Source: Vannielia litorea (GTDB lineage: Bacteria; Pseudomonadota; Alphaproteobacteria; Rhodobacterales; Rhodobacteraceae). Taken from it: a stretch of 64,000 nt of DNA. Position numbers and translations under genes: made by a program. Location: positions 2,790,001 to 2,854,000 of the forward strand of contig NZ_FSRL01000001.1 of NCBI RefSeq assembly GCF_900142295.1, given 5' to 3'. The notes under the pieces were generated by a model. The model was not told the DNA's origin. It saw only the letters and a program-made list of their open reading frames with translations, and did no database searches. Below are positions 1-64,000 of the stretch, in pieces (the first letter of the stretch is position 1; every line of letters starts with the position of its first letter).

Positions 1-34
1 TGGGTCCGTTTTGGGTGTAGCCGATGGCCTTCAT
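1..34 (-). CDS. Zinc-type alcohol dehydrogenase-like protein, N-terminus only
   Basis: Only the first eleven codons lie in the window, read leftwards from an ATG at 34-32. The peptide MKAIGYTQNGP matches the conserved start of the MDR-superfamily zinc-type alcohol dehydrogenase-like / quinone oxidoreductase group. An AGGAG ribosome binding site lies about 8 nt upstream. The gene runs off the left edge, so function rests on the short N-terminal signature alone. It is divergent from a decayed LysR gene, the usual arrangement for such oxidoreductases and their regulators. Confidence 0.6.
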   Translation of the reverse strand, partial: MKAIGYTQNGP

Positions 35-141
35 GCTCGATGCTCCTGCTTGGCGTGCTGAACAGGACATATCACCATGAAATCTGATAGAAACAGCGCA
101 TTGGTTATTTCAGAATTCCGTTTTTCGACATAATCAGGGAG

Positions 142-309
142 ATGGATACTGATGCCCCTCGCCTCTTCGCCGCCGGCGAGCGGCTGAACACCCCAGCCGC
201 TCGCCGCGACCTTGGCCTTGCCCCTGCCATGGGCTGCAATCGCATTGCGAAACCGGAGCGGGAGCCGGGCATGGTTGCACCCCACCACGCGGACACTCCC
301 GATCAGTCA
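142..309 (+). pseudogene. Decayed LysR-type regulator N-terminus (HTH relic)
   Basis: Translation from the ATG at 142 gives a recognisable LysR DNA-binding N-terminus: the blocks RLF, ERLN, LGLAPA and a following RIAKPE align with RLF, ERLN, LGLAPA and RLAKLE of the intact LysR protein encoded at 36238-37137, with one residue missing. The similarity fades after about 55 codons, inside the wing and linker region, and no effector domain follows before the sulfatase gene. The sequence just upstream of the start also resembles the intact gene's leader (ATAATC before the start). I infer a truncated, dead paralogue that once controlled the divergent oxidoreductase at the left edge. Confidence 0.65.
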
Positions 310-387
310 GGAGGGCGAAGGCGGCAAGCAAGGGTTGACGGGAGGGGAGCCTCCCGGCCCGAACTGGCACGCAGCAGCCGTTGCCGT

Positions 388-1845
388 TTATTGCCAGGCG
401 TCTTCCCCGGGCGGGGATACGATGAGATGGCGGGCGTTGCGGGTGTGCATGGTGCTCTCGATATGGAATTCGAGCAGCTCGTTCAACAGCGCCTGTTTCA
501 CCGGCGCATGTGCGGGATCGGACCAGAGGTTCACACGCTCGCCCGGATCGGCCACCAGATCGAAGAGTTGCCCCTCGTCGGAGCCGCGGAAGTGCACCAG
601 CTTGTGGGTCTCCGAGCGCACCATGGTGAGGTAGCTTGCGCCGGTCATGTTGACGTCGCCCGCCTGCTCGCAGAACACGTGGCTGCGGCCCGCGAAGGCC
701 TCGCCCCGAAGTGCCGGGTTCAGCGAGATGGCCTCGAATGTCGGGTCGGGCACCACGCCCGCCCACTCAAGGATCGTTGGGCCGAGGTCGAAGAGCTGCA
801 CCATCTGCGACAGGCTGCGCCCGCCGTCGAAACGGCCGGGGGCGGAGATGATCATGGGCACACGGGTGACCTGATCGTAGGGCGCCCACTTCTGGCTCAG
901 CCCGTGGTCGCCCAGATTGTCGCCGTGGTCGGAGGTGAAGATGATGATGGTATTCTCCATGTTCCCCCGCGCCTCCAGCGCGTCGAGGATGCGGCCCACC
1001 TGGGTGTCGATCATCTCCATGTTCGCGTAGTAAAAGGACCGCATCCGCTTCAGTTCGGCCTCGGTGGGCTTCAGTTTCCAGGCGACGCTGTCGTGGTCGA
1101 CCTCCACGTCGTGCTCCCGCTTGGCGATCCAGGGGCCCGCCAGCGCGGCCAGCTCCTCGTCGGAGACCTCGGGCAGCGGCACGTCGCGGGCCATGTACTT
1201 TTCGGCCATCTCGGGTGTCGGATCGTAGGGCGGGTGCGGGCCGGGAAAGCCGACAGTCAGAAACAGCGGTTTCTCCACCGGCTTCGTTTCGAGCCACCAA
1301 CAGGTGGTCTCGCCGATGAAGTTGTCGGATTGCAGCGCGGGCGGCAGATCCCAGGTGAAGGCGCCGAGCCGGTCCTTGTAGTCGGGGAACTTGCGGTAGC
1401 TCTCGCGCTGCTGCTTCTTCAGCCCGTGCGAGGCCAGCGCCTTGTCCCACTCGTCGAAGAACCAGCGGCCCTCCATGTAGCGGTCCTTGTTCTCGACCAC
1501 GTAACGCTCGTGAAAGCCCGCCTTCGCGTCATAGGGGATGGTGTGCATCTTGCCGATGTTCACGCAATGGTAGCCGGCGCGCGCCAGCTCGGTCACCCAG
1601 GTCTTGCTCCAGGGCTGGCCGTTGGCGAGCACGCCGTTGGTGTGCGGGTAATAACCGGTGAAAAGCGAGGCGCGGCAGGGCACGCAGGAGGGGGCGGTGA
1701 CATGGCATTGCTCGAAACTCACGCCGTTCCGAACCAGCCGGTCGATGTTGGGCGTGTCCATGTGCGAGGCGCCCAGCGCGGCGATGGTGTCGTAACGCTG
1801 CTGATCGGTGATGATGAAGACGATGTCGGGCTTCGGTTCGGTCAT
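388..1845 (-). CDS. Sulfatase (formylglycine-dependent)
   Basis: A 485-residue alkaline-phosphatase-superfamily sulfatase that would hydrolyse an organic sulfate ester. The modification motif C-x-P-x-R is present as CVPCR at residues 54-58, so Cys54 should be converted to formylglycine; a metal-ligand block follows the N-terminal strand (TDQQR, Asp14) and a second is TSDHGDNLGDHG near residue 290. No signal peptide is visible, suggesting a cytoplasmic enzyme acting after uptake. It is the last gene of the tctC-tctB-tctA-regulator-sulfatase operon, starting 12 nt after the regulator's stop codon. The natural sulfate ester is not deducible from sequence; choline sulfate, aryl sulfate and sugar sulfate are all possible. 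Confidence 0.9.
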   Translation of the reverse strand: MTEPKPDIVFIITDQQRYDTIAALGASHMDTPNIDRLVRNGVSFEQCHVTAPSCVPCRASLFTGYYPHTNGVLANGQPWSKTWVTELARAGYHCVNIGKMHTIPYDAKAGFHERYVVENKDRYMEGRWFFDEWDKALASHGLKKQQRESYRKFPDYKDRLGAFTWDLPPALQSDNFIGETTCWWLETKPVEKPLFLTVGFPGPHPPYDPTPEMAEKYMARDVPLPEVSDEELAALAGPWIAKREHDVEVDHDSVAWKLKPTEAELKRMRSFYYANMEMIDTQVGRILDALEARGNMENTIIIFTSDHGDNLGDHGLSQKWAPYDQVTRVPMIISAPGRFDGGRSLSQMVQLFDLGPTILEWAGVVPDPTFEAISLNPALRGEAFAGRSHVFCEQAGDVNMTGASYLTMVRSETHKLVHFRGSDEGQLFDLVADPGERVNLWSDPAHAPVKQALLNELLEFHIESTMHTRNARHLIVSPPGEDAWQ

Positions 1846-1857
1846 GCGGTGGGGCCT

Positions 1858-2556
1858 TCAGAGCTTGAGGTCGTAGAAACGGTCGGCCAGCACGTCGAGA
1901 TGGCTTTGCATCGCGGTGCGGGCAGCGTCCGGGGCGCCGCGCTCGATGGCGCGCAGGATCAGGCGGTGATCCTCGGCGGAGCGGCGACGGTTGTTCGGGT
2001 GGCGGGTCTGGTCATACCAGAAGGCCCACATCTTGCTTTCGCGCATCCGCCAGAGATGGCCCACGAAGCCGGCCAGCACGTCGTTTCCTGCGGCCTGGGC
2101 GATCAGGTCGTGAAAGCGTGCGTCGGCAGCGTCGAAGGCCGCGACGTTGTCGATGTTGGCGGCCAACGTATCGTTGGTGCGCCGCATCAGCGCGATCTGC
2201 TCGGGCGTGGCCTGGGTGGCGGCCAGCGCGGCAGTTTCTCCCTCGATCAGGCGGCGGGCGGCCAGCACGTCGGAGGGGGGGGCGGTGTCGGGCTCGGCGA
2301 TCTGCACCGGGCCGCGCGAGGCGGCGTCACGGACGAAGACGCCGGAGCCCACCCGGATCTCGATCATCTGCATGATCTCCAGCGCCAACAAGGCCTCGCG
2401 CACCGTGGTGCGGCTCACGTCGAGGGTTTGCGCCAGCTCACGCTCGGGCGGCAGGCGCTCGCCGGCGGCATAGGTGCCGCTCTGGATCTCGGCGGCGAGG
2501 TGGCGGGCGATCTCGAGATACCGGCGGCTTCCGGTGGGCAGGTTCAGGAAGTTCAT
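1858..2556 (-). CDS. GntR-family (FCD/FadR subfamily) transcriptional regulator
   Basis: 232 residues. An N-terminal winged helix-turn-helix (GERLPPERELAQTLDVSRTTVREAL split over residues 33-57) is followed by an all-helical FCD ligand-binding domain with candidate metal-binding acid and histidines (DARFHD, EDHRL, QSHLD). Members usually repress catabolic operons and release DNA when they bind a small carboxylate. Its ATG overlaps the tctA stop by 4 bp (2553-2556), so it is translated with the transporter it probably controls. A TTGG/CCAA palindrome in front of tctC at 5595-5611 is a plausible operator. Confidence 0.9.
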   Translation of the reverse strand: MNFLNLPTGSRRYLEIARHLAAEIQSGTYAAGERLPPERELAQTLDVSRTTVREALLALEIMQMIEIRVGSGVFVRDAASRGPVQIAEPDTAPPSDVLAARRLIEGETAALAATQATPEQIALMRRTNDTLAANIDNVAAFDAADARFHDLIAQAAGNDVLAGFVGHLWRMRESKMWAFWYDQTRHPNNRRRSAEDHRLILRAIERGAPDAARTAMQSHLDVLADRFYDLKL

Positions 2557-4043
2557 GAGGCATCCTCCGTGTGACGGGCCCTCGCGCGGGCGCCCAGGCG
2601 GGCGGCGATGGCGGGCCAGGCCACGGTTGCCACGGCAAGGGCGAGGAACACCAGTGCGTAGGGCCGGCCGAAGATTTCAAGCAGGTTGCCGTCGGACATC
2701 ATCAGCGAGGCGCGGAGTTGCTCCTCGGCGATGGGCGACAGGACGAAGCCGATGACGAAGGGGCCGAGCGGCACGCGGCAATACTCGAGGCCGAGACCGA
2801 TCAGCCCGAAGGCGATCATCACCCAGACATCGGTGAAGGACGAATTCACCGCGTAGGAGCCGGTGACGCAGAAGACGAGGATCACCGCCATCAGCCCCGA
2901 GCGCGGCAGTTGCGCAATGCGGGCGATGTAGCGCACAGCGCCCCACATCAGCATCAGCATCAGTACGTTGGCCACGAGGTAGGCAGCAATGATGCCGTAG
3001 GCGATCTCGGGCGCGGACTGGAACAGAAGCGGGCCGGGCTGGAGGTTGTGGATGGTCAGCGCGCCGATCAGGATCGCCTCCGTTACCGAGCCCGGGATGC
3101 CCATGGTGATGAGCGGAATGAGCGCGCCGCCGATGGAGGCGTTGTTGGCGCTCTCGGCGGCCACCACGCCGGCCTCGTGGCCGGTGCCGAACTTCTCGGG
3201 CTCGCTGGAAAGCTGCTTTTCGGTGGAGTAGCTGACCAGTGCCGCGATGTTCGCGCCGATGCCGGGCAGCAGGCCGATCCATGTGCCGATGACGGAGCCG
3301 CGGAGCAGCTTGGCCCAAAGGCCGAAGTCGCGCCGGTAGATTGGAAGCTTGCGCTTGGGCATGTCCATCTTGCCGCCCGTCTGGGGGGTGGCCGCGTCAC
3401 GCAGGATCTGGCTGATGGCGAAGGCGCCGATGAGCACCGGCAGGAGGCCGAAGCCCGCCAGCAGCGCGTCGGAGCCGAAGGTGAGGCGGGCCTGGCCGAT
3501 GGAGCTGTCGATCCCCGGCAGGGCGAAAGCCATGCCGAGCGCGGCGGCCATGAGGCCCTTGACCATGGAACCCTGACTCAGCACCGCGAGCATCACCAGC
3601 GCCATCAGGACAAGGGTGAAGTATTCCCACGGGCCGAACTGCAGGGCAAAGCGAGCGAGCGCGGGCGACATGCCGGCAAGGAAGCCCCAGGAGATGATGC
3701 CGCCCACGACCGAGGCCATGATGCCCAGCGCGAGGGCGCGCTCGGCGAGACCCTGCTGGGCCATCGGGTAGCCGTCGAACGTGGTGACGATGGAGGCGGG
3801 CGTGCCCGGCATGCGGAGCAGGATGGCGGTGATCAGGCCGCCCGAAATGCCGCCGACGTATTCGCCGATGAGCAGGGTCACGGCGGCGACCGGCTCCATG
3901 TGGAAGGTCAGCGGCAGGGTGAGGGCGATGAGCATCGAGGCGGTGAGCCCCGGGATCGCGCCGACAACGATGCCGAGCGCGGTGCCGATCAGAAGGAACA
4001 GCAGGTTCTGCCATTCGAAGAGGGCGAGGAAGGCGTCGAGCAT
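2553..4043 (-). CDS. tctA: Tripartite tricarboxylate transporter large membrane subunit TctA
   Basis: 496 residues with about twelve hydrophobic segments and the family signatures GAIPGLTASM near residue 28 and LPGIGANIAALVSY near 260, which line the substrate path in TTT transporters. TctA forms the ion-coupled channel in the inner membrane with TctB and receives substrate from periplasmic TctC. It lies 3 nt after tctB and overlaps the FCD regulator. With a sulfatase downstream, the substrate is inferred to be a sulfated organic anion or its product rather than citrate. Confidence 0.92.
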   Translation of the reverse strand: MLDAFLALFEWQNLLFLLIGTALGIVVGAIPGLTASMLIALTLPLTFHMEPVAAVTLLIGEYVGGISGGLITAILLRMPGTPASIVTTFDGYPMAQQGLAERALALGIMASVVGGIISWGFLAGMSPALARFALQFGPWEYFTLVLMALVMLAVLSQGSMVKGLMAAALGMAFALPGIDSSIGQARLTFGSDALLAGFGLLPVLIGAFAISQILRDAATPQTGGKMDMPKRKLPIYRRDFGLWAKLLRGSVIGTWIGLLPGIGANIAALVSYSTEKQLSSEPEKFGTGHEAGVVAAESANNASIGGALIPLITMGIPGSVTEAILIGALTIHNLQPGPLLFQSAPEIAYGIIAAYLVANVLMLMLMWGAVRYIARIAQLPRSGLMAVILVFCVTGSYAVNSSFTDVWVMIAFGLIGLGLEYCRVPLGPFVIGFVLSPIAEEQLRASLMMSDGNLLEIFGRPYALVFLALAVATVAWPAIAARLGARARARHTEDAS

Positions 4044-4046
4044 CTG

Positions 4047-4520
4047 TCAGCCGATCGAGATGTAGAGGAAGCGTTCGAGCACGGTGGAGATCGCGAAGGA
4101 CAGCACCAGCCCCAGGGCTGCGAAGACCGCGAGGTTCACCCAGCTGCGCGCGCCGATGGCGAGGCCGGTCGCGGTGACGAAGAGGGTGGTGGCGGGCACG
4201 AAGGGCACCCGGCCGAAATCCAGCGCGGCGACGTAGAGCACGAGCGCCACGAAGACGAGCGCGCCGCGGCGTGGGTCAACCTGCGAGGCGGTCTCGTCGC
4301 GCAGGGTGCCGGCGCGCATGCGCAGGAGCGCGCGGATCACCAGGATCACGGCGAAGAGGATGAGCAGGGCGCCGAGGATGCGGGGCAGCGCGGCGGAACC
4401 CAGCGGCTCGAAGCGCGGCGCAGGCAGTTCGGCCGCACCGATGAACAGCAGCACCGATCCACCAGCGACCAGCGCGGCGAGGATGATGTCGGGGATGTTC
4501 TGACGTGTCACGTCGCGCAT
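4047..4520 (-). CDS. tctB: Tripartite tricarboxylate transporter small membrane subunit TctB
   Basis: 157 residues, four predicted membrane segments (about 10-30, 40-62, 82-106 and 120-150), the size and topology of TctB. The start ATG at 4520 has GGAGGAG upstream with a rather long spacing of about 11 nt. TctB is the poorly conserved partner that assembles with TctA. Position between tctC and tctA in one transcription unit supports the assignment more than sequence motifs do. Confidence 0.85.
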   Translation of the reverse strand: MRDVTRQNIPDIILAALVAGGSVLLFIGAAELPAPRFEPLGSAALPRILGALLILFAVILVIRALLRMRAGTLRDETASQVDPRRGALVFVALVLYVAALDFGRVPFVPATTLFVTATGLAIGARSWVNLAVFAALGLVLSFAISTVLERFLYISIG

Positions 4521-4582
4521 GGCGCGTGGTCTCCTCCGAGGGTGGCATCGGCGGGCCGATCGGTCGGCCCGCCGGTGATGGT

Positions 4583-5554
4583 TCAGTTGATGGTCGCGGC
4601 CACGGCCTGGAGGGCCTCGAGCTGCTTCCTGGCATCTGCCATCGCCTCGGCACCAGGGGTCCAGTAGGCCTCGAGCGTGTTGTTCGTGAAGTACTCCACG
4701 ATCTCGGGGTCGGCGATGGCCTCGGCCAGGGCGGCCTCGAGGATGGCCACGTTTTCATCCGAGGTGGAGGCAGGCGCGAGCCACCAGTTGGGGTTGGCCC
4801 AGCTCACGTCGTAGCCCAGCTCGGTGGCGGTGGGCACATCCGGCAGGTCGGGCAGGCGCTCGCGCCCGAAGTAGACCAACGGCTTGAGCCCCTCGCCCTG
4901 GGCGAGATACTCGGAGGCCGCGAAGAGCGCGATATCGGCATTGTTGCCCAGCAGCAGGCGCAGCCGGTCGGCGGCCGAGTTGGCAGTGACGTAGCGCGTT
5001 TCGAAGCCGGCCTCGTTGGCCAGCATGGCGCCGACGAAATGCGGGATGGTGCCGATGCCCACCGCCTCGACCAAACCGCGCGGGTTTTCCTTCAGGTAGG
5101 CGACAAGATCGTCGAACGTTTCGAACTCGCTATCCTCGCGCACGACCCAGACAGGGCTGCCGCCGCCAGTGTAGCCGATGGATTTGAAGTCATCGAGGTT
5201 GAAGTCGCCAAGGTTCATCGCCATGGCGATGAGCGCCTGGTGGTGCCAGTGGATGATGGTGTGGCCATTGTCGTCGCCACGCTGCATGCGGTTCACCGCG
5301 TTGGCCCCTGCCCCGCCATCGGCGTTGACCACCGCCAACGGCTGGTTGAGCAGCCCCTTTTCCTTGATCTTCTCGCCGATCATGCGGGCGACAACATCGG
5401 TCCGTCCACCCGGCTTGAAAGGCACGATCACCTCGATCGGCTTGGCCGGGAAATCCTGAGCGCCTGCCGATTTGGCCCCGATTGGTCCAACCGGCGAGAC
5501 CAGCGCTGCGGCGCCAAGCGCCAGTGTGGCCATAATTTTAGTGTGAATACGCAA
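4583..5554 (-). CDS. tctC: Tripartite tricarboxylate transporter substrate-binding protein TctC
   Basis: Periplasmic solute receptor of the TTT system (Bug family), first gene of the sulfatase operon. I place the start at a TTG (5554-5552): GGGAGGAG stands 4-5 nt before it, and the product then begins with a basic N-region and a hydrophobic stretch (ATLALGAAAL) ending at AGA before QDFPAKPIE, a proper Sec signal. Mature protein shows the family opening IEVIVPFKPGGRTD and the glycine-rich VNADGGAGANAVN. This start gives 323 residues; the upstream in-frame extension lacks these features and would cover the divergent promoter. Confidence 0.88.
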   Translation of the reverse strand: MRIHTKIMATLALGAAALVSPVGPIGAKSAGAQDFPAKPIEVIVPFKPGGRTDVVARMIGEKIKEKGLLNQPLAVVNADGGAGANAVNRMQRGDDNGHTIIHWHHQALIAMAMNLGDFNLDDFKSIGYTGGGSPVWVVREDSEFETFDDLVAYLKENPRGLVEAVGIGTIPHFVGAMLANEAGFETRYVTANSAADRLRLLLGNNADIALFAASEYLAQGEGLKPLVYFGRERLPDLPDVPTATELGYDVSWANPNWWLAPASTSDENVAILEAALAEAIADPEIVEYFTNNTLEAYWTPGAEAMADARKQLEALQAVAATIN

Positions 5555-5594
5555 GTTTTCTCCTCCCAGATTGTGTTTGCGTCGTTCTCTACTG

Positions 5595-5611
5595 TATTGG
5601 ACCAACCAATA
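5595..5611. promoter_or_regulatory. Candidate FCD-regulator operator in the tctC / sulfatase-relic divergent promoter
   Basis: The sequence TATTGGACCAACCAATA is an inverted repeat (TATTGG-N5-CCAATA) and contains the overlapping TTGG-A-CCAA core typical of operators used by FadR-subfamily GntR regulators. It sits about 40 bp before the tctC start and 17 bp before the TTG start of the divergent sulfatase relic, so one bound regulator could control both directions. Assignment to the FCD regulator at 1858-2556 is inference from proximity. Confidence 0.55.
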
Positions 5612-5627
5612 TGACAGGAGGAACAAA

Positions 5628-5846
5628 TTGTCTAGACCAGTTTCGAGAGAGGATGATTGTCCGAACATTCTGCTGGGGATGACCGACCAGCACGCGGCCC
5701 GGGCGCCGGGCGTGGCGGGGGACCGGGTTGCACAGACCCCGGCGCCCGATGATGTGCCACAGGACGCGGTGATGCGGAGCCGGGTGCCCTATGACGGGCT
5801 GGTGCGCATGATGGGGCGGGTGATGAGCAAGGGGGCTTGGCGGTAA
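5628..5846 (+). pseudogene. Sulfatase N-terminal relic with intact ribosome binding site
   Basis: A 72-codon reading frame opens with TTG at 5628 behind a perfect AGGAGG (5616-5621, 6-nt spacing). Residues 12-28 (PNILLGMTDQHAARAPG) and the following VAQTP copy the first beta-strand and metal-binding block of sulfatases, but the C-x-P-x-R modification site, the catalytic domain and several hundred residues are missing; the frame ends after an unrelated-looking RVMSKGAWR tail. I read it as a second sulfatase reduced by internal deletion, divergent from tctC. A short expressed peptide cannot be excluded because the start signals survive. Confidence 0.55.
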
Positions 5847-5849
5847 GGT

Positions 5850-6593
5850 CTATTTGCCGCCAGACACGTCGATCGGAAGGCCGGTCATGAACGATGCCTC
5901 GGGGCCGGCGAGCCAGACGATCACTGCGGCAATTTCCGACGGATCCGCGGCGCGGCCCAGGGGTATGGTCGAGCGTGCATTCGTCATGGCCTGGTCGAAG
6001 CCGAAGCTGGCTGCAAGCATGTCCGTCTTCGAGATGCCCGGCCGCACGGGTACGACGCGCACGCCCTCTGGACCGAGCTCCTGCGCCAAGGCGAGCGACA
6101 GGCTGTCGACCCCGCCCTTGCTCGCGGCATAGGCGGAATGCTGCGGAAAGCCGCCGGTGCGGGCAGCCGAGGAGCTTACATTGACGATGACGCCGCCCTT
6201 GCCCCCCCGGCTCTTCGCCATGTGCCGCGCGGCCTCTCTGCAACTCGACATGATTGCCAGAAGATTGACCTCAAGCATGGACCGAGCGGCGGCAATGTCC
6301 ATTTCGAGGATCGGTGTCCTGCCGATGATCCCGGCGTTGTTCACCACGACATCTATATGGCCGAGAAAGCCGATGGCCTCCTGGTAGAGACGAATGACAT
6401 CGGCCTCCACGGACATATCGGCCTGAACTGCGCAGGCCTGACGACCAGCCGCGATGATGTCGCTTGTCACACCATCGGCCGCCTCCCTGCCCGACGCATA
6501 GTTGACGACGACATCGTGGCCCTTTTCAGCGGCGAGCCGGCATATGGCCGCGCCGATCCCGCGGCTTCCGCCTGTTACAAGGAAGTTTGCCAT
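5850..6593 (-). CDS. SDR-family NAD(P)-dependent oxidoreductase
   Basis: 247 residues from the ATG at 6593 (a TTG two codons earlier is less likely). Classical short-chain dehydrogenase features: cofactor motif TGGSRGIG near residue 8, NNAG near 85, catalytic Ser in VSSSAA near 140, Tyr-x-x-x-Lys as YAASK near 157, and the PG stretch after strand 6. It is the last gene of the operon that starts with the ABC permease at 12431. A dehydrogenase on a polyol or hydroxy-sugar intermediate is likely from the neighbouring transketolase, but the substrate cannot be named. Confidence 0.88.
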   Translation of the reverse strand: MANFLVTGGSRGIGAAICRLAAEKGHDVVVNYASGREAADGVTSDIIAAGRQACAVQADMSVEADVIRLYQEAIGFLGHIDVVVNNAGIIGRTPILEMDIAAARSMLEVNLLAIMSSCREAARHMAKSRGGKGGVIVNVSSSAARTGGFPQHSAYAASKGGVDSLSLALAQELGPEGVRVVPVRPGISKTDMLAASFGFDQAMTNARSTIPLGRAADPSEIAAVIVWLAGPEASFMTGLPIDVSGGK

Positions 6594-6595
6594 GA

Positions 6596-6844
6596 TCAAG
6601 GTTCCCGGGGGTTGGTCACCGGGCCGGTCCCACGCGTACCCGGGTTATCGGTCGATGACGGCGCGCTGTCCTTGCCGCCGTGGTTCAGCTTGGCCAAGGT
6701 CGCGGGGCCTGTTCCGCGCATGTAGTGGCACTCCGGCCGGTAGGTCGCCACCGTCGCGCCGGGTGCGGCGCCAAAGGGCAGCCTTCTGGCCAGGCGCACC
6801 GGAAGGTGCCGCCCCGCCAGAAGGATATCGCGCGCTCTTGGCAC
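6596..6844 (-). CDS. Doubtful 82-residue reading frame between transketolase and SDR
   Basis: This frame starts with GTG 24 nt after the transketolase N-subunit gene and stops just before the SDR start, filling the only sizeable gap in the operon. A weak CAGG precedes the GTG. The product is rich in Arg, Pro and Gly with a Tyr/Cys/His cluster (TYRPECHY) and no recognisable domain or membrane segment. It could be a small unknown protein, a decayed gene, or simply untranslated spacer; I do not recognise it. Confidence 0.2.
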   Translation of the reverse strand: MPRARDILLAGRHLPVRLARRLPFGAAPGATVATYRPECHYMRGTGPATLAKLNHGGKDSAPSSTDNPGTRGTGPVTNPREP

Positions 6845-6868
6845 TGGATCACCTGCTCTTTCCGTCGA

Positions 6869-7717
6869 TCAGTTTGCCATTTCCACTTCGGACGAGGCGG
6901 CCAGCTTGGCGTCGAGCTCGTCGAGCCCGCGCTGCCAATCCTCAGGATCCGCGTGGAGATAGTGTGCCATCGGGAACTTGCCCTGAAGGTAGTCGCACCC
7001 CGAGAACAGCTTGGTATCGCAGACGATCGCGGTCGGCTTGTCATCGACGCTGCGCGCGAAGTCGAAGGCCGAGAGGATCTCGGGGATGCTGTTGCCGTTG
7101 ATCCGGCGTGTCGCGAAGCCAAAGGCCGCGAACTTCTCGGGCACCGGCTCGACACTGAGGATGGAGTGGGTTGCGCCACCGGCCTGGAGGTCGTTGTTGT
7201 CGATCAGCCAGACCAGGTTGCCGAGCTTGTGATGCCCGGCAAACATGGCGGCCTCCCAGACATTGCCCTCCTGCAGCTCGCCGTCGGACAGCAGGCAATA
7301 GACCCGCTTCCCTGAGCCGCGCAGCCGCTCGCCGTAGGCGATGCCGGCCGATTGCGACGGCCCCTGGCCGAGGGAGCCCATGGTGATCTCGAAGCCGCGC
7401 TGCCCTTCGCAGGGGCTCATGTCGACCTTGGTGCCATCGGCGTTGTAGCTCCGCAGATCCTCGATCGAATAGAGCCCGAGTTCGGCGAAAGCGGAGTAGT
7501 CCATGATCGCGTCGTGCCCGTTGGAATTGACGAACCGGTCGAAGAACCCGCCGTTGCCGTCGGGTTTCATCTCGTGGAAGTACAGGCAGGCCCCGACGTC
7601 GGCGAGCGCCACGCCCTGGCCGGCGTAGCCGCCCCGCTGCATGCAGATATCGACGGTGTTGCGGCGCATCCTGAGCGCCAGGTGTTCCAGTTCGGCGATG
7701 GATCTCTTGGTGGTCAT
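6869..7717 (-). CDS. Transketolase, N-terminal (TPP-binding) subunit
   Basis: 282 residues from the ATG at 7717, chosen because AGGAG lies 7 nt upstream; a GTG at 7732 overlapping the previous stop is the alternative. The protein is the pyrimidine-independent half of a two-gene transketolase: GSLGQGPSQSAGIA and the TPP/Mg motif SDGELQEGNVWEA with IDNNDLQ about 28 residues on. The usual first Gly of GDG is Ser here. It must pair with the C-subunit encoded immediately upstream. Split transketolases are common in catabolic clusters that cleave an unusual ketose phosphate, so a role outside the pentose phosphate pathway is inferred. Confidence 0.88.
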   Translation of the reverse strand: MTTKRSIAELEHLALRMRRNTVDICMQRGGYAGQGVALADVGACLYFHEMKPDGNGGFFDRFVNSNGHDAIMDYSAFAELGLYSIEDLRSYNADGTKVDMSPCEGQRGFEITMGSLGQGPSQSAGIAYGERLRGSGKRVYCLLSDGELQEGNVWEAAMFAGHHKLGNLVWLIDNNDLQAGGATHSILSVEPVPEKFAAFGFATRRINGNSIPEILSAFDFARSVDDKPTAIVCDTKLFSGCDYLQGKFPMAHYLHADPEDWQRGLDELDAKLAASSEVEMAN

Positions 7718-7728
7718 CTTGTCACTCC

Positions 7729-8679
7729 TCACGCTGCGTCGCGGAACGTTTTCATCAGGGTTTCGGAATCAAGGCCGAGCTGCTCGCGGATGTAGCCGAG
7801 GCTTCCGCCGGGTGCCCAGTGATCGGGGACGCCGAGCCGCTTGAGGCGGGGGCCGCCGCCATTGTCTGCCATGACCTCGGCCACGAGCCCGCCAAGGCCG
7901 CCCACGATGTTGTGGTTCTCCACCGTGAACACGTTCTTGCGGCCCTCGCAGAACGCCCAGATCTCCTCGTGACGGGCGGGTTTGAGCGTAGGCACATGCA
8001 GCACGCCATGCTCCACACCTGCCTCATCCAGAAGGCGGGAGGCCTCCAATACCCATTCGGTCGCAGATCCCGTCGAGATGATCCCGACGCCGCCGCCGTC
8101 CTTCAGCTCATGGGTCTTGCCGATCTCGAACCTGTAGGTCTCGGGATCGAAGAGCTTTGCCACACGACCCCGCAGACCACGCATGTAGACAAGCCCGCCG
8201 CGCTCCACCGCCGCGTTCATCGCCTGGGCGAACTCGGTCGAATCCGCCGGGTCGATGACCGTGGCGTGGGGGATGGCGCGGGTCATGGCCAGGTCTTCGG
8301 TCGACTGGTGATGGATCCGGGCCGGGCTGGTGATGCCCGGCGTGAAACCGACCACGACGCAGGTGCGCGGACCGGTGCCCATGCAGATGACCATCTGGTC
8401 GAACGCCCGCCGCGAGGCGTAGCAGGCGAAGGTTGTGGCAACCGGCACATAGCCGGCCTTGGAGATCCCGGCTCCGACCGAGAGCAGGTTCTGCTCCGCC
8501 ATGCCCACATCGAGGAACTGGTCGGGAAACCGCTTGGGCACGGCGAAGAGGTCGACATAGGGTTGCAGATCGGCTGTCATGAACATGACATCGGAGTTGC
8601 GCTCGCAGATCCCTTCCGAGATCGCATCGAACGGAGCAGTTTCGGTCGTGGCCGTCGCAAGGAGGGTCATCGCATGCAC
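7729..8679 (-). CDS. Transketolase, C-terminal (pyrimidine-binding) subunit
   Basis: 316 residues with the Pyr domain glutamate block (FLDVGMAEQNLLSVGAG, catalytic Glu near residue 62) followed by the transketolase C-terminal domain (about 190-316, FTVENHNIVGGLG). The gene precedes the N-subunit gene in the operon, the reverse of the domain order in a single-chain transketolase. Spacing to the next gene is 11 nt. Together the two genes encode a complete TPP-dependent ketol transferase; donor and acceptor are unknown. Confidence 0.88.
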   Translation of the reverse strand: MHAMTLLATATTETAPFDAISEGICERNSDVMFMTADLQPYVDLFAVPKRFPDQFLDVGMAEQNLLSVGAGISKAGYVPVATTFACYASRRAFDQMVICMGTGPRTCVVVGFTPGITSPARIHHQSTEDLAMTRAIPHATVIDPADSTEFAQAMNAAVERGGLVYMRGLRGRVAKLFDPETYRFEIGKTHELKDGGGVGIISTGSATEWVLEASRLLDEAGVEHGVLHVPTLKPARHEEIWAFCEGRKNVFTVENHNIVGGLGGLVAEVMADNGGGPRLKRLGVPDHWAPGGSLGYIREQLGLDSETLMKTFRDAA

Positions 8680-8708
8680 CTTCTGTTGGTTTTCGGGAGA
8701 AGTCGGGC

Positions 8709-9692
8709 TCAGGGCCAGCTGATGCGGCCTTGAGCGAGCAGTCTTTCGTATTCGTCGATGGTCTCGCGGACCCGTGCGCCTGTCGGGCTGGGCAGCGGAC
8801 CGATCAGGTTTTCGAGGCGCTCATCGTCAAGGTCGCTCGGGGTTTCGAATACCTTGTTGTTGCAGGTGATCTTTCCCTTTGCCTCCGGCACGTAGTCGGT
8901 GATCTCGGCGATCAGCTCATTGATATCGACCGACTCGCCGGGAATGTTGGCACAGAGGGCCCCTTGCGGGTTGGCTCGCGCCGAGCGGATGAAGGCAAGG
9001 GCCACATCGCGGACGTGCTGAACGACCACACGCCCTCCGAACTGCACCTCGAAGGGCGCGCGCGCGGCTGCCGCCAGCATGGCAAGCGAAGGCTGCGCCG
9101 AGAGGCCGTTGAACCGGCCCGCGCCATAGACCACCCAAGGACGCAGACCGACGGACGGGATACCATGCTGTTTGTGGTAGACCTCGGCAGTCTGCTCCAT
9201 GGTCCACCGATGCAGGCCGTAGTGATCCAGCGGGCCGGGCTCCGACTGCGCGGTGATCTTGCCACCCGGATAGTTGGCAACAGGGCCGTAGACGGCAGCG
9301 GTGCTGGAGTAGACCAGCGAGGGACGACGGCTCAGGGGCACGATCGCGTCGAAGGCGTTGATGAGTCCCCCCACGCTGATGGCAGCCGACAACCCGGGGT
9401 TCTCTTCACTCGCCGGCCGCAGGAGGCCGGCGAGATAGATCACGCTGGTCACATCGTCGGCCACCAGCTCCTTTGTCTTCTCGGCATCGCGCACGTCGGC
9501 CTGGACATAGCGGATCTGATCGAGATGGGCCTGATCCAGCACGGAGCTCATGCTGCGCGGGTCGGGGGCAATGTCGGTTGCCGTGACCCTGACGCCCTCT
9601 TCGATGAGCAGCCTGCAGATCCAGCTTCCGATGAAACCGCGCGCGCCGGTGATCAGGAAATGTTCGTTCTGCTTGTTCATTTTGCTAGTCAT
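8709..9692 (-). CDS. NAD-dependent epimerase/dehydratase (extended SDR)
   Basis: 327 residues. Extended-SDR Rossmann motif TGARGFIG near residue 14, strand-4 block YLAGLL, and Ser-Ser-Thr in VYSSTAAVYG. The active-site segment reads HYGLHRW, so the usual Tyr-x-x-x-Lys is Tyr-x-x-x-Arg; this may impair or alter cofactor and proton handling. The rest of the fold looks intact, including GLRPWVVYG. It sits between the ABC binding protein and the transketolase genes, suggesting it acts on the imported or activated sugar-like substrate. A start at the ATG at 9680 is also possible. Confidence 0.82.
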   Translation of the reverse strand: MTSKMNKQNEHFLITGARGFIGSWICRLLIEEGVRVTATDIAPDPRSMSSVLDQAHLDQIRYVQADVRDAEKTKELVADDVTSVIYLAGLLRPASEENPGLSAAISVGGLINAFDAIVPLSRRPSLVYSSTAAVYGPVANYPGGKITAQSEPGPLDHYGLHRWTMEQTAEVYHKQHGIPSVGLRPWVVYGAGRFNGLSAQPSLAMLAAAARAPFEVQFGGRVVVQHVRDVALAFIRSARANPQGALCANIPGESVDINELIAEITDYVPEAKGKITCNNKVFETPSDLDDERLENLIGPLPSPTGARVRETIDEYERLLAQGRISWP

Positions 9693-9719
9693 TCCAATCT
9701 GATGAGAATCCGCAGCGGA

Positions 9720-10724
9720 TTACTGGTTTACGAGCGCCGCGCCGGCGTTGAACACGTCCGGTGCAAGGAAGTCCTCGGGGTCACCGATCCGATCGAGCGC
9801 ACCGACTTCCTTCAGGATCTCGGCGGTGAAGATCGCCCAGTTGGCGACGCTGCCGTCGGCGAAGAACGCGCTCCACTCTGGCGCCGTCGGAAAACGGCCG
9901 AGGTTGTAGGCGTAGTCGAAGGCCTCGTAGGTCTCGAGCTTCGAGAAATAGTCATCGTAGACCTTCCGGCGTACCTCTTCCTCGGTGAGCCGGACCTGCG
10001 CCTCGATCACCGACGCGGCGAGCTTTGGAAGGGCCTCGGGATTGCTCTCGACGAAGGCATTCGACAACACCAAACCACCGAGCACGGCGGTTTCGGGATA
10101 GAAATCGCGCAGCGAGGTGACCCTCTTGGCGCCCTTCCTGGTGACGGCCTCGACGAAGCCGCCAGAGATCACGACCGCCGGTACCGCCTCGGAAAGAAGC
10201 GCCGCAGTGGTGGCCTGGTAGCCCATGTTGACGGCGCGGATGTCGTCGAAGGTCATGCCCGCCTCCCGCAGGGCGGAGGACACGAGCACATGCGCCGTGG
10301 TTCCGAACGGGAAGGCGAGTTGCTGACCCCTGAGGTCTTCCACCGAGGTGATCCCGGAGGCGTCGGTGGCGTAGATCAGGTTGGTGTCGTACTCGAGGTA
10401 GGTTGGCGTCACCATCACCCCGAGGCCGCGCACGGCAATGCTCGAGACCACGGCCGCACCGGCCAATGCCCCGTCGAGGCTGCCGCCAACGAGCGCCTGG
10501 GTCATCTGGGTGCCATTGTCGAACTTGATGACCTCCACCTCGAGGCCGTTCTCGGCAAAGATGCCGTAGTCATCGGCCACGTAGAGCGGCGGCCCCACGA
10601 TCTCCGAGAGCAGCGTCCCGATCCGGACCTTCACAGGGTCCTCCTGGGCCTGTGCCCCGCCGGTGAAAGCTGCGAGCGAAAGGGTCGCCGCGCCGATGGC
10701 CGCAAAGATCTTGTCCAACATCAT
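9720..10724 (-). CDS. ABC transporter substrate-binding protein (NitT/TauT, NMT1-like)
   Basis: 334 residues with a Sec signal peptide (hydrophobic segment about 8-22, cleavage near AQA-QE). The mature part opens with VRIGTLLSEIVGPPLYVADDYGIF (split at residue 36), the hallmark of type-II periplasmic receptors for nitrate, sulfonates and aminopyrimidines: a weak-affinity opening strand followed by a helix and the phrase FAENGLEVEVI. Third gene of the operon after permease and ATPase. Ligand specificity in this family cannot be read from sequence; a small anionic compound is the default guess. Confidence 0.85.
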   Translation of the reverse strand: MMLDKIFAAIGAATLSLAAFTGGAQAQEDPVKVRIGTLLSEIVGPPLYVADDYGIFAENGLEVEVIKFDNGTQMTQALVGGSLDGALAGAAVVSSIAVRGLGVMVTPTYLEYDTNLIYATDASGITSVEDLRGQQLAFPFGTTAHVLVSSALREAGMTFDDIRAVNMGYQATTAALLSEAVPAVVISGGFVEAVTRKGAKRVTSLRDFYPETAVLGGLVLSNAFVESNPEALPKLAASVIEAQVRLTEEEVRRKVYDDYFSKLETYEAFDYAYNLGRFPTAPEWSAFFADGSVANWAIFTAEILKEVGALDRIGDPEDFLAPDVFNAGAALVNQ

Positions 10725-10773
10725 AATCCTCCCTGGATTGCTGGTCGTGCTTCGGGTGTCTGTCTGGTTGATT

Positions 10774-11550
10774 TCAGTGCTTCAGGCTGTGTTCGATATG
10801 TCGACGCAACTCGATGAACTCACTGCTCAACCGGATATCCTCGTCCCGCTCTCCTCCGAAGGGGACCCGGATGTCTTCGGCCAGCCTGGCCGGCCGTCCT
10901 GCGAGGATCACGATCCTGTCCGCGAGGAAGATCGCCTCCTCCACGGAATGGGTGATGAACATCGCGGATTTCCGTTCTTCCGTGGTGATCTTCTGGAGCG
11001 CATCCTGCATCAGCACCCTGCTCTGGGCGTCGAGCGCCGCGAAGGGCTCATCCATCAGCAGGATCTTCGGGTTTGCGGCATAGGCGCGACCGATGGCGAC
11101 GCGCTGCTTCATGCCTCCAGAGAGCTGCTTGGGAAGGGCGTTCTCGAACTTTTCCAGGCCCATCACGGCAAGGTAGTGATCGACGATCTCGCGCTTCTCC
11201 TCCTCGGCCAGCTTGCAGCAGCCGAGGTTCAGCGGAAACGCGATATTCTCGCGGACGGTCAGCCAGGGAAACACGGCGTACTGCTGGAACACCACGCCTC
11301 GGTCGCGCCCTGCCCCGGTCACTTCGACATCGTTGACAAAGACCTTTCCGGAACTCGGCTTGGTGAAACCGGCTGCCATGTTCATCAGCGTGGTCTTGCC
11401 GCATCCGCTGCCGCCGACGACGGCAACGAACTCGTTGGAGTTGATGGTCAGGGACACGTCCTCGAAGACGACATGCCTGCTCTTTGTCTCGCCATACGCC
11501 TTGCTGACGGAACGAAACTCGATCGGGGAACTGTTTGTCTGGACGTTCAT
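10774..11550 (-). CDS. ABC transporter ATP-binding protein (NitT/TauT type)
   Basis: 258 residues from the ATG at 11550, which overlaps the permease stop by 4 bp. Walker A GGSGCGKTT near residue 44, Q-loop QQYAVFPWLT, signature LSGGMKQRVAIGRA, Walker B ILLMDEP and switch His in ITHSVEEA are all intact, so the protein should be an active ATPase. The pattern of the Q-loop (FPWLTV) is that of TauB/SsuB/NrtD relatives. It energises the permease encoded just upstream. Confidence 0.92.
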   Translation of the reverse strand: MNVQTNSSPIEFRSVSKAYGETKSRHVVFEDVSLTINSNEFVAVVGGSGCGKTTLMNMAAGFTKPSSGKVFVNDVEVTGAGRDRGVVFQQYAVFPWLTVRENIAFPLNLGCCKLAEEEKREIVDHYLAVMGLEKFENALPKQLSGGMKQRVAIGRAYAANPKILLMDEPFAALDAQSRVLMQDALQKITTEERKSAMFITHSVEEAIFLADRIVILAGRPARLAEDIRVPFGGERDEDIRLSSEFIELRRHIEHSLKH

Positions 11551-12431
11551 CTTTCCACGCGCTCCTGCCAGCTGACGGCGACTCTCATGAGTTTCCGGAT
11601 GCCCGAGTCCATCGCCAGGGCGATGGCGCCGATGCAGGCAATTCCGACGTAGATGTCGGGAATGATGAAGTAATTCCCCGCGTTCTGGATGACCGCCCCG
11701 AGGCCGCGCTCTGCGGCGAGCAGTTCGGCCGCCACCAGCGTGCCCCAGCAGACCCCGAGCGCCAGACGAAGGGCGACGAAGACCTGCGGAATGACAAGCG
11801 GGATGGCCACCTTGTAAAAGATCTCCCTGTCCTTCGCCCCGAGCGCACGCGCTGCCCGGACATAGATCTCCTCGATCGCAGAGACGCCCTCGTAGATCAC
11901 CACGAGCGAGGTGAAGAAGGCGGCGTAGACGAGGATACTGCCACGGGCGACCTCGCCGATCCCGAGGTAGACGATGACCAGAGGGCTCAGAGCAATCGGC
12001 GGGATGGCCCGGAAGGCGTTGATAACCGGCTGAAACAGGTCGCCCACCTTCGGGTACCACGCCAGGACGAAGCCGGTCGGGATGGCCAGCGTCACACCAA
12101 TCGACATGCCGGCCAGGACACGGCCCACGCTGGAGAGAATATCCCACAGCAGGCCGGCCTCGCGGAAGTCGTAGATCATGCGCATCAGGACTTCGTCCGG
12201 ACGCGGGACGAGGTCCCGGTTAACCAGGCCCGAAAGCCAGATGACGTACCAGACCGCGAAGACGATGCCGAAACCGGCGGCGCCCATGGCCAGGTTTCTC
12301 AGGGCCATGCCCACTCCGCGCATTCGCGGCGACGGCCCACTTGCAGTGACTGACAAGGTCAAGGTCTCCCCCCATGTTCGCTGGATTGCAGCCTCCACCA
12401 CAGTGGTTTCCGCAAACCTTTCCATCAACAT
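11547..12431 (-). CDS. ABC transporter permease (NitT/TauT type)
   Basis: 294 residues, about six membrane segments after a 50-residue cytoplasmic N-terminus, with the EAA-like coupling loop AARALGAKDREIFYKVAIP near residue 195-213. First gene of the minus-strand operon running to 5850. The start at 12431 (or ATG 12425) follows GAGGAGG at about 10-nt spacing. The promoter region upstream is packed with palindromes shared with the divergent TetR gene. Confidence 0.9.
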   Translation of the reverse strand: MLMERFAETTVVEAAIQRTWGETLTLSVTASGPSPRMRGVGMALRNLAMGAAGFGIVFAVWYVIWLSGLVNRDLVPRPDEVLMRMIYDFREAGLLWDILSSVGRVLAGMSIGVTLAIPTGFVLAWYPKVGDLFQPVINAFRAIPPIALSPLVIVYLGIGEVARGSILVYAAFFTSLVVIYEGVSAIEEIYVRAARALGAKDREIFYKVAIPLVIPQVFVALRLALGVCWGTLVAAELLAAERGLGAVIQNAGNYFIIPDIYVGIACIGAIALAMDSGIRKLMRVAVSWQERVER

Positions 12432-12466
12432 GCGGCGAGTTCCTCCTCAGCGCCGCACGCCCTTAC

Positions 12467-12516
12467 CTTACGGTGTAAGCCAACGTTGATTCTGTCAACG
12501 TTTTTTACGATGTAAG
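12467..12516. promoter_or_regulatory. Three palindromes between the ABC operon and tetR
   Basis: CTTACGGTGTAAG (12467-12479) and TTACGATGTAA (12505-12515) are two copies of a TTAC-N3-GTAA palindrome flanking a longer perfect inverted repeat, AACGTTGA-N5-TCAACGTT (12482-12502). On the minus strand the central repeat contains a consensus TTGACA, a good -35 hexamer for the ABC operon. Occupancy of the flanking copies by the adjacent TetR protein would cover both divergent promoters. Operator identity is inferred from symmetry and position. Confidence 0.6.
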
Positions 12517-12625
12517 GTTGTCCGGATCGCGGTCTTGTGGAAGAGTTCATGCGGGACGAACGGCGCGCGAACCCTCCAAGGCACTGTGAGTGAACGTTTT
12601 TGTTCAAGTTGAAAGGCCCGACGGA

Positions 12626-13258
12626 ATGGCAGGACCGAAAACAGCTACGACCAAAGTCCAAGCCCCGGCCGTGGCACGAGGGGCGCGCAAGAAACCGAAG
12701 CTGACCCGGCAGACGATCTTGGATGCCGCGATGAAGATCGCGGATTCGAAGGGTCAGGATGCCCTCTCCATGCGGCAGCTGGGCAAGGCCCTCGGGGTCG
12801 AGGCGATGTCGCTCTACCATTACTTCAGGAGCCGCGATGACATCATCGACGGCATCGTGGAACACGTCATCAACGAGATCACCAGCGCCGCCTACAAGGG
12901 CATCCGGCCCGACGACACATGGCAACAGAAGGCCCGAGCCTATATCACCGCCTACCGAACCGTCGGCAACAGGCACCCCGACGCGTTCAAGCTCATGATA
13001 CAGCGCCCATTGCGTACAGCCTCTGCGAGGAAGGCGGGGCAAGTGATCGTGGACGCTTTCCTCTCAAGTGGGATCGATGACCAACAGGCGATCATTGCCT
13101 ACCGCACAATGACGACCTTCGTGGCGGGTTTCGTTGCCCTCGAAGTTTCCCGGCTGCAGCCCTCGTTCACCACCGGCAACTTCGATCTCGAATTCGAGAA
13201 GGGGCTCGACATCATCATTCAGGGGATCGAGACCTGCCTGATCGAGGCCGGCACGTGA
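12626..13258 (+). CDS. TetR-family transcriptional regulator
   Basis: 210 residues from the ATG at 12626; an in-frame GTG at 12590 would add twelve residues. The N-terminal HTH is clear: TRQTILDAAMKIAD, then ALSMRQLGKALGVEAMSLYHYF split over residues 45-67. The C-terminal domain resembles TetR_C-type ligand pockets (FVAGFVALEVSRL). A lysine/arginine-rich stretch of about 20 residues precedes the HTH. Divergent from the ABC/transketolase operon with three palindromes between, so it most likely represses that operon and itself. Confidence 0.88.
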   Translation: MAGPKTATTKVQAPAVARGARKKPKLTRQTILDAAMKIADSKGQDALSMRQLGKALGVEAMSLYHYFRSRDDIIDGIVEHVINEITSAAYKGIRPDDTWQQKARAYITAYRTVGNRHPDAFKLMIQRPLRTASARKAGQVIVDAFLSSGIDDQQAIIAYRTMTTFVAGFVALEVSRLQPSFTTGNFDLEFEKGLDIIIQGIETCLIEAGT

Positions 13259-13315
13259 CGTGGCAGACCCGCGTGGCGCGATGAAGCGCACACGTCTTCC
13301 ATGTCCTGCAATTCC

Positions 13316-13685
13316 TTACTGCCGGCCCATCCAGCCCCTACCCACGACGAGGATCTCGCCGTTGACCTAGCCCGAGGCCGCTGCGGCAAGAAAGACCGCC
13401 GGGCCGGCAAAATCCTGCGGCTTGCCCCGGCGCCCGGCGGGGATGCGCTCGAGGATGGATCTCGACCGCGCCGGATCGTCCTGCAGCGCCCGATCTCGCG
13501 GCTGAGCACGCATTGCGCCGAGAGGTTCACCTCGATCACCTTGTCCCGCCAGTCGCCCGGGTACTCGGCGGCAGGCTTGCGCATGATGGTGCCCGCGGTG
13601 TTGACGAGGATATCCGGCGCCGCGCCGTTCTTTTGCCGCTGCGCGGCCAATGCGGTCACCGCCTTCCCCCCCTTGTCTGCCGCGG
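13316..13685 (-). pseudogene. SDR pseudogene (gluconate/2-deoxygluconate dehydrogenase-like)
   Basis: Read leftwards, one frame gives APDILVNTAGTIMRKPAAEYP and VIEVNLSAQCVLSREIGR, the NNAG and alpha-4 region of KduD/IdnO-type dehydrogenases. After a frame change the C-terminal part follows: ERIPAGRRGKPQDFAGPAVFLA, then AASG, a TAG where Tyr is expected, VNGEILVVGRGWMGR and a TAA at 13318-13316. The catalytic Ser/Tyr/Lys segment between the two parts is deleted and the cofactor-binding N-terminus is absent, cut off next to the thiX stop. Three independent lesions make this a dead gene fragment. Confidence 0.8.
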
Positions 13686-13686
13686 G

Positions 13687-14424
13687 TCACCGGGCGTTTC
13701 GGGCGCCCAGGCCACGGGTCAGGCAGACGATGGCGCCATGCAGCAGAACCGAGAACAGGCCCAGGGTCAGCAGGGCGGCGAACATCAGGTCGATCCTGGC
13801 CCGTCCGTTCGCCAGGAGCATCAGGTAGCCCAGCCCACGCGAGGCGCCGACCCATTCGCCGATCACGGCACCGATGGGTGCATAGACCGCAGCCAGCCTC
13901 AGGCCGGAGGCCAATGAAGGCAATGCGGCGGGCACCCGGATAAGCCAGAGAATGCGGGCGGGACTGGCCTGCATCGTTCGGGCGAGATCGAGGTAGCCCT
14001 GTGGCGTTCGCATCAACCCGTCAAAGAAGGCCGATGTGACAGGGAAATAGATGATCAGCACCGCCATGAAGACCTTGGACCACAGGCCGAAGCCGAGCCA
14101 GAGGGTCAGGATCGGGGCCAGCGCGAAGACCGGCAGGGCTTGGGTGAACACGAGGATGGGCTGCACCAGGACGCGCGCAATCCGCGACGCCGCCAGGTGA
14201 ATGGCTGTCGCCACCCCCAGCGCCGATCCGATCGCCAGACCGATCAGAACCTCCAGTGCCGTCACCAGCGTGTGCTCCGCGATCAGGGTGCGGTTCTGCC
14301 ACCAGGCTTCGGCCACCCGTGCCGGTCCCGGCAGGATGAACCTCGGCAGGCCGGTGGCGCTGACGACGAGCTGCCACAGGGCGATGGCAAAGGCGGCCGC
14401 GGCCATGACGGGCAACAATTTCAC
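13687..14424 (-). CDS. thiX: ABC transporter permease, ThiX-like (pyrimidine salvage)
   Basis: 245 residues from a GTG at 14424 that overlaps the ATPase stop as GTGA; an earlier in-frame start at 14466 would overlap by 46 bp and is less likely. About six membrane segments with the coupling loop YLDLARTMQASPARILWLIRVP (split near residue 140). It belongs to the SsuC/TauC permease family; assignment to thiamine-pyrimidine uptake rests on its place with thiY-like, thiZ-like and tenA genes. Last gene of the TPP-riboswitch operon. Confidence 0.82.
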   Translation of the reverse strand: MKLLPVMAAAAFAIALWQLVVSATGLPRFILPGPARVAEAWWQNRTLIAEHTLVTALEVLIGLAIGSALGVATAIHLAASRIARVLVQPILVFTQALPVFALAPILTLWLGFGLWSKVFMAVLIIYFPVTSAFFDGLMRTPQGYLDLARTMQASPARILWLIRVPAALPSLASGLRLAAVYAPIGAVIGEWVGASRGLGYLMLLANGRARIDLMFAALLTLGLFSVLLHGAIVCLTRGLGARNAR

Positions 14425-15149
14425 GAGACGCCATCGCGGAGATGACGCAGCAGCGAGGCCTGGCATGCGAGGGTTTCCAGATCGTCGATCGGGCGGGGGA
14501 TGGCGGAGGAAGGGTGAGGAAACGGCCGCAGCCCCTCCGGGTGCATGACGATGATGGCCTGCCCGAGGCGCGCCGCCTCGGCCGGGTCGTGGGTGACCAT
14601 CAACACGGTCTTGCCGTCCAGGAGCTCCACCGCCAGGTCCTGCATGGCGGCGCGGGTTTGTGCATCCAGCGCCGAGAATGGCTCATCGAGCAGGACGACG
14701 GGCTTGTCTTCCATCAAGGTCCGCGCCAGGGCCACCCGCTGGCGTTGGCCGCCCGAAAGCGCCGCTGGCGTCTTGTCGGCCTGACCGCCCAGGCCGACGC
14801 GCTCGAGGATGCGGCCCAGTCTGCCGGTATCTGCTGGCGTGCCACGCAGGCGCGAGCCCAGCACGATGTTCTGTGACACGCTCGCCCAAGGCAGAAGCAG
14901 ATCGTCCTGAGCCATGTAGGCGACCCGCCCGGCCACCGCGCGGCCGTCCGTGGCGGCGATGTCGCCGTCAAAGTCAGCACCGGTCGCAAGGCCCGAGATC
15001 AGGCGCAAGACGGTGGATTTGCCCACCCCGGACCCACCCAGAAGACAGGTCCATTGCCCGGCACGCAGCTCGAGGGCCAGGGGCGCGAAGAGCGGTGCGC
15101 CGTCGATCGACGCGCGGCCCCGGACCAAGATGCCGGGTGCCCCTGTCAC
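14421..15149 (-). CDS. thiZ: ABC transporter ATP-binding protein, ThiZ-like
   Basis: 242 residues with Walker A GGSGVGKST near residue 35, Q-loop AQDDLLLPWASV, signature LSGGQRQRVALAR, Walker B VVLLDEP and switch His VTHDPAEAARL. The start overlaps the tenA stop by 4 bp (15146-15149). It would energise ThiX for import of an N-formyl or amino-aminomethyl pyrimidine delivered by ThiY. Family alone would allow any NitT/TauT substrate, so the operon context decides the call. Confidence 0.85.
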   Translation of the reverse strand: MTGAPGILVRGRASIDGAPLFAPLALELRAGQWTCLLGGSGVGKSTVLRLISGLATGADFDGDIAATDGRAVAGRVAYMAQDDLLLPWASVSQNIVLGSRLRGTPADTGRLGRILERVGLGGQADKTPAALSGGQRQRVALARTLMEDKPVVLLDEPFSALDAQTRAAMQDLAVELLDGKTVLMVTHDPAEAARLGQAIIVMHPEGLRPFPHPSSAIPRPIDDLETLACQASLLRHLRDGVS

Positions 15150-15820
15150 GGGGTCAGGCCCATCTGCCAGAAGTTGACCTCAAGCTCGGTTGCGGTGCGG
15201 AAGGTCTGGCAGAGCCGATCCCAGCGGGGGGAGGTTTCATACTCCGGGCCCAGGCGGTGGATCAGTGCCGCTTCCAGCATCTCGCCCACGGTTCGGCAGA
15301 GCTCTTGATACGCGTCGCCGCCATAGGTGTTGATCCAATCGGCATAGACCTGCGACCCTGCCTGCTGTGCCAGCCGCGCGCCGATCTCGCCGTATCCCAT
15401 CACGCAGGGGGCAAGCGCCGCGAGCAGGTCGAGCAGATCGCCGCTGTATCCCGCCTCCAGGACGAACCGGGTATAGGCCAGGGTCTCGGCCCGCTCTTTC
15501 GTTGCAAAGAGCTGTTTGCGAGGGATACCCGCCGCCTCGCAGATGCCGATGTGGAGCTGCATCTCCTCGCAGACCAGCGCGGTGACCGTGCCCACCGCGG
15601 CCAGCATCTCGGCATGGGTTTGCGATTTGACCACGGCCAGCGCCCAGGCGCGGGCAAAGTGGGTCAGGAAGAGGTGATCCTGCTGGAGATAGTGCAGGAA
15701 CGCCGCCTGTGGCAGGGTGCCGTCCTTCATCCCCTCGACAAAGGCATGGTGGGTGTAGTCCTGCCATGCCTCGGACGCCTCCTCGCGCATCCGCGTGAAG
15801 GCCTTGCCATAGCCGCTCAT
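15146..15820 (-). CDS. tenA: TenA-family thiaminase II / aminopyrimidine aminohydrolase
   Basis: 224 residues, the length of TenA. It converts 4-amino-5-aminomethyl-2-methylpyrimidine, from degraded thiamine, into HMP. Family residues seen: the Asp in LQQDHLFLTHF near residue 47, a Cys in LAPCVMGYGEIG near 137-144 (nucleophile position), and the Glu in ATELEVNFWQMGL near the C-terminus. Overlaps the thiY gene (15817-15820) and thiZ by 4 bp each. In this operon it feeds ThiD with HMP salvaged by ThiXYZ. Confidence 0.92.
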   Translation of the reverse strand: MSGYGKAFTRMREEASEAWQDYTHHAFVEGMKDGTLPQAAFLHYLQQDHLFLTHFARAWALAVVKSQTHAEMLAAVGTVTALVCEEMQLHIGICEAAGIPRKQLFATKERAETLAYTRFVLEAGYSGDLLDLLAALAPCVMGYGEIGARLAQQAGSQVYADWINTYGGDAYQELCRTVGEMLEAALIHRLGPEYETSPRWDRLCQTFRTATELEVNFWQMGLTP

Positions 15821-16752
15821 CGGGCGGTCACGTCGACCGCGATCGCCTCAACCGGGTTCAGGCTGTCGATCATGCCGCTGGCCTTCAGGAAGGCCTCGAA
15901 CCGCGCATAGCGGCCTGCGTCAAACCCCGCCGGGCGCAGGGCGAACCGTGGCAGGGTATCGACCCAGGCGCGCGCGTTCAGCTCGTCCTGCAGCTCGGTC
16001 GACGTTGCGGCGAAGATCTCCCAGCTCTGCTGCGGGTTGTTGACGATGAACTGGGTCGCTTTCTCGGTTGCGGCCAGAAAGCGGGCGACCTTGTCGGCAT
16101 CCATGCGGTCGGGGTTGGCGACGTAGATCAGCTCGTCATAAGAGGGCACGCCCTCTTCCTCGATATAGAAGCAGCGACCCGCAACGCCTTCGATCTCCAT
16201 CTGGTTCAGCTCGAAGTTGCGGAATGCGCCGATGACGGCATCGACCTGACCGGACATCAGCGCGGGGGAGAGCGAGAAGTTGACGTTGATCAGCTCGATC
16301 TCGTCGAGGGTCACGCCATGCTTGCCGAGCACCGCGCCAAGAACGGCCTCCTCCACACCGGCGACGGAAAAGCCGACCTTCCTGCCTCTGAGATCGGCGG
16401 GCGAGGAAACCGGACCATCCTCGAGCACCAGAAGGCAGTTCAGCGGTGTGGCCACAAGGGTTCCGACGCGTATCAGGGGCAGCCCCTGGTGAATCTGCAG
16501 GTGCAGTTGCGGCTGGTAGGACACCGCCAGATCGGCCTGACCGGCGGCCACGAGGCGCGGCGGGGCCGAGGGGTCGGCGGGCGGTATGATCTCGACCTCC
16601 AGGCCCTGTTCGGCGAAATATCCGTTTTCCTGCGCAAGGATTATCGGCCCGTGGTCGGGGTTCACGAACCAGTCGAGCAGCAGGGTCATCTTGTCGGCGG
16701 CCATGGCCGGGGCAGCGGCCAGCAGCGCAACGGCGGTGATCAGGTGCTTCAT
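15817..16752 (-). CDS. thiY: ThiY-like pyrimidine-binding periplasmic protein
   Basis: 311 residues from the ATG at 16752; a clean Sec signal (LITAVALLAAAPAMA) precedes ADKMTLLLDWFVNPDHGPI, the NMT1/THI5-like opening. The phrases NPDHGP, AQENGYFAEQGLEVE and YQPQLHLQIHQGLPLIRVG are typical of the hydroxymethylpyrimidine-precursor receptors. The yeast-type CCCFC self-sacrificing motif of THI5 synthases is absent, in line with a transport role. Overlap with tenA and thi operon membership support ThiY. Confidence 0.87.
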   Translation of the reverse strand: MKHLITAVALLAAAPAMAADKMTLLLDWFVNPDHGPIILAQENGYFAEQGLEVEIIPPADPSAPPRLVAAGQADLAVSYQPQLHLQIHQGLPLIRVGTLVATPLNCLLVLEDGPVSSPADLRGRKVGFSVAGVEEAVLGAVLGKHGVTLDEIELINVNFSLSPALMSGQVDAVIGAFRNFELNQMEIEGVAGRCFYIEEEGVPSYDELIYVANPDRMDADKVARFLAATEKATQFIVNNPQQSWEIFAATSTELQDELNARAWVDTLPRFALRPAGFDAGRYARFEAFLKASGMIDSLNPVEAIAVDVTAR

Positions 16753-16771
16753 CGTGTTTCCTTCCTGTGGG

Positions 16772-17728
16772 TCATGAGGCCGAGGCCGCGACGAGCACGA
16801 TCTCACCGGGCCAGATGGGTTTGATGGCTTCGGCGGCACGCCAGGCCCGCAGGCCGGTGGCGCAGCACAATGCCAGGCGTGTGCCGGGCGCGGGAAGATC
16901 CGCAGCGATGCCCTCGACAGACAGGCGCCTTGCCTGCGGGTGCAGAGGCGGCGCGCCTTCGCGCAGATCGACGATCCGGTCCCGGTCCCTCAGGTCCGAA
17001 GCGGCCACGAACCGGAAGGCGATGTCGGGTTCGGGCGCAGTGTCGAAGCGGAAGCTGATCGCACGCAGGCTGCGCCCGTCATACTGCACCATCTGCCCGA
17101 GAGGCGAAGGCTGCATCGCCAGCAGCCAGTTGAGCGTCATCTGCGCCTGGCAAGCTCCGATGACGCCGACCACGGGGCCAAGAACGCCGGCCGTTTCGCA
17201 ACGCGCGCCGCTGTCTGGCGCGGTTGGAAAGACGGCGCGAAGCGACGGGGCGGTTCCGCAAAAGCCGCCGACATAGCCGCCCAGCCCCAGGACCGAGGCG
17301 CTGATCAGGGGGATGGTCCGGGCAAGGCACAGATCGCTCAGCAGGTAGCTGACCGCGTAGCTGTCGGCGGCATCCAGCACCACGTCGCACCGGCCGACCA
17401 GCTCGGGGGCATTGGCCGGAGTCAGCCGGTCGACCACAGGCTCGACGGTGATCTCGCCATTGATTGCCCGGCACCGCTCGCCGGCCACCACGGCCTTGGC
17501 CCGGCCGCAATCGGCCTCGGAAAACAGGGTCTGGCGGTGCAGGTTGGACAGCGCCACCCTATCGCCATCGACGATTGTCAGATGCCCCACACCGGCGCCG
17601 GCCAGCAAGGGCAACACTGGTGCGGCCAGACCGCCGACGCCCACGACCAGCACCCTTGCCTCGGCCAGTCGGCGCTGACCTTCGGCGCCGACCTCGGGCA
17701 GGATCATCTGGCGGGCGTAGCGGCTCAT
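16772..17728 (-). CDS. thiF: ThiF-family sulfur-carrier adenylyltransferase with rhodanese-like tail
   Basis: 318 residues from the ATG at 17728, which overlaps the thiE stop by 4 bp. An E1-like domain (residues 1-240) has VVGVGGLAAPVLPLL near 28-42 and the acidic IVDGDRV; it would adenylate the ThiS C-terminus. Where MoeB/ThiF proteins carry CYRCLF zinc ligands this one reads GTAPSLRAVF, and only the later CETAGVLGP keeps a cysteine, so the structural zinc site seems lost. A short C-terminal rhodanese-like module (about 250-315) ends in LALCCATGLRA with candidate persulfide cysteines. Confidence 0.85.
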   Translation of the reverse strand: MSRYARQMILPEVGAEGQRRLAEARVLVVGVGGLAAPVLPLLAGAGVGHLTIVDGDRVALSNLHRQTLFSEADCGRAKAVVAGERCRAINGEITVEPVVDRLTPANAPELVGRCDVVLDAADSYAVSYLLSDLCLARTIPLISASVLGLGGYVGGFCGTAPSLRAVFPTAPDSGARCETAGVLGPVVGVIGACQAQMTLNWLLAMQPSPLGQMVQYDGRSLRAISFRFDTAPEPDIAFRFVAASDLRDRDRIVDLREGAPPLHPQARRLSVEGIAADLPAPGTRLALCCATGLRAWRAAEAIKPIWPGEIVLVAASAS

Positions 17729-18321
17729 CGCGTTGCCTCGACCCATTGGCGCAGGCGGGCCTCGGGATCGGCATTCAGGGTGATGTCGGTGACCACGGAG
17801 ACGATGTCTGCCCCGGCCTGCAGCACGCCTTCGGCGCGTTCGACCGTCATCCCGCCGATGCCGACCAGGGGAATCGCGCCGATCCGCGCTTTCCACTCGG
17901 TGACGCGCGGAAGGCCCTGCTCGTGCCACTTCATCTTTTTCAGCACCGTCGGATAGACCGGCCCTAGCGCAACATAATCCGGCTGCATCCCCAGAACCCG
18001 CTCGAGCTCGTCCTCGTCGTGGGTCGAGACGCCCAGTTTCAACCCGGCGGCCCGGATGGCTTTCAGATCGGCCCCGTCCAGGTCTTCCTGGCCGAGGTGG
18101 ATCCAGTCGCAGCCCAGATCCATCGCCGCCTGCCAATGGTCGTTCACCACCAGCACGGCGCCATGGTCACGGCACAGGGCCTGCGACAGGGCGATCTGGG
18201 CGCGGACGGCCTCTTCGGGCCGGTCCTTGATGCGCAGCTGCACGACCTTCACCCCCAGCGGCAGCATCCGGCGCAGCCAGTCGGAGTGGTCGAATATGGG
18301 ATAGAACCGGTCGAGGGTCAT
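17725..18321 (-). CDS. thiE: Thiamine phosphate synthase ThiE
   Basis: 198 residues. TIM-barrel enzyme joining HMP-PP and thiazole phosphate to thiamine phosphate. Phosphate and Mg motifs include QLRIKDRPE near residue 29, VVNDHWQAA near 59, [13 protein letters not shown] near 73, [10 protein letters not shown] near 97, the [13 protein letters not shown] loop near 116-128 and [11 protein letters not shown] near 153. It overlaps thiG and thiF by 4 bp at each end, so translation is coupled across the thiazole/coupling genes. Confidence 0.93.
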
Positions 18322-19088
18322 GACAGGAAGGCCTTTCCGATCACCGGGGTCGAGGCCTCGGCCATGTCGCGGGCCTCGATCGGGTCGGCCTCATGCGCCA
18401 GCCGTCCCGCCTTGACCGCGCCCATCATGGCCCGGGCCATCGCGACCGGATCGCTGGCCCGCGCCACGGCGGTGTTCATCAGAACCGCGTCGTAGCCCAG
18501 TTCCATCGCGCGGGCGGCATGGCTGGGCAGACCGATCCCGGCATCGACCACGAGAGGCACCTCCGGGTACTCTGCCCGCATGGCCCGCAAGGCGTATTCG
18601 TTGTTCAACCCGCGACCGGACCCGATCGGCGCGCCCCAGGGCATCAGCACCTCGCAGCCCGCGACCAGCAGGCGCTCGGCAACGACCAGATCTTCGGTGG
18701 TATAGGGGAAGACCGCAAAGCCATCCTCGGTCAGGATGCGGGCGGCTTCGACAAGTTTGAAGACATCCGGCTGCAGGCTGTCGGTGTGGCCGATCAGCTC
18801 CAGCTTGATCCAGCGCGTGTCAAACACCTCCCGCGCCATGTGGGCGGTGGTGACGGCCTCCTTGACGGTGTGACAGCCGGCAGTGTTGGGCAGGACCAGC
18901 ACACCCAGCTCGGCGATCATCTGCCAGAACGCCTGACCTGCTCCGCCAGCCCCTTCACGCCGCAGCGACACCGTGGCCACGCCCGCGCCGCTTTGGCGAA
19001 ACGCCTGTTCGAGAATGGCCGGGCTGGGATATTGCGCCGTCCCCAGCATCAGCGGATTTGGCAGCTCGACGCCGTAGAACCGTTTCAT
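18318..19088 (-). CDS. thiG: Thiazole synthase ThiG
   Basis: 256 residues from the ATG at 19088. Forms the thiazole ring from DXP, dehydroglycine and ThiS-thiocarboxylate. Conserved blocks: GTAQYPSP near 16, [14 protein letters not shown] near 66-79, the Schiff-base Lys in WIKLELIGH near 93, [12 protein letters not shown] near 150, [13 protein letters not shown] near 180 and [18 protein letters not shown] near 200. Separated from thiS by 2 nt. Confidence 0.95.
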
Positions 19089-19090
19089 CC

Positions 19091-19285
19091 TCAGCCCCCC
19101 TGCATCGGCGCGACGACCTCGACCCGGTCGCCCTCGCGCAAGCGGTGGCTGTCGCGGCTTGCGACCGGGATGAAATCCTCGTTCACCGCCGTGGCGACGC
19201 GGCCCGAGAAACCGCACTCCCTCAGCAAGGCAGACAGGGTTGTGGCCGCGACCTCGCGGGCCTGTCCGTTAAGCACGATCTTCAT
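19091..19285 (-). CDS. thiS: Sulfur carrier protein ThiS
   Basis: 64 residues, ubiquitin-fold carrier ending in the required Gly-Gly (MQGG) that ThiF adenylates and that delivers sulfur to ThiG. Start ATG at 19285 lies 17 bp inside the end of thiO. Typical sequence features are the opening MKIVLNGQ, the [11 protein letters not shown] strand and the acidic REGDRVEVV turn. Size and tail are exactly those of the family. Confidence 0.95.
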
Positions 19286-20243
19286 CGACCATCTCCGAAT
19301 GTCTGTTGTCGAGCGCCAGGTCCGCCACGCCCCTGGCAAGGGCGGGGGCCAGCAAGTATCCGTGGCGATACAATCCGTTGGCATAAATCCTCTGCCCCAG
19401 CCGCCTGATACGCGGCAGGTTGTCGGGAAAGGCGGGCCGCAGATCGACGCCGATCTCGAGCACCTCGGCCTCGCCGAAAGCAGGGTTCAGGGCATAGGCC
19501 GCGCTGAGCAATTCCAGCATCGACCGTGCCGTGATGCGGCGGCGGTCTTCGCTTTCGATCATCGTGGCCCCGAGCATGTAGATGCCCTCTCCGCGCGGGA
19601 CGACATAGAGCGGCATCCGCGGGTGCAGCAGGCGCACGGGACGGCTCAGCACGACATCCGGGCAGCGGATGACCAGCATTTCACCCTTCACCCCGCGCAG
19701 ATCGTGCAGCACATCGCGAGCGTGCAGGCCCCGGCAGTCGATGGCGTTGGGCAGCTGTTCCGGCGCGCTTTGCCTGTGGAAGGCAACGCCCTTGTCCAGC
19801 AGCCCCTCGTAGAGATCCCGCAGAGCCCGGCGCGGATCGAGATGGGCTTCGGCCTCGAAGAACAGGCCCTGGCCAAAGCCATGCAGGTCGGGTTCGAGCT
19901 CTTCGATCCGGGCGCCGATTTCGCGGAACCCCTCGGTCCGCCGGGCAAAGCGGCGCAGGTCGGGCAGGTCCCGGCGGTTGGCGACCACGAGCGTCCCGCG
20001 GCCGTGCACCTCGGTTCTGCTCGCCCACCACTCCCTGGCCTCCTGCCCCAGTCGCAACACGGGTTCTTCGGCGCTTTCATATTCGCACCACGGCGCCAGC
20101 ATGCCGCCGGCCCACCAGGAACAGCCGTGCGGGCCGGGCGGGCCGGCAGGGTCGAACACCTGCACCTCGGCCCCGCGATCCACCAGCTCCGTGGCAACGG
20201 CGAGTCCCACCACGCCGGCCCCTATGACAGACCACAGGGTCAT
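19269..20243 (-). CDS. thiO: Glycine oxidase ThiO
   Basis: 324 residues. FAD-dependent amine oxidase (DAO fold) that makes dehydroglycine for ThiG aerobically, replacing ThiH. FAD motif VIGAGVVGLAVATELVDRG near residue 6, acidic end VFDPAG, the GCSWWAGGMLAPWCE segment near 40-54, and a C-terminal RHGYLLAPALARGVADL helix that closes the FAD site. Its ATG overlaps thiD's stop by 4 bp. Presence of thiO signals oxygen-dependent thiazole synthesis. Confidence 0.93.
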   Translation of the reverse strand: MTLWSVIGAGVVGLAVATELVDRGAEVQVFDPAGPPGPHGCSWWAGGMLAPWCEYESAEEPVLRLGQEAREWWASRTEVHGRGTLVVANRRDLPDLRRFARRTEGFREIGARIEELEPDLHGFGQGLFFEAEAHLDPRRALRDLYEGLLDKGVAFHRQSAPEQLPNAIDCRGLHARDVLHDLRGVKGEMLVIRCPDVVLSRPVRLLHPRMPLYVVPRGEGIYMLGATMIESEDRRRITARSMLELLSAAYALNPAFGEAEVLEIGVDLRPAFPDNLPRIRRLGQRIYANGLYRHGYLLAPALARGVADLALDNRHSEMVDEDRA

Positions 20244-21043
20244 GCTGGCCAGAAGGCGTGGAAATGGTGCACCGGCCCGTGACCCCGGCCGATGTTCAGA
20301 TCATCTGCCGCGGCAATCGCGCCTTGCAGGTATGCGTGCGCGCCCTCGACCGCCTCGAAGAGCGGCAGGCCCTTGGCGAGACCCGCGGCAATGGCGGAAG
20401 ACAGGGTGCAGCCGGTGCCATGGGTGTTGATGGTCTGGCGCCGCGGCGCGGTGAACTCGGCAACCACCTGTCTGCCTGAAATCAGAACGTCGTGGCAGGT
20501 GCTGCCCTCGGCATGGCCACCCTTCATGAGAACGGCCCCGGCCCCCATCGCGTTCAGGGCCATCCCCTGCGCGATCATTTCGCTCCGGCCCTGTGCGACC
20601 GGCGCCTCCAGCAGACGCGCGGCTTCGGGCAGGTTTGGCGTCAGGACCGTGGCGCGCGGCAGGAGCGTTTCTCGCAGCGCGTGCACGGCGTCCTCGGCCA
20701 GCAGGGCATCGCCCGACTTGGCGATCATCACGGGATCAAGAACAACCGGGCCCGCAAAAACGCCGATCCCATCGGCCACGGATTGGATGATGGCGGCAGT
20801 GGCCAGCATGCCGACCTTGATCGCGCGAGGTGCAAGATCCTCCAGGACGGCGTCGATCTGCGCGCCGACCACCTCTGCCGGAACCAGGTGAACGGCGGTC
20901 ACGGCCCGGGTATTCTGGGCGGTGACCGCGGTGATGACCGACGCGCCGAACACCCCGAGTGCCGACATGGCCTTGAGATCTGCCTGTATGCCCGCGCCAC
21001 CGCCACTGTCGGATCCGGCAATCGTCAACGCAACCTGCGCCAT
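20240..21043 (-). CDS. thiD: Hydroxymethylpyrimidine (phosphate) kinase ThiD
   Basis: 267 residues. Ribokinase-fold kinase phosphorylating HMP and HMP-P. Seen: [16 protein letters not shown] near residue 9, TAVTAQNT near 39, [10 protein letters not shown] near 103, the anion-hole/catalytic [15 protein letters not shown] near 210-224. First gene of the operon, 56 nt after the TPP riboswitch; GAGGAG stands 7 nt before the ATG within a possible hairpin (CGGTGC at 21046-21051 against GCACCG at 21065-21070) that could block ribosome access. Confidence 0.95.
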
Positions 21044-21098
21044 GTCGGTGCTCCTCGCAAAAGGGCACCGGCAAAGAAACTGTCCGCGCGAGCTGAAG

Positions 21099-21186
21099 AC
21101 CGTTCCCTACGCCGGAATTGCCCGGATCAGGTTCGATGGGTTAGCGCGTTCACGCCTCTCAGCCTTTTCAAAGGCACCCCAACGGT
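21099..21186 (-). promoter_or_regulatory. TPP riboswitch (THI element)
   Basis: On the minus strand the classic THI-box blocks occur in order: GGGGTGCC, GGCTGAGA, ACCC, GAACCTGATC and CCGGCGTAGGGA. The closing P1 helix is formed by ACCGTT (21181-21186) with AACGGT (21099-21104). It precedes thiD and should switch off the whole thi/tenA/thiXYZ operon when thiamine pyrophosphate binds. The 50-nt spacer before the start holds a hairpin with the Shine-Dalgarno sequence in its loop, suggesting translational control. Confidence 0.95.
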
Positions 21187-21329
21187 GTGCGATCCGAGTA
21201 GCAACTCGACGATACGGTGTCAAACGCTCAGGCGCTGATCCCGGGCCTCCGGCTTTGCAACCTGAAGGGCCGCCCGGCGGCAGGCATCCGGGCGCGAGGC
21301 AAGGCAGGCGGCCAACGCGACGGCGGCGC

Positions 21330-22067
21330 TCAATCCTGCCCGTCGGTCTCGCCGCGGATGAGAACGCCGGATTTCATCAGCTTGTTCACGTAGGACGGGC
21401 CGATGAACAGTTTCGCATATCGGATTGGTGCGCCGGCATGTTCGCGCATCATGTTCTCTGCCCGGATCGCCTCGCCACTGCGGATGGCATCCCAGATGAT
21501 CACATGCTGGGTGTGCCCGACCGTCATGCGCAGCAGCTCGGCCTGCGCCATGCCTTCGACCTCGGCGAAGGCCCCCGGCGCGACGATGGGGATGCGGGAG
21601 ATCTTTTCGAGGCTGAGCGGGACAAAGTCGTTTCCGCAGCCTTTGGCGATGGTGGAATGAAAGATGTCGTTGGCTTCCTGGTAGATCGCGATCTCGCGCC
21701 GTGTCAGGTGATCGCGGCCGATGATCGCCTCGGTCATGGCGATGGAGCGCTCGATCGCGGCGGCGGTCTCCTCGGAGTATCCGCTCGAGGCCAGCCGGGC
21801 CGCCGCGACCCCCTCGATCACGGCGCGCACCTCTGCCGCCAGCTCGAGATCCCTGAAGGTGAAGGGCCTGATCTTGTAGCCCCGTCCCTCGAGTTTGACC
21901 AAGAGCCCCTCGGACTCGATCTGCGCCAGGGCCGCGCGCACCGGCGTGCGCGACATGCCCAGAAGCGTGGCCGCGCTGCTCTCGGTGATTCTCTCGGCGA
22001 TCGAAAGCTCGCCGTTGATGATCATCGCGCGCAGCTCCGTAACCGCCTTCTCCACTGCCGTAGCCAT
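21330..22067 (-). CDS. GntR-family (FCD subfamily) transcriptional regulator
   Basis: 245 residues. Winged HTH with the recognition segment [18 protein letters not shown] near residue 37-54 and an FCD domain (about 70-225) with [18 protein letters not shown] and MREHAGAP as candidate metal-ligand segments. It faces the OsmC-pobA-TRAP operon across a 224-bp divergent region holding three related GTATNCGTTT sequences. Such proteins are normally repressors relieved by an aromatic or carboxylic acid, so control of the haloaromatic operon is the natural inference. Confidence 0.9.
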
Positions 22068-22106
22068 AGATCCCCCTCACACTCCGCATAACCAAACCAC
22101 GGTTAC

Positions 22107-22236
22107 GTATCCGTTTTTTCAAGTTTCTACCCTTTCTCTCCTCGAACCGTCAATTTTTCGGACTCGGACTTGATTTATGTATACGTTTAAGACAACAATA
22201 GCGCCGACAGGAGGAGTCACCGAGACAAACGGATAC
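22107..22236. promoter_or_regulatory. Three related GTATNCGTTT half-sites in the divergent FCD / osmC promoter
   Basis: GTATCCGTTT at 22107-22116, GTATACGTTT at 22179-22188, and the exact inverse of the first, AAACGGATAC, at 22227-22236. The middle copy is centred on a GTATAC palindrome, the core commonly bound by FCD-type GntR proteins. One copy lies near each gene start and one centrally, which would suit looping or simultaneous repression of both directions. Binding by the adjacent regulator is inferred. Confidence 0.5.
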
Positions 22237-22291
22237 ATTAAGCCCTCGCCAGAGGCCGTAGCCGCACGGTGTATTGACGGAGGACGCGCCC

Positions 22292-23512
22292 ATGCCGCTT
22301 GGCACGAACCGCATTGAAGAGAGTGGGCTGCCCCCCATTCATGAGGTCGCAAACCCCCAGGACATCGGCGTCGGCACGCCCGAGATCCGCAGGGGCGATG
22401 CGCTGCGCAGCCTCGTCACCTCGCTGTCGGGGTTTCAGAAGGAGGCGCTGGTGGCCTCGCGCCGTTCCGGAAAGACCTGGCGGATGGTGTCGGACGAGGG
22501 CAAGTATCTCAACGGTCACGATGCCGCCCCGCCGCCGCTCTCGTTCCTGACGGTGGGCATGGTTGCCTCCTACATGAACGAGATCACCGCGCTCGCCCGC
22601 CGCCAGGGCGTTGCGATCCGCCACCTCAGGCTGACGCTCGACAACTACTACACCATGACCGGCTCGATGCAGCAGCGCACCATGATCGGCGGCGCCGAGC
22701 CGGTGGAGCTTCAGGTCGAGATCGACTGTGATCTCGCCGGTGGCGCCTTGACCGAGTTCCTGATGAACGCGGTGCACGCCTCCCCGCTCAACGGGCTGAT
22801 GCGCGGCGAGCACGCGAGCCTCTTCACCCTGTCGAAGAACGGCGTGGAGCTGCCTCCCAGGAAGGTTGCCCGGCTCGGCGCGCCCATGCTCCCCGATCCG
22901 GGCGATGCCGGATCACGGGCCGTGGCCGTGCGCGAAACCGAGGTGCTTCTCACCCACATCGGGATCACCGAGAAGAAGCCGGTGAAAGCCGGCACCGAAA
23001 GCGCCGCCTCCTCGCTCACCGATCACCAGAACCGCCGCCTCAACATTGCCGCAACCGCCGTGCTGCGCGACGACGGGATGAAGGAGATCCGCCAGCAGCT
23101 CTACTCGCCCCACGGCAAGGAGTGGCTGTTTCTTTCCGAAGAGGCCGAGGTTGATGGCGGCAAGGGCCGCGCGCCGGATGCGGCCAGCTACATCTCGGCC
23201 GGGATCGGCTTTTGCTTCATGACCCAGTTCGGCCGTCTCGTGCCGATGCTGGGGCTGGACCTGCCCCGTTACCAGATCATCCAGGATACCCACTTCAGCC
23301 TCGGCGGCGCCTCGGGCGGCACCGGCAAGGCGGGCGAGGCCGACCCGGTCGAGACCCATGTGTACCTGACCACGAACGAGAGCGACGAGGTCGCGCAGGA
23401 GATGCTCGATCTGAGCGAGCAGACCTGCTTTCTGCACGCCTTCTGCCGCACCGACCTGAAAACCAGACTGAAGACCGTGAGCATCCCGGCTTCTTCCACC
23501 ACCGCGGCTTGA
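22292..23512 (+). CDS. Tandem-domain OsmC-like protein 1
   Basis: 406 residues from the ATG at 22292 (GGAGG 8 nt upstream). Two OsmC-like folds are visible. In the first (about 45-185) HDAAPPPLSFLTVGMVASYMNEI is the central-helix equivalent (split near residue 77-98) but has no peroxidatic cysteine. In the second (about 248-395) GRAPDAASYISAGIGFCF carries Cys308 and SEQTCFLHAFC carries Cys379 and Cys385, the two positions used by OsmC/Ohr peroxidases. A GGASGGTGKAGEAD loop lies between. It is the first gene of the pobA-TRAP operon and a paralogue of the next gene. Function in this operon is unknown. Confidence 0.75.
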   Translation: MPLGTNRIEESGLPPIHEVANPQDIGVGTPEIRRGDALRSLVTSLSGFQKEALVASRRSGKTWRMVSDEGKYLNGHDAAPPPLSFLTVGMVASYMNEITALARRQGVAIRHLRLTLDNYYTMTGSMQQRTMIGGAEPVELQVEIDCDLAGGALTEFLMNAVHASPLNGLMRGEHASLFTLSKNGVELPPRKVARLGAPMLPDPGDAGSRAVAVRETEVLLTHIGITEKKPVKAGTESAASSLTDHQNRRLNIAATAVLRDDGMKEIRQQLYSPHGKEWLFLSEEAEVDGGKGRAPDAASYISAGIGFCFMTQFGRLVPMLGLDLPRYQIIQDTHFSLGGASGGTGKAGEADPVETHVYLTTNESDEVAQEMLDLSEQTCFLHAFCRTDLKTRLKTVSIPASSTTAA

Positions 23513-23520
23513 GGGGGCGC

Positions 23521-24705
23521 ATGATGTCGAAAATTGGCAAGAACCTGATCGCGGAGAGCGGCCTTGCGCCGTTCTTCAAACTTGCAAACGCCGATGAAGT
23601 CGCCATCGACGCGCCGGACAACCGCAAGGGCGACGCCCTGCGCACATGGGTGCGCGCGCTTTCGGGCTTTCAGAAGGAGGCGCTGGTGCGCTCGGCCCGC
23701 ACCGGCGACACCTGGCGGCTTGTCTCCGATGAAGGCCCCTATCTGAACGGTCACGATGCCGCCCCCTGCCCGCTTGCCTTCCTGTCGTCGGGGATGGTCG
23801 CCAGCTTCATGAACGAGATCACCGCGCTGGCCGAGCTGCGCGGCGTCACGATCCGCAAGCTGAAGCTGATCCAGGACAACTACTACACGATGAAGGGCTC
23901 CATGCCCAAGCGCACCATGGTCGGCGGCGCCGAGAACATCGACCTCCAGGTCGAGATCGACTGCGACCTGAGCGACGCCGAGCTGCACCAGTTCCTGCTC
24001 GATGCCACCTTCGCCTCGCCGCTCAACGGGTTAATGCGCGGGCAGCTGGAAAGCCTCTTCAAGCTCGGCAAGAACGGCACCGAACTGCCCACCGCCAAGG
24101 TGGCCGAACTGGATGCCCCGCTCTTTCCCGACCCCGGCAACCATTTTGCACGGGCGCTGCCCGAGATCGGTGCGCTCAAGCTGATGGAGCCTGTCGGCCC
24201 GACGCCGAAGAAGGAGGTCGTGCTGGGCACCGCCACGGGCGGCTCCTCGCTGGCCGACGAGCAGGACAGGCGGCTGAACATCGGTGCCGTCGCGGTGCTG
24301 CGCGAGGATGGCATCAAGGAAATCCGGCAGATGCAGTATTCGCCCCGGGGCACCTCGTTTCGCTTTCTGTCGTCCGAGGATGGCCGTGCGCCCGATGCCA
24401 ACACGCTGATTTCTGCCGGGATCGGCTTTTGCTTCATGACCCAGTTCGGGCGCTTCGTGTCGATGCTCAAGCTCGACCTGCCCGATTATCGCATCGTGCA
24501 GGACACCCACTTCAGCCTCGGCGGCGCCTCGGGCGGCACCGGCAAGGCGGGCGAGGCCGACCCGATCGAGACCCATGTCTACCTGGAGACAAGCGAGAGC
24601 GACGAGACCGCGCAGGAGATGCTCGATATCTCCGAGCAGACCTGCTTTCTGCATGCCTTCTGCCGCACCGATCTGAAAACCAGGCTGCGGGTGCGGAGGG
24701 TCTGA
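23521..24705 (+). CDS. Tandem-domain OsmC-like protein 2
   Basis: 394 residues from the ATG at 23521, 8 nt after its paralogue. It shares FQKEALV, YLNGHDAAP, MVAS-MNEITALA, DNYYTM, GGAE, SPLNGLMRG, GFCFMTQFGR, QDTHFSLGGASGGTGKAGEAD and SEQTCFLHAFCRTDLKTRL with the first protein. Cys304, Cys375 and Cys381 in the second domain are conserved, while the first domain again lacks the helix cysteine. The pair probably forms a heteromer or acts on sequential substrates. Thiol peroxidase activity, or an unknown reaction on an aromatic intermediate, is possible; I cannot decide. Confidence 0.75.
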   Translation: MMSKIGKNLIAESGLAPFFKLANADEVAIDAPDNRKGDALRTWVRALSGFQKEALVRSARTGDTWRLVSDEGPYLNGHDAAPCPLAFLSSGMVASFMNEITALAELRGVTIRKLKLIQDNYYTMKGSMPKRTMVGGAENIDLQVEIDCDLSDAELHQFLLDATFASPLNGLMRGQLESLFKLGKNGTELPTAKVAELDAPLFPDPGNHFARALPEIGALKLMEPVGPTPKKEVVLGTATGGSSLADEQDRRLNIGAVAVLREDGIKEIRQMQYSPRGTSFRFLSSEDGRAPDANTLISAGIGFCFMTQFGRFVSMLKLDLPDYRIVQDTHFSLGGASGGTGKAGEADPIETHVYLETSESDETAQEMLDISEQTCFLHAFCRTDLKTRLRVRRV

Positions 24706-24706
24706 G

Positions 24707-25882
24707 ATGAAGACGCAGGTCTGCATCATCGGCGGCGGCCCGGCGGGCCTCATGCTCAGCCACATCCTCGATGCCAACGGCATCGACAACCTGGTGCTGG
24801 AGCGCCAGACGAAGGCGTATGTTCTGGGCCGGATCCGCGCCGGCGTGCTCGAGCACAACACCGTCGAGATGCTGCGCGACTACGGTCTGGGCGAGCGGAT
24901 GGACCGGGAGGGCATGCCCAAGGACGGCACCCAGATCCTCTGGGAGAACCGCCCCGATTTCTTCATCGACGTGAAGAAATGGACCGGCAAGCAGATGATG
25001 GCCTGGGGCCAGACCTACATCACCGAGGATCTCTACGCCGCCCGCGAGCGCGATGGCGGCGCGGTGATCTGCGAGGCCGCCGACGTGACCCTGCACGACA
25101 TCGAAAGCGATGCGCCGCATGTGACCTATGTGAAGGACGGCACCACTCATCGGATCGACTGCCGCTTCATCGCCGGATGCGACGGCTTTCACGGCCCCTC
25201 CCGGCAGGCGATCCCCAGGAGCCACCGGCGCGAGTTTCTGCGCGAGTATCCCTTTGGCTGGATGGGGGTGATGGTGGAGAAGCCGCCGGTGAGCAATTTC
25301 ACCTATGTCTACCACAGCGACGGCATGGCGATGGCGGCCCAGCGCACCCCCATGCTCAGCCGCTACTACGTGCAGGCCCCGATCACCGACAAGCCGGGAG
25401 ACTGGAGCGACGACCGTTTCTGGGAGACCCTGCTGCATCGCTTTCCGCCGGATGTGGCCGCACGGATCCAGACCGGCCCGACCATCGAGAAATCCATGGC
25501 CCCGCTGCGCAGCTTCGTCTCCGAGCCGATGCGCCACGGCAGCCTGTTTCTGGCCGGCGATTCCGCCCATATCGTGCCCCCCACCGGCGCGAAGGGGCTG
25601 AACCTCGCCTTCTCCGATGTCTTCTACCTGCAACGCGCGCTGGTCGCCTTCTTCAAGACCGGGCAGGGCGCGCTGATCGAGCGCTACTCCGACACCGCGC
25701 TGCGCCGCGTGTGGTCGGCCGAAAACATCTCGTGGCGGCTGACCAAGATGCTGCACGTGTTTCCGGGCGAGGACCCGTTCGAGCAGAAGATCCGCGAAAA
25801 CGACTACGACCTGCTGCTGCATTCGGAGGCCGCCCAGCACGCGCTGGCCTACGAGTACATCGGCTTGCCGTTCGAAGACTGA
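24707..25882 (+). CDS. pobA: 4-hydroxybenzoate 3-monooxygenase-like flavoprotein (PobA family)
   Basis: 391 residues, collinear with PobA (394). FAD/NADPH motifs: GGGPAG near 9, RIRAGVLEH near 42, GCDGFHGPSR near 157, GDSAHIVPPTGAKGLNLA near 283. Compared with Pseudomonas PobA from memory, Tyr201, Arg214, Tyr222 and Tyr385 are kept (Tyr200, Arg213, Tyr221 and the Tyr of EYIGLPF), but Ser212, which helps hold the benzoate carboxylate, is Ala211. It should hydroxylate a 4-hydroxyaryl acid ortho to the hydroxyl, giving a protocatechuate-type catechol. Starts 1 nt after the OsmC gene stop. Confidence 0.88.
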   Translation: MKTQVCIIGGGPAGLMLSHILDANGIDNLVLERQTKAYVLGRIRAGVLEHNTVEMLRDYGLGERMDREGMPKDGTQILWENRPDFFIDVKKWTGKQMMAWGQTYITEDLYAARERDGGAVICEAADVTLHDIESDAPHVTYVKDGTTHRIDCRFIAGCDGFHGPSRQAIPRSHRREFLREYPFGWMGVMVEKPPVSNFTYVYHSDGMAMAAQRTPMLSRYYVQAPITDKPGDWSDDRFWETLLHRFPPDVAARIQTGPTIEKSMAPLRSFVSEPMRHGSLFLAGDSAHIVPPTGAKGLNLAFSDVFYLQRALVAFFKTGQGALIERYSDTALRRVWSAENISWRLTKMLHVFPGEDPFEQKIRENDYDLLLHSEAAQHALAYEYIGLPFED

Positions 25883-25884
25883 CC

Positions 25885-25907
25885 GCCCGCCCCAAGGCGG
25901 GGAGGGC
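25885..25907 (+). other. Intercistronic hairpin between pobA and dctP
   Basis: GCCCGCCCC and GGGGAGGGC form a nine-position GC-rich stem with one mismatch around AAGGC, directly after the pobA stop. No T-run follows, so it is not a standard terminator. Hairpins at this position often protect or partly terminate polycistronic mRNA and let a periplasmic receptor gene such as dctP be expressed at a different level. Confidence 0.4.
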
Positions 25908-25939
25908 ACCACAAGGCAAATTGTTCTAGGGAGGAAACG

Positions 25940-26923
25940 ATGAACAAACTGACGGCACTCACGACGGCGGCCTGCCTCTTGGCCGCACCCGCGCTCCAGG
26001 CCAAGGACCTCGCGCTCTCGTACTTCATGGGGCCGAACCATCCGCTCAACGAGGCGGTGTTCACCCCCTTCGCGGAGAAGCTGGCCGAGGTCTCGGGCGG
26101 GCAGCTGACCGTGACGCAATACCCCGGCGGTGCGCTCAACTCCTCGCCGCCCAAGCAGTATTCGATCCTGCTCGACGGCATCGCCGATGTTGCCTTCCAC
26201 CTGCCCGGCTACACCGCCCAGATCTTCCCGATCACCACCGCGATCACCACGCCCGGCATGTGCGGCGATGCGCTGGAGTGCACCGAGGCGATGTGGCGCG
26301 CCATCGAGCCGATCGAGGCCGAGTTCGATGCCAAGCTGCTGGCCGTCTGGGCCAATGACCCGCAGGTGCTTTATACCAAGGACAAGGCGGTGCGGACGCT
26401 CGAAGACATGCAGGGCCTGCTGGTGCGTGTGACCTCGGCGCAGGACATTCCCTTCACCGAAGCCCTCGGCGCCTCCTCGGTCTCCCAGCCGGTCTCGGAG
26501 ATCAACCAGAACCTCGCCAACGGCGTCGTCGACGCCGTCTCCATCGACCCCTCGGCCACCATGTCGTTCAAGATGCATGAGCCGGCCAACTACATGACCA
26601 CCAACATCCCCGGTGCCGGCAGTGCCTTTGTTCTGATGATGAACAAGGGTGTCTACAACGCGCTCACCGAGGAGGAGAAGGGCTGGGTCGACGAGGCCTC
26701 GGGCAAGTGGCTCTCGATGAAGGGCGGCCAGATCTACCGCGACATGGCCGAACGCGGCATCGAGGTTGCGCGCGAGAACGGCGTGGAGATCATCGAGCTT
26801 TCCGCCGAGGAACGGGCCCGCTGGGATGCGGCGATCCAGCCTGCCCTCGATGAGTGGATGGCCACCGACCTCGGCCAGGGCATGACCGGGGCCGACCTCG
26901 CCCGCCTGTTCAAGGGCGAGTGA
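25940..26923 (+). CDS. dctP: TRAP transporter substrate-binding protein DctP
   Basis: 327 residues with a Sec signal (LTALTTAACLLAAPALQA). TRAP DctP features: GPNHPLNEAVFTPFAEKLAEVSGGQL (split), the YPGGALNSSPPKQYSILLDGIADV region, and LLVRVTSAQDIPF where the Arg near residue 160 normally binds a substrate carboxylate. GGAGG is 6 nt before the start at 25940. It would capture the organic acid metabolised by the surrounding enzymes; an aromatic carboxylate is inferred from pobA and the dehalogenase. Confidence 0.92.
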   Translation: MNKLTALTTAACLLAAPALQAKDLALSYFMGPNHPLNEAVFTPFAEKLAEVSGGQLTVTQYPGGALNSSPPKQYSILLDGIADVAFHLPGYTAQIFPITTAITTPGMCGDALECTEAMWRAIEPIEAEFDAKLLAVWANDPQVLYTKDKAVRTLEDMQGLLVRVTSAQDIPFTEALGASSVSQPVSEINQNLANGVVDAVSIDPSATMSFKMHEPANYMTTNIPGAGSAFVLMMNKGVYNALTEEEKGWVDEASGKWLSMKGGQIYRDMAERGIEVARENGVEIIELSAEERARWDAAIQPALDEWMATDLGQGMTGADLARLFKGE

Positions 26924-26926
26924 GCC

Positions 26927-27463
26927 ATGAGCGCCGCCAAGCCGGCAAAGGCCACCGCCCCCTGGGGGCGGTGGTTCGGCACCATCGCCAATGGCTTCGC
27001 GGTCCTGGGCGGGGTCGCGCTTTTTGCGCTGATGTTCATCACCGTGGTGGCGGTCTTCTGGCGCTACGCCCTGCGTGATCCGATCTTCGGCATCGGCGAC
27101 ATGTCGTCGCTCTCGCTTGTCGTCATCGTGGCCGCCGGCGTGACCTATGGCGCGGTGCACGGGGCGCATATCAGCGTGGATATCCTCTCGGCCGTGGCCG
27201 GGCGCCGGACGAAGCGGCTCACCGACCTTCTGGTGCGCGCCCTCAGCGTGGCCATCTGCGGCTTCGCGGCATGGGCCCTGGCCGTCAAGGGCGCCTGCGG
27301 CCTGCCCTGCGGCGCGGTGACGCCGAACCTCGGCATCGTCCACACGCCGTTCTACTACCTGCTCTCCGCCGCGCTGGCGGTGATGACGGCCCTGCTGCTC
27401 TACCAGCTCCTGACCGGCCTCAGGCACTGGTCGGGCCAAGACCCCAACGAGGACAATGGCTGA
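26927..27463 (+). CDS. dctQ: TRAP transporter small permease DctQ
   Basis: 178 residues with four membrane segments (about 20-42, 60-80, 100-122 and 140-162), the DctQ topology. The segment FWRYALRDPIFGIGDMSSL is the family's conserved first loop (canonical W-x-E-E replaced by GIGDM). Starts 3 nt after dctP and its stop overlaps dctM's start by one base. Works as the scaffold partner of DctM. Confidence 0.9.
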   Translation: MSAAKPAKATAPWGRWFGTIANGFAVLGGVALFALMFITVVAVFWRYALRDPIFGIGDMSSLSLVVIVAAGVTYGAVHGAHISVDILSAVAGRRTKRLTDLLVRALSVAICGFAAWALAVKGACGLPCGAVTPNLGIVHTPFYYLLSAALAVMTALLLYQLLTGLRHWSGQDPNEDNG

Positions 27464-28767
27464 TGGATACCACGACGATTGCCCTTCTCGGCTTTGCCTC
27501 CCTTCTTGTCCTGCTGTTCCTGCGCATGTCGGTGGGGGCCGCCATGCTGCTGGTCGGCGCGGTGGGCATCTACCTGATCCGCCCGGCCGCCAGCCTGCCG
27601 GTGGTGGCGGGCGAGATCTTTGGCGAGGCCACCAACTACAATCTCACGATCCTGCCGCTCTTCATCCTGATGGGCAACCTGGCCGGTATCTCGGGCATGA
27701 GCCGCGATCTCTACGACGCCGCCCACAGCTGGATCGGCCACCTCAAGGGCGGACTCGCCTCGGCCACCATCGTCGGCTGCGCGGGCTTCTCGGCGCTCTC
27801 GGGCTCCTCGCTCGCGGCAGCGCTCACCATGGGCCGCGTCAGCCTGCCGGAGATGCAGCGCTTCAACTACCACGACGGGCTGGCCACCGGCGCCATCGCG
27901 GCGGGGGGCACGCTGGGCATTCTGATCCCGCCGTCCGCGGGCTTCGTGATCTACGCGATCCTCACCGAAGAGAGCATCGGACGGCTGTTCATGGCCGGCA
28001 TCCTGCCCGGCCTCCTGCTCACCGCGCTCTTCATCGTGGCCATCTACATCGTGGTCTCGCTGAAGCCTTCCAAGGCTCCGCGCGCGATGGGCGCGGAGAG
28101 CCTGGCGCAGCGGATGGCCGCCCTCCTGCGGGCGCTCTGGATCATCGGGATCATCGTGCTCACCATCGGCGGCATCTACACCGGCGTCTTCTCGGCGGTC
28201 GAGGCGGCGGGCATCGGGGCCTTCCTGGCGCTGCTGGTCTGCCTGCTGCGCCGCTCGCTGACATGGGCCAACCTGAAGGAGGTGACCACCAGCACGCTGC
28301 AATCCACCGGCATGGTGTTCTTCATCCTTTTCGGGGCCTTCGTGTTCAAGACCTTCGTCGGCTTCACCGGGGTCACCTATGCCATGTCCCAATGGGTCGC
28401 GGCGCAGGGGTTCGGCGCGATGGAGGTGGTCATCGCGATCCTGCTGGTCTTCATCGTGCTGGGCACGTTCATGGAGGGCTTCGCCATCCTCGTGCTGACG
28501 GTGCCGCTGGTGCAGCCGCTGCTCGAAACCCTGGGCGTCGACCTGATCTGGTTCGGGGTGCTGATGGTGATCGTGCTCGAAATGGCGCTGATCTCGCCGC
28601 CGGTCGGGGTGAACGTCTTCGTGGTGAAGGGCATCGCGCCCACGGTCTCGCTGAACACGATCTTCCGCGGCATCTGGCCGTTCTGGATTGCCATGTTCGT
28701 CGCCGTGGCGCTGATCCTGCTGATCCCCGGCATCGCCCTTTACCTGCCCGACAGGATGTTTGGCTGA
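27463..28767 (+). CDS. dctM: TRAP transporter large permease DctM
   Basis: 434 residues from the ATG at 27463 (TGATG with the dctQ stop). About twelve membrane segments of the ion-transporter superfamily. Conserved DctM blocks: TILPLFILMGNLAG near 64, GCAGFSALSGSSLAAALTMG near 105, AAGGTLGILIPPSAGFVIYAI near 145-165 and LISPPVGVNVFVVKG near 378. Provides sodium-coupled uptake with DctP and DctQ. A 76-nt spacer to the next gene contains GC-rich dyads but no clear terminator. Confidence 0.93.
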   Translation: MDTTTIALLGFASLLVLLFLRMSVGAAMLLVGAVGIYLIRPAASLPVVAGEIFGEATNYNLTILPLFILMGNLAGISGMSRDLYDAAHSWIGHLKGGLASATIVGCAGFSALSGSSLAAALTMGRVSLPEMQRFNYHDGLATGAIAAGGTLGILIPPSAGFVIYAILTEESIGRLFMAGILPGLLLTALFIVAIYIVVSLKPSKAPRAMGAESLAQRMAALLRALWIIGIIVLTIGGIYTGVFSAVEAAGIGAFLALLVCLLRRSLTWANLKEVTTSTLQSTGMVFFILFGAFVFKTFVGFTGVTYAMSQWVAAQGFGAMEVVIAILLVFIVLGTFMEGFAILVLTVPLVQPLLETLGVDLIWFGVLMVIVLEMALISPPVGVNVFVVKGIAPTVSLNTIFRGIWPFWIAMFVAVALILLIPGIALYLPDRMFG

Positions 28768-28843
28768 GGCCAAAGGACCGCGCGTCCCGGCCGCCCGCCG
28801 GGCCGCGCCCCCACAAGAAGAAACAGAGTTGGAGAATACCGGC

Positions 28844-30343
28844 ATGAGCAACATCGACCGGATCGTCGAAACCGGGATCTGGGTGAACGGCGAGAGCCGC
28901 CCCGCCTCGGGCGGCGCGATGCACGACCTCTACAACCCCGCCCGCCCCGCCGAGCTTGTCGGCCGCGCCGCCGCAGCCACCGCCGAGGATGTGAATGCCG
29001 CGGTCGAGGCTGCCCATGCAGCCTTCCCGACTTGGGCCGACCTGGGCTTCGAGGCGCGCGCCGCGCTCCTGCGCCAGGTTGCGGCGGCGCTCACCGCCGA
29101 CGAGGAAGACGTCAAGTACCGCTCCCGCCTCTTCACCCGCGAGCACGGCAAGATCGCCCGCGAGACCCTGCTCGAAATGTCCCGCCTTGGCGACCGCTTC
29201 ATGCTGGCCGCCGCCTATGGCGAGCGCATGGCGGTGGACGAGCGGATGGGGCCCGCCAAGGCCGGCCCGCCGTTCGACACCATCATCACCCGCCAGCCGC
29301 GCGGCGTTGCGGCGCTGATCGTGCCGTGGAACTGGCCGCTCTCGATCCTCGGGGCCAAGCTGCCCCAGGCTCTGGTGGCGGGAAACACGGTGGTGGTGAA
29401 ACCGGCCCAGAATTCCTCGCTGGCCCCCATGCTGACGCTCGAGATCATCGCCCGGATGCTCCCGCCCGGCGTGGTCAATGTCATCACCGGCTCCAGCGGC
29501 GAGATCGGAGACGCGCTCACCGGTCATCCGCTGGTGCGCAAGGTCAACTTCACCGGCTCGGTGCCGGTGGGCCGCCACGTGATGAAGGTTGCCGCAGAGA
29601 ACCTTACCCCCGTGACCCTCGAGCTTGGCGGCAATGACGCGGCGCTGATGCTCGACGACATCGAGCTGGACGAGGCCGCCTTCGACCGCATGTACTGGGG
29701 CGCCTTCGGCTCTTCGGGGCAGATCTGCATGGCGCTGAAGCGGATGTACGTGCACGAAAGCCGCTACGACGAGGTGATCGAGGGCTTCACCGCCGCCTGC
29801 GAGCGGGCCGTGGTGGGCGACGGGCTGCTGCCCGAAACCACGATGGGGCCGGTGAACAACGCCAGGCAGCTGAAGGTCGTTACCGACATGATCGCCGAGG
29901 CCCGCGCCAAGGGGGCCGAGGTGCGCGAATGCGGGCAGGTGCCCGACGAGGCGCTCTATGCGGGGGGCGGCTACTTCCAGAAACCCACGATTGTCTACAA
30001 CGCCGATCCGGGCCTCTCCATCGTGCGCGAGGAGCAGTTCGGCCCCTGCCTGCCGATCATGACGTTCCGCAGCGACGAGGAGGCCATCGCGCTGGCCAAT
30101 GACAGCGCCTTCGGCCTCTGCTCCTCGGTCTGGACCCCGGACCCCGAGCGCGCCCTGCGCGTCGCCCGCAGGCTCGAGGCGGGATACACCTATCTCAACG
30201 GCCATGGGCCCATGGCACAGGACGGGCGCGGCCCCTTCGGTGGCTTCAAGAACTCGGGCATCGGGCGCAACCTCGGCTATGAGGGCGTGCTGGCCTTCAC
30301 CGAGGCCCATTCGATCTCCGGGCCCGGAGGTTTCTTGCTGTGA
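28844..30343 (+). CDS. NAD(P)-dependent aldehyde dehydrogenase
   Basis: 499 residues from the ATG at 28844 (GGAG 8 nt upstream). ALDH superfamily residues: Asn in VPWNWPLS, catalytic Glu260 in LELGGNDAA, catalytic Cys295 in GSSGQICMALKR, and EEQFGPCLPI near 390. Ile-Cys-Met around the nucleophile suits a benzaldehyde- or semialdehyde-type substrate but is not diagnostic. In this operon it would oxidise the aldehyde released by the downstream TPP-dependent enzyme to an aryl carboxylate for the dehalogenase and PobA. Overlaps the next gene as GTGA. Confidence 0.9.
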   Translation: MSNIDRIVETGIWVNGESRPASGGAMHDLYNPARPAELVGRAAAATAEDVNAAVEAAHAAFPTWADLGFEARAALLRQVAAALTADEEDVKYRSRLFTREHGKIARETLLEMSRLGDRFMLAAAYGERMAVDERMGPAKAGPPFDTIITRQPRGVAALIVPWNWPLSILGAKLPQALVAGNTVVVKPAQNSSLAPMLTLEIIARMLPPGVVNVITGSSGEIGDALTGHPLVRKVNFTGSVPVGRHVMKVAAENLTPVTLELGGNDAALMLDDIELDEAAFDRMYWGAFGSSGQICMALKRMYVHESRYDEVIEGFTAACERAVVGDGLLPETTMGPVNNARQLKVVTDMIAEARAKGAEVRECGQVPDEALYAGGGYFQKPTIVYNADPGLSIVREEQFGPCLPIMTFRSDEEAIALANDSAFGLCSSVWTPDPERALRVARRLEAGYTYLNGHGPMAQDGRGPFGGFKNSGIGRNLGYEGVLAFTEAHSISGPGGFLL

Positions 30344-30594
30344 CCGCGCAGGTGCAGGAGCCCTGGCCCGGCTGGTGGCAGGTGGCCACCGGGCGCAGCG
30401 TGGTCATCCGCGCGGCCCGGATCGCGCTTGTCGTCGGCGTCGTCCTGGCGCTCATCAACCACGGTCACCGCCTGGTCTCGGGCACGGTCGACGGGGGTAC
30501 CCTCGCCCGCATCGCCCTGACCTTTCTCGTGCCCTATTGCGTCTCCACCTACTCCTCGGTCCTGGCCGTGCGCGAGAGGCTGCAACGGGTCTGA
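30340..30594 (+). CDS. Small NrtS-like membrane protein
   Basis: 84 residues starting with a GTG that overlaps the ALDH stop. Two hydrophobic segments (about 22-44 and 56-78) enclose the phrases LALINHGHRL and LTFLVPYCVSTYSSV, characteristic of the short NrtS family described for nitrate/nitrite transport. Its place inside an aromatic catabolic operon is odd; it may pass an inorganic anion such as halide or nitrite rather than nitrate. That role is inference from context only. Confidence 0.65.
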   Translation: MTAQVQEPWPGWWQVATGRSVVIRAARIALVVGVVLALINHGHRLVSGTVDGGTLARIALTFLVPYCVSTYSSVLAVRERLQRV

Positions 30595-30657
30595 CCGCCA
30601 TCCGGGCAAGGCGCCGGACCGGCCAGCCGCCCCTCACCGAGCACAAGGAACTGCGTC

Positions 30658-32352
30658 ATGAAGGATCTCAACAACGGCATCTCGGGCGGCGAGCTGCTGC
30701 TGCGCAGCCTGAAGGCACAGGGGATCGACTACTTTCTCGCCAATGCGGGCAGCGACTTTGCCCCGGTCGTCGAGGCCTATGCGCGGGTGGGCACCGGCTC
30801 GCCCGATCTGCCCGAGCCGCTGGTCGTGCCGCATGAGGCCGCGCTGGTGGCCATGGCCCACGGCTACTGGCTGATGACGGGCCGCCCGCAGGCCGCCATG
30901 GTGCATGTCAACGTGGGGCTCGCCAATGGCGTGATGGGCATGATCAACGCCCGCGCCGACGATGTGCCGGTGATCCTGATGTCGGGCCGCACCCCGCTCA
31001 CCGAGCACGACAGGCCCGGCGCCCGGCGGACGCCCATCCAGTATGGGCAGGAGCAGTTCGACCAGGCGATGATGGTTCGTGACATGGTGAAGTGGCACTT
31101 CGAGCTGCGCTACCCCGAGACCGTGCCTGCGCTGGTCTCCCGCGCGCTGGCGATCGCCAGGAGCGAGCCCGCCGGCCCGGTCTACCTGAGCCTGCCGCGT
31201 GAACCCCTGACCGAGCTGACCGCCCCCGACCCCGAGACCGGCCCGCTTCAGGTGCCCTCCCGGCAGGGCGCGGCCGACGCCGAAGATATCGCCACCGCCG
31301 CCCGCTGGCTGGCCGAAGCCGAGCGCCCGCTCGTCATCTGCCAGCGCGGCGATCCGGGCGGCAAGGTGGCCGCCGCCCTCGAGCAGATCGCCGAAGCGCA
31401 CGCGCTGCCCGTGGCCGAGGTCTTTGCCACCCGCAAGGTATTTCGCGGGACCCACCCGATGGCGGTCGGGCCCGACCTCTCCAGGCGGCTGCCCGAGGCC
31501 GACGTGGTGCTCGTGGTCGATGCGCCGGTCGCCTGGATCGAGCACCAGAACCGCCCGGCGCCCGGCGCCAAGGTCATCCACCTCGGCCCCGACCCGCTGC
31601 ACAGCCGCATGCCCGTGCGCTCCTACCGCACCACCCTCGGCCTTGCCGGCAACACCGCCGCCACCCTGGGCGCGCTTGACGCAGCGCTCCGCGCCCTGCC
31701 CCGACCGCCGCGCGATACCGCGCCGATTGCCGAGGCCCATGCCGCCTACCTCGCCCGCGTCGCCAAGGCGGCAGAGGCGGGCTCCACGGGGGCGGCCAGC
31801 AAGGCCTTCGTTGCCCAATGCGTTGCCGCGATCCTCGGGGAGGATGGCGTGGTCTTTACCGAGCGCGGCGCGCCCGCGCCCTTCTATCCGGGGCTCAAGG
31901 CCAACCGGTTCTTCGGCAACACCCCCGCCGGCGGCCTGGGCTGGGGCGTGCCTGCCGCGCTCGGCGCGCAACTGGCCGACCGCGACCGGCTCGTGGTGAG
32001 CGTGGTCGGCGACGGCTCGCATCTCTTTGCCAACCCGGTGGTCTGCCACCAGATCGCGCGGGCCAACAAGCTCCCGCTACTGACCGTGGTGCTCGACAAC
32101 TCCGGCTGGGACGCGGTGCGGCTCTCCGCCCTCGAGGTCTATCCCGACGGCGTGACCGCTGGCGCCGAGACCGTGCCGCTGACCGAGTTCGGCGACAACC
32201 CCGACCATGCCGCCGTGGCCGAGGCCTGCGGGCTCTGGGCCCGCCGCGTCGAGCGGGCCGAGGACCTGCCCGCCGCGCTGGAAGAGGCCCTGGAGGAGAT
32301 CCGGGGCAACCGCAGGCCCGCGCTCCTCAACGTCGCCGTCCGGCCTGAGTAA
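30658..32352 (+). CDS. TPP-dependent decarboxylase / acetolactate-synthase-like enzyme
   Basis: 564 residues, three-domain TPP enzyme. Glu60 in VPHEAALVAMAHGYW is the cofactor-activating glutamate; the central domain has RLPEADVVLVVDAP; the TPP/Mg site is Gly451-Asp-Gly with Asp480-Asn481 (usual Asn-Asn). Benzoylformate decarboxylase, oxalyl-CoA decarboxylase and acetolactate synthase share this plan. Next to an aldehyde dehydrogenase and pobA, decarboxylation of an aryl-2-oxoacid to an arylaldehyde is the most economical proposal. It ends the plus-strand operon; a hairpin follows the stop by 8 nt. Confidence 0.82.
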   Translation: MKDLNNGISGGELLLRSLKAQGIDYFLANAGSDFAPVVEAYARVGTGSPDLPEPLVVPHEAALVAMAHGYWLMTGRPQAAMVHVNVGLANGVMGMINARADDVPVILMSGRTPLTEHDRPGARRTPIQYGQEQFDQAMMVRDMVKWHFELRYPETVPALVSRALAIARSEPAGPVYLSLPREPLTELTAPDPETGPLQVPSRQGAADAEDIATAARWLAEAERPLVICQRGDPGGKVAAALEQIAEAHALPVAEVFATRKVFRGTHPMAVGPDLSRRLPEADVVLVVDAPVAWIEHQNRPAPGAKVIHLGPDPLHSRMPVRSYRTTLGLAGNTAATLGALDAALRALPRPPRDTAPIAEAHAAYLARVAKAAEAGSTGAASKAFVAQCVAAILGEDGVVFTERGAPAPFYPGLKANRFFGNTPAGGLGWGVPAALGAQLADRDRLVVSVVGDGSHLFANPVVCHQIARANKLPLLTVVLDNSGWDAVRLSALEVYPDGVTAGAETVPLTEFGDNPDHAAVAEACGLWARRVERAEDLPAALEEALEEIRGNRRPALLNVAVRPE

Positions 32353-32359
32353 CGAAAAA

Positions 32360-32388
32360 GGCCATTGCCGGGCGCTCCGGCAATGGCC
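32360..32388 (-). terminator. Bidirectional terminator hairpin between the operon and rdhA
   Basis: A perfect 12-bp stem, GGCCATTGCCGG and its complement, with a 5-nt loop. On the minus strand it is followed by TTTTT (AAAAA at 32355-32359 on the plus strand), making a rho-independent terminator for rdhA 43 nt after its stop; on the plus strand the stem has no T-run but may still end transcription of the convergent operon. Confidence 0.85.
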
Positions 32389-32431
32389 TCACTCTCTCGC
32401 GGCAGCGCGGGGCGCACGCGCACGCGCGGGC

Positions 32432-35400
32432 TCAGAGATCGAGCTCCAGCACGCCGTTCTCCATTGCTGCACGCGACTGGCACAGGATGATCCCGGTCTC
32501 GCGCTGCGCCTTGGACAGCACAAAATCCCGGTGCTCCACCTCGCCCGAGACCAGCCCGCACTTGCAGACCCCGCAGATCCCGTCGGAGCACTTCAGGTCG
32601 ATCGGGTAGCCCTTCTCCAGCAGCACATCCGCCGCCGAGCGGTCGGCCGGAACGGTGAACTGCTTGCCCGACTTCGTGAGCCGGATCTCGAACGGATGAT
32701 TCACGTAGTCCGGCTGCTCGGGCACGGCGAAATACTCCAGGTGCCGCGCCTCCTCCGGAAAACCGGCCGCCTCGGCCGCCTCCATCACCGCGCTCATGTA
32801 GCGGTCGCCGCCGCAGGTATAGAGGTGCCACCCGGGTTCGTAGCCCGCCATGATTGCCGACAGGTCCAGCCGCGTGCCCTCGCAGGAGACATGAAGCTGC
32901 ACCCTGTCGGCCCAGGGAAAGCCCGCGAGATCGGGCAGGAAGCCCATCGTCTCCCGCGACCGCCCCGAGTAATGCAGCTCGAAGGACCTGCCCTGCGCGT
33001 GCAGCTCATGGGCCATGGCGATCATCGGGGTGATGCCGATGCCGCCGCCCAACAGCACCGAATGGGTCGCCTCCGGCACCAGCGGAAAGTGGTTGATCGG
33101 CTTGGAAACGAAGACCCGCCGCCCCTCGCTGAAGATCCGTTGCAGCAGTTTGGAGCCGCCCCGCCCGGACTCCTCGCGCAGCACCGCGATCTGGAAGTGG
33201 TCACGATCGGCCGGATTGCCCGAGAGCGAGTATTGCCGCAGGAAATCCGGCGCCACCACGATATCCAGATGCGCCCCGGCCTGCCATTCGGGCAGCGGCT
33301 TGCCGTCCACCGGGCGGAACTCGTATTTCACCACCCCCTCCGCAATGGGCTCCACCTTCGAGACCGTCACCTGGATCACCGGGCTCTCGCCATCGGCGGT
33401 GTAGCGGTGCAGGAACGGCTCCAGCGTGCCCTCGCTGGCCCGCCGCCGGTACTCATCGGCGGTGATCATCGCCTGGTAGGCCTCGATCCCCGCCTCCCGA
33501 TCCATCGGGAACGGGTAGGGGTGCGGCGGCGGCGCCAGCGGCGCGGGATAGACGGCCAGCGTCTGATCCTCGTATTTCAGGTTCAGATCCTTTTGCAGCG
33601 ACCGGGCGTTCACCTCCCGCTCGGTCGGGCGATAGGCCCCGTCCTTCTGCAACTCCAGATCCCACCACCATTTCTTGACCGGGTTCAGGCTGCCGTTCTC
33701 GACGTAGTCGTCCAGCCTGGCGAGCACCGGCGCGGCCTGCGGCATGTGCATCGCCACCCAGCGGAACGGCTCCTCCTTGAACAGGCCCTCGAGGTTCCAC
33801 GGGCAGGTCTTCATGCAGCGCCCGCACATCGCGCCGCCCGGCGTGGTGATCCGGTAGGTGGTGCATTTCTGGCTGTCGGATTTCCAGATCTCGTAGCCGT
33901 TGAACATCAGCTTCGGCCCGGCGGTGATTGCCCCGGAGGGGCACTCGCGGGCGCATTTGTTGCAGCTGTTGCAGAACGTTTGCAGGCCGAAGTCGATGGG
34001 CTTGTCATGGGCCATCGGCAGGTCTGTCGTCACCACGCCCGATTTCAGCCGCGGCCCGAGGAAGGGGTTCAGGATCACCTCGCCGATCCGGCTGACCTCG
34101 CCCAGGCCCGCGAGCAGAAGCAGGGGCGGCTGAAGCACCTCGCCATCCATCACCGAATGGGCCTTGGCCTTGTAGCCGAGGTTGCGGATCTGCCGGGCGA
34201 TCACCCCGCCCAGAAGCGAGAACCGCAGGTAGGCCCGCATGGATTGCGCCACCGCGATCCAGTCATCGCCCGAGGAGCCCTCCATCGTCTCGTAGCCCTG
34301 GTCCACGATCATGCTGATCGCGTGGTCATGCTCGGGCACGATCGGCTCGCCCCGCGCGTCATGGCTGTACCATGTCCACTCCGGGCAGCGCGAGATCCCC
34401 ACCGCATCCAGCCCCAGAAAGTAGCTCGTGGCCTTCACCAGCTCCGCCGCCTCCTGCGGGTCGATCCGCGCCTTCCGGGGCGCGGACTCGCCATCCTGCA
34501 GCAGGGTGAAGGCCCCCAGTGCCCGCCGCTGCGCGGTCGAGGGCGCGGCCTTGAACACGTAGTGCCCGCCGCGCGCGCCATCCTGCACGTGCTTGCCCAG
34601 ATCGCCGAAGACCGAGCGGGCAAACATGTCGGCCCGCTTGGGCACGCGTGCCACGTTGGGCTCGTCGATATAGGTCGTGGGCTGATCGACCCGCTTGAGC
34701 TTTTCGAAGGGATGCGCCCCGTCCACGAAGCGCCGGCCCTTGTAGGGCACCGCGTTGGAGGCATTCTTGGCGAAGCCCCGCCCCAGCTTCCACGCCGTGC
34801 CGAAGGCGCTCTTTGGTTGCTGGCCCAGCGGCACCAAGGGCAGGTCCGGCGCCAGCTCGAAGCGGGTGGTGATCGCCGCCAGCCCGAAACGCGTGCCGAT
34901 GTAGGGGTGGGTCAGCACGCCGTTCTCCACCGTCACCAGCCCCGCCGCCACGGCGAGCCTGTTCAGGTCCACATCCGAGCAGGAGGCCGTATGCGCCCGC
35001 GCGTCACGGCCCAGCACCCGCAGGTAGTTGGCCAGCACCGTCGCTGTCTCCGTGGCCAGCAGGGCCGCGCGATGGGCGTAGGCATCGGCAAACCAAGCCG
35101 TCCCCGGCTCATCCTCCATCGGGTCGCGCGGGTTTTCATAGAGAAAGACCACCGCATGGCTGTGCCCCTCGATGGAGGAAGGCGGCGCCTCGGCCGACTC
35201 CTTCAGATCGGCCATGATCTGATCCACCCCGGCGGCAAATGTCTTGGTCTGGCGGGTCTGCAACTCCGAGGCCAGCCGCGCGACATCGGGGTTGCGGTGC
35301 GGCTCGGCGAGCACGGCGGCCTCCGGCAAGAGGCACACCCCCGTCACCGCCGCATCGGCGAAGTATGAGAAGGCCTTGATGTGGTTGGCGCGCTCCACCG

Positions 35401-35644
35401 GATCCGTCGGGCAGGCCGAAACCGCGGGGTTCACGATGCCGTCGCGGATCACGTCCATCATCGCCTGATGCTCGCGCATCGCGTTGACGATGGACTCCGG
35501 CGCCTCCGAGCGGTCGAACGACAGCGGCTCGAAGGCCGGCACCGCAGCCAGGTCGGGCATCACCCGCGTCCGCGCCAGCAGCTCCGAGGGGTAGCTGCCC
35601 ATGTGGACGGGGCGGTTCTTGCTGGAAAACAGTCGGATGCCCAT
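32432..35644 (-). CDS. rdhA: Self-sufficient catabolic reductive dehalogenase (RdhA fused to reductase)
   Basis: 1070 residues. The RdhA domain (1-690) has two 4Fe-4S motifs, Cys558-x2-Cys561-x2-Cys564-x3-Cys568 and Cys594-x12-Cys607-x2-Cys610-x3-Cys614. Ser468, Tyr472, Lys534 and Arg598 fall at a constant offset of 46 from the active-site Ser422, Tyr426, Lys488 and Arg552 remembered for NpRdhA. No Tat signal is present, so it is cytoplasmic. The C-terminal reductase (about 755-1070) has RQYSLSGNP for FMN, GGGIGITPM for NAD(P)H and a plant-type 2Fe-2S site, Cys1019-x4-Cys1024-x2-Cys1027 and Cys1055. This is the architecture of BhbA-type enzymes that debrominate 3-bromo- or 3,5-dibromo-4-hydroxybenzoate using cobalamin. 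Confidence 0.93.
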   Translation of the reverse strand: MGIRLFSSKNRPVHMGSYPSELLARTRVMPDLAAVPAFEPLSFDRSEAPESIVNAMREHQAMMDVIRDGIVNPAVSACPTDPVERANHIKAFSYFADAAVTGVCLLPEAAVLAEPHRNPDVARLASELQTRQTKTFAAGVDQIMADLKESAEAPPSSIEGHSHAVVFLYENPRDPMEDEPGTAWFADAYAHRAALLATETATVLANYLRVLGRDARAHTASCSDVDLNRLAVAAGLVTVENGVLTHPYIGTRFGLAAITTRFELAPDLPLVPLGQQPKSAFGTAWKLGRGFAKNASNAVPYKGRRFVDGAHPFEKLKRVDQPTTYIDEPNVARVPKRADMFARSVFGDLGKHVQDGARGGHYVFKAAPSTAQRRALGAFTLLQDGESAPRKARIDPQEAAELVKATSYFLGLDAVGISRCPEWTWYSHDARGEPIVPEHDHAISMIVDQGYETMEGSSGDDWIAVAQSMRAYLRFSLLGGVIARQIRNLGYKAKAHSVMDGEVLQPPLLLLAGLGEVSRIGEVILNPFLGPRLKSGVVTTDLPMAHDKPIDFGLQTFCNSCNKCARECPSGAITAGPKLMFNGYEIWKSDSQKCTTYRITTPGGAMCGRCMKTCPWNLEGLFKEEPFRWVAMHMPQAAPVLARLDDYVENGSLNPVKKWWWDLELQKDGAYRPTEREVNARSLQKDLNLKYEDQTLAVYPAPLAPPPHPYPFPMDREAGIEAYQAMITADEYRRRASEGTLEPFLHRYTADGESPVIQVTVSKVEPIAEGVVKYEFRPVDGKPLPEWQAGAHLDIVVAPDFLRQYSLSGNPADRDHFQIAVLREESGRGGSKLLQRIFSEGRRVFVSKPINHFPLVPEATHSVLLGGGIGITPMIAMAHELHAQGRSFELHYSGRSRETMGFLPDLAGFPWADRVQLHVSCEGTRLDLSAIMAGYEPGWHLYTCGGDRYMSAVMEAAEAAGFPEEARHLEYFAVPEQPDYVNHPFEIRLTKSGKQFTVPADRSAADVLLEKGYPIDLKCSDGICGVCKCGLVSGEVEHRDFVLSKAQRETGIILCQSRAAMENGVLELDL

Positions 35645-35685
35645 GGCTGTCTCGATTCTGGCTATACGGTTAATCCTGATTATTG

Positions 35686-35711
35686 TTGCCTAAGTTAATT
35701 ACTTTTGGCAA
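35686..35711. promoter_or_regulatory. Palindromic operator candidate between rdhA and marR
   Basis: A 26-bp imperfect palindrome with outer arms TTGCC and GGCAA, an inner AA/TT pair and a TAATTA core; 8 of 13 half-positions are symmetric. It lies 42 bp before the rdhA start and 46 bp before the marR start in an AT-rich patch unlike its surroundings. Size and symmetry suit a MarR dimer, so joint repression of rdhA and marR is inferred. Confidence 0.6.
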
Positions 35712-35756
35712 TCTGAATCTCGCAAGGCCATCCGGTCCAGAACAACGGAGTCTCAC

Positions 35757-36233
35757 GTGGCAGACGACTTGGCGGACACGTCCCGCACGGCGCCCTATGC
35801 CCTGCGCCAGCAAATCGGCTTCAAGCTCAGCCGCACCGCCCGGCTCATGCAGCAGCGGCTGGAAGCGACGCTGGCCACCCAGGGCCTCACCCGGCTCACA
35901 TGGTGTGTGCTCAGCAGCATCGGGCTCGAGAACAGATCCAGCCCCTCCGGCATCGCCGACAATCTGGGCGTCACCCGGCCCATGCTGTCGCGGCTCATCA
36001 AGGCGATGTCCCGCGACGGGTTGATCGAGGTGACGCTCGATCAGAACGATGGGCGCAACCGGCAACTGAGCCTCACGGCCGAGGGCGAGGCCAAACTGCG
36101 CGCCTGCCACCCCTTGGTGCAGGAGAACAACGCGCATTTTTCCCGCAAGCTGTCTGCGAAGCAGATGCAAAGCCTCCATGCGCTGATCGACAGGCTCATC
36201 GAGGGCGAGGACGCCTATCTCGACAGCCTGTAG
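35757..36233 (+). CDS. MarR-family transcriptional regulator
   Basis: 158 residues from a GTG at 35757 (ACGGAG 7 nt upstream). Winged HTH: NRSSPSGIADNLGVTRPMLSRLIKAM (split near residue 60-85) and the wing DQNDGRNRQLSLTAEG. N- and C-terminal helices give the usual dimer. Divergent from the dehalogenase gene over a palindrome. MarR proteins often sense phenolic acids, so a halogenated hydroxybenzoate or its dehalogenated product is the likely effector. Confidence 0.9.
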   Translation: MADDLADTSRTAPYALRQQIGFKLSRTARLMQQRLEATLATQGLTRLTWCVLSSIGLENRSSPSGIADNLGVTRPMLSRLIKAMSRDGLIEVTLDQNDGRNRQLSLTAEGEAKLRACHPLVQENNAHFSRKLSAKQMQSLHALIDRLIEGEDAYLDSL

Positions 36234-36237
36234 CGGA

Positions 36238-37137
36238 CTACCAGTCCGACCGCCCGCCGAGATGTTCGACCAGGAAGTCGATGAAGGTGCGCGTCTTCGG
36301 GGTCAGCACGTTCGACCGGGGGTAGACCAGCCACAGCACCGAACGGTCGTTCGAACGCCAGTCTGGAAGCACGCGCACAAGGCGCCCGGCGGCGATCTCA
36401 TGCGCCACGCTCCACAGCGAATTGATCGAAAGGCCGGCCCCGGCCAGGGTTGCCTCGCGCTGCGCCGCGCCATCGTCGACCAGCACCCGGCAGGTCATTG
36501 CACGCGGATCGAGCGGCACCGTCGCGCCCTCGGGCCCGATCAGCTCGCGCCTGTCCGGCCTGCGCCACGAGATGAACCTGTGCGCATGCAGGGCCTCCGG
36601 CGTTTCGGGCATGCCGTGCTGCTCCAGATAGCGGGGCGCAGCACAGAGCACCCGCCTGTCCTCCGACAGCTTGCGCCCCTTCAGGCTGCTCTCGGCCAGC
36701 GGCGCACTGCGCAGCGCAAGATCGAAACTGCCCTCGATGGCGTCGAACCGCGTGTCCGAGAGGCGCAGATCGAGGGTTAGCTCCGGGTATCGGTCATGGA
36801 ACTCCGGCAGGAGCGGCATGATGTGCAGCTGGGCGAAGCTGCTCGGCGCGGCAAACCGCAACGTGCCTTGCGGCCCGGCACCGACACCGCCCAGCGCGGC
36901 CCGTGCGGCCTCGGCCTGTGCCAGTATTTCCCTTGCATAGGGCAGAAAATCCGCGCCTTCGATGGAGAGCGCCACCTTGCGCGTGGTCCGCCGCAGCAAT
37001 TCCACGCCGAGCTCCTGTTCGAGTTTAGCCAGCCGTGCGCTGGCAACCGCCGGGGCCAGTCCCAGCTCGCGCCCCGCTGCGCTGATGTTCAGCCGCTCCG
37101 CAGCCATCACGAAGAGCCGCAGATTGTCCGTTTCCAT
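36238..37137 (-). CDS. LysR-family transcriptional regulator
   Basis: 299 residues. N-terminal HTH (residues 1-60: LRLFVMAAERLNISAAG, then LGLAPAVASARLAKLEQELG) and a substrate-binding domain (about 90-295) of the CrgA/AaeR-like group. It is divergent from the nitroreductase gene (start 113 bp away) and convergent with marR, only 4 nt from its stop. Control of the nitroreductase is inferred. Its N-terminus is clearly related to the LysR relic at 142-309. Confidence 0.88.
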   Translation of the reverse strand: METDNLRLFVMAAERLNISAAGRELGLAPAVASARLAKLEQELGVELLRRTTRKVALSIEGADFLPYAREILAQAEAARAALGGVGAGPQGTLRFAAPSSFAQLHIMPLLPEFHDRYPELTLDLRLSDTRFDAIEGSFDLALRSAPLAESSLKGRKLSEDRRVLCAAPRYLEQHGMPETPEALHAHRFISWRRPDRRELIGPEGATVPLDPRAMTCRVLVDDGAAQREATLAGAGLSINSLWSVAHEIAAGRLVRVLPDWRSNDRSVLWLVYPRSNVLTPKTRTFIDFLVEHLGGRSDW

Positions 37138-37249
37138 GGGCGATTATCCTTTGAAACCGAAAACTCAAACCTGTTTTGCCAGGATTTTATCGCCATGCGC
37201 AAACGTTATGTCTCGCGGCGAACAACATCCAATGCCAATGGAGCGGCCC

Positions 37250-37957
37250 ATGAACGCTATCACCACATCCACCCTCGATGTTCGCGCCCAGATCATCGAC
37301 GCCTTCAACTTCCGCCATGCCACCAAGGTCTTCGACGCCGATCGCAAGGTCGATGACGAGACCTTCGCGACCATTCTCGAAGCCGGCCGCCTCTCGCCCA
37401 CGTCTTTCGGCCACGAGCCCTTCCGGATCCTGCTTGTCCAAAGCCCGGAAAAGCGGGAGCTTCTTCGCGCGTTCTCCTGGGGCGCCAACGGCATGATGAG
37501 CGGCACGTCCGGCCAGCTGGGAACCGCCAGCCACTTCGGGATCATCCTCGCCAGCACCGCCGCAACCATGACGGCCGGTTCGGAGTACCTCGTGGATCAC
37601 TACCGCCACGTGAAGCACCTGCCGGAAGACATCATCGACGTCTTCAACGGCGCCTACGGCAAGTTCCAGCGTATCGACCACGACATCACGACCGACCGCG
37701 AAATCACCGACTGGTCGGGCAAGCAGGCCTATATCGTGCTGGCCAACATGATAACCGCAGGCGCGCTGCTTGGCGTCGACTCCTGCCCGATCGAGGGTTT
37801 CGACATGGCTCAGACCACCGACACCCTCGGCGCGCACTTCGGCGTCGATACAAGCCAATGGAAACCCGCCGTGATGTTCGCCTTCGGATACCGCGCCAAG
37901 GAGCCCGAGTTTCCCAAGTCCCGCCGGACGATGGAAGACGTCGTGGCCTGGTTCTGA
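37250..37957 (+). CDS. Nitroreductase-family NAD(P)H flavoprotein (NfsB-like)
   Basis: 235 residues from the ATG at 37250, chosen because GGAG lies 6 nt upstream; two earlier in-frame ATGs lack spacing. FMN-binding blocks: FNFRHATKVFDADRKV near 20, EAGRLSPTSFGHEPFRILLV near 45-64 and the C-terminal FAFGYRAKEPEFPKSR. The family reduces nitroaromatics, quinones or enones; some members act as dehalogenases (iodotyrosine deiodinase) or support quinone reduction. No closer function can be read. Divergent from a LysR gene. Confidence 0.87.
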   Translation: MNAITTSTLDVRAQIIDAFNFRHATKVFDADRKVDDETFATILEAGRLSPTSFGHEPFRILLVQSPEKRELLRAFSWGANGMMSGTSGQLGTASHFGIILASTAATMTAGSEYLVDHYRHVKHLPEDIIDVFNGAYGKFQRIDHDITTDREITDWSGKQAYIVLANMITAGALLGVDSCPIEGFDMAQTTDTLGAHFGVDTSQWKPAVMFAFGYRAKEPEFPKSRRTMEDVVAWF

Positions 37958-38228
37958 CCGGGCGGGCCGGCCCGTGCTGTTGCGACAGGCGCGCAGCCGC
38001 AAACGGGATGGGCGCAGGTCTTTCCAGGTTTAGGACCCGGTTTCCGGTCCAGCTTCGGACGTGCGACCGATCGGAACGGCAGCGCGTTGTCGGCCCGTTT
38101 GCCGGCCGCGCCAGGCCCCGCTGCGCAGTGGGCAGGAGCATCGTTGCACGGCTCCGGCAATTTGGTCACCGGGCTTCGGCAAGCCTCCGGTCCGAAGTCG
38201 GGCTTGCCCTGGCCCGTGCTTAGGGGGC
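37958..38228. other. Intergenic region without recognisable feature
   Basis: This 271-nt stretch lies between convergent nitroreductase and ABC ATPase genes. It contains a perfect GC palindrome, CGGGCCGGCCCG at 37963-37974, without loop or T-run, and several GC-rich dyads that could act in factor-dependent termination. No protein family or RNA motif is visible. Confidence 0.4.
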
Positions 38229-39256
<1,028 letters not shown>

Positions 39257-39260
<4 letters not shown>

Positions 39261-40309
39261 TGGCCGTGACCTGCCTTTGAGGTGGCGCCGGGGAGGGCCG
39301 CAACGGTTTCGGCGAAATGGCAGGCGACCTGGTGCTCGGCCTTGCCGAAGGCACGCAAGGCCGGTGCCTCGGTGCGGCACTGGTCGCGGGCGAAACCGCA
39401 TCGCGGATGAAACGGGCAGCCGGCGGGGAGATTGGCGAGATCGGGTGGCTGGCCGGGGATCGGCGTCAGCCGCTGGCCGGACATCTGGTGCGGGATCGAG
39501 TTGAGCAGGCCCTGGGTGTAGGGATGCGCCGCATTGCCGAAGATCGACCTGACATCGGCTGTTTCGACGACCTTCCCGGCATACATGACGCAGACTCGGT
39601 CCGCGACCTCGGCGGCGACCCCCATGGAATGGGTGATGATCACCAGGCCGACCCCGGTCTGCTCCCGGAGATCGCGCAGCAAGGCGAGGATCTGGGCCTC
39701 GACGGTAACGTCCAGCGCCGTCGTGGGCTCGTCGGCGATGATCAGCTCCGGGTTCACGGCAATGGCCATCGCGATCAGCAGCCGCTGGCGCATCCCCCCC
39801 GAAAACTCGTGCGGGTAGCTGTTGAACCGGCTTTCCGCATCCGGGATGCCGACCTTGCGCAGCATCTCGAGCGCGCGGGCATTGGCCGAGGCCTTGGACA
39901 TGCCCATGTGAACCCGCGACATCTCGGCCAGCTGGAAGCCGACGGTGTAGACCGGGTTCAGCGCCGAGAGCGGATCCTGCATCACGATGCCGATATGGCG
40001 CCCGCAGATCTTTCGTCTTGCGCGGTCGGAGAGCTCGAAGAGGTTCTGATTGTCGAAGCGGGCCGACCCGCCGGTCACGTGGCCCGGCGGCGTATCGAGG
40101 ATACCCGTCACCGCTTCGAAGGTGATGCTCTTGCCGGATCCGCTTTCGCCCAGAACCACCAGGGTCTCGCCGCGCTTCACCGTCAGGCTGACGCCATTGA
40201 CGGCGTGGACGACGCGCGTGCCGAGCCGGAACTCCACACGCAGGTCGCGGATGTCGAGCAGGTCGCCGGCGGGCGCGCGGCGCTCGGGGGTGTTGCCCGG
40301 TTCGGTCAC
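39257..40309 (-). CDS. Dipeptide/oligopeptide-type ABC transporter ATP-binding protein (DppD/OppD-like)
   Basis: 350 residues. Walker A GESGSGKSI near 55 (Ile after Lys-Ser), Q-loop MQDPLSALNPVYTVG, signature FSGGMRQRLLIAMA, Walker B LIIADEP, His in ITHSMGVAAEV, and the PxHPYTQGLLNSIP and CPFHPRCGFARDQC tail typical of OppD/DppD. Overlaps dppC-like and dppF-like genes by 4 bp. Works as a heterodimer with the downstream ATPase. Confidence 0.92.
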
Positions 40310-41304
40310 TGGTTGGCCCCTTTCGGCGCGAGGCCCGTGCGCCCTTGTCCGGTCTTCTTCCGCGAGCGGCGCTCAAGGCGCCAGCTGAGTTTCGGGTCCA
40401 TCGCGATGCGCATCCAGCTCGACAGGAGGTTCGCCGAGAGGGCTGTCAGGAGGATGGCGAGCCCGGGCCAGAAGGCCAGCCACCAGGCCGAGGTCAGGTA
40501 GTTACGCCCGCTGGCGACCATCACCCCCCAGGTGTAGTCGGGCGGCTGAACGCCGATGCCGAGGAAGCTCAGGGACGATTCCGCGAGCATGACGTTGGCG
40601 AGGTCGAGCGACGCCACGGTAAAGAGCGTGGGCAGGATGATCGGCGTGACATGCTTGAACAGCAGCCTGAAGTCGCTCGCCCCGATCGAGCGCGCGGCCT
40701 CGACGAAGAGCCGCTCCTTGACCTCCAGCACCTCCGCCCGCGCGACACGGATGTAGACGGGTGTTCGGGTGATCGCGAGAACGATGACGACGTTGAGCAC
40801 GTAGGGTTCGAGCACGTAGAGGACGATCATGGCGAGCAGCAGCGAGGGAAAGCTCATCACCAGATCGGCGCCCCGCATGATCACGCTGCCCACGCGCCCG
40901 CTGTAGTAGCCCGCGATGACCCCGAAGAGCGTGCCCACCACCAGCGAGAGCGCGACGACACACAGCGAGATTGTCAGCGTCGTCCGAGCCGCGATGAGGA
41001 TGCGCGGAAGGATCGGCCGACCGAGGAGGTCACCGCCCAGGATGTACTCGATCCCGGCGCCGGTGGTGAAGGGTGGCGCGTTGCGCATCGACAGGTTCAT
41101 GCCCGAGGACTGCGTGTCCATGAAGATCGGGCCGATGATGGCGGCCCCGATGAGGGTGACCAGGAAGGCGAAGGCGATCGACGCGAAGAGATCGCCGGAG
41201 AGCAGCCGGAAGAAGCCCGACACCGACCGCATCACGCCGAGGACGCGCGAGCGCTCGGCCTCCGCTGTCGGTTCCGCATTGGTGGATTGGTCGCTGCCGC
41301 TCAT
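40306..41304 (-). CDS. Dipeptide-type ABC transporter permease (DppC-like)
   Basis: 332 residues. A long cytoplasmic N-terminus is followed by a first membrane helix (FASIAFAFLVTLIGAAIIG, 39-57), a periplasmic loop with GTDLLGR-like GGDLLGRPILPRIL, then five helices with the coupling loop EAARSIGASDFRLLFKHVTP near 205-224. C-terminal tail is Arg/Lys rich. Second permease of the importer, 22 nt after the DppB-like gene. Confidence 0.9.
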   Translation of the reverse strand: MSGSDQSTNAEPTAEAERSRVLGVMRSVSGFFRLLSGDLFASIAFAFLVTLIGAAIIGPIFMDTQSSGMNLSMRNAPPFTTGAGIEYILGGDLLGRPILPRILIAARTTLTISLCVVALSLVVGTLFGVIAGYYSGRVGSVIMRGADLVMSFPSLLLAMIVLYVLEPYVLNVVIVLAITRTPVYIRVARAEVLEVKERLFVEAARSIGASDFRLLFKHVTPIILPTLFTVASLDLANVMLAESSLSFLGIGVQPPDYTWGVMVASGRNYLTSAWWLAFWPGLAILLTALSANLLSSWMRIAMDPKLSWRLERRSRKKTGQGRTGLAPKGANQ

Positions 41305-41326
41305 GGTGTGCCGATCTCTTGAGGGA

Positions 41327-42244
41327 TTAAACTTTGATGCGCGGATCGAGGAGGGTGTAGATGATGTCGATCACGATATTCAGCAGGAAGATGCTTGCCG
41401 CGGTGACGATGACCGCGGCCTGGAGCACGGCGAAATCCCGCTGCACGATGGCGTCGATCATCAGCTTTCCGACGCCGGGCCAGCCGAAGATCGTTTCGAC
41501 GATGACGGCCCCGTTGATGAGGCCCCTTGTCTGGTCTCCGGCAACCGTGACGGCCGAGATCACGGAGTTCCGGAGGGCATGGACGAAGATCACGCGCCCT
41601 TCCGGCATGCCCTTGGCGCGGGCGGCCTTCACATAGGGCGAGGCAAGGCTGGTGATCATCGCCCCCCGCACGACCTGGGTGGTCGTGCCGGTGATCTTGA
41701 ACATCAGCACCCCGATGGGCAGGATCCAGTATTCGACCCCGCCGGTGCCGGATGTCGGAAGCAGCCCGAGCTGCACCGAGAAGAACAGGATCGCCATGAT
41801 CGCCAGCCAGAAGTCGGGCGTGCTCGCGGCGGCCAGCGACAGGACGCTGGCGATACGATCGAACACCGAACTCGGCCGGTAGGCGGCGAGCGGACCGACC
41901 AGGAAGGCGACGATCATGGCGAGCACGACCGTGATGCCTGCCAGCCTGAGCGTCCAGGGAAAGGCCTGCATCACGGCTTCCATGGCAGGGATGTTGCGGC
42001 GCAGGGAGGTTCCGAAATCCAGCTGCAGGGAGTTGAGCAGGTAGTGGTAGAGCTGAACATGTATCGGGTCGTTCAGCCCGTGGACTTCGCGGAACTGCTG
42101 CCGCATCTCGGCGGAGGCCGTTTCCGGGAGATACAGAAGCGCCGGGTCGCCGGTCAGCCGCGCCATGACGAAAACGAGAACGAGCAGACCGAGCATCGCG
42201 ATGAAGGCGAAGAACAGGCGGCGCAGCACGAAGTCTAGAAGCAT
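41327..42244 (-). CDS. Dipeptide-type ABC transporter permease (DppB-like)
   Basis: 305 residues, six membrane segments beginning with FVLRRLFFAFIAMLGLLVLVFVMARL (split), the DppB/GsiC opening. Family signatures: GLNDPIHVQLYHYL near 55, LQLDFGTSLR, ARAKGMPEGRVIFVHALRNS (coupling loop near 190-210) and VETIFGWPGVGKLMIDAI near 238. Forms the channel with the DppC-like protein. Confidence 0.91.
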   Translation of the reverse strand: MLLDFVLRRLFFAFIAMLGLLVLVFVMARLTGDPALLYLPETASAEMRQQFREVHGLNDPIHVQLYHYLLNSLQLDFGTSLRRNIPAMEAVMQAFPWTLRLAGITVVLAMIVAFLVGPLAAYRPSSVFDRIASVLSLAAASTPDFWLAIMAILFFSVQLGLLPTSGTGGVEYWILPIGVLMFKITGTTTQVVRGAMITSLASPYVKAARAKGMPEGRVIFVHALRNSVISAVTVAGDQTRGLINGAVIVETIFGWPGVGKLMIDAIVQRDFAVLQAAVIVTAASIFLLNIVIDIIYTLLDPRIKV

Positions 42245-42304
42245 CTGTCTCTCCAGTTTCGCCTCTCCGGCCCGGCCTCGAGCCGGAGAGGCGAGGTCGG
42301 CCGA

Positions 42305-43810
42305 TTATTTCAGTTCGATCTTCGAGAGCGCGATCGAGCTGTTGGTGAACATCGTCGGCGTGAAGTCGATACGATCGCCGACGGCTGCGTAGCCGACCAT
42401 ATGGAACATCATCGCATCCGGCAGGATTTCATCAATCTTCCTGGCGACGGCCTTCCATTTCTCGACGCGGTCCGCGCCGGTGGCCTGGGATGCCTCGGAC
42501 ATCAGCCGGTCAAGATCTGCATCGCTCGTCTTGGACTGGCTGCCCTCGCTGCTCCACCGTGCCGGCAGCGAGAACACCGGGTCGCCCGAGGTGTTGTCAT
42601 GCTGGTCGACGATGATCTGCGGCAGCCGGTCTTCGTCGAAGGGTTTCACCTGCATCCGGTTCTTGGCGGCCGCCTCGAACCATTGCAGGTTCACGTTGAG
42701 GCCGATGTCGTTGAGCATGATCTTGACGACCTCGTGGAACTCGGCCGCGTTGGGAAAGTGGCCGATCCGGCCGACGAGCTGGATCTCGGCGTCCACCGGC
42801 ACGCCGTCGGCACGGGCCTCTTCGAGAAGCGCCCTGGCCCGCTCGGGGTCATACTCCCACTGGCGCACGTCCTCGCTCCAGCCGGGGATCGCCGGAATGA
42901 TGATCTGCGTGGCCAGCGAGGCATCCTTGCTGATGACCGTGCCGAGCATCGCCTGGCGGTCGATGCCCAGGTTGATCGCCTCGCGCACGCGCCGGTCGTC
43001 GAGCGGGGGCTTCAGCTGGTCGAGGTTGAGCCGGATCGTCTCGGCATTGGGATAGGCAACGCCGAACTCGTCGGTCACGTCCTGCGAGGCGACCGAAGGT
43101 GCCAGGTCGGCTTCTCCCTGGGCGATCATCGCCGCCCGGACGGAGGATTCGGAACGCCAGATGAACGTGCCTTTCGCCACGCTCGGCGCGCCGCCCCAGT
43201 AGTCGGCGAAGGCAGACATCTCGACCGCCTGGCCCGCGGCCCAGTCATCCAGGCGGTAGGGGCCCGTGCCCGGAGCGCTGCGCACCTCGGCGTCCATCGG
43301 CACGTCGGCCGAGTGGACCATCAGGTTCGACAGCTTGAGCGGCAGTGTCGGGTCGCGCTCGGGGGTCCGGATGATGATGGTGGCCTCATCCACCACCTCG
43401 ACATCGAGACTGGAGTCGCCAAAGAACTTTGTGCGGTTCTCGCAGGTCAGGTTGGCGTTCAGCGTCCGGTCGATGGAGTGCTTCACCGCCTGGGCGGTCA
43501 TGGCGGTGCCATCGTGAAACGTCACGCCGGGGCGCAGCGTGAACTGCCAGCTGGTCTCGTCGAGGTCGGTCCAGGACACGGCAAGGCCCTCTCCGAGCGC
43601 GCCGGTATCGTGGTCGCGCGCCGTCAGCCCCTCGTAGAGATTGCCCAGGGCCACCAGCCCGTTGGAGCGGGCCGCCGTATAACAGGGGTCCAGGGTCGCG
43701 GGCTCGTCGCCGAGCACCACCGTCACCGCGGCCTCCTGCGCGAACGCCGGCATCGACATGCCGACCAGCACCGCAAGACCTGCGGTCAGGTTTCTTCCGA
43801 TCATCTTCAT
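42305..43810 (-). CDS. ABC transporter substrate-binding protein (SBP_bac_5, DppA-like)
   Basis: 501 residues from the ATG at 43810 (GGGAGGAG 7 nt upstream). A Sec signal ends near AFA-QEA. The cluster-C receptor features GDEPATLDPCYTAARS, FTLRPGVTFHDGTAMTAQAVKHS (split near 95-118) and LNLDQLKPPLDDRRVREAINLGIDRQ (split) are clear. Besides peptides, such receptors bind glutathione, oligosaccharides and sugar acids; with the hydroxyacid dehydrogenase upstream and the dehydratase/aldolase operon next door, a sugar-acid-like ligand is suggested. Confidence 0.9.
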   Translation of the reverse strand: MKMIGRNLTAGLAVLVGMSMPAFAQEAAVTVVLGDEPATLDPCYTAARSNGLVALGNLYEGLTARDHDTGALGEGLAVSWTDLDETSWQFTLRPGVTFHDGTAMTAQAVKHSIDRTLNANLTCENRTKFFGDSSLDVEVVDEATIIIRTPERDPTLPLKLSNLMVHSADVPMDAEVRSAPGTGPYRLDDWAAGQAVEMSAFADYWGGAPSVAKGTFIWRSESSVRAAMIAQGEADLAPSVASQDVTDEFGVAYPNAETIRLNLDQLKPPLDDRRVREAINLGIDRQAMLGTVISKDASLATQIIIPAIPGWSEDVRQWEYDPERARALLEEARADGVPVDAEIQLVGRIGHFPNAAEFHEVVKIMLNDIGLNVNLQWFEAAAKNRMQVKPFDEDRLPQIIVDQHDNTSGDPVFSLPARWSSEGSQSKTSDADLDRLMSEASQATGADRVEKWKAVARKIDEILPDAMMFHMVGYAAVGDRIDFTPTMFTNSSIALSKIELK

Positions 43811-43839
43811 GGTTTTCTCTCCTCCCAAAATTCTTGTGT

Positions 43840-44775
43840 CTATCGCACAGGCGTGATCGCGCCCCTCCCCGCGAACCAGCTGTCCAGGTTGTCGAACACC
43901 AGGTCGCCCATGTCCTGACGGGTCTTGATTGCCCCCGAGCCGACGTGTGGCAGCAGCACGACGTTGTCCAACTGCAGCAGGTCGTCGGGGACCTTGGGCT
44001 CCTTTGCGAAGACATCGAGACCGGCGGCGAGCAGCCTGCCGTTCTTGAGGGCCTCCACGAGTGCATCCTCGTCCACCACCGTGCCGCGCGCGATGTTCAC
44101 CAGGGTGCCATGCTGCCCCAGCGCGGCGATGACCTCCCGCGAGATCAGCTTGTCGGTCTCGCCTCCGCCCGGCGTGGCGACGATCAACACCTGCACGTCG
44201 GCGGCCATCTGGGTGAGATCGGCATAATACTCGAGGTCGCACCCCGGCTTCTGGCGGCGGTTGCAATAGACCACCTCCATGTTCATGCCGCGCAGGCGCT
44301 GCGCGATGGCCTCGCCAATCCGCCCGAGGCCCACGATCCCGGCCTTCAACCCGCGCAGCGAGGGCGAGAGCGGAAAGGTCTCGCCGTTGCGCCAGCGACC
44401 TTCGCGCAGGAACCTCTCGGCCTGGGGTATCCGGCGCACGGCGGCGATCAGCAGCCCGAGGGCCAGATCGGCGACCTCGTCCGTCAGCACGTCAGGCGTG
44501 TTGGTGACCACGATATTCCGACGGGAGGCGGCATCGACATCCACCGAGTCATAGCCGACGCCGAACTTGGCGATCAGCTCGAGCTTGGGCATCAGCTCGA
44601 GTTCCGCCTCGCCAATCTTCTGCTGGCCGGCGAGCGCGATCGCGCGGACCTCGGACAGCCCGGGGACTCCCTCCTTGAGCACTTCCGCATAGACCGCGTC
44701 GTAGCCGTTGATCCGGTCACGCGACGTGGGAAAGATCTTGGGGATCAGGATCTTGGCTTTGCTCATTCTCGTCAT
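43840..44775 (-). CDS. D-2-hydroxyacid dehydrogenase
   Basis: 311 residues; ATG at 44766 is an equally good start. NAD-binding motif GIVGLGRIGEAIAQRLRG near 145 and the catalytic triad of the family: Arg in NIARGTVVDEDALVEAL near 231, Glu in DVFAKEP near 260, His in LLPHVGSG near 279. It reduces a 2-oxoacid (glyoxylate, hydroxypyruvate or similar) or oxidises the hydroxyacid. First gene of the operon with the Dpp-type importer, preceded by triple AATGC repeats that also occur before the dehydratase operon. Confidence 0.9.
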   Translation of the reverse strand: MTRMSKAKILIPKIFPTSRDRINGYDAVYAEVLKEGVPGLSEVRAIALAGQQKIGEAELELMPKLELIAKFGVGYDSVDVDAASRRNIVVTNTPDVLTDEVADLALGLLIAAVRRIPQAERFLREGRWRNGETFPLSPSLRGLKAGIVGLGRIGEAIAQRLRGMNMEVVYCNRRQKPGCDLEYYADLTQMAADVQVLIVATPGGGETDKLISREVIAALGQHGTLVNIARGTVVDEDALVEALKNGRLLAAGLDVFAKEPKVPDDLLQLDNVVLLPHVGSGAIKTRQDMGDLVFDNLDSWFAGRGAITPVR

Positions 44776-44869
44776 TCTCGCTCTTGGATAACTTCTCTGG
44801 ATCTGAACCGCTCAAGGGAGCCGAGGCCTGCCGGAACCAACCTTCAGGTCGCAGGCTATGGCAGCGATC

Positions 44870-44906
44870 AATGCCTGTCTAATGCGCACTTCGACTTGAT
44901 CAATGC
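44870..44906 (-). promoter_or_regulatory. Phased AATGC repeats before the hydroxyacid dehydrogenase / Dpp operon
   Basis: AATGC occurs at 44870, 44881 and 44902, spacings 11 and 21 nt, i.e. one and two helical turns, so all copies face the same side of the DNA. The outer copies extend to ATCAATGC. Exactly the same 11/21 arrangement occurs at 48364-48400. The nearest copy is about 95 bp from the gene start, where LysR-type activators bind. Recognition by the LysR protein at 48441-49322 is inferred. Confidence 0.6.
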
Positions 44907-44926
44907 TGTATGCGCATCGAATGGAT

Positions 44927-45676
44927 TTACACCCTTCGCTTGGCCGGAGCCGTGAGGGCCGATGCGAAATAGGTCTGGATCGCCTTGTGTTCGCTGCCCG
45001 CCGTGATGATCCGGGCTCCCCGCGCAAACCAGGCGCTGCACTCCGAAAGATCGCCGACGAACATCATCGGCGCCTTGCCGGCGGCCTTGCACATCTCGAA
45101 CACGGCTTCGGTCGCGGCCTCGATTTCGGGCGCGTTCATGGGCAGTTCCCGGGAGACCGCGAGATCGGCGCGGCCGACGAAACAGGCATCCACCCCCGGA
45201 ACGGCGGCGATCTCGCCCGCGTTCTCGACGCCTGTCGGGCTTTCGATCTGCACGACCACGACGATGTCACCGGTCCGTTCGATCAGCTCTCCTGCGGGGA
45301 CCGTTCCGAAGCCGCCTGCTCGCGTGGTGCCGGCAAACCCCCGTCCCCCGGGGCCGTATCGCGTGGCCCGGACAATCGCCTCGGCCTCGGCAGCGGATTC
45401 GACATTGGGCACCACGATCCCCGCGACGCCCATATCCAGAACCCGCAGAATGGCCGCCGGCGTGCCCTCGACGAGGCGGACCAGGAGCGGCAGGCCGACC
45501 GACCGGGCGGCAAGGGCGCAGGTGTCGATCTGATCGACCGAGAAGGGCGCGTGCTCGGCGTCGAGCATGACGAAATCGAGCCCCGTTCCGCCCAGCACTT
45601 CGACGATCCCGTAGTGCGGTGTCTTCAGCACCGTGCCGACCAGCCGCTCCCCGGCTTCGAGTTTCTTTTTCAGCAT
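44927..45676 (-). CDS. HpcH/HpaI-family aldolase
   Basis: 249 residues from the ATG at 45676 (GGAG 7 nt upstream). TIM-barrel class II pyruvate aldolase: metal/pyruvate residues in VMLDAEHAPFSVDQ near 40 (His), GIVVPNVESAAEAEAIV near 86-102, VQIESPTGVENA near 140 (Glu) and VDACFVGRADLAVS near 163 (Asp). It would split a 2-oxo-3-deoxy sugar acid into pyruvate and an aldehyde, the step after the IlvD/Edd dehydratase encoded 39 nt upstream. Confidence 0.9.
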   Translation of the reverse strand: MLKKKLEAGERLVGTVLKTPHYGIVEVLGGTGLDFVMLDAEHAPFSVDQIDTCALAARSVGLPLLVRLVEGTPAAILRVLDMGVAGIVVPNVESAAEAEAIVRATRYGPGGRGFAGTTRAGGFGTVPAGELIERTGDIVVVVQIESPTGVENAGEIAAVPGVDACFVGRADLAVSRELPMNAPEIEAATEAVFEMCKAAGKAPMMFVGDLSECSAWFARGARIITAGSEHKAIQTYFASALTAPAKRRV

Positions 45677-45715
45677 CACATTCTCCGTTCTGTCCGATCG
45701 CATCTTCCGAGGGTT

Positions 45716-47449
45716 TCAGAAGATCTTGGGTTCCGGAACCGGATCACCTGCGGCGGTTTCGAGAAAGTCGAAATCGCAGCCGTCATGGGCCTGGGAGACG
45801 TGAGCGGCATACATGCGGCCAAAACCGCGCCCGAAGGGCTCGCCTCGCGGCGCCAACTCGGACTTCCGCCGCGCCAGCTCCTCGGGGGCAACCAGCATGT
45901 CGATGCTGCGCCCGGGGATGCTGACGCGGACGAGGTCGCCGGTCCTGAGCAGCGCCAAGGGCCCGCCGATATGCGCCTCGGGCGACACATGCAGCACGCA
46001 GGCGCCGTAGCTGGTGCCGCTCATCCGGCAATCCGACACCCTCAGCATGTCCCGCACGCCCTGCCGCAGCAGCTTTCTGGGGATCGGCAGCATCCCCCAC
46101 TCCGGCATCCCGGGGCCGCCCACCGGGCCGGCATTGCGCAGCACGAGTACGGTGTCCCTGGTGACATCCAGATCGTCGTCGTCGATGCGGTCCTTCAGCT
46201 CTTCGTAGCTGTCGAAAACGAGCGCGGGGCCCGTGTGATCCTGAAATTCCGCGCTGCAGGCCGATGGTTTTATGACGCAGCCGTCCGGCGCGAGGTTGCC
46301 TTTGAGCACCGCCAGCGCGCCCTCCTTGTAGATCGGCTTGTCGAGCGGTCGGATCACGTCGTCATTGAAGACGCGGGCGGTTTCGATGTCCTGGCCTATC
46401 GCGTTGCCGCTGACGGATATCATGCCGAGATCGAGGTGTTGGCGGATCTGCTTCATCAGGCCGGGCAAGCCGCCGGCGTAGTAGAAATCTTCCATCAGAT
46501 ACTCGGCGCCGCTCGGGCGCACGTTGGCCACCACGGGGACCTTTCGGCTGGCGGCATCGAAGTCGTCCAGGGTGATGTCGACGCCCGCCCGTCGCGCGAT
46601 TGCGATCAGGTGGATGATGGCGTTGGTCGAGCAGCCCATCGCCATGGCGACGGCGATGGCGTTCCGGAAGGAGCCGGGCTGCAGGATCTTCGAGGGCGTC
46701 AGCTCCTCGTGGACCATGTGAACGATCCGCCGGCCGGCTTCCTTGCTCATGGCAACATGATTGGAGTCCGCCGCAGGAATCGAGGAGGCGCCCGGCAAGG
46801 TCATGCCCAGCGCATCCGCGATGGCGGTCATGGTGGAGGCCGTGCCCATCGTCATGCAATGCCCGAAGCTGCGGGCAATCCCGCGCTCGACGCCCTCCCA
46901 ATCGGCCTGGGTGATCTCCCCGGCGCGCAGCTCGTCCCAGTACTTCCAGCTGTCGGACCCTGATCCGAGGATCCTGCCCTGCCAGTTTCCGCGCAGCATC
47001 GGGCCAGCCGGAACGTAGATGGCCGGAACGTTCATGCTGATGGCGCCCATCAGCAGCGCGGGCGTGGTCTTGTCACATCCGCCCATCAGGACCACGCCGT
47101 CAATCGGGTGCGACCGGATCAGCTCTTCGACCTCCATCGCAAGGAGGTTGCGATACATCATCGCCGAAGGCTTCACGAATTGCTCGGCGAGCGAGAGCGC
47201 CGGCAGTTCAAGCGGAAACCCCCCGGACTGGTGGACGCCGGTCTTGACCGACTCGGCGCGGCTGCGGAAGTGGGCGTGGCATGGGTTGATATCGGACCAG
47301 GTGTTGACGATCGCAATGATGGGCCGGCCTTCCCAGTCTTGCGGGTCGTAGCCCATCTGGCGCATGCGCGAGCGATGCCCGAAGGTGCGCAGGCCCTTGT
47401 CGCCGAACCAGCGATGAGAGCGCAGGGTGCTCGGGTCCTTCCGGGTCAC
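45716..47449 (-). CDS. IlvD/Edd-family sugar-acid dehydratase
   Basis: 577 residues starting with GTG that overlaps the hydrolase stop as GTGA. Iron-sulfur and Mg ligands: Cys in DINPCHAHFR near 57, Cys in MGGCDKTTPAL near 124, Cys in FGHCMTMGTASTM near 197, and the PSACSAEF and GPGMPEW blocks in the C-terminal domain. Length and the NTWSDINPCH wording match arabinonate/xylonate-type dehydratases better than IlvD of branched-chain synthesis. Product would be a 2-oxo-3-deoxy acid for the HpcH aldolase. Confidence 0.9.
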   Translation of the reverse strand: MTRKDPSTLRSHRWFGDKGLRTFGHRSRMRQMGYDPQDWEGRPIIAIVNTWSDINPCHAHFRSRAESVKTGVHQSGGFPLELPALSLAEQFVKPSAMMYRNLLAMEVEELIRSHPIDGVVLMGGCDKTTPALLMGAISMNVPAIYVPAGPMLRGNWQGRILGSGSDSWKYWDELRAGEITQADWEGVERGIARSFGHCMTMGTASTMTAIADALGMTLPGASSIPAADSNHVAMSKEAGRRIVHMVHEELTPSKILQPGSFRNAIAVAMAMGCSTNAIIHLIAIARRAGVDITLDDFDAASRKVPVVANVRPSGAEYLMEDFYYAGGLPGLMKQIRQHLDLGMISVSGNAIGQDIETARVFNDDVIRPLDKPIYKEGALAVLKGNLAPDGCVIKPSACSAEFQDHTGPALVFDSYEELKDRIDDDDLDVTRDTVLVLRNAGPVGGPGMPEWGMLPIPRKLLRQGVRDMLRVSDCRMSGTSYGACVLHVSPEAHIGGPLALLRTGDLVRVSIPGRSIDMLVAPEELARRKSELAPRGEPFGRGFGRMYAAHVSQAHDGCDFDFLETAAGDPVPEPKIF

Positions 47450-48258
47450 TGGGCAATCCTCTCACCGAAGCGCGCCAGTTCCTCCACGAAGCGGGTCGGG
47501 TTCTCGGTATGCAGGGCGTGGCCCTCGTCGGGAAACTCGACCGTCTCCGCCCTGGGAATGCTGGCGGTGAGCTCATCGACATCGGCCTGGACCCGGAACA
47601 GCCGGTCGTGAAGTCCGGTCAGGACCAGCACGGGCACGTCGATCGTCTCCCAGGGAAAGCCCCAGTCGACATGGCGCGACGCAGCGCTGATCCGGTTGCG
47701 GGGGTGGCCCTCGGGCAGCGGCGCATAGGGCTCCGGGGTCAGGAAACGGGGGCGGATGTTGCCCAGCTGTCTTGTGCTGACGGTGACCGGGCGAAAGGCA
47801 TCATGCAGCAGGCGCTCGCCGCCGAGGTCCATCAGCCGGTGCTCAAGCTCGGCAATCCACTCGGTCAGCGGCCCCTTCTTGCGCAGGGTGTTGACCAGCA
47901 CGAGGGCGTCGCAGGGACTCCCCGTCTGCCAGAGGCGCGCCGCATGCAGCCCGCCGATCGACAGGCCCACCAGGATGATCCGCTCGAGACCGAGGTGCTC
48001 GATCACCCGGCGCAGGTCGCTGACGATCTCGTCTTGTTCGAAGGTGGATTGGGCAGAGAATTCGGTGCGGCCCTGGCCCCGGAAATCCACGGTGACAACG
48101 CCATAGCCATGCGCGTGCAGGCCGGGTGCGATATCCTGCTCCCACACGGCGGCCTTGGCGCCGGAGGAGTTGACGAAAAGGAAGGTCTGGCGACCGTTCT
48201 CCGCCTCCAGATGCTGGTAGTAGATTCGGGATGTGTCGTCGATCTCGAGAAAACTCAC
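47446..48258 (-). CDS. Alpha/beta hydrolase
   Basis: 270 residues from a GTG at 48258, chosen because AAGGA stands 6 nt before it; an in-frame GTG at 48285 adds nine residues. Catalytic triad visible: nucleophile Ser in VGLSIGGLHA, Asp in LTGLHDRLF, His in DEGHALHTE; oxyanion region FVNSSGAKAAVWEQ. Similar to 3-oxoadipate enol-lactonase (PcaD)-like hydrolases. As first gene of the dehydratase-aldolase operon it may open a sugar lactone or ester to give the sugar acid. Confidence 0.87.
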   Translation of the reverse strand: MSFLEIDDTSRIYYQHLEAENGRQTFLFVNSSGAKAAVWEQDIAPGLHAHGYGVVTVDFRGQGRTEFSAQSTFEQDEIVSDLRRVIEHLGLERIILVGLSIGGLHAARLWQTGSPCDALVLVNTLRKKGPLTEWIAELEHRLMDLGGERLLHDAFRPVTVSTRQLGNIRPRFLTPEPYAPLPEGHPRNRISAASRHVDWGFPWETIDVPVLVLTGLHDRLFRVQADVDELTASIPRAETVEFPDEGHALHTENPTRFVEELARFGERIAQ

Positions 48259-48363
48259 TGCTTGTCCTTCTGCTCCTGAGGTCACCGATCCACGGGGGCC
48301 TTGCCGCCTGCGGTCATGCGAGCTGGTGCTCGCCGGTTCGCGGCCAAGCTAGGGGGAAAGTTC

Positions 48364-48403
48364 AATGCGCGTCCAATGCCCATTTTGGCACAATCAATGC
48401 CAA
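48364..48403 (-). promoter_or_regulatory. Phased AATGC repeats and TTGGCA/TGCCAA palindrome before the hydrolase operon
   Basis: AATGC at 48364, 48375 and 48396 with the same 11/21-nt spacing as at 44870-44906. In addition TTGGCA-N7-TGCCAA (48385-48403) forms an inverted repeat covering the distal copy, resembling a LysR recognition site. It lies 80-145 bp before the hydrolase start and 38 bp after the LysR gene's stop, in the position of an activator site. Confidence 0.6.
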
Positions 48404-48440
48404 GCCCGCATCGTCGCGCCAAGGTCGGGGCAGCGCCGGG

Positions 48441-49322
48441 TCAGATCGTGCGGGCGATATCCAGCACGCGGTGCACCAGCGTGTTGTCGTTGTCGCGCCG
48501 CCACGCCATGTAGAGCTCGACGAAGATCGGATCGTCCTCGCTGATCGTGCGAAACACCACCGTCTCCCGCGCCAGGACTTCAGCCGATTGCGGCACGAGC
48601 GCGACCCCGATGCCCTTGCCCACCAGGGACACGATCGTGTGGATCTGGGAAAGCTCCTGCCGCACCACGGGCGTCACGTTGTGCTGAAGGAACTTGCGGT
48701 GCAGATGGTCCTGAAAATGCGGCGCGTCTTCCTTGGGATAATGAATGAAGTCGAGGCCGCTCAGGTCTGCCCAGGTCACCTCGGACTTCGTCGCAAGCGG
48801 GTGGCTGCTGGGGCAGACGAGCCGCATCGCCTCGCGCGAGATGCACTCGAAGTCGAAGACCCGGCGATCAATCGGAAGCCGCGTCATCGCGATCTCGATC
48901 TCGCCGATCTCGAGCGCCGCCATTTGCCGCTTGCTCAGCATTTCCTTCAGTTTCAGAACCACGCCCGGCATCGCCTCCCCCATGCGGCTCACCAGCGCGG
49001 GCATGAAGTGATAGGCAGAGGCCGCGGTGAACCCGAATCGCACGAGGCCGGTCTGGCCCGCGGCGACATCGCGCACGGAGGTGACCGAGGTTTCGAGCAG
49101 CCGCAGGATCCGGACGGCATCGGCATAGAGCGTCTTGCCGGCCTGGGTCAGCTCGACCGACCGGCTGTTGCGCTTGAACAGCTCGCAGCCGAGGCTCTGC
49201 TCGAGCGCCTGGATGCGCCGGCTCAACGGCGGCTGCGTCATGTGCAACCGGTCCGCGGCGCGCCCGAAATGCAGCTCTTCGGCGACGACAACAAAACACC
49301 TGAGATGGTTGATCTCTATCAC
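48441..49322 (-). CDS. LysR-family transcriptional regulator
   Basis: 293 residues. HTH at 1-60 (LRCFVVVAEELHFGRAADRLHMTQPPLSRRIQALEQSLG, split) and a CbnR/BenM-like effector domain with GFTAASAYHFMPALVSRM near 98. It is co-directional with and immediately upstream of the hydrolase-dehydratase-aldolase operon, and phased repeats shared by two operons lie next to it. Hence it probably activates both this operon and the hydroxyacid dehydrogenase/Dpp operon. Confidence 0.9.
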   Translation of the reverse strand: MIEINHLRCFVVVAEELHFGRAADRLHMTQPPLSRRIQALEQSLGCELFKRNSRSVELTQAGKTLYADAVRILRLLETSVTSVRDVAAGQTGLVRFGFTAASAYHFMPALVSRMGEAMPGVVLKLKEMLSKRQMAALEIGEIEIAMTRLPIDRRVFDFECISREAMRLVCPSSHPLATKSEVTWADLSGLDFIHYPKEDAPHFQDHLHRKFLQHNVTPVVRQELSQIHTIVSLVGKGIGVALVPQSAEVLARETVVFRTISEDDPIFVELYMAWRRDNDNTLVHRVLDIARTI

Positions 49323-49453
49323 TGGCCACCTCTCCGCGCTGATTGCCGGGCCATTCCGCAGCCGCCCTGCCCTAGCGGTATCGCCATATCAAACGCATGT
49401 CGATCACCGGGCCGCCAGGCCGCCGGGTTGGCCGATCATGCGTCGACCGAGGG

Positions 49454-50185
49454 TCAGCCGCGGCCGATGTAGGGCATCTTTGTCGCCATCAGGGTCATGA
49501 ATTGCACATTCGCCTCCAGCGGCAGCCTGGCCATGTTCAGCACGGCCTCGGCCACGTGCTGCACGTCCATGGTCGGCGGCGGCGCCTCGCCGCGCTCGAT
49601 CGAGCGCGAAATGATGCCTTCCAGGAGCTCGGTTCGCGCGTTGCCGATGTCGATCTGGCCGCAGGCGATGCCGAACGGCCGGCCATCGAGGCTGATGGAC
49701 TTGGTAAGGCCGGTGATCGCGTGTTTCGTCGTGGTGTAGCAGCAGGCGCCTTCCCGCGGGGCATGGGCCGAGACGGAGCCGTTGTTGATGATCCGCCCGC
49801 CCGATGGCGTCTGCCGTCGCATCTGCCCGAAGGCCGCGCGCGCGGCGAGGAACATGCCGGTCAGGTTGACCGCGACGGACTGGTGCCAGCTCTCGACGCT
49901 GATCTCGTCGAGCGGGGCGGCGGGGGTGAAGACGCCGGCGTTGTTGAAGAGCACGTCAAGACGCCCTGTGCGTGCGACAAGGCTGGCGAAGGCTGCCTCG
50001 ATCTCCTCGGCGCGGGTCACGTCGGCCGGGAGTGGCACCGCGTTGTCGAACCCCGCCGCCACCTCCTCGAGCCGCTCGGCGTTGCGCGCCACGAGCCCCA
50101 CGGTCCAGCCATCGGCCAGAAATGCCTCGGCCGTCACGCGCCCGATGCCCGAGCTGGCGCCGGTGATCAGTATCGTCCCTGCCAT
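49454..50185 (-). CDS. SDR-family oxidoreductase
   Basis: 243 residues from the ATG at 50185 (GGGGAGGAT upstream). Classical SDR: TGASSGIG near 8, NNAG near 82, Ser in NNGSVSAHAP near 136, Tyr-x-x-x-Lys as YTTTKHA near 149. The C-terminus (QFMTLMATKMPYIGRG) ends in a family-conserved YIGRG seen in several sugar/alcohol SDRs. It stands alone between the LysR gene and the Lrp gene, all on the minus strand but with gaps over 100 nt. Substrate unknown. Confidence 0.87.
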   Translation of the reverse strand: MAGTILITGASSGIGRVTAEAFLADGWTVGLVARNAERLEEVAAGFDNAVPLPADVTRAEEIEAAFASLVARTGRLDVLFNNAGVFTPAAPLDEISVESWHQSVAVNLTGMFLAARAAFGQMRRQTPSGGRIINNGSVSAHAPREGACCYTTTKHAITGLTKSISLDGRPFGIACGQIDIGNARTELLEGIISRSIERGEAPPPTMDVQHVAEAVLNMARLPLEANVQFMTLMATKMPYIGRG

Positions 50186-50337
50186 GTCGTGATCCTCCCC
50201 TTCACTGTGTTTCGCCACACCCTAGCCCGGCGTTTCGGGCGATTGCCGTCGAAAACCGGCTGGTTCCCGACGCTGCGCGCAGGAAAAGCCCTCGTTTCGC
50301 CCGGTCCGCGCGCGGATCTGCCAAATGTCGTGGCGCC

Positions 50338-50790
50338 TCAGGCGATGCGCGCCGCGATGCCCTTTACCCGCCGGATCGGGATCGAGGACTCGAGCGAGGC
50401 CACGCCGGGGAGCTTGGTCAGGCGGCGGGTCAGGAAGTGTTCGAAGTCCTCCAGGTCGCGCACCGAAACCCGTAGCAGATAGTCGAAATCGCCCGTCATC
50501 AGCCAGCAGTCCACCACCTCGGGGCAGCGTCCGATTTCCTGCTCGAAGGCGACGATCCGCTCGTCGATCTGCCGGTCGAGCCGAACCGAGATGAAGACGT
50601 TGAACCCGAACCCCAGCTTGGCCTCGTCGATCTCGGCGGTATAGCCGGTGATGTATCCCGCCGCCTCGAGCTTGCGGACGCGTCGGGCGCATGGCGAGGC
50701 AGAGAGCCCGACAGCCTCGCCAAGCTCCTGATGCGAGAGCCGCCCCTCCTTCTGGAGACGACGCAGAATCTTGTGGTCCAGGCTGTCCAT
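50338..50790 (-). CDS. Lrp/AsnC-family transcriptional regulator
   Basis: 150 residues from the ATG at 50790. N-terminal HTH (LDHKILRRLQKEGRLSHQELGEAVGLSASPCARRVRKLE, split) and C-terminal RAM ligand domain with GDFDYLLRVSVRDLEDFEHFL near 100. Divergent from the MdeB-like gene over 142 bp. In Pseudomonas putida an Lrp-type MdeR controls mdeAB of methionine degradation; the same pairing of families occurs here, although no mdeA is present. Confidence 0.9.
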   Translation of the reverse strand: MDSLDHKILRRLQKEGRLSHQELGEAVGLSASPCARRVRKLEAAGYITGYTAEIDEAKLGFGFNVFISVRLDRQIDERIVAFEQEIGRCPEVVDCWLMTGDFDYLLRVSVRDLEDFEHFLTRRLTKLPGVASLESSIPIRRVKGIAARIA

Positions 50791-50932
50791 CCCTTTGGCT
50801 CCTCCGCGATCGTTTTCGCCACAAAAGATCAAAACCGCGACGGCTTCCAGCGCAATCGAAGGCCATCGCTGCACAATCCGATGCGAAATCGCCCGATCCT
50901 CGGTGTATTCAAGGTGGAAACAGGAGGTCCGA

Positions 50933-53323
50933 ATGAGCACTACCCCGTCGCACCTGCGAACCGTCGAGCAGCGCCTGCTGTGGTTGTCGCATTGGATGAT
51001 CCACAACGCCAACCACCTGCGCCCCAAGGTGGACGGGATCAAGGTTGGAGGGCATCAGGCGTCTTCGGCCTCGATGGTCTCGATCATGACGGCGCTCTAC
51101 TTCACCGCGCTGCGGCCAGAGGACCGGGTGGCCGTGAAGCCGCACGCCTCGCCGATCTTTCACGCCATGCACTACCTGATGGGAAACCTTTCGCGCGAGA
51201 AGATGGAGAACTTCCGGGGGTTCGGCGGCGTGCAGTCCTATCCGTCGCGCACGAAGGACGTGGATGACGTGGATTTCTCCACCGGCTCGGTCGGGCTGGG
51301 CGTTGCGATCACCTCCTTCGCCGCGATGGTGCAGGATTACATCACCGCCAAGGACTGGGGCACGGGGGTGAAGCCGGGGCGGATGATCGCGCTGATGGGC
51401 GATGCCGAGCTGGATGAGGGCAACATCTACGAGTGCCTGCAGGAAGGCTGGAAGCACGACCTGCGCAATGCCTGGTGGGTGATCGACTACAACCGCCAGT
51501 CGCTCGACGGGGTCATCCGCGAAGGGCTCTGGCAGCGGATCGAGAAGATCTTCGAGGCCTTCGGCTGGGACGTGGTGAAGGTGAAGTACGGGCGGCTCCA
51601 GCGGGCGGCCTTCGACGAGCCCGGCGGCGATGCCCTGCGCGCATGGATCGACGCCTGCTCCAACACGGAATACTCGGCGCTCACCTACATGGGTGGCGCC
51701 GTCTGGCGGAAACGCCTGATGGACGATCTCGGCGACCAGGGCGAGGTGACCGCGCTGATCGAGCGGCGCAGTGACGAGGCGCTCGCGGAGCTGATGGAAA
51801 ACCTCGGCGGCAATTGCGTGGAGACCATGGCCGAGACCTTCGCGGCCATCGACCACGACCGGCCGACCTGCTTTCTTGCCTATACCATCAAGGGTTGGGG
51901 CACACCGATCGCCGGGCACAAGGACAATCACGGCGGGCTGATGACCAAGGCCCAGATGGCGGACTGGCAGACGCACATGGGGGTGCCGGAGGGGCAGGAA
52001 TGGGAGCCGATGGCCGCCGTCCCAGACCCTGCGGCCCTGCGTGAATTCCTGGCGGGGGTGCCGTTCTTCGGCGCAGGCTCCCGGCGGCACGGCGACGCCC
52101 GGCTGGCCGTGCCGGCGATCGAGACCGCGAGCGACCGCGAGATCTCGACCCAGGCAGCCTTCGGCAAGATCCTCGATCACCTTGCGCGGGGCGACAGCGA
52201 CCTTGCGCAGCGGATCGTCACCTCCTCGCCCGACGTGACCGGGACAACCAGCCTGGGGCCCTGGGTCAACCGGCGCAAGCTCTTCGCCCGCAAGGCGGTG
52301 TCCGACACCTTCCGCGAGCACCGTATCCCCTCGACCGCCAAATGGGAGTTCGCGCCGGAGGGTCAGCACGTGGAACTGGGCATCGCCGAGATGAACCTGT
52401 TCCTGCTGCTGGCCGCGCAGGGGTTGTCGCACAGCCTGTGGGGCAAGCGCCTGATCCCCATCGGCACGGTCTACGACCCCTTCGTGCACCGCGGTCTCGA
52501 TGCGCTCAATTACGCCTGCTACCAGGATGCCCGCTTCATGATCGTCGGCACACCCTCGGGGGCGACGCTGGCGCCCGAAGGCGGCGCCCACCAGTCGGTC
52601 GGCACACCGCTCACCGGCATGGCGCAGGACGGGCTTGCGGCCTTCGAGCCGGCCTTTGCCGACGAGCTGGCGGTGATCATGGAATGGGCCTTCGACTACA
52701 TGCAGCGCGACGGCGAGGGCGACCCCGACGAGCGCACCTGGCTGCGCGACGAAACCGGCGGCTCGGTCTACCTGCGGCTCACCACCAAGCCGCTGGAACA
52801 GCCCGGCCGACGGGTCGACGACGCCTTTCGCCAGGGCGCGATCGACGGGGCCTACTGGTTTCGCAAGCCGGGGCCGAACTGCTCGGTGGTCATCGCCTAC
52901 CAGGGGGCCGTGGCCGACGAGGCCATCGCCGCCGCCGGGATGATCGGCGAGCACCGGCGCGATGTCGGCGTTCTGGCGGTGACCTCCGCCGACCGGCTGA
53001 ACGCCGGCTGGACGGCGGCCCAGCGCGAGCGCAAGCGCGGCAACCCGGCGGCGCGCTCCCATGTCGAGCACCTGCTGGGCGCGCTGCCGCCGCATTGCCG
53101 GATCGTCACGGTGATCGACGGGCACCCGGCCACGCTGTCGTGGCTCGGGTCGGTCGCCGGGCACCGCACCATCCCGCTGGGCGTCGAGCACTTCGGCCAG
53201 ACCGGCACGATCGGCGACCTCTACCGGCACTACGGCATCGACGCCGCCTCGATCACCGCCGCCGTGAGCGCGATGACGGAGGGCTCTGCCATCGGCATAC
53301 CTCCGCGACCATCGGCCAGCTGA
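50933..53323 (+). CDS. Homodimeric 2-oxoacid dehydrogenase E1 / transketolase-like (MdeB-like)
   Basis: 796 residues from the ATG at 50933 (AGGAGG 5-6 nt upstream). AceE-type homodimeric E1: HASPIFHAMHYLMG near 77, GSVGLGVAITSFAAM near 118, TPP motif MGDAELDEGNIYECL with VIDYNRQSLDG about 27 residues later, and the central Pyr domain HVELGIAEMNLFLLLAAQGL near 482. Shorter than AceE (about 890) and diverged (GDA for GDG). Together with the divergent Lrp regulator it resembles MdeB, proposed to act on 2-oxobutyrate. No E2 or E3 gene follows, so it would borrow these or work alone. Confidence 0.82.
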   Translation: MSTTPSHLRTVEQRLLWLSHWMIHNANHLRPKVDGIKVGGHQASSASMVSIMTALYFTALRPEDRVAVKPHASPIFHAMHYLMGNLSREKMENFRGFGGVQSYPSRTKDVDDVDFSTGSVGLGVAITSFAAMVQDYITAKDWGTGVKPGRMIALMGDAELDEGNIYECLQEGWKHDLRNAWWVIDYNRQSLDGVIREGLWQRIEKIFEAFGWDVVKVKYGRLQRAAFDEPGGDALRAWIDACSNTEYSALTYMGGAVWRKRLMDDLGDQGEVTALIERRSDEALAELMENLGGNCVETMAETFAAIDHDRPTCFLAYTIKGWGTPIAGHKDNHGGLMTKAQMADWQTHMGVPEGQEWEPMAAVPDPAALREFLAGVPFFGAGSRRHGDARLAVPAIETASDREISTQAAFGKILDHLARGDSDLAQRIVTSSPDVTGTTSLGPWVNRRKLFARKAVSDTFREHRIPSTAKWEFAPEGQHVELGIAEMNLFLLLAAQGLSHSLWGKRLIPIGTVYDPFVHRGLDALNYACYQDARFMIVGTPSGATLAPEGGAHQSVGTPLTGMAQDGLAAFEPAFADELAVIMEWAFDYMQRDGEGDPDERTWLRDETGGSVYLRLTTKPLEQPGRRVDDAFRQGAIDGAYWFRKPGPNCSVVIAYQGAVADEAIAAAGMIGEHRRDVGVLAVTSADRLNAGWTAAQRERKRGNPAARSHVEHLLGALPPHCRIVTVIDGHPATLSWLGSVAGHRTIPLGVEHFGQTGTIGDLYRHYGIDAASITAAVSAMTEGSAIGIPPRPSAS

Positions 53324-53396
53324 TCGGCCCGCCCAGGGTGCCCGGGCTGGGCCGGCCGCGCCGAAACGTCTGCAGCGGCAGGGGTGTCTTGGGCGG

Positions 53397-54473
53397 TCAG
53401 GCCCCCTGCCGGCGCTTCCGCCCGGCATCCGCCGTGAGCGCGGCCATGCGGTAGAAGCCGTGCGCCATCTTGGAGAAGGGCGTGAGCAGGAAGAAGGTCA
53501 GCACCGCGCCGAGATGAAGCGGCAGCAAAATGGAGACGGCGCCGGTGCCGGTGGCGGCATAGAGCACGAGGCCGGTGGCGCTGACGGTCAGCAGCAACAG
53601 GATGAAGGCCATTTCGCCGCCCCAAGCCGCGGGGGCACCCAGGTGCGGGTCGGCCCTGGTCTTCAGCCAGGCAAGCCCCGCGGTGCCCGCGCAGAGCAGC
53701 AGCCCGCCGGGCACGCCCAGGAGCTTGGGGAGGGAGAAGAGGCCATAGGGCGCTTCGAGTCCGAGAAGGTAGTGCATGAGCGTGGCGGCAGAGGTGGAGG
53801 CGAAGCACATCAGAAAGCCCCAGAGCGTCGCCTGGTGGAAGTGCCGCCGCGCATGGCTGAAGCGGTCTTCGTCCTCGAAGTTGCAGCCATCGCCGTGGCC
53901 GCCTTCGAGGTTCTTCATCCGGCCGGCGGAACCGGTCGCGGCCCACAGGTCGGCGAGGTGGAGCGGGCCTGCGCCGATCGTCCTCCAGTAGGCCCGAAGC
54001 GAGACGGCGAGGGCCGCCAGCGGCAGCAGGAAGGCCGGCGCGAAGACGGCCACCATCAGCCCGTGCGACATATAGGCATAAAAGCCCTCGCCGCTGTCGG
54101 GCCGCAGGGCTTGGGCCAGGGCAAAGATCAGCCCGAAGCCCAGTACCAGCCCGGCCGCCATGAGCACGCCCGACCGGTCGAAGAGCCGCGCCAGCCCGCC
54201 GGGCCAGGCGTGGGCCTTCCAGCTCTCCTGGCGCACCTCGGCCAGCGCCTTGGGCAGGTTGAGCGCAAACTCGTGCGGCGCGGTATACTGGCAGGCGTAG
54301 TAGCAGCCGCGGCAGTTGTGGCAGAGGTTGGCCAGCTGGGTGAGGTTTCCGTCGGAGAACGCCCGCTCGGCGTGGAGTGCGGGAAACACCGAGCAATAGC
54401 CCTCGCAGTAGCGGCAGGCGTTGCAGATCTCGGACTGGCGGCGGGCCTCGGCGATGTAGGTTTCAAGCTGCAT
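53397..54473 (-). CDS. tcuB: Tricarballylate utilisation protein TcuB (4Fe-4S, membrane)
   Basis: 358 residues. Two 4Fe-4S motifs near the N-terminus, Cys17-x2-Cys20-x2-Cys23-x3-Cys27 and Cys51-x2-Cys54-x2-Cys57-x3-Cys61, then about six membrane segments (110-345). TcuB re-oxidises the flavin of TcuA and passes electrons to the quinone pool. The gene overlaps tcuA by 11 bp (54463-54473). Family member CitB is the alternative name; pairing with TcuA decides. Confidence 0.92.
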   Translation of the reverse strand: MQLETYIAEARRQSEICNACRYCEGYCSVFPALHAERAFSDGNLTQLANLCHNCRGCYYACQYTAPHEFALNLPKALAEVRQESWKAHAWPGGLARLFDRSGVLMAAGLVLGFGLIFALAQALRPDSGEGFYAYMSHGLMVAVFAPAFLLPLAALAVSLRAYWRTIGAGPLHLADLWAATGSAGRMKNLEGGHGDGCNFEDEDRFSHARRHFHQATLWGFLMCFASTSAATLMHYLLGLEAPYGLFSLPKLLGVPGGLLLCAGTAGLAWLKTRADPHLGAPAAWGGEMAFILLLLTVSATGLVLYAATGTGAVSILLPLHLGAVLTFFLLTPFSKMAHGFYRMAALTADAGRKRRQGA

Positions 54474-55848
54474 GGGTCGCGGCCTCCTTGCCTGCGATGC
54501 GTCCGAAGACGGTGCCGATGGTCATGCCGAACCCGGCGAGGTAGCCCTGGCCCAGGATCGAGCCGGCCATGGTTTCGCCCGCCGCCCAGAGGTTGCGGAC
54601 CGGGCGGTTGCCGATGGCGCATTGCGCCCGGTCGTCCACCTTCAGCCCGAGGTAGGTGAAGGTGACGCCGGTGCGCAGGCTGTAGCCATAGAACGGCGGT
54701 TCGGAGATTGGCCGCGCCCAGTTTGTCTTGGGCGGGGTGAGGCCGGTGGTGGCGACCCCGTCGAGCTCGGTGGGGTGAAACGCGCTGGTGTCGCCGCAGG
54801 CGGCGTTGAACCCGTCGACGGTCTCGCGCAGCCGGGCGGGCGGCAGGCCCATCCTCTCGGCCAGCTCCTCCAGCGTATCGGCCTTGATCGGCGGAAACAC
54901 GGAGGGCATGAACAGCTCCAGCGACCTGGCGTCGATGATGACATAGCCCACCTGGTCGGGTTGGGCGGCGACGAGGCGCCCCCAGATGGCGTAGCGCTTG
55001 GGCCAGACATCCTCGCCCTCGTCGTAGAACCGCTCGCCGTCCTTGTTGACCACGATGGAGAACGGCACGCAATCGAGCCGGGTGACGATGCCGCCGTCGA
55101 ACCTGGGCGCACGGCCGTCGATGGCGACGGCGTGGCACTGGGTCGGGTCGCCCACCTGCTCCACCCCCTGCCCCAGAAGGTCGGCCAGCACGACCCCCCG
55201 GTTGTAGGGCGTGCCGCGGATCAGGAAGTTTTTCGCCGCAGGCCCCCAGGCGCGGGCGAGCCAGTCGGTATCGGCCTGAAATCCGCCGGAGGCCACGACG
55301 ACCGACTTGGGCGAGAGCCGGTGCTCGTGCCCGCCGTGGGTGTAGACGACCTCGGCCACGCGGTCCTGCTGCACGTCGAGGTGGGTCACGGCGGCCTCGT
55401 AGAGAACCTCCACGCCCAGCGCCTCGGCGGTGCGGTAGTAGGCATTCACCAGGCTCTTGCCGCCACCGAGGAAGAACGCGTTGGTGCGGGCAAGCGAGAG
55501 GGTTCCGGAGAGCGAGGGCTGAAAGCGGACGCCGCGGGCCTCCATCCAGGGCAGGCACTCTTCGGAGGTGCGGATCGCCAACCGGGCGAGCGCCTCGTCG
55601 GTCTTGCCGCCGGTGACTTTCATCAGGTCGGCGAGATACTCGTCTTCGCTGTAGCTCTCGACCAGCGGGCCCAGGGGGCCGTGATGCATGCAGCGGAAGT
55701 TGCGGGTGTGGCGCGAATTGCCGCCCCGGTAGGGCTTGGGCGCGGCCTCGAGGATCCGCACGCGCGCGCCCGCCTCGGCCGCGGTGATCGCCGCACAGAG
55801 CGCGGCATTTCCGCCGCCGATGACCAGAATGTCGGGGGTCTCGCTCAC
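54463..55848 (-). CDS. tcuA: FAD-dependent tricarballylate dehydrogenase TcuA
   Basis: 461 residues. Fumarate-reductase-type flavoprotein: FAD motif VIGGGNAALCAAITAAEAG near 7, RGGNSRHTRNFRC near 40, VVVASGGFQADTDWL near 205, and the C-terminal LWAAGETMAGSILGQGYLAGFG near 420-442. It oxidises tricarballylate to cis-aconitate. Translationally coupled to the FCD regulator upstream (4-bp overlap) and TcuB downstream. Confidence 0.93.
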   Translation of the reverse strand: MSETPDILVIGGGNAALCAAITAAEAGARVRILEAAPKPYRGGNSRHTRNFRCMHHGPLGPLVESYSEDEYLADLMKVTGGKTDEALARLAIRTSEECLPWMEARGVRFQPSLSGTLSLARTNAFFLGGGKSLVNAYYRTAEALGVEVLYEAAVTHLDVQQDRVAEVVYTHGGHEHRLSPKSVVVASGGFQADTDWLARAWGPAAKNFLIRGTPYNRGVVLADLLGQGVEQVGDPTQCHAVAIDGRAPRFDGGIVTRLDCVPFSIVVNKDGERFYDEGEDVWPKRYAIWGRLVAAQPDQVGYVIIDARSLELFMPSVFPPIKADTLEELAERMGLPPARLRETVDGFNAACGDTSAFHPTELDGVATTGLTPPKTNWARPISEPPFYGYSLRTGVTFTYLGLKVDDRAQCAIGNRPVRNLWAAGETMAGSILGQGYLAGFGMTIGTVFGRIAGKEAATHAA

Positions 55849-56525
55849 AGGGTATCTCCGTCGAAGAGGGGGCGGGCACGCAGGGCGCGCACGCGGACCC
55901 GCTGGGCCTTTTCGATGTGCGCGCGCATCGCGGCTTCGGCCAGCGCGCCGTCACGGGCCTTAAGGGCCTCGAGCACGCCGTAGTGCTCCTCCACCGCCTC
56001 GGCCGCGCGGTCGGGATGGGTGAGCGTCGTCGGGCCCAGGATCATCAGCGACTTGTGCAAGCCGGCGATGGAGCGGGCCAGGAACCGGTTCTTGGCGGCA
56101 TCGAGCAGCGCCGCATGGAACTGGCGGTTCAGAACGAAGGCCTCGGGGCTGTTGCCCAGCTTCTCCAGCGCCCGGTTCATGTGAAGGAGCTCTTCGATCT
56201 CGATCTCCGAGGCCGCGCGGGCGGCGAGGCGGGCCGCCGTGCCCTCGAGCACCGTGCGCATCTCGTAGAGCTCCATCACCTCGGCATAATCCAGCGTGCG
56301 GATCGCGGCGCCCTGGCGCGGAACATGGGTGACGATGCCATCGGCCTCGAGCTGCCGGATCGCCTCGCGGACCGGCGTGCGCGAAACGCCCAGCCGCTCC
56401 GCCAGCTCGGTCTCGCGCAGGCGGTCGCCGGGGTTGAGCCGGCCTTCCCGGAGTTCGACGAGAAGCCGCTGGTAGGCGCCCTCGCCCTGCGAGCCGGGTT
56501 GGGGAAAGTCGTCGATCTCGTCCAT
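55845..56525 (-). CDS. GntR-family (FCD subfamily) regulator of the tcu operon
   Basis: 226 residues from the ATG at 56525; longer in-frame starts would run through the divergent promoter. HTH with GDRLRETELAERLGVSRTPVREAIRQLEADG (split near 40-70), FCD domain with NRQFHAALLDAAKN and MRAHIEKAQ ligand segments. First gene of an operon with tcuA and tcuB, so it is probably autoregulated through the TGTAT-N8-ATACA site 33 bp upstream. In Salmonella the tcu regulator is a LysR (TcuR); here an FCD protein takes that place. Confidence 0.9.
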   Translation of the reverse strand: MDEIDDFPQPGSQGEGAYQRLLVELREGRLNPGDRLRETELAERLGVSRTPVREAIRQLEADGIVTHVPRQGAAIRTLDYAEVMELYEMRTVLEGTAARLAARAASEIEIEELLHMNRALEKLGNSPEAFVLNRQFHAALLDAAKNRFLARSIAGLHKSLMILGPTTLTHPDRAAEAVEEHYGVLEALKARDGALAEAAMRAHIEKAQRVRVRALRARPLFDGDTL

Positions 56526-56557
56526 CTCGGGTGCCACCAGAATCGGATTGCAGTTTT

Positions 56558-56575
56558 TGTATCCAATCGTATACA
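56558..56575. promoter_or_regulatory. TGTAT-N8-ATACA operator candidate
   Basis: An inverted repeat TGTAT/ATACA separated by eight bases, next to a GTATAC core, lies between the FCD regulator start (56525) and the GTG start of the AbrB-family gene (56620). FCD-type GntR proteins commonly bind TGTATAC-like sites, so this is a candidate for controlling both directions. Confidence 0.55.
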
Positions 56576-56619
56576 CTCGCATCCATGGCAGATCAACTGC
56601 CCCATTCCGGAGCCTGCGC

Positions 56620-57681
56620 GTGACCTTCAGGGCCTTCTTCTCCTCTCCCTTGCGGCAACGGCTGCTGACCCTCGGCCTCGCGACGGCGGGCACGGCACTG
56701 TTCTGGCTCGCGGAGCTGCCGCTGCCCTTCCTGTTCGGGCCGATGACGGCCTGCCTGCTTGCGGCCCTGCTCGGCGCCCCGCTTAAGGGCTTTGGCCAGG
56801 TCTCGGTCGGGGCGCGCACGATACTGGGGGTCGCCGTTGGGGCCTCGATCACGCCGGCGCTCTTTGCCGAGCTTCCGACGATGGCGGCCTCGGTCGCGCT
56901 CATCCCCTTCTACATCGTATTGATCGGGCTCATCGGGGTGCCGTTCTTTCGCAGGGTCTGGGGATTCGACGCGCCAACCGCCTATTACGCGGCCATGCCG
57001 GGCGGCTTGCAGGACATGGTGATCTTCGGCACCGAAGCCGGCGGCAACCCGCGCGCCCTGGCGCTGGTGCATGGCACGCGGGTGCTCATCATCGTCACCC
57101 TGGCGCCGATCTTCCTCACGCTCGTTTACGGCGCGGCACTGACCAACCCGATCGGCGCGCCGGCGGCCGACATCGCGCTGCACGAACTGGGGCTGATGGT
57201 GGCCGCCGCCGTCATCGGCTGGAAGGGCGGAGAGCGGCTGGGCCTGTTCGGCGCCTCGATTCTCGGGCCGCTGATCGTGACAGCCCTGCTCTCGCTCACC
57301 GATCTCATCCACTCCCGCCCGCCGCGCGAGGCCATCCTCTTTGCGCAGTTCTTCATCGGCTGCGGGATCGGGGTGCAGTTCACCGGAGTGACCTGGGCCG
57401 AGCTGCGCAGGGTGGTGGCGGCGGGCGTGGCCTATGTCATGCTGCTGGCGGTGCTGGCGGCCGCCTTCACGCTGGTGGTGACAGGCCTCGGCCTGGGCGA
57501 CCCGGTGGAGGCCTTTCTGGCCTTCGCGCCGGGCGGGCAGGCCGAGATGACGGTGCTGGCCATCGTCACCGGGGCGGACCTGGGCTTTGTCATCACCCAC
57601 CACCTTACCCGGATCGTGCTGGTCATCCTCGGCGCACCGCTGGCGGCGCGGCTGATCCGCCGAGCCCGGTCGCGCGACTGA
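56620..57681 (+). CDS. AbrB-family membrane protein (putative transporter)
   Basis: 353 residues from a GTG at 56620 (GGAG 8 nt upstream); an upstream start would overlap the operator. About ten membrane segments arranged as two AbrB-duplication halves, each with a PGG loop: YYAAMPGGLQDM near 120 and LAFAPGGQAEMTVLA near 300. These proteins are often labelled ammonia monooxygenase, but that activity is not supported; a transport role is more likely. Divergent from the tcu operon, so possibly an exporter or second carrier for tricarboxylates. Confidence 0.85.
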   Translation: MTFRAFFSSPLRQRLLTLGLATAGTALFWLAELPLPFLFGPMTACLLAALLGAPLKGFGQVSVGARTILGVAVGASITPALFAELPTMAASVALIPFYIVLIGLIGVPFFRRVWGFDAPTAYYAAMPGGLQDMVIFGTEAGGNPRALALVHGTRVLIIVTLAPIFLTLVYGAALTNPIGAPAADIALHELGLMVAAAVIGWKGGERLGLFGASILGPLIVTALLSLTDLIHSRPPREAILFAQFFIGCGIGVQFTGVTWAELRRVVAAGVAYVMLLAVLAAAFTLVVTGLGLGDPVEAFLAFAPGGQAEMTVLAIVTGADLGFVITHHLTRIVLVILGAPLAARLIRRARSRD

Positions 57682-57697
57682 GCCTTCGGTGCGCGCC

Positions 57698-57862
57698 TCA
57701 GGCCTGACCGTTGAGCGCGGTCAGGGCCTTGCTGACACGGCGGTGCAGGTCGGTGAGCATGCGCGTGTCCCCGTTGCCCGACACAATGTCGCGGGAGAGC
57801 ATTTCGCGCATCTTCTCGAGGTCGGTGATGAACTGACGGAGCTGGCTGTGATTGGCGGTCAT
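57698..57862 (-). CDS. Small protein of 54 residues downstream of the stress protein gene
   Basis: ATG at 57862 follows GAGG by 7 nt and lies 9 nt after the universal stress protein gene's stop. The product (MTANHSQLRQFITDLEKM at the start, then MLSRDIVSGNGDTRMLTDLHRRVSKALTALNG in part) is a two-helix amphipathic peptide without signal or membrane segment. It has good start signals and normal codon use, so it looks real. Function unknown; perhaps a partner of the stress protein. Confidence 0.6.
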   Translation of the reverse strand: MTANHSQLRQFITDLEKMREMLSRDIVSGNGDTRMLTDLHRRVSKALTALNGQA

Positions 57863-57871
57863 GGCAGGGCC

Positions 57872-58690
57872 TCAGTGAGAGATGAGAACGGGAATTCGGA
57901 TTTCGCGCAGCACGCTGGCGGTGACTCCGCCAAGGAAATCCTCGCGGAACTTGGAGTGCTCATAGGCGCCCATCACCAGCAGCGAGGGGTCATTCTCGGC
58001 GCAGAACCCGAGGATCGCCCTGGTGACCGGCTCGCTCTCGGGGAACGGCCGGTGCAGCGGCTCCACCCCGTGGCGGGTCAGATGGGTGAGCAGGTCTTCG
58101 ATCGGGGGCCACTCCTTGCGCTGCCCGACGGTGAGCACGGTCACGCGGCCCTGGTCCTCGAGCAGGCGGAGGCTGTCGGAGAGCGCGCGCGCCGCCGAGC
58201 GCCCGCCGTCCCAGGCGAGCGCGGCATGGCTGTGGCGGGCGTCCACATCATGGCCCTCGGGCACCACGATCACCGGGCGCCCGGAAAGCAGGGCGATGCG
58301 GTCGGGATGATGCGAGACATGCGCGTCATCCTCCTCCATGTGCCGCCCCACGATGAGGGCGTCGTAGGCGCGGGCGGCCTCGGAAAGCACGGCATCCACG
58401 CGTCCGGCGTGGGTGCGGAAGGTGAGCGCCGCGCCGAGGTCCAGCTCGCCGCGCAGGGCCTCGAACCGGGCCTCGATGCCGGTGACGATGCCGCTGTTGG
58501 CCTCGGCCAGCAGCGCGCGGGCCTCCTTGGGAATCCAGCGCGAGGTGGTGTCGAAGACGGCATGCGTCGAATGGGCCAGCAAGGCGGTCACATGGGCGCC
58601 GCGGGCCCGCGCCAGCGCCGCGGCATAGCGCAGCGCGGCCACCGAGGCCTCGGAGCCATTGAAGGCGACGAGCAGGTTCATGATCGGCAT
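57872..58690 (-). CDS. Universal stress protein, two Usp domains
   Basis: 272 residues, i.e. two fused UspA folds (about 1-140 and 150-272). The second retains the ATP-binding tail VMGAYEHSKFREDFLGGVTASVL (split) ending in strand IPVLISH; the first has LIVGRHMEEDD in place of the G-x2-G-x9-G(S/T) loop and is likely non-binding. It lies 1 nt after the prpF-like gene stop, in the same operon as the TTT carrier, a frequent association for these carriers. Confidence 0.88.
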   Translation of the reverse strand: MPIMNLLVAFNGSEASVAALRYAAALARARGAHVTALLAHSTHAVFDTTSRWIPKEARALLAEANSGIVTGIEARFEALRGELDLGAALTFRTHAGRVDAVLSEAARAYDALIVGRHMEEDDAHVSHHPDRIALLSGRPVIVVPEGHDVDARHSHAALAWDGGRSAARALSDSLRLLEDQGRVTVLTVGQRKEWPPIEDLLTHLTRHGVEPLHRPFPESEPVTRAILGFCAENDPSLLVMGAYEHSKFREDFLGGVTASVLREIRIPVLISH

Positions 58691-58691
58691 G

Positions 58692-59780
58692 TCAGAGACC
58701 TTTCCAGATGCGGGAGGGCACGTAGATCCGGCCGTCGGCCAGCTTGCGGGCCGTGCGCAGCAGGCCCGCGGAGTTGAGCGAGAAGCCCGCCGCGCTGTCG
58801 AAGTCCACCAGCACCTCGATGGTGCCGGAGGGATGCTCGAGCACCACGTTGGCGGGGCTGGCGGTGGGCCTGTCGAGCAGGCCCTCGGCGATGGTGCCGG
58901 GCGTGAGGGCGCAGGAGGCCATGCACTGGCTGCCGGTCACCGCCATGCTGGGATGGGTGTTCCAGGGCATGAAGTAGCGGGCCGCGATGGTGCCGCCCTC
59001 GCGTGCGGGCGCGAAGAGGCCGAACTTGGGCGTGACCGACCTGGTCACGTCGCCCAGCCCCATCAGCGCGCCCGCCCGGATGCGGATCGCCTCCATGCGG
59101 GCGAAGAAATCCTTGTTGGCGTCCAGCTCGGCGGCGCTTTCGTAGCCGGTGAGGCCGAAGTCGGAGGCGCGGGCGATGGTCATGGGCATGGCCACGTCCA
59201 TGCAGGTCACCTCGATCCCTTCGATCTCGTCGCGCAGGTTGCCGGTGGGCAGGAAGGCCCCGGTGGAGGAGCCGACGACGCCCATGAAGTTCAGCGCGAT
59301 CGGCGCGGCGCTGCCCGGCACGCCGGCGATCTCGGCCTCGCCGTCATAGGTGAGCACGCCGCCCGGGGTCTGAACCTTCGCCAGCACCTTGGCCCCGGTG
59401 TTCACCGCGCGGATCTTCACCTCGGTCACATCGCCCGAGGGCCGCACCAGCCCCATCTCGATCGCCGCCGGGCCGACGCCCGAGAGGATGTTGCCGCAGG
59501 TGGGCTTGAAATCCACCAGCCGGTCCTCGACCGAAACCTGGGCAAAGAAGTAGTCGACCTCGGCCCAGTCGTCCTCGGAGGGCGAGAGCATGGCGACCTT
59601 GGTGGTCACCGCCGCACCCGCGCCGATGCCGTCGATATTGAGCGCGTGGCCAGAGCCCACCGCCGCCACCAGCACCGCCGCCAGCGTGTCGAGATCCTCG
59701 GGCAGGTCGGCGCGGTTGAAGTAGGGGCCCTTGGAGGTGCCGCCGCGCATGAAGACGTAGGGGATGCCGGTCTGGGTCAT
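58692..59780 (-). CDS. PrpF-family isomerase (aconitate isomerase / 4-oxalomesaconate tautomerase)
   Basis: 362 residues from the ATG at 59780. Diaminopimelate-epimerase-like fold of PrpF/GalD: opening PYVFMRGGTSKGPYF, Lys in AVTTKVAML near 63, Cys in FKPTCGNILSGVGPAAIE near 96-112, and the C-terminal THPSMAVTGSQCMASCAL with a second Cys. PrpF isomerises trans-aconitate or 2-methylaconitate; GalD tautomerises oxalomesaconate. With tcuAB making cis-aconitate and a TTT carrier next door, aconitate isomerisation fits best, but GalD activity is not excluded. Confidence 0.85.
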   Translation of the reverse strand: MTQTGIPYVFMRGGTSKGPYFNRADLPEDLDTLAAVLVAAVGSGHALNIDGIGAGAAVTTKVAMLSPSEDDWAEVDYFFAQVSVEDRLVDFKPTCGNILSGVGPAAIEMGLVRPSGDVTEVKIRAVNTGAKVLAKVQTPGGVLTYDGEAEIAGVPGSAAPIALNFMGVVGSSTGAFLPTGNLRDEIEGIEVTCMDVAMPMTIARASDFGLTGYESAAELDANKDFFARMEAIRIRAGALMGLGDVTRSVTPKFGLFAPAREGGTIAARYFMPWNTHPSMAVTGSQCMASCALTPGTIAEGLLDRPTASPANVVLEHPSGTIEVLVDFDSAAGFSLNSAGLLRTARKLADGRIYVPSRIWKGL

Positions 59781-59791
59781 GTCCTGCGTCC

Positions 59792-61822
59792 TCACTTCAG
59801 CGGCCAGGGCAGGTCGACGGCGTCCTGCAACAGGCCCGGCGGGAAATCCCGGTTCAGCGCGCCGGCCATGAAGCAGATGAACCCGATGCCGCAGGCGGTG
59901 AGGATCAGGGTCTTGAGCCAGCCCGCCCCGGCCCGGATCCGCAGGAAGCCGACCATGAAGCCCACCAGAGCGAGGATGAAGCCGACCACCCAGGTGGCGG
60001 CGATCAGCCCGGCGAACCACGCGAGGGTCGACCACAGCCCGTAGGGCGCATCGGCATCCTCGCCCGCGATCTCCTTGTCGGCGAAGATCACGTCGGTCTC
60101 CGGGCGCATCATCATCTGCACCAGCATGACGAGGCAGCAGAACAGGGCGATCCCGCCCACCACCAGCGGCACGATCTTGTCGGTCATGGCGTAGTTGGGG
60201 ATCATCCCTGCGTTCACCAGCGACACCACCAGGTAGGCCATGATGGCGAAGAGAAACACCAGCGGTGCGCGCTTGGAGCCCGACTTCACGTCGCCTTCGG
60301 CCATGATGGTCTTTGCCTGCCGGATGCCCAGCACCACCGACACCACGGTGATGATGATCAGGATGATCACGATGGGCGAGAACAGGTATTCGATGCCCTC
60401 GCCAAAGCTCTTGCGGAAGCGGAAGGAGGCGATCTGGAACGCCTGGTTGCAGAACTTCTCCACCGGCTCCGACAGCACGAAGCCGATCAGGAAGGCCGGA
60501 CGGGACCAGTCGAACCGGCGCAGGAAGATGCCGATCAGGCCGATCACGAAGAGCGCCAGCAGATCCTCGAAGTTCTCGCCGGACTGGAACGCCGCGAAGC
60601 TGATCAGCATGAAGAGGAACGGCGCGAGGTAGGTGAACCGGATCGTCGTCAGCTTGGCGATGCCGCCGGATGCGGCGATGCAGAGCACCGTGCCCACGAC
60701 ATTGGCCAGCGCCAGAAGCCAGACGATGGAATAGGTGATATCCAGGTTGTCGCGCAGCATTGCCGGGCCGACCTCGATATCGCCCGACCCCAGTAGCGCG
60801 ATGGCGCCGATGAAGATCGCCATGCTGCCCGAGCCGGGGATGCCGAAGAGCAGCGTGGGCACCAGCCCGCCGCCCTCCTTCGCGTTGTTCGAGCTTTCCG
60901 GCCCGATCACGCCGCGGATCTCGCCCTTGCCGAAGTTCGACTTGTCCTTGGTGGTCTGCACCGCGTGGCCGTAGGCGATCCAGTCCACGACCGAGCCGCC
61001 GAGGCCGGGGATGATGCCGACCAGCACGCCGATCAGCGAGCAGCGGACCGAGAGCCACTTGTTGGCCACCCAGTCGCGCACGCCCTGGGTCCAGCCCGCG
61101 CCCAGCCTGGCCTCGCCGGCAATGGCGCGATCCTGGCGCAGCAGGCTGACGATCTCGGGCACGGCGAAGATGCCGAGGCCCACGATCACCAGCTTCAGCC
61201 CGTCGGTGAGATAGGGAATGTCATAGCTCGCCATCCGCAGCGAGCCGCCCGCATCGGCGATACCGATGGTGCCCAGCATCATGCCGAGCCCGGCCGCGGC
61301 GAGGCCCTTCAGCGCCACGCGCCCCGCCAGCACGGCCACCATGGAGAGGCCGAGGATGGTGATCATCAGCATTTCCGGCAGGCCGAAGGCCAGCACGATC
61401 GGCCGGGCGATGAGGATGAAGACGGTCAGGAAGAGAGCGCCCACCAGCCCGCCGAAGAGCGAGGAGGTGAAGGCCGCCGACAGCGCCCGCGCGGCCTGGC
61501 CCTGCTTGGCGAGCGGGAAGCCGTCGAGCACCGTGGCCTGGCTCGCCGAGGAGCCGGGGATCCCCATGAGCACCGAGGCGAAGGTGTCGGAGGTGGGCAC
61601 CACGGCCACCATGCCGATCATCAGCGCAAGGCCCAGGACCGGGTCCATGCCGAACATGAAGGGCAGCAGGAGCGAGAGGCCCGCGATGCCGCCGAGGCCG
61701 GGGAAGACGCCCACGGCGAGGCCCATCAGAACGCCGAGTACGAGGTAGCCCAGAACAACAGGTTGCAGGATGAGGGCCCAGGCCTCGCCAAGCGCAGGCA
61801 GGGCGGTCGCGAGAATGTCCAT
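59792..61822 (-). CDS. TctA-TctB fusion membrane subunit of a TTT transporter
   Basis: 676 residues, longer than TctA (about 500). Residues 1-500 are TctA with GVFPGLGGIAGLSLLLPF near 40, IPGSSASQATVLDGFPLAKQG near 90 and GIIPGLGGSVVDWIAYG near 275. Residues 510-676 add four membrane segments like TctB (KIVPLVVGGIALFC, LVGFMVGFLRI), so the two membrane subunits are joined. The only other TTT system here (2553-4520) keeps them separate. 88 nt after tctC. Confidence 0.88.
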   Translation of the reverse strand: MDILATALPALGEAWALILQPVVLGYLVLGVLMGLAVGVFPGLGGIAGLSLLLPFMFGMDPVLGLALMIGMVAVVPTSDTFASVLMGIPGSSASQATVLDGFPLAKQGQAARALSAAFTSSLFGGLVGALFLTVFILIARPIVLAFGLPEMLMITILGLSMVAVLAGRVALKGLAAAGLGMMLGTIGIADAGGSLRMASYDIPYLTDGLKLVIVGLGIFAVPEIVSLLRQDRAIAGEARLGAGWTQGVRDWVANKWLSVRCSLIGVLVGIIPGLGGSVVDWIAYGHAVQTTKDKSNFGKGEIRGVIGPESSNNAKEGGGLVPTLLFGIPGSGSMAIFIGAIALLGSGDIEVGPAMLRDNLDITYSIVWLLALANVVGTVLCIAASGGIAKLTTIRFTYLAPFLFMLISFAAFQSGENFEDLLALFVIGLIGIFLRRFDWSRPAFLIGFVLSEPVEKFCNQAFQIASFRFRKSFGEGIEYLFSPIVIILIIITVVSVVLGIRQAKTIMAEGDVKSGSKRAPLVFLFAIMAYLVVSLVNAGMIPNYAMTDKIVPLVVGGIALFCCLVMLVQMMMRPETDVIFADKEIAGEDADAPYGLWSTLAWFAGLIAATWVVGFILALVGFMVGFLRIRAGAGWLKTLILTACGIGFICFMAGALNRDFPPGLLQDAVDLPWPLK

Positions 61823-61910
61823 CGCACCGACTTTCGATCAGGAGTGGCAGTTGGGGAGTGGGGGCGGCCCCGGCCGAGGGTCGGCGGGGCCACAAAGTGT
61901 CGCCGGAGGC

Positions 61911-62996
61911 TTACTCGAGCGTGACGCCGTAGGCCGACTTCAGCCAGTCCACCACATGGGCGCGGGCCTCTTCGCTGACGGTCGTGGCCTGCTCGGCGGC
62001 GTTGGCCGCACCGGCGCCCACGAACATCGGGTAGTCACCCACCTCGTTCTTGGCGAGCTCCTTGAAGCCGGGGTCGGTCCGCACCGCCTCGAAGGCGGCG
62101 ACATAGGCATCGACCATATCCTGCGGTGTGCCGGCGGGCAGGAAGGCGATCTTCTGGCTCGGGTAGCCGGAGATGAAGAAGGCCTTCCAGGCGTCCCAGG
62201 CAGTGCCCTCGGTCTCGCAGCCCTCGGTGGCTTCGCAGACTTCCTTGAAGCTCGGCATGTCGGGGAAGGTCGGGTCGCGGACGATCACGCCGTTCTCGTC
62301 GAGCGCGCCCCAGGTCATCATCGGCACGGCGGTGCCGGCGGCCACCAGGTCGGCCGCGCCGCCGAGGTAGCCCGAGGAGGTCTGGTAGTCGATCGTGGCT
62401 TCGCCGCGCTCGAACATCAGGCGGCCGTCACCGCGCCCCTTGATCCCGAAGACCGGCTCCACCTTCATGCCCAGCATCTGCCAGGCGAGCAGCGGCACGA
62501 GATCGAGGCCGGTGGCCCCCTGCGAGCCGAAGATGAAGTCGATGTCCTTGAGGTTGTTGGCCGAGCCGTCGAACTTGGCGCCATCCTCGGCGTTGATGTA
62601 GGCCACGCCGCCGGTGCCGGTGGCCATGACGGGGATCCAGTCCTTGTACTCGTAGCGCACGCGCGGGTCGTTCAGCAGGTAGGGAAACTGGGTCGAACCG
62701 GAGGTGCCGAACAGCAGCGTGCCATCCTCGTGCTCCTGCTCCTGGAACCAGTTGGCGCCCTTGGTCGAGCCGGCGCCGGGCATGAACTTGACCACCACGG
62801 TCGGATTGCCGGGCAGCTGTTCGGAGAGCAGCGGCGCGAAGAAGTTGGCCCATTTGGCGGAGCCGCCGGTTTCGGAGAACGGAATAACCCATTCGATCGT
62901 CTTGCCGGAAAAATCGACTTCGGCCAGCGCGGGGGCGGTCATCCCGGCAACGGCGAGCGTGGCAGCAGCCAGTCTGGATGCGAGCTTCATGGTCAT
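61911..62996 (-). CDS. tctC: TTT substrate-binding protein TctC
   Basis: 361 residues with a Sec signal (LAAATLAVAGMTAPALA) and the Bug fold opening VDFSGKTIEWVIPFSETGGSAKWANFFAPLL (split), a variant of the usual VPFPAGGPTD. MPGAGSTKGANWF near 70 and FIFGSQGATGLDLVP near 150 are family blocks. It is longer than most TctC proteins (about 320). Divergent from tctD; the TctD/TctE pair probably induces it when a tricarboxylate is present. Confidence 0.9.
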   Translation of the reverse strand: MTMKLASRLAAATLAVAGMTAPALAEVDFSGKTIEWVIPFSETGGSAKWANFFAPLLSEQLPGNPTVVVKFMPGAGSTKGANWFQEQEHEDGTLLFGTSGSTQFPYLLNDPRVRYEYKDWIPVMATGTGGVAYINAEDGAKFDGSANNLKDIDFIFGSQGATGLDLVPLLAWQMLGMKVEPVFGIKGRGDGRLMFERGEATIDYQTSSGYLGGAADLVAAGTAVPMMTWGALDENGVIVRDPTFPDMPSFKEVCEATEGCETEGTAWDAWKAFFISGYPSQKIAFLPAGTPQDMVDAYVAAFEAVRTDPGFKELAKNEVGDYPMFVGAGAANAAEQATTVSEEARAHVVDWLKSAYGVTLE

Positions 62997-63109
62997 AGGT
63001 GTCCTCCCAAGGACGTTCGTCGTGCCCGGTGCAGCGCACCGAACCCTTCAGTTTTGCATTTCAGGGAACGAATCCCTCCTCCAATGCGACTGAACCTGCC
63101 GGACCAACC

Positions 63110-63126
63110 TTGCGCCAAACTTGCGC
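63110..63126 (+). promoter_or_regulatory. TTGCGC direct repeat, OmpR-type binding site candidate
   Basis: TTGCGC occurs at 63110-63115 and 63121-63126, an 11-nt period, the arrangement OmpR/PhoB-type response regulators bind as tandem dimers. It stands 21 bp before the tctD start in the tctC/tctD divergent region. A separate AGGGA-N5-TCCCT palindrome lies at 63063-63077. Binding by TctD is inferred. Confidence 0.5.
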
Positions 63127-63146
63127 AACATGACAAAACTTTGATC

Positions 63147-63818
63147 ATGAGGATCGCCATCATCGAGGATAACACGGAGCTGGCACATGGAATTGCCTCG
63201 CGTCTGCGCGACCGGGGCCATTCGGTGGACGTGCTGCACGACGGCGAGGAGGGCGATGCCTTTCTGGCCCGGGATGGCGCCGACCTCGTGGTGCTCGACA
63301 TCAACCTGCCCCTGATGAACGGGCTCGCCGTGCTGCGCGCCCTGCGCCGGCGCGGCGACGGGGTGCCGGTGATCCTGCTCACCGCGCGCGGCGAGACGGA
63401 GGAGCGCGTGGCGGGTCTCGATGCGGGTGCCGACGACTATCTGACCAAGCCCTTCGAAATGGACGAACTGGAGGCGCGGCTGCGCGCGCTGGCGCGGCGC
63501 AAGAACCTCGTCTTTGCCGCCATCGACCGGATCGGGCAGCTCGTCTTCGACCGGACCAGCCGCCAGCTGCTGGACGGCGACGAGCCGCTCGACGTGCCGC
63601 GCCGCGAGATCGCCACGCTGGAGTGCCTGCTCGAGCGGCGCGGGCGGATCGTGGCGAAGGCGCAACTCACCGCCCATGTCTACGGGACCGGGGCAGAGGT
63701 GGACGACAGCGCGATCGAGCCCCATGTCTCCCGGTTACGGCGCCGGCTGGAGGGCTACGGCATCAGGATCAAGACAGCACGCGGCCTGGGCTACATGCTG
63801 GAAGCCGAGACCCCATGA
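63147..63818 (+). CDS. tctD: TctD-type response regulator (OmpR family)
   Basis: 223 residues from the ATG at 63147. Receiver domain (1-120) with acidic Glu7-Asp8, phosphoacceptor Asp51 in VVLDINLP, Thr in LLTARG and Lys101 in YLTKPFE; winged-helix DNA-binding domain (125-220) ending IKTARGLGYML. Overlaps the kinase gene start as ATGA. Divergent tctC and the known TctD/TctE control of tricarboxylate carriers give the specific name. Confidence 0.9.
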   Translation: MRIAIIEDNTELAHGIASRLRDRGHSVDVLHDGEEGDAFLARDGADLVVLDINLPLMNGLAVLRALRRRGDGVPVILLTARGETEERVAGLDAGADDYLTKPFEMDELEARLRALARRKNLVFAAIDRIGQLVFDRTSRQLLDGDEPLDVPRREIATLECLLERRGRIVAKAQLTAHVYGTGAEVDDSAIEPHVSRLRRRLEGYGIRIKTARGLGYMLEAETP

Positions 63819-64000
63819 GCGCCGGGTCATGGTCGCTGCGGGCGCGACTGCTTCTGCTGATCCTCTGCCCGCTCCTGGTGGTCGGCTCGGCGCTGGGGTT
63901 CTGGCGGTTCCAGTCGGCGCAGAGCACGGCCCAGGAGCTGTTCGACCGGGGCCTTCTGGCCACCGCGCTGGCCATTGCACGGGACGTGACGATCTCGGAG
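63815..64000 (+). CDS. tctE: Sensor histidine kinase (TctE-like), N-terminal part
   Basis: Sixty-two codons are inside the window. After a short basic start a membrane helix (LLLLILCPLLVVGSALGFW, residues 12-30) leads into a periplasmic stretch with AQSTAQELFDRGLLATALAIARDV, the typical TctE sensor-domain opening. The kinase core is beyond the right edge, so the call rests on this signature and on coupling to tctD. Confidence 0.8.
   Translation, partial: MSAGSWSLRARLLLLILCPLLVVGSALGFWRFQSAQSTAQELFDRGLLATALAIARDVTISE

Follow-up and report, generated by a model that had tools for sequence, protein, structure and literature searches.

An intact self-sufficient reductive dehalogenase in Vannielia litorea, with a predicted role in the catabolism of brominated aromatic acids

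Introduction

Catabolic reductive dehalogenases (RdhAs) that carry their own reductase are represented by JtRdhA from Jhaorihella thermophila, a characterised self-sufficient enzyme which, according to its published description, is driven by NADPH and works aerobically (PMC10463259). JtRdhA takes bromo- and iodophenols, with chloro analogues acting as inhibitors, and accepts both 3-bromo-4-hydroxyphenylacetate and 3,5-dibromo-4-hydroxybenzoate; moreover, it lets E. coli W grow on 3-bromo-4-hydroxyphenylacetate (PMC10463259). Structures of NpRdhA from Nitratireductor pacificus assign substrate-binding and proton-donor roles to S422, Y426, K488 and R552, and implicate Y426 and K488 as the proton donor dyad (PMC7565698). 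In the Roseobacter clade, putative bhbA homologues have been called widespread, and the same report describes that the activity of Ros_A3X954 is lost on exposure to oxygen (PMC13101508).

Here we analyse an RdhA encoded within a 64,000-nucleotide stretch of the chromosome of Vannielia litorea (the window). The enzyme type is already published; what is new here is the pathway context, a clade-specific pocket and a predicted dependence on B12.

Results

An intact RdhA fused to its own reductase

The rdhA frame encodes an intact protein of 1070 residues, with no internal stop in the open-frame translation. Its features in the window are as follows.

32432..35644, minus strand: rdhA, self-sufficient catabolic reductive dehalogenase (open frame, NCBIfam, PDB matches, predicted fold)
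32444..33385, minus strand: phthalate-dioxygenase-reductase-like FMN/NAD(P)H/2Fe-2S module, residues 754-1067 (PDB match, predicted fold)
33794..33973, minus strand: two 4Fe-4S motifs, residues 558-617 (Pfam, alignment, conserved Cys)
33851..33853, minus strand: Arg598 codon, NpRdhA Arg552 (alignment, conservation)
34043..34045, minus strand: Lys534 codon, NpRdhA Lys488 (alignment, conservation)
34229..34243, minus strand: Ser468 to Tyr472 codons, NpRdhA Ser422 and Tyr426 (alignment, conservation)

The protein scores 186.1 bits against the NCBIfam reductive dehalogenase model TIGR02486 (cut-off 160.35), and a search of PDB chains returns NpRdhA (4ras, 6zxu and 6zy0; E ~1e-158) as well as phthalate dioxygenase reductase (2pia; E 4e-57). 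Residues 1-740 make up the NpRdhA-type dehalogenase part, in which the 4Fe-4S motifs begin at residues 558 and 594, and Pfam places a 2Fe-2S domain at residues 991-1059. The predicted fold matches that of NpRdhA across 682 of 696 residues. The protein also has the vestigial, duplicated N-terminal half of the cobalamin domain seen in NpRdhA. An earlier sequence-only reading of this DNA had proposed a self-sufficient, catabolic RdhA joined to an FMN/NAD(P)H/2Fe-2S reductase of its own, with two 4Fe-4S motifs in the RdhA domain; the PDB matches and predicted fold support the fusion, and Pfam locates both motifs. This is the only RdhA over the cut-off in the host genome.

In the HMMER alignment, Ser468, Tyr472, Lys534 and Arg598 pair with NpRdhA Ser422, Tyr426, Lys488 and Arg552, and F291 and M423 of NpRdhA are also kept. 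Across 241 sequences (the 120 listed matches to the window protein, the 120 listed matches to BhbA, and BhbA itself), S468, Y472, R598 and F341 never vary, nor do the eight cluster cysteines, and K534 and M469 occur in 240. The earlier statement that all key residues are present holds as far as the four catalytic residues, F291 and M423 are concerned; six other NpRdhA pocket positions differ. The alignment likewise agrees that the four residues lie at a constant offset of 46 from their NpRdhA equivalents, which had been taken as a coincidence hard to obtain by chance. However, 237 of the 601 aligned positions have this offset, and the four residues share it because their block aligns free of gaps; we thus rejected the offset as independent evidence, since it restates ungapped homology, and it is the homology that carries weight. 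We conclude that the window protein genuinely belongs to the published self-sufficient RdhA type, and that it is intact and well conserved.

A pocket signature distinct from that of BhbA

The six changed positions are F290, K307, F310, P311, A419 and N452 of NpRdhA, which become M340, A357, Y362, V363, V465 and V498 in the window RdhA; K307, F310 and P311 flank an alignment gap, where HMMER and MAFFT give identical pairings. Among the 120 listed matches to the window protein, R337 and V498 are present in all 120, Y362 and V465 in 119 each, M340 in 113, V363 in 111 and A357 in 105. BhbA, by comparison, has S, F, S, S, V, S and A at positions 337, 340, 357, 362, 363, 465 and 498. A FastTree phylogeny of 43 sequences, for which NpRdhA was chosen as the root and no branch support was given, splits the window group from the BhbA group and places 8 of the 25 sampled BhbA matches (P0220 to P0236) on the window side. 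At the level of aligned residues, the window clade carries its own pocket signature, distinct from that of BhbA. Because six NpRdhA pocket positions differ and the clade signature departs from BhbA's, the substrate may not necessarily be that of either enzyme. The signature that splits the window clade from the bromoxynil (BhbA) clade offers concrete positions bearing on substrate choice.

Distribution of the fusion

A relative is encoded on each of 507 genome-contig stretches in a collection of 84,980 species. Of 7999 candidate proteins scored, 2737 match at E <= 1e-30; among the matches listed (the best 120 of the 2737) identity is at least 72%, and the remaining tail may hold matches to the reductase only. 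In a sample of 61 genomes that includes the host, 14 match at E <= 1e-60: the full-length RdhA-reductase fusion occurs in 10, counting the host, matches end before the reductase in two, and two have a match to the reductase only. None of the six congeners within this sample has an RdhA match. To call such enzymes rare, as had been done, was too strong given these 507 stretches and the 10 full-length fusions in 61 genomes; among relatives, rdhA has a scattered distribution without being rare, and this patchiness is consistent with lateral spread. The nearest matches (Marinovum and other roseobacter-group records) indicate that the host is probably marine.

Roseobacter sp. MED193 encodes two RdhAs over the cut-off, a fused frame of 1083 residues (L055), which is the 70% relative of the window RdhA, and a frame of 537 residues (L147). 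Both published motifs of Ros_A3X954 lie in the 537-residue frame and not in the fusion; with residue 143 taken as the start, the first motif falls where it was reported. We therefore rejected a transfer of the oxygen sensitivity of Ros_A3X954 to the window RdhA, since the published motifs belong to the short RdhA of MED193.

Genes around rdhA

On the plus strand, a series of genes runs toward rdhA, and a regulator gene diverges from it on the other side.

22274..24705, plus strand: two OsmC-related genes in tandem (Pfam/NCBIfam NF041052)
24707..25882, plus strand: PobA-like 4-hydroxybenzoate 3-monooxygenase (NCBIfam)
25940..28767, plus strand: TRAP transporter, with substrate-binding, small and large subunits (binding subunit by Pfam/NCBIfam)
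28760..30343, plus strand: aldehyde dehydrogenase (profile search)
30658..32352, plus strand: TPP-dependent enzyme (NCBIfam NF006203, 596.4 bits, cut-off 456)
35686..35711, no strand: 26-bp imperfect palindrome in the rdhA-marR gap, arms 81% complementary (candidate operator)
35757..36233, plus strand: MarR-family regulator, divergent from rdhA (profile search)

Because rdhA and the PobA-TRAP-aldehyde dehydrogenase-TPP genes are transcribed against each other, they do not form one operon. The PobA-like enzyme scores 537.6 bits, slightly below the TIGR02360 cut-off of 538.7 and above that of NF006091; the names of the two TRAP membrane subunits come from their position and from tblastn matches to the annotated TRAP genes of locus L150. 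Benzoylformate decarboxylases top the PDB matches of the TPP enzyme (E ~1e-28).

Relatives of the MarR regulator adjoin RdhA at loci L001 (76%), L085 (50%) and L150 (39%). From its position and symmetry, the 26-bp palindrome is a candidate operator. A conserved MarR operator was considered and rejected: six upstream stretches align poorly, with 8 invariant columns of 187, and besides the window palindrome the alignment showed only a loosely similar stretch in L001. The search pattern had been derived from the site in the window itself, so the one match it gave (3 mismatches) is no evidence for such an operator.

Several further genes were seen in the window. A LysR regulator and a nitroreductase-family gene (36238-37957) adjoin marR, and a LysR also adjoins RdhA in L085. 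A thiamine locus on the minus strand (15817-21191) comprises NMT1-like, ThiF, ThiG, DAO-type and phosphomethylpyrimidine-kinase genes, headed by a TPP riboswitch (21087-21191). A separate catabolic cluster on the minus strand (38229-47449) includes a 2-hydroxyacid dehydrogenase and, by reading of translations alone, an oligopeptide-type ABC transporter, an HpcH-like aldolase and an IlvD-like dehydratase.

Partial recurrence of the neighbourhood

On the Comamonas plasmid pBHB, bhbA is accompanied by LigAB, by a PobA-like frame with 53% identity over 271 residues and by an aldehyde dehydrogenase (61%); a TPP enzyme is also encoded there, which likewise matches NF006203 (560.8 bits) and is 32% identical to the window enzyme. 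Around the RdhA of Nitratireductor pOM-1 (51%) lie OsmC (46-50%), aldehyde dehydrogenase (67%), PobA (64%) and ring-cleavage genes; the window PobA is 64% identical to this PobA versus 54% to the second PobA of its own host (L112). In addition, TRAP and MarR genes adjoin RdhA on Aminobacter pANY103b.

The closest 80 of the 507 stretches were kept for comparison, many of them with cut flanks. Counting matches over more than half of the query, the TPP gene occurs in one of these loci, PobA in five, OsmC in none, an aldehyde dehydrogenase at 60% or above in two, the TRAP binding subunit in nine and MarR in nine. On the plasmids of Jannaschia M317 and Ruegeria TM1040, whose gene tables are incomplete, the annotated features around RdhA include none for PobA, aldehyde dehydrogenase or a TPP enzyme; in Ruegeria TM1040 a 3-oxoadipate enol-lactonase gene lies ~9 kb from RdhA. 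De novo clustering of flanking genes from 81 loci, including the window, gave varied neighbourhoods, with no group besides RdhA in more than 12 loci. Upstream of rdhA and on its strand, 5-oxoprolinase-type genes were seen, each group in 11 of the 81 loci; PxpA and PxpC-like proteins were identified among them in L066, the sole locus scanned.

Of 244 genomes from the order, 27 encode relatives of the TPP enzyme. In 12 such regions (one per genome, the host's own paralog among them) no RdhA was found, and four contain dehydrogenase, FAD-hydroxylase and transporter genes, judged by reading frames. Because TPP-relative regions without RdhA exist, the TPP gene is not RdhA-specific. In L135 and L136, OsmC relatives (64%) lie close to relatives of the TPP enzyme, and in L149 one lies close to RdhA. 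The neighbour set is thus recurrent in part beside distant RdhAs, but not universal. Among the papers listed by literature searches on a connection of TPP enzymes, dibromotyrosine, bromotyrosine or aldehyde dehydrogenase with reductive dehalogenases, which lay mostly outside subscription journals, none was recognised as describing the keto-acid route raised in the Discussion.

Ring cleavage and B12 supply in the host

The host has protocatechuate 4,5-cleavage genes elsewhere on the chromosome. Three LigB-family matches exceed the cut-off, two of them at C1:2.255-2.264 Mb beside LigA-like frames, with a LigK over cut-off between these two loci; one LigAB pair is 52% (LigA) and 60% (LigB) identical to that of pBHB. 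A second, canonical PobA is also encoded, and no protocatechuate 3,4-dioxygenase beta subunit was found over cut-off in the host genome (best 22.7 bits).

Neither CobN nor CobQ has a match in the host assembly (given as 99.99% complete), in which the best CobJ match reaches only 58.7 bits against a cut-off of 246.35; the CobN, CobQ and CobJ searches were positive in 5, 13 and 13 of 14 control genomes, of which none is closely related to the host. MetH is present, with its coding sequence divided between two adjacent frames (938 and 362 aa; G000:C1:2500622-2504201). Of two cobalamin riboswitches, one lies upstream of nrdEF-type genes and the other adjoins a BtuB-like receptor, a BtuC-like permease and a periplasmic binding protein; the receptor (245.9 bits, cut-off 599.7) and the permease (208 bits, cut-off 334) are best matches below their cut-offs. 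Because three B12-synthesis markers are missing and a B12-uptake-like locus is present, the host is probably a B12 auxotroph that imports the vitamin.

Discussion

We propose, with a probability of roughly 0.75, that the window protein is a cytoplasmic, self-sufficient catabolic RdhA that removes bromine from an ortho-bromo-4-hydroxy-aromatic acid and so yields 4-hydroxybenzoate on which the host can grow, using scavenged B12. This prediction is made because its neighbours recur in part beside distant RdhAs and because the host has 4,5-cleavage genes. In the C-terminal module, NAD(P)H would reduce FMN by hydride transfer, after which single electrons would pass through the 2Fe-2S centre of the module and the two 4Fe-4S clusters to cobalamin. 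Ser468, Lys534 and Arg598 would hold an ortho-halogenated phenol whose halogen is bound by the cobalt, Tyr472 (with Lys534) would supply the proton, and bromide (or iodide) would probably be the leaving group. As the physiological substrate we consider an ortho-brominated 4-hydroxy-aromatic acid most likely; it might be imported by the TRAP transporter, or the TPP enzyme and aldehyde dehydrogenase might form it from a keto acid or an aldehyde. Gene context makes 3,5-dihalo-4-hydroxybenzoate a plausible candidate, but the pocket is partly unlike those of NpRdhA and BhbA. The 4-hydroxybenzoate produced would be converted to protocatechuate by the neighbouring PobA-like enzyme and cleaved by the LigAB-type enzymes encoded elsewhere on the chromosome, with cobalamin scavenged from outside.

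The same chemistry might act on a different substrate, such as a brominated phenol, a tyrosine-derived phenylpyruvate or phenylacetate, or a homogentisate-type compound, and so bypass 4-hydroxybenzoate. The distinct pocket signature of the window clade would fit this, as would the acceptance by JtRdhA of 3-bromo-4-hydroxyphenylacetate besides 3,5-dibromo-4-hydroxybenzoate, and in L017 (Sulfitobacter sp. EhC04) a homogentisate dioxygenase lies ~4 kb from rdhA, the only scanned member of a group of similar genes found in 7 of 81 loci. However, both in the window and on the two plasmids the genes next to RdhA suggest a path through 4-hydroxybenzoate and protocatechuate, and we regard such a bypass as unlikely. 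Somewhat less likely still is detoxification, in which halogen would be removed from toxic bromophenols without feeding carbon metabolism: the divergent MarR regulator speaks for it, and a search for homologues of the aromatic-catabolism genes around the window rdhA found none next to most of the closest 80 RdhAs, but a PobA-like gene and a transporter adjoin rdhA and ring-cleavage genes are present in the genome. Membership of the RDH family also raises organohalide respiration, with a halophenol as terminal electron acceptor. We rejected this as extremely improbable, because reading of residues 1-60 shows no adjacent arginine pair of the kind that marks a TAT signal, the NAD(P)H reductase is fused, and no RdhB-type gene was found among the scanned neighbours, a subset of the window's open reading frames.

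We also tentatively raise a complete route that has not been described, although we consider it rather doubtful. A halogenated aryl-keto-acid (one from bromotyrosine, for instance, or a bromo-benzoylformate) would undergo decarboxylation to a halo-4-hydroxybenzaldehyde and oxidation to the acid, which would be debrominated and mineralised; the route would be that of the OsmC-like, PobA-like, aldehyde dehydrogenase and TPP set that recurs in part. If true, the near-invariant pocket signature of the clade would mark a substrate class other than that of BhbA, and in a host without B12 synthesis the complete keto-acid route would tie bromine cycling to vitamin supply by other microbes; should both the route and the need for B12 hold, natural organobromine breakdown by this host would rely on B12 released by others. 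The window also adds an intact predicted debrominase, of a type of interest for the clean-up of brominated phenols, now with genomic pathway context.

Among the closest described systems, Ros_A3X954 of MED193 is likewise a catabolic RdhA of the Roseobacter group, reported to debrominate 2,6-dibromophenol (PMC13101508), but it is the short MED193 protein without a reductase. NpRdhA (4RAS, 6ZXU, 6ZXX, 6ZY0, 6ZY1) shares the fold and the four catalytic residues, whereas it lacks the fused reductase and differs at the six pocket positions given above. The RdhA of Nitratireductor sp. OM-1 plasmid pOM-1 (L149) is fused and 51% identical, and has OsmC, aldehyde dehydrogenase and PobA neighbours; unlike the window, its cluster includes ring-cleavage genes, and the stretch has no TPP gene. 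BhbA of Comamonas sp. 7D-2 (plasmid pBHB, L084) resembles the window RdhA in architecture, in catalytic residues and in identity (51% end to end), and both have aldehyde dehydrogenase, TPP-family and PobA-like neighbours; bhbA is carried on a plasmid whereas the window rdhA is chromosomal, and at pocket positions 337/340/357/362/465/498 BhbA has S/F/S/S/S/A versus R/M/A/Y/V/V. Finally, JtRdhA (WP_104007082), as described in print, resembles the window RdhA in its reductase fusion and absence of a TAT signal, has conserved equivalents of Y426, K488 and R552, and comes from a host described as marine (PMC10463259); its activity is known, whereas that of the window RdhA is predicted.
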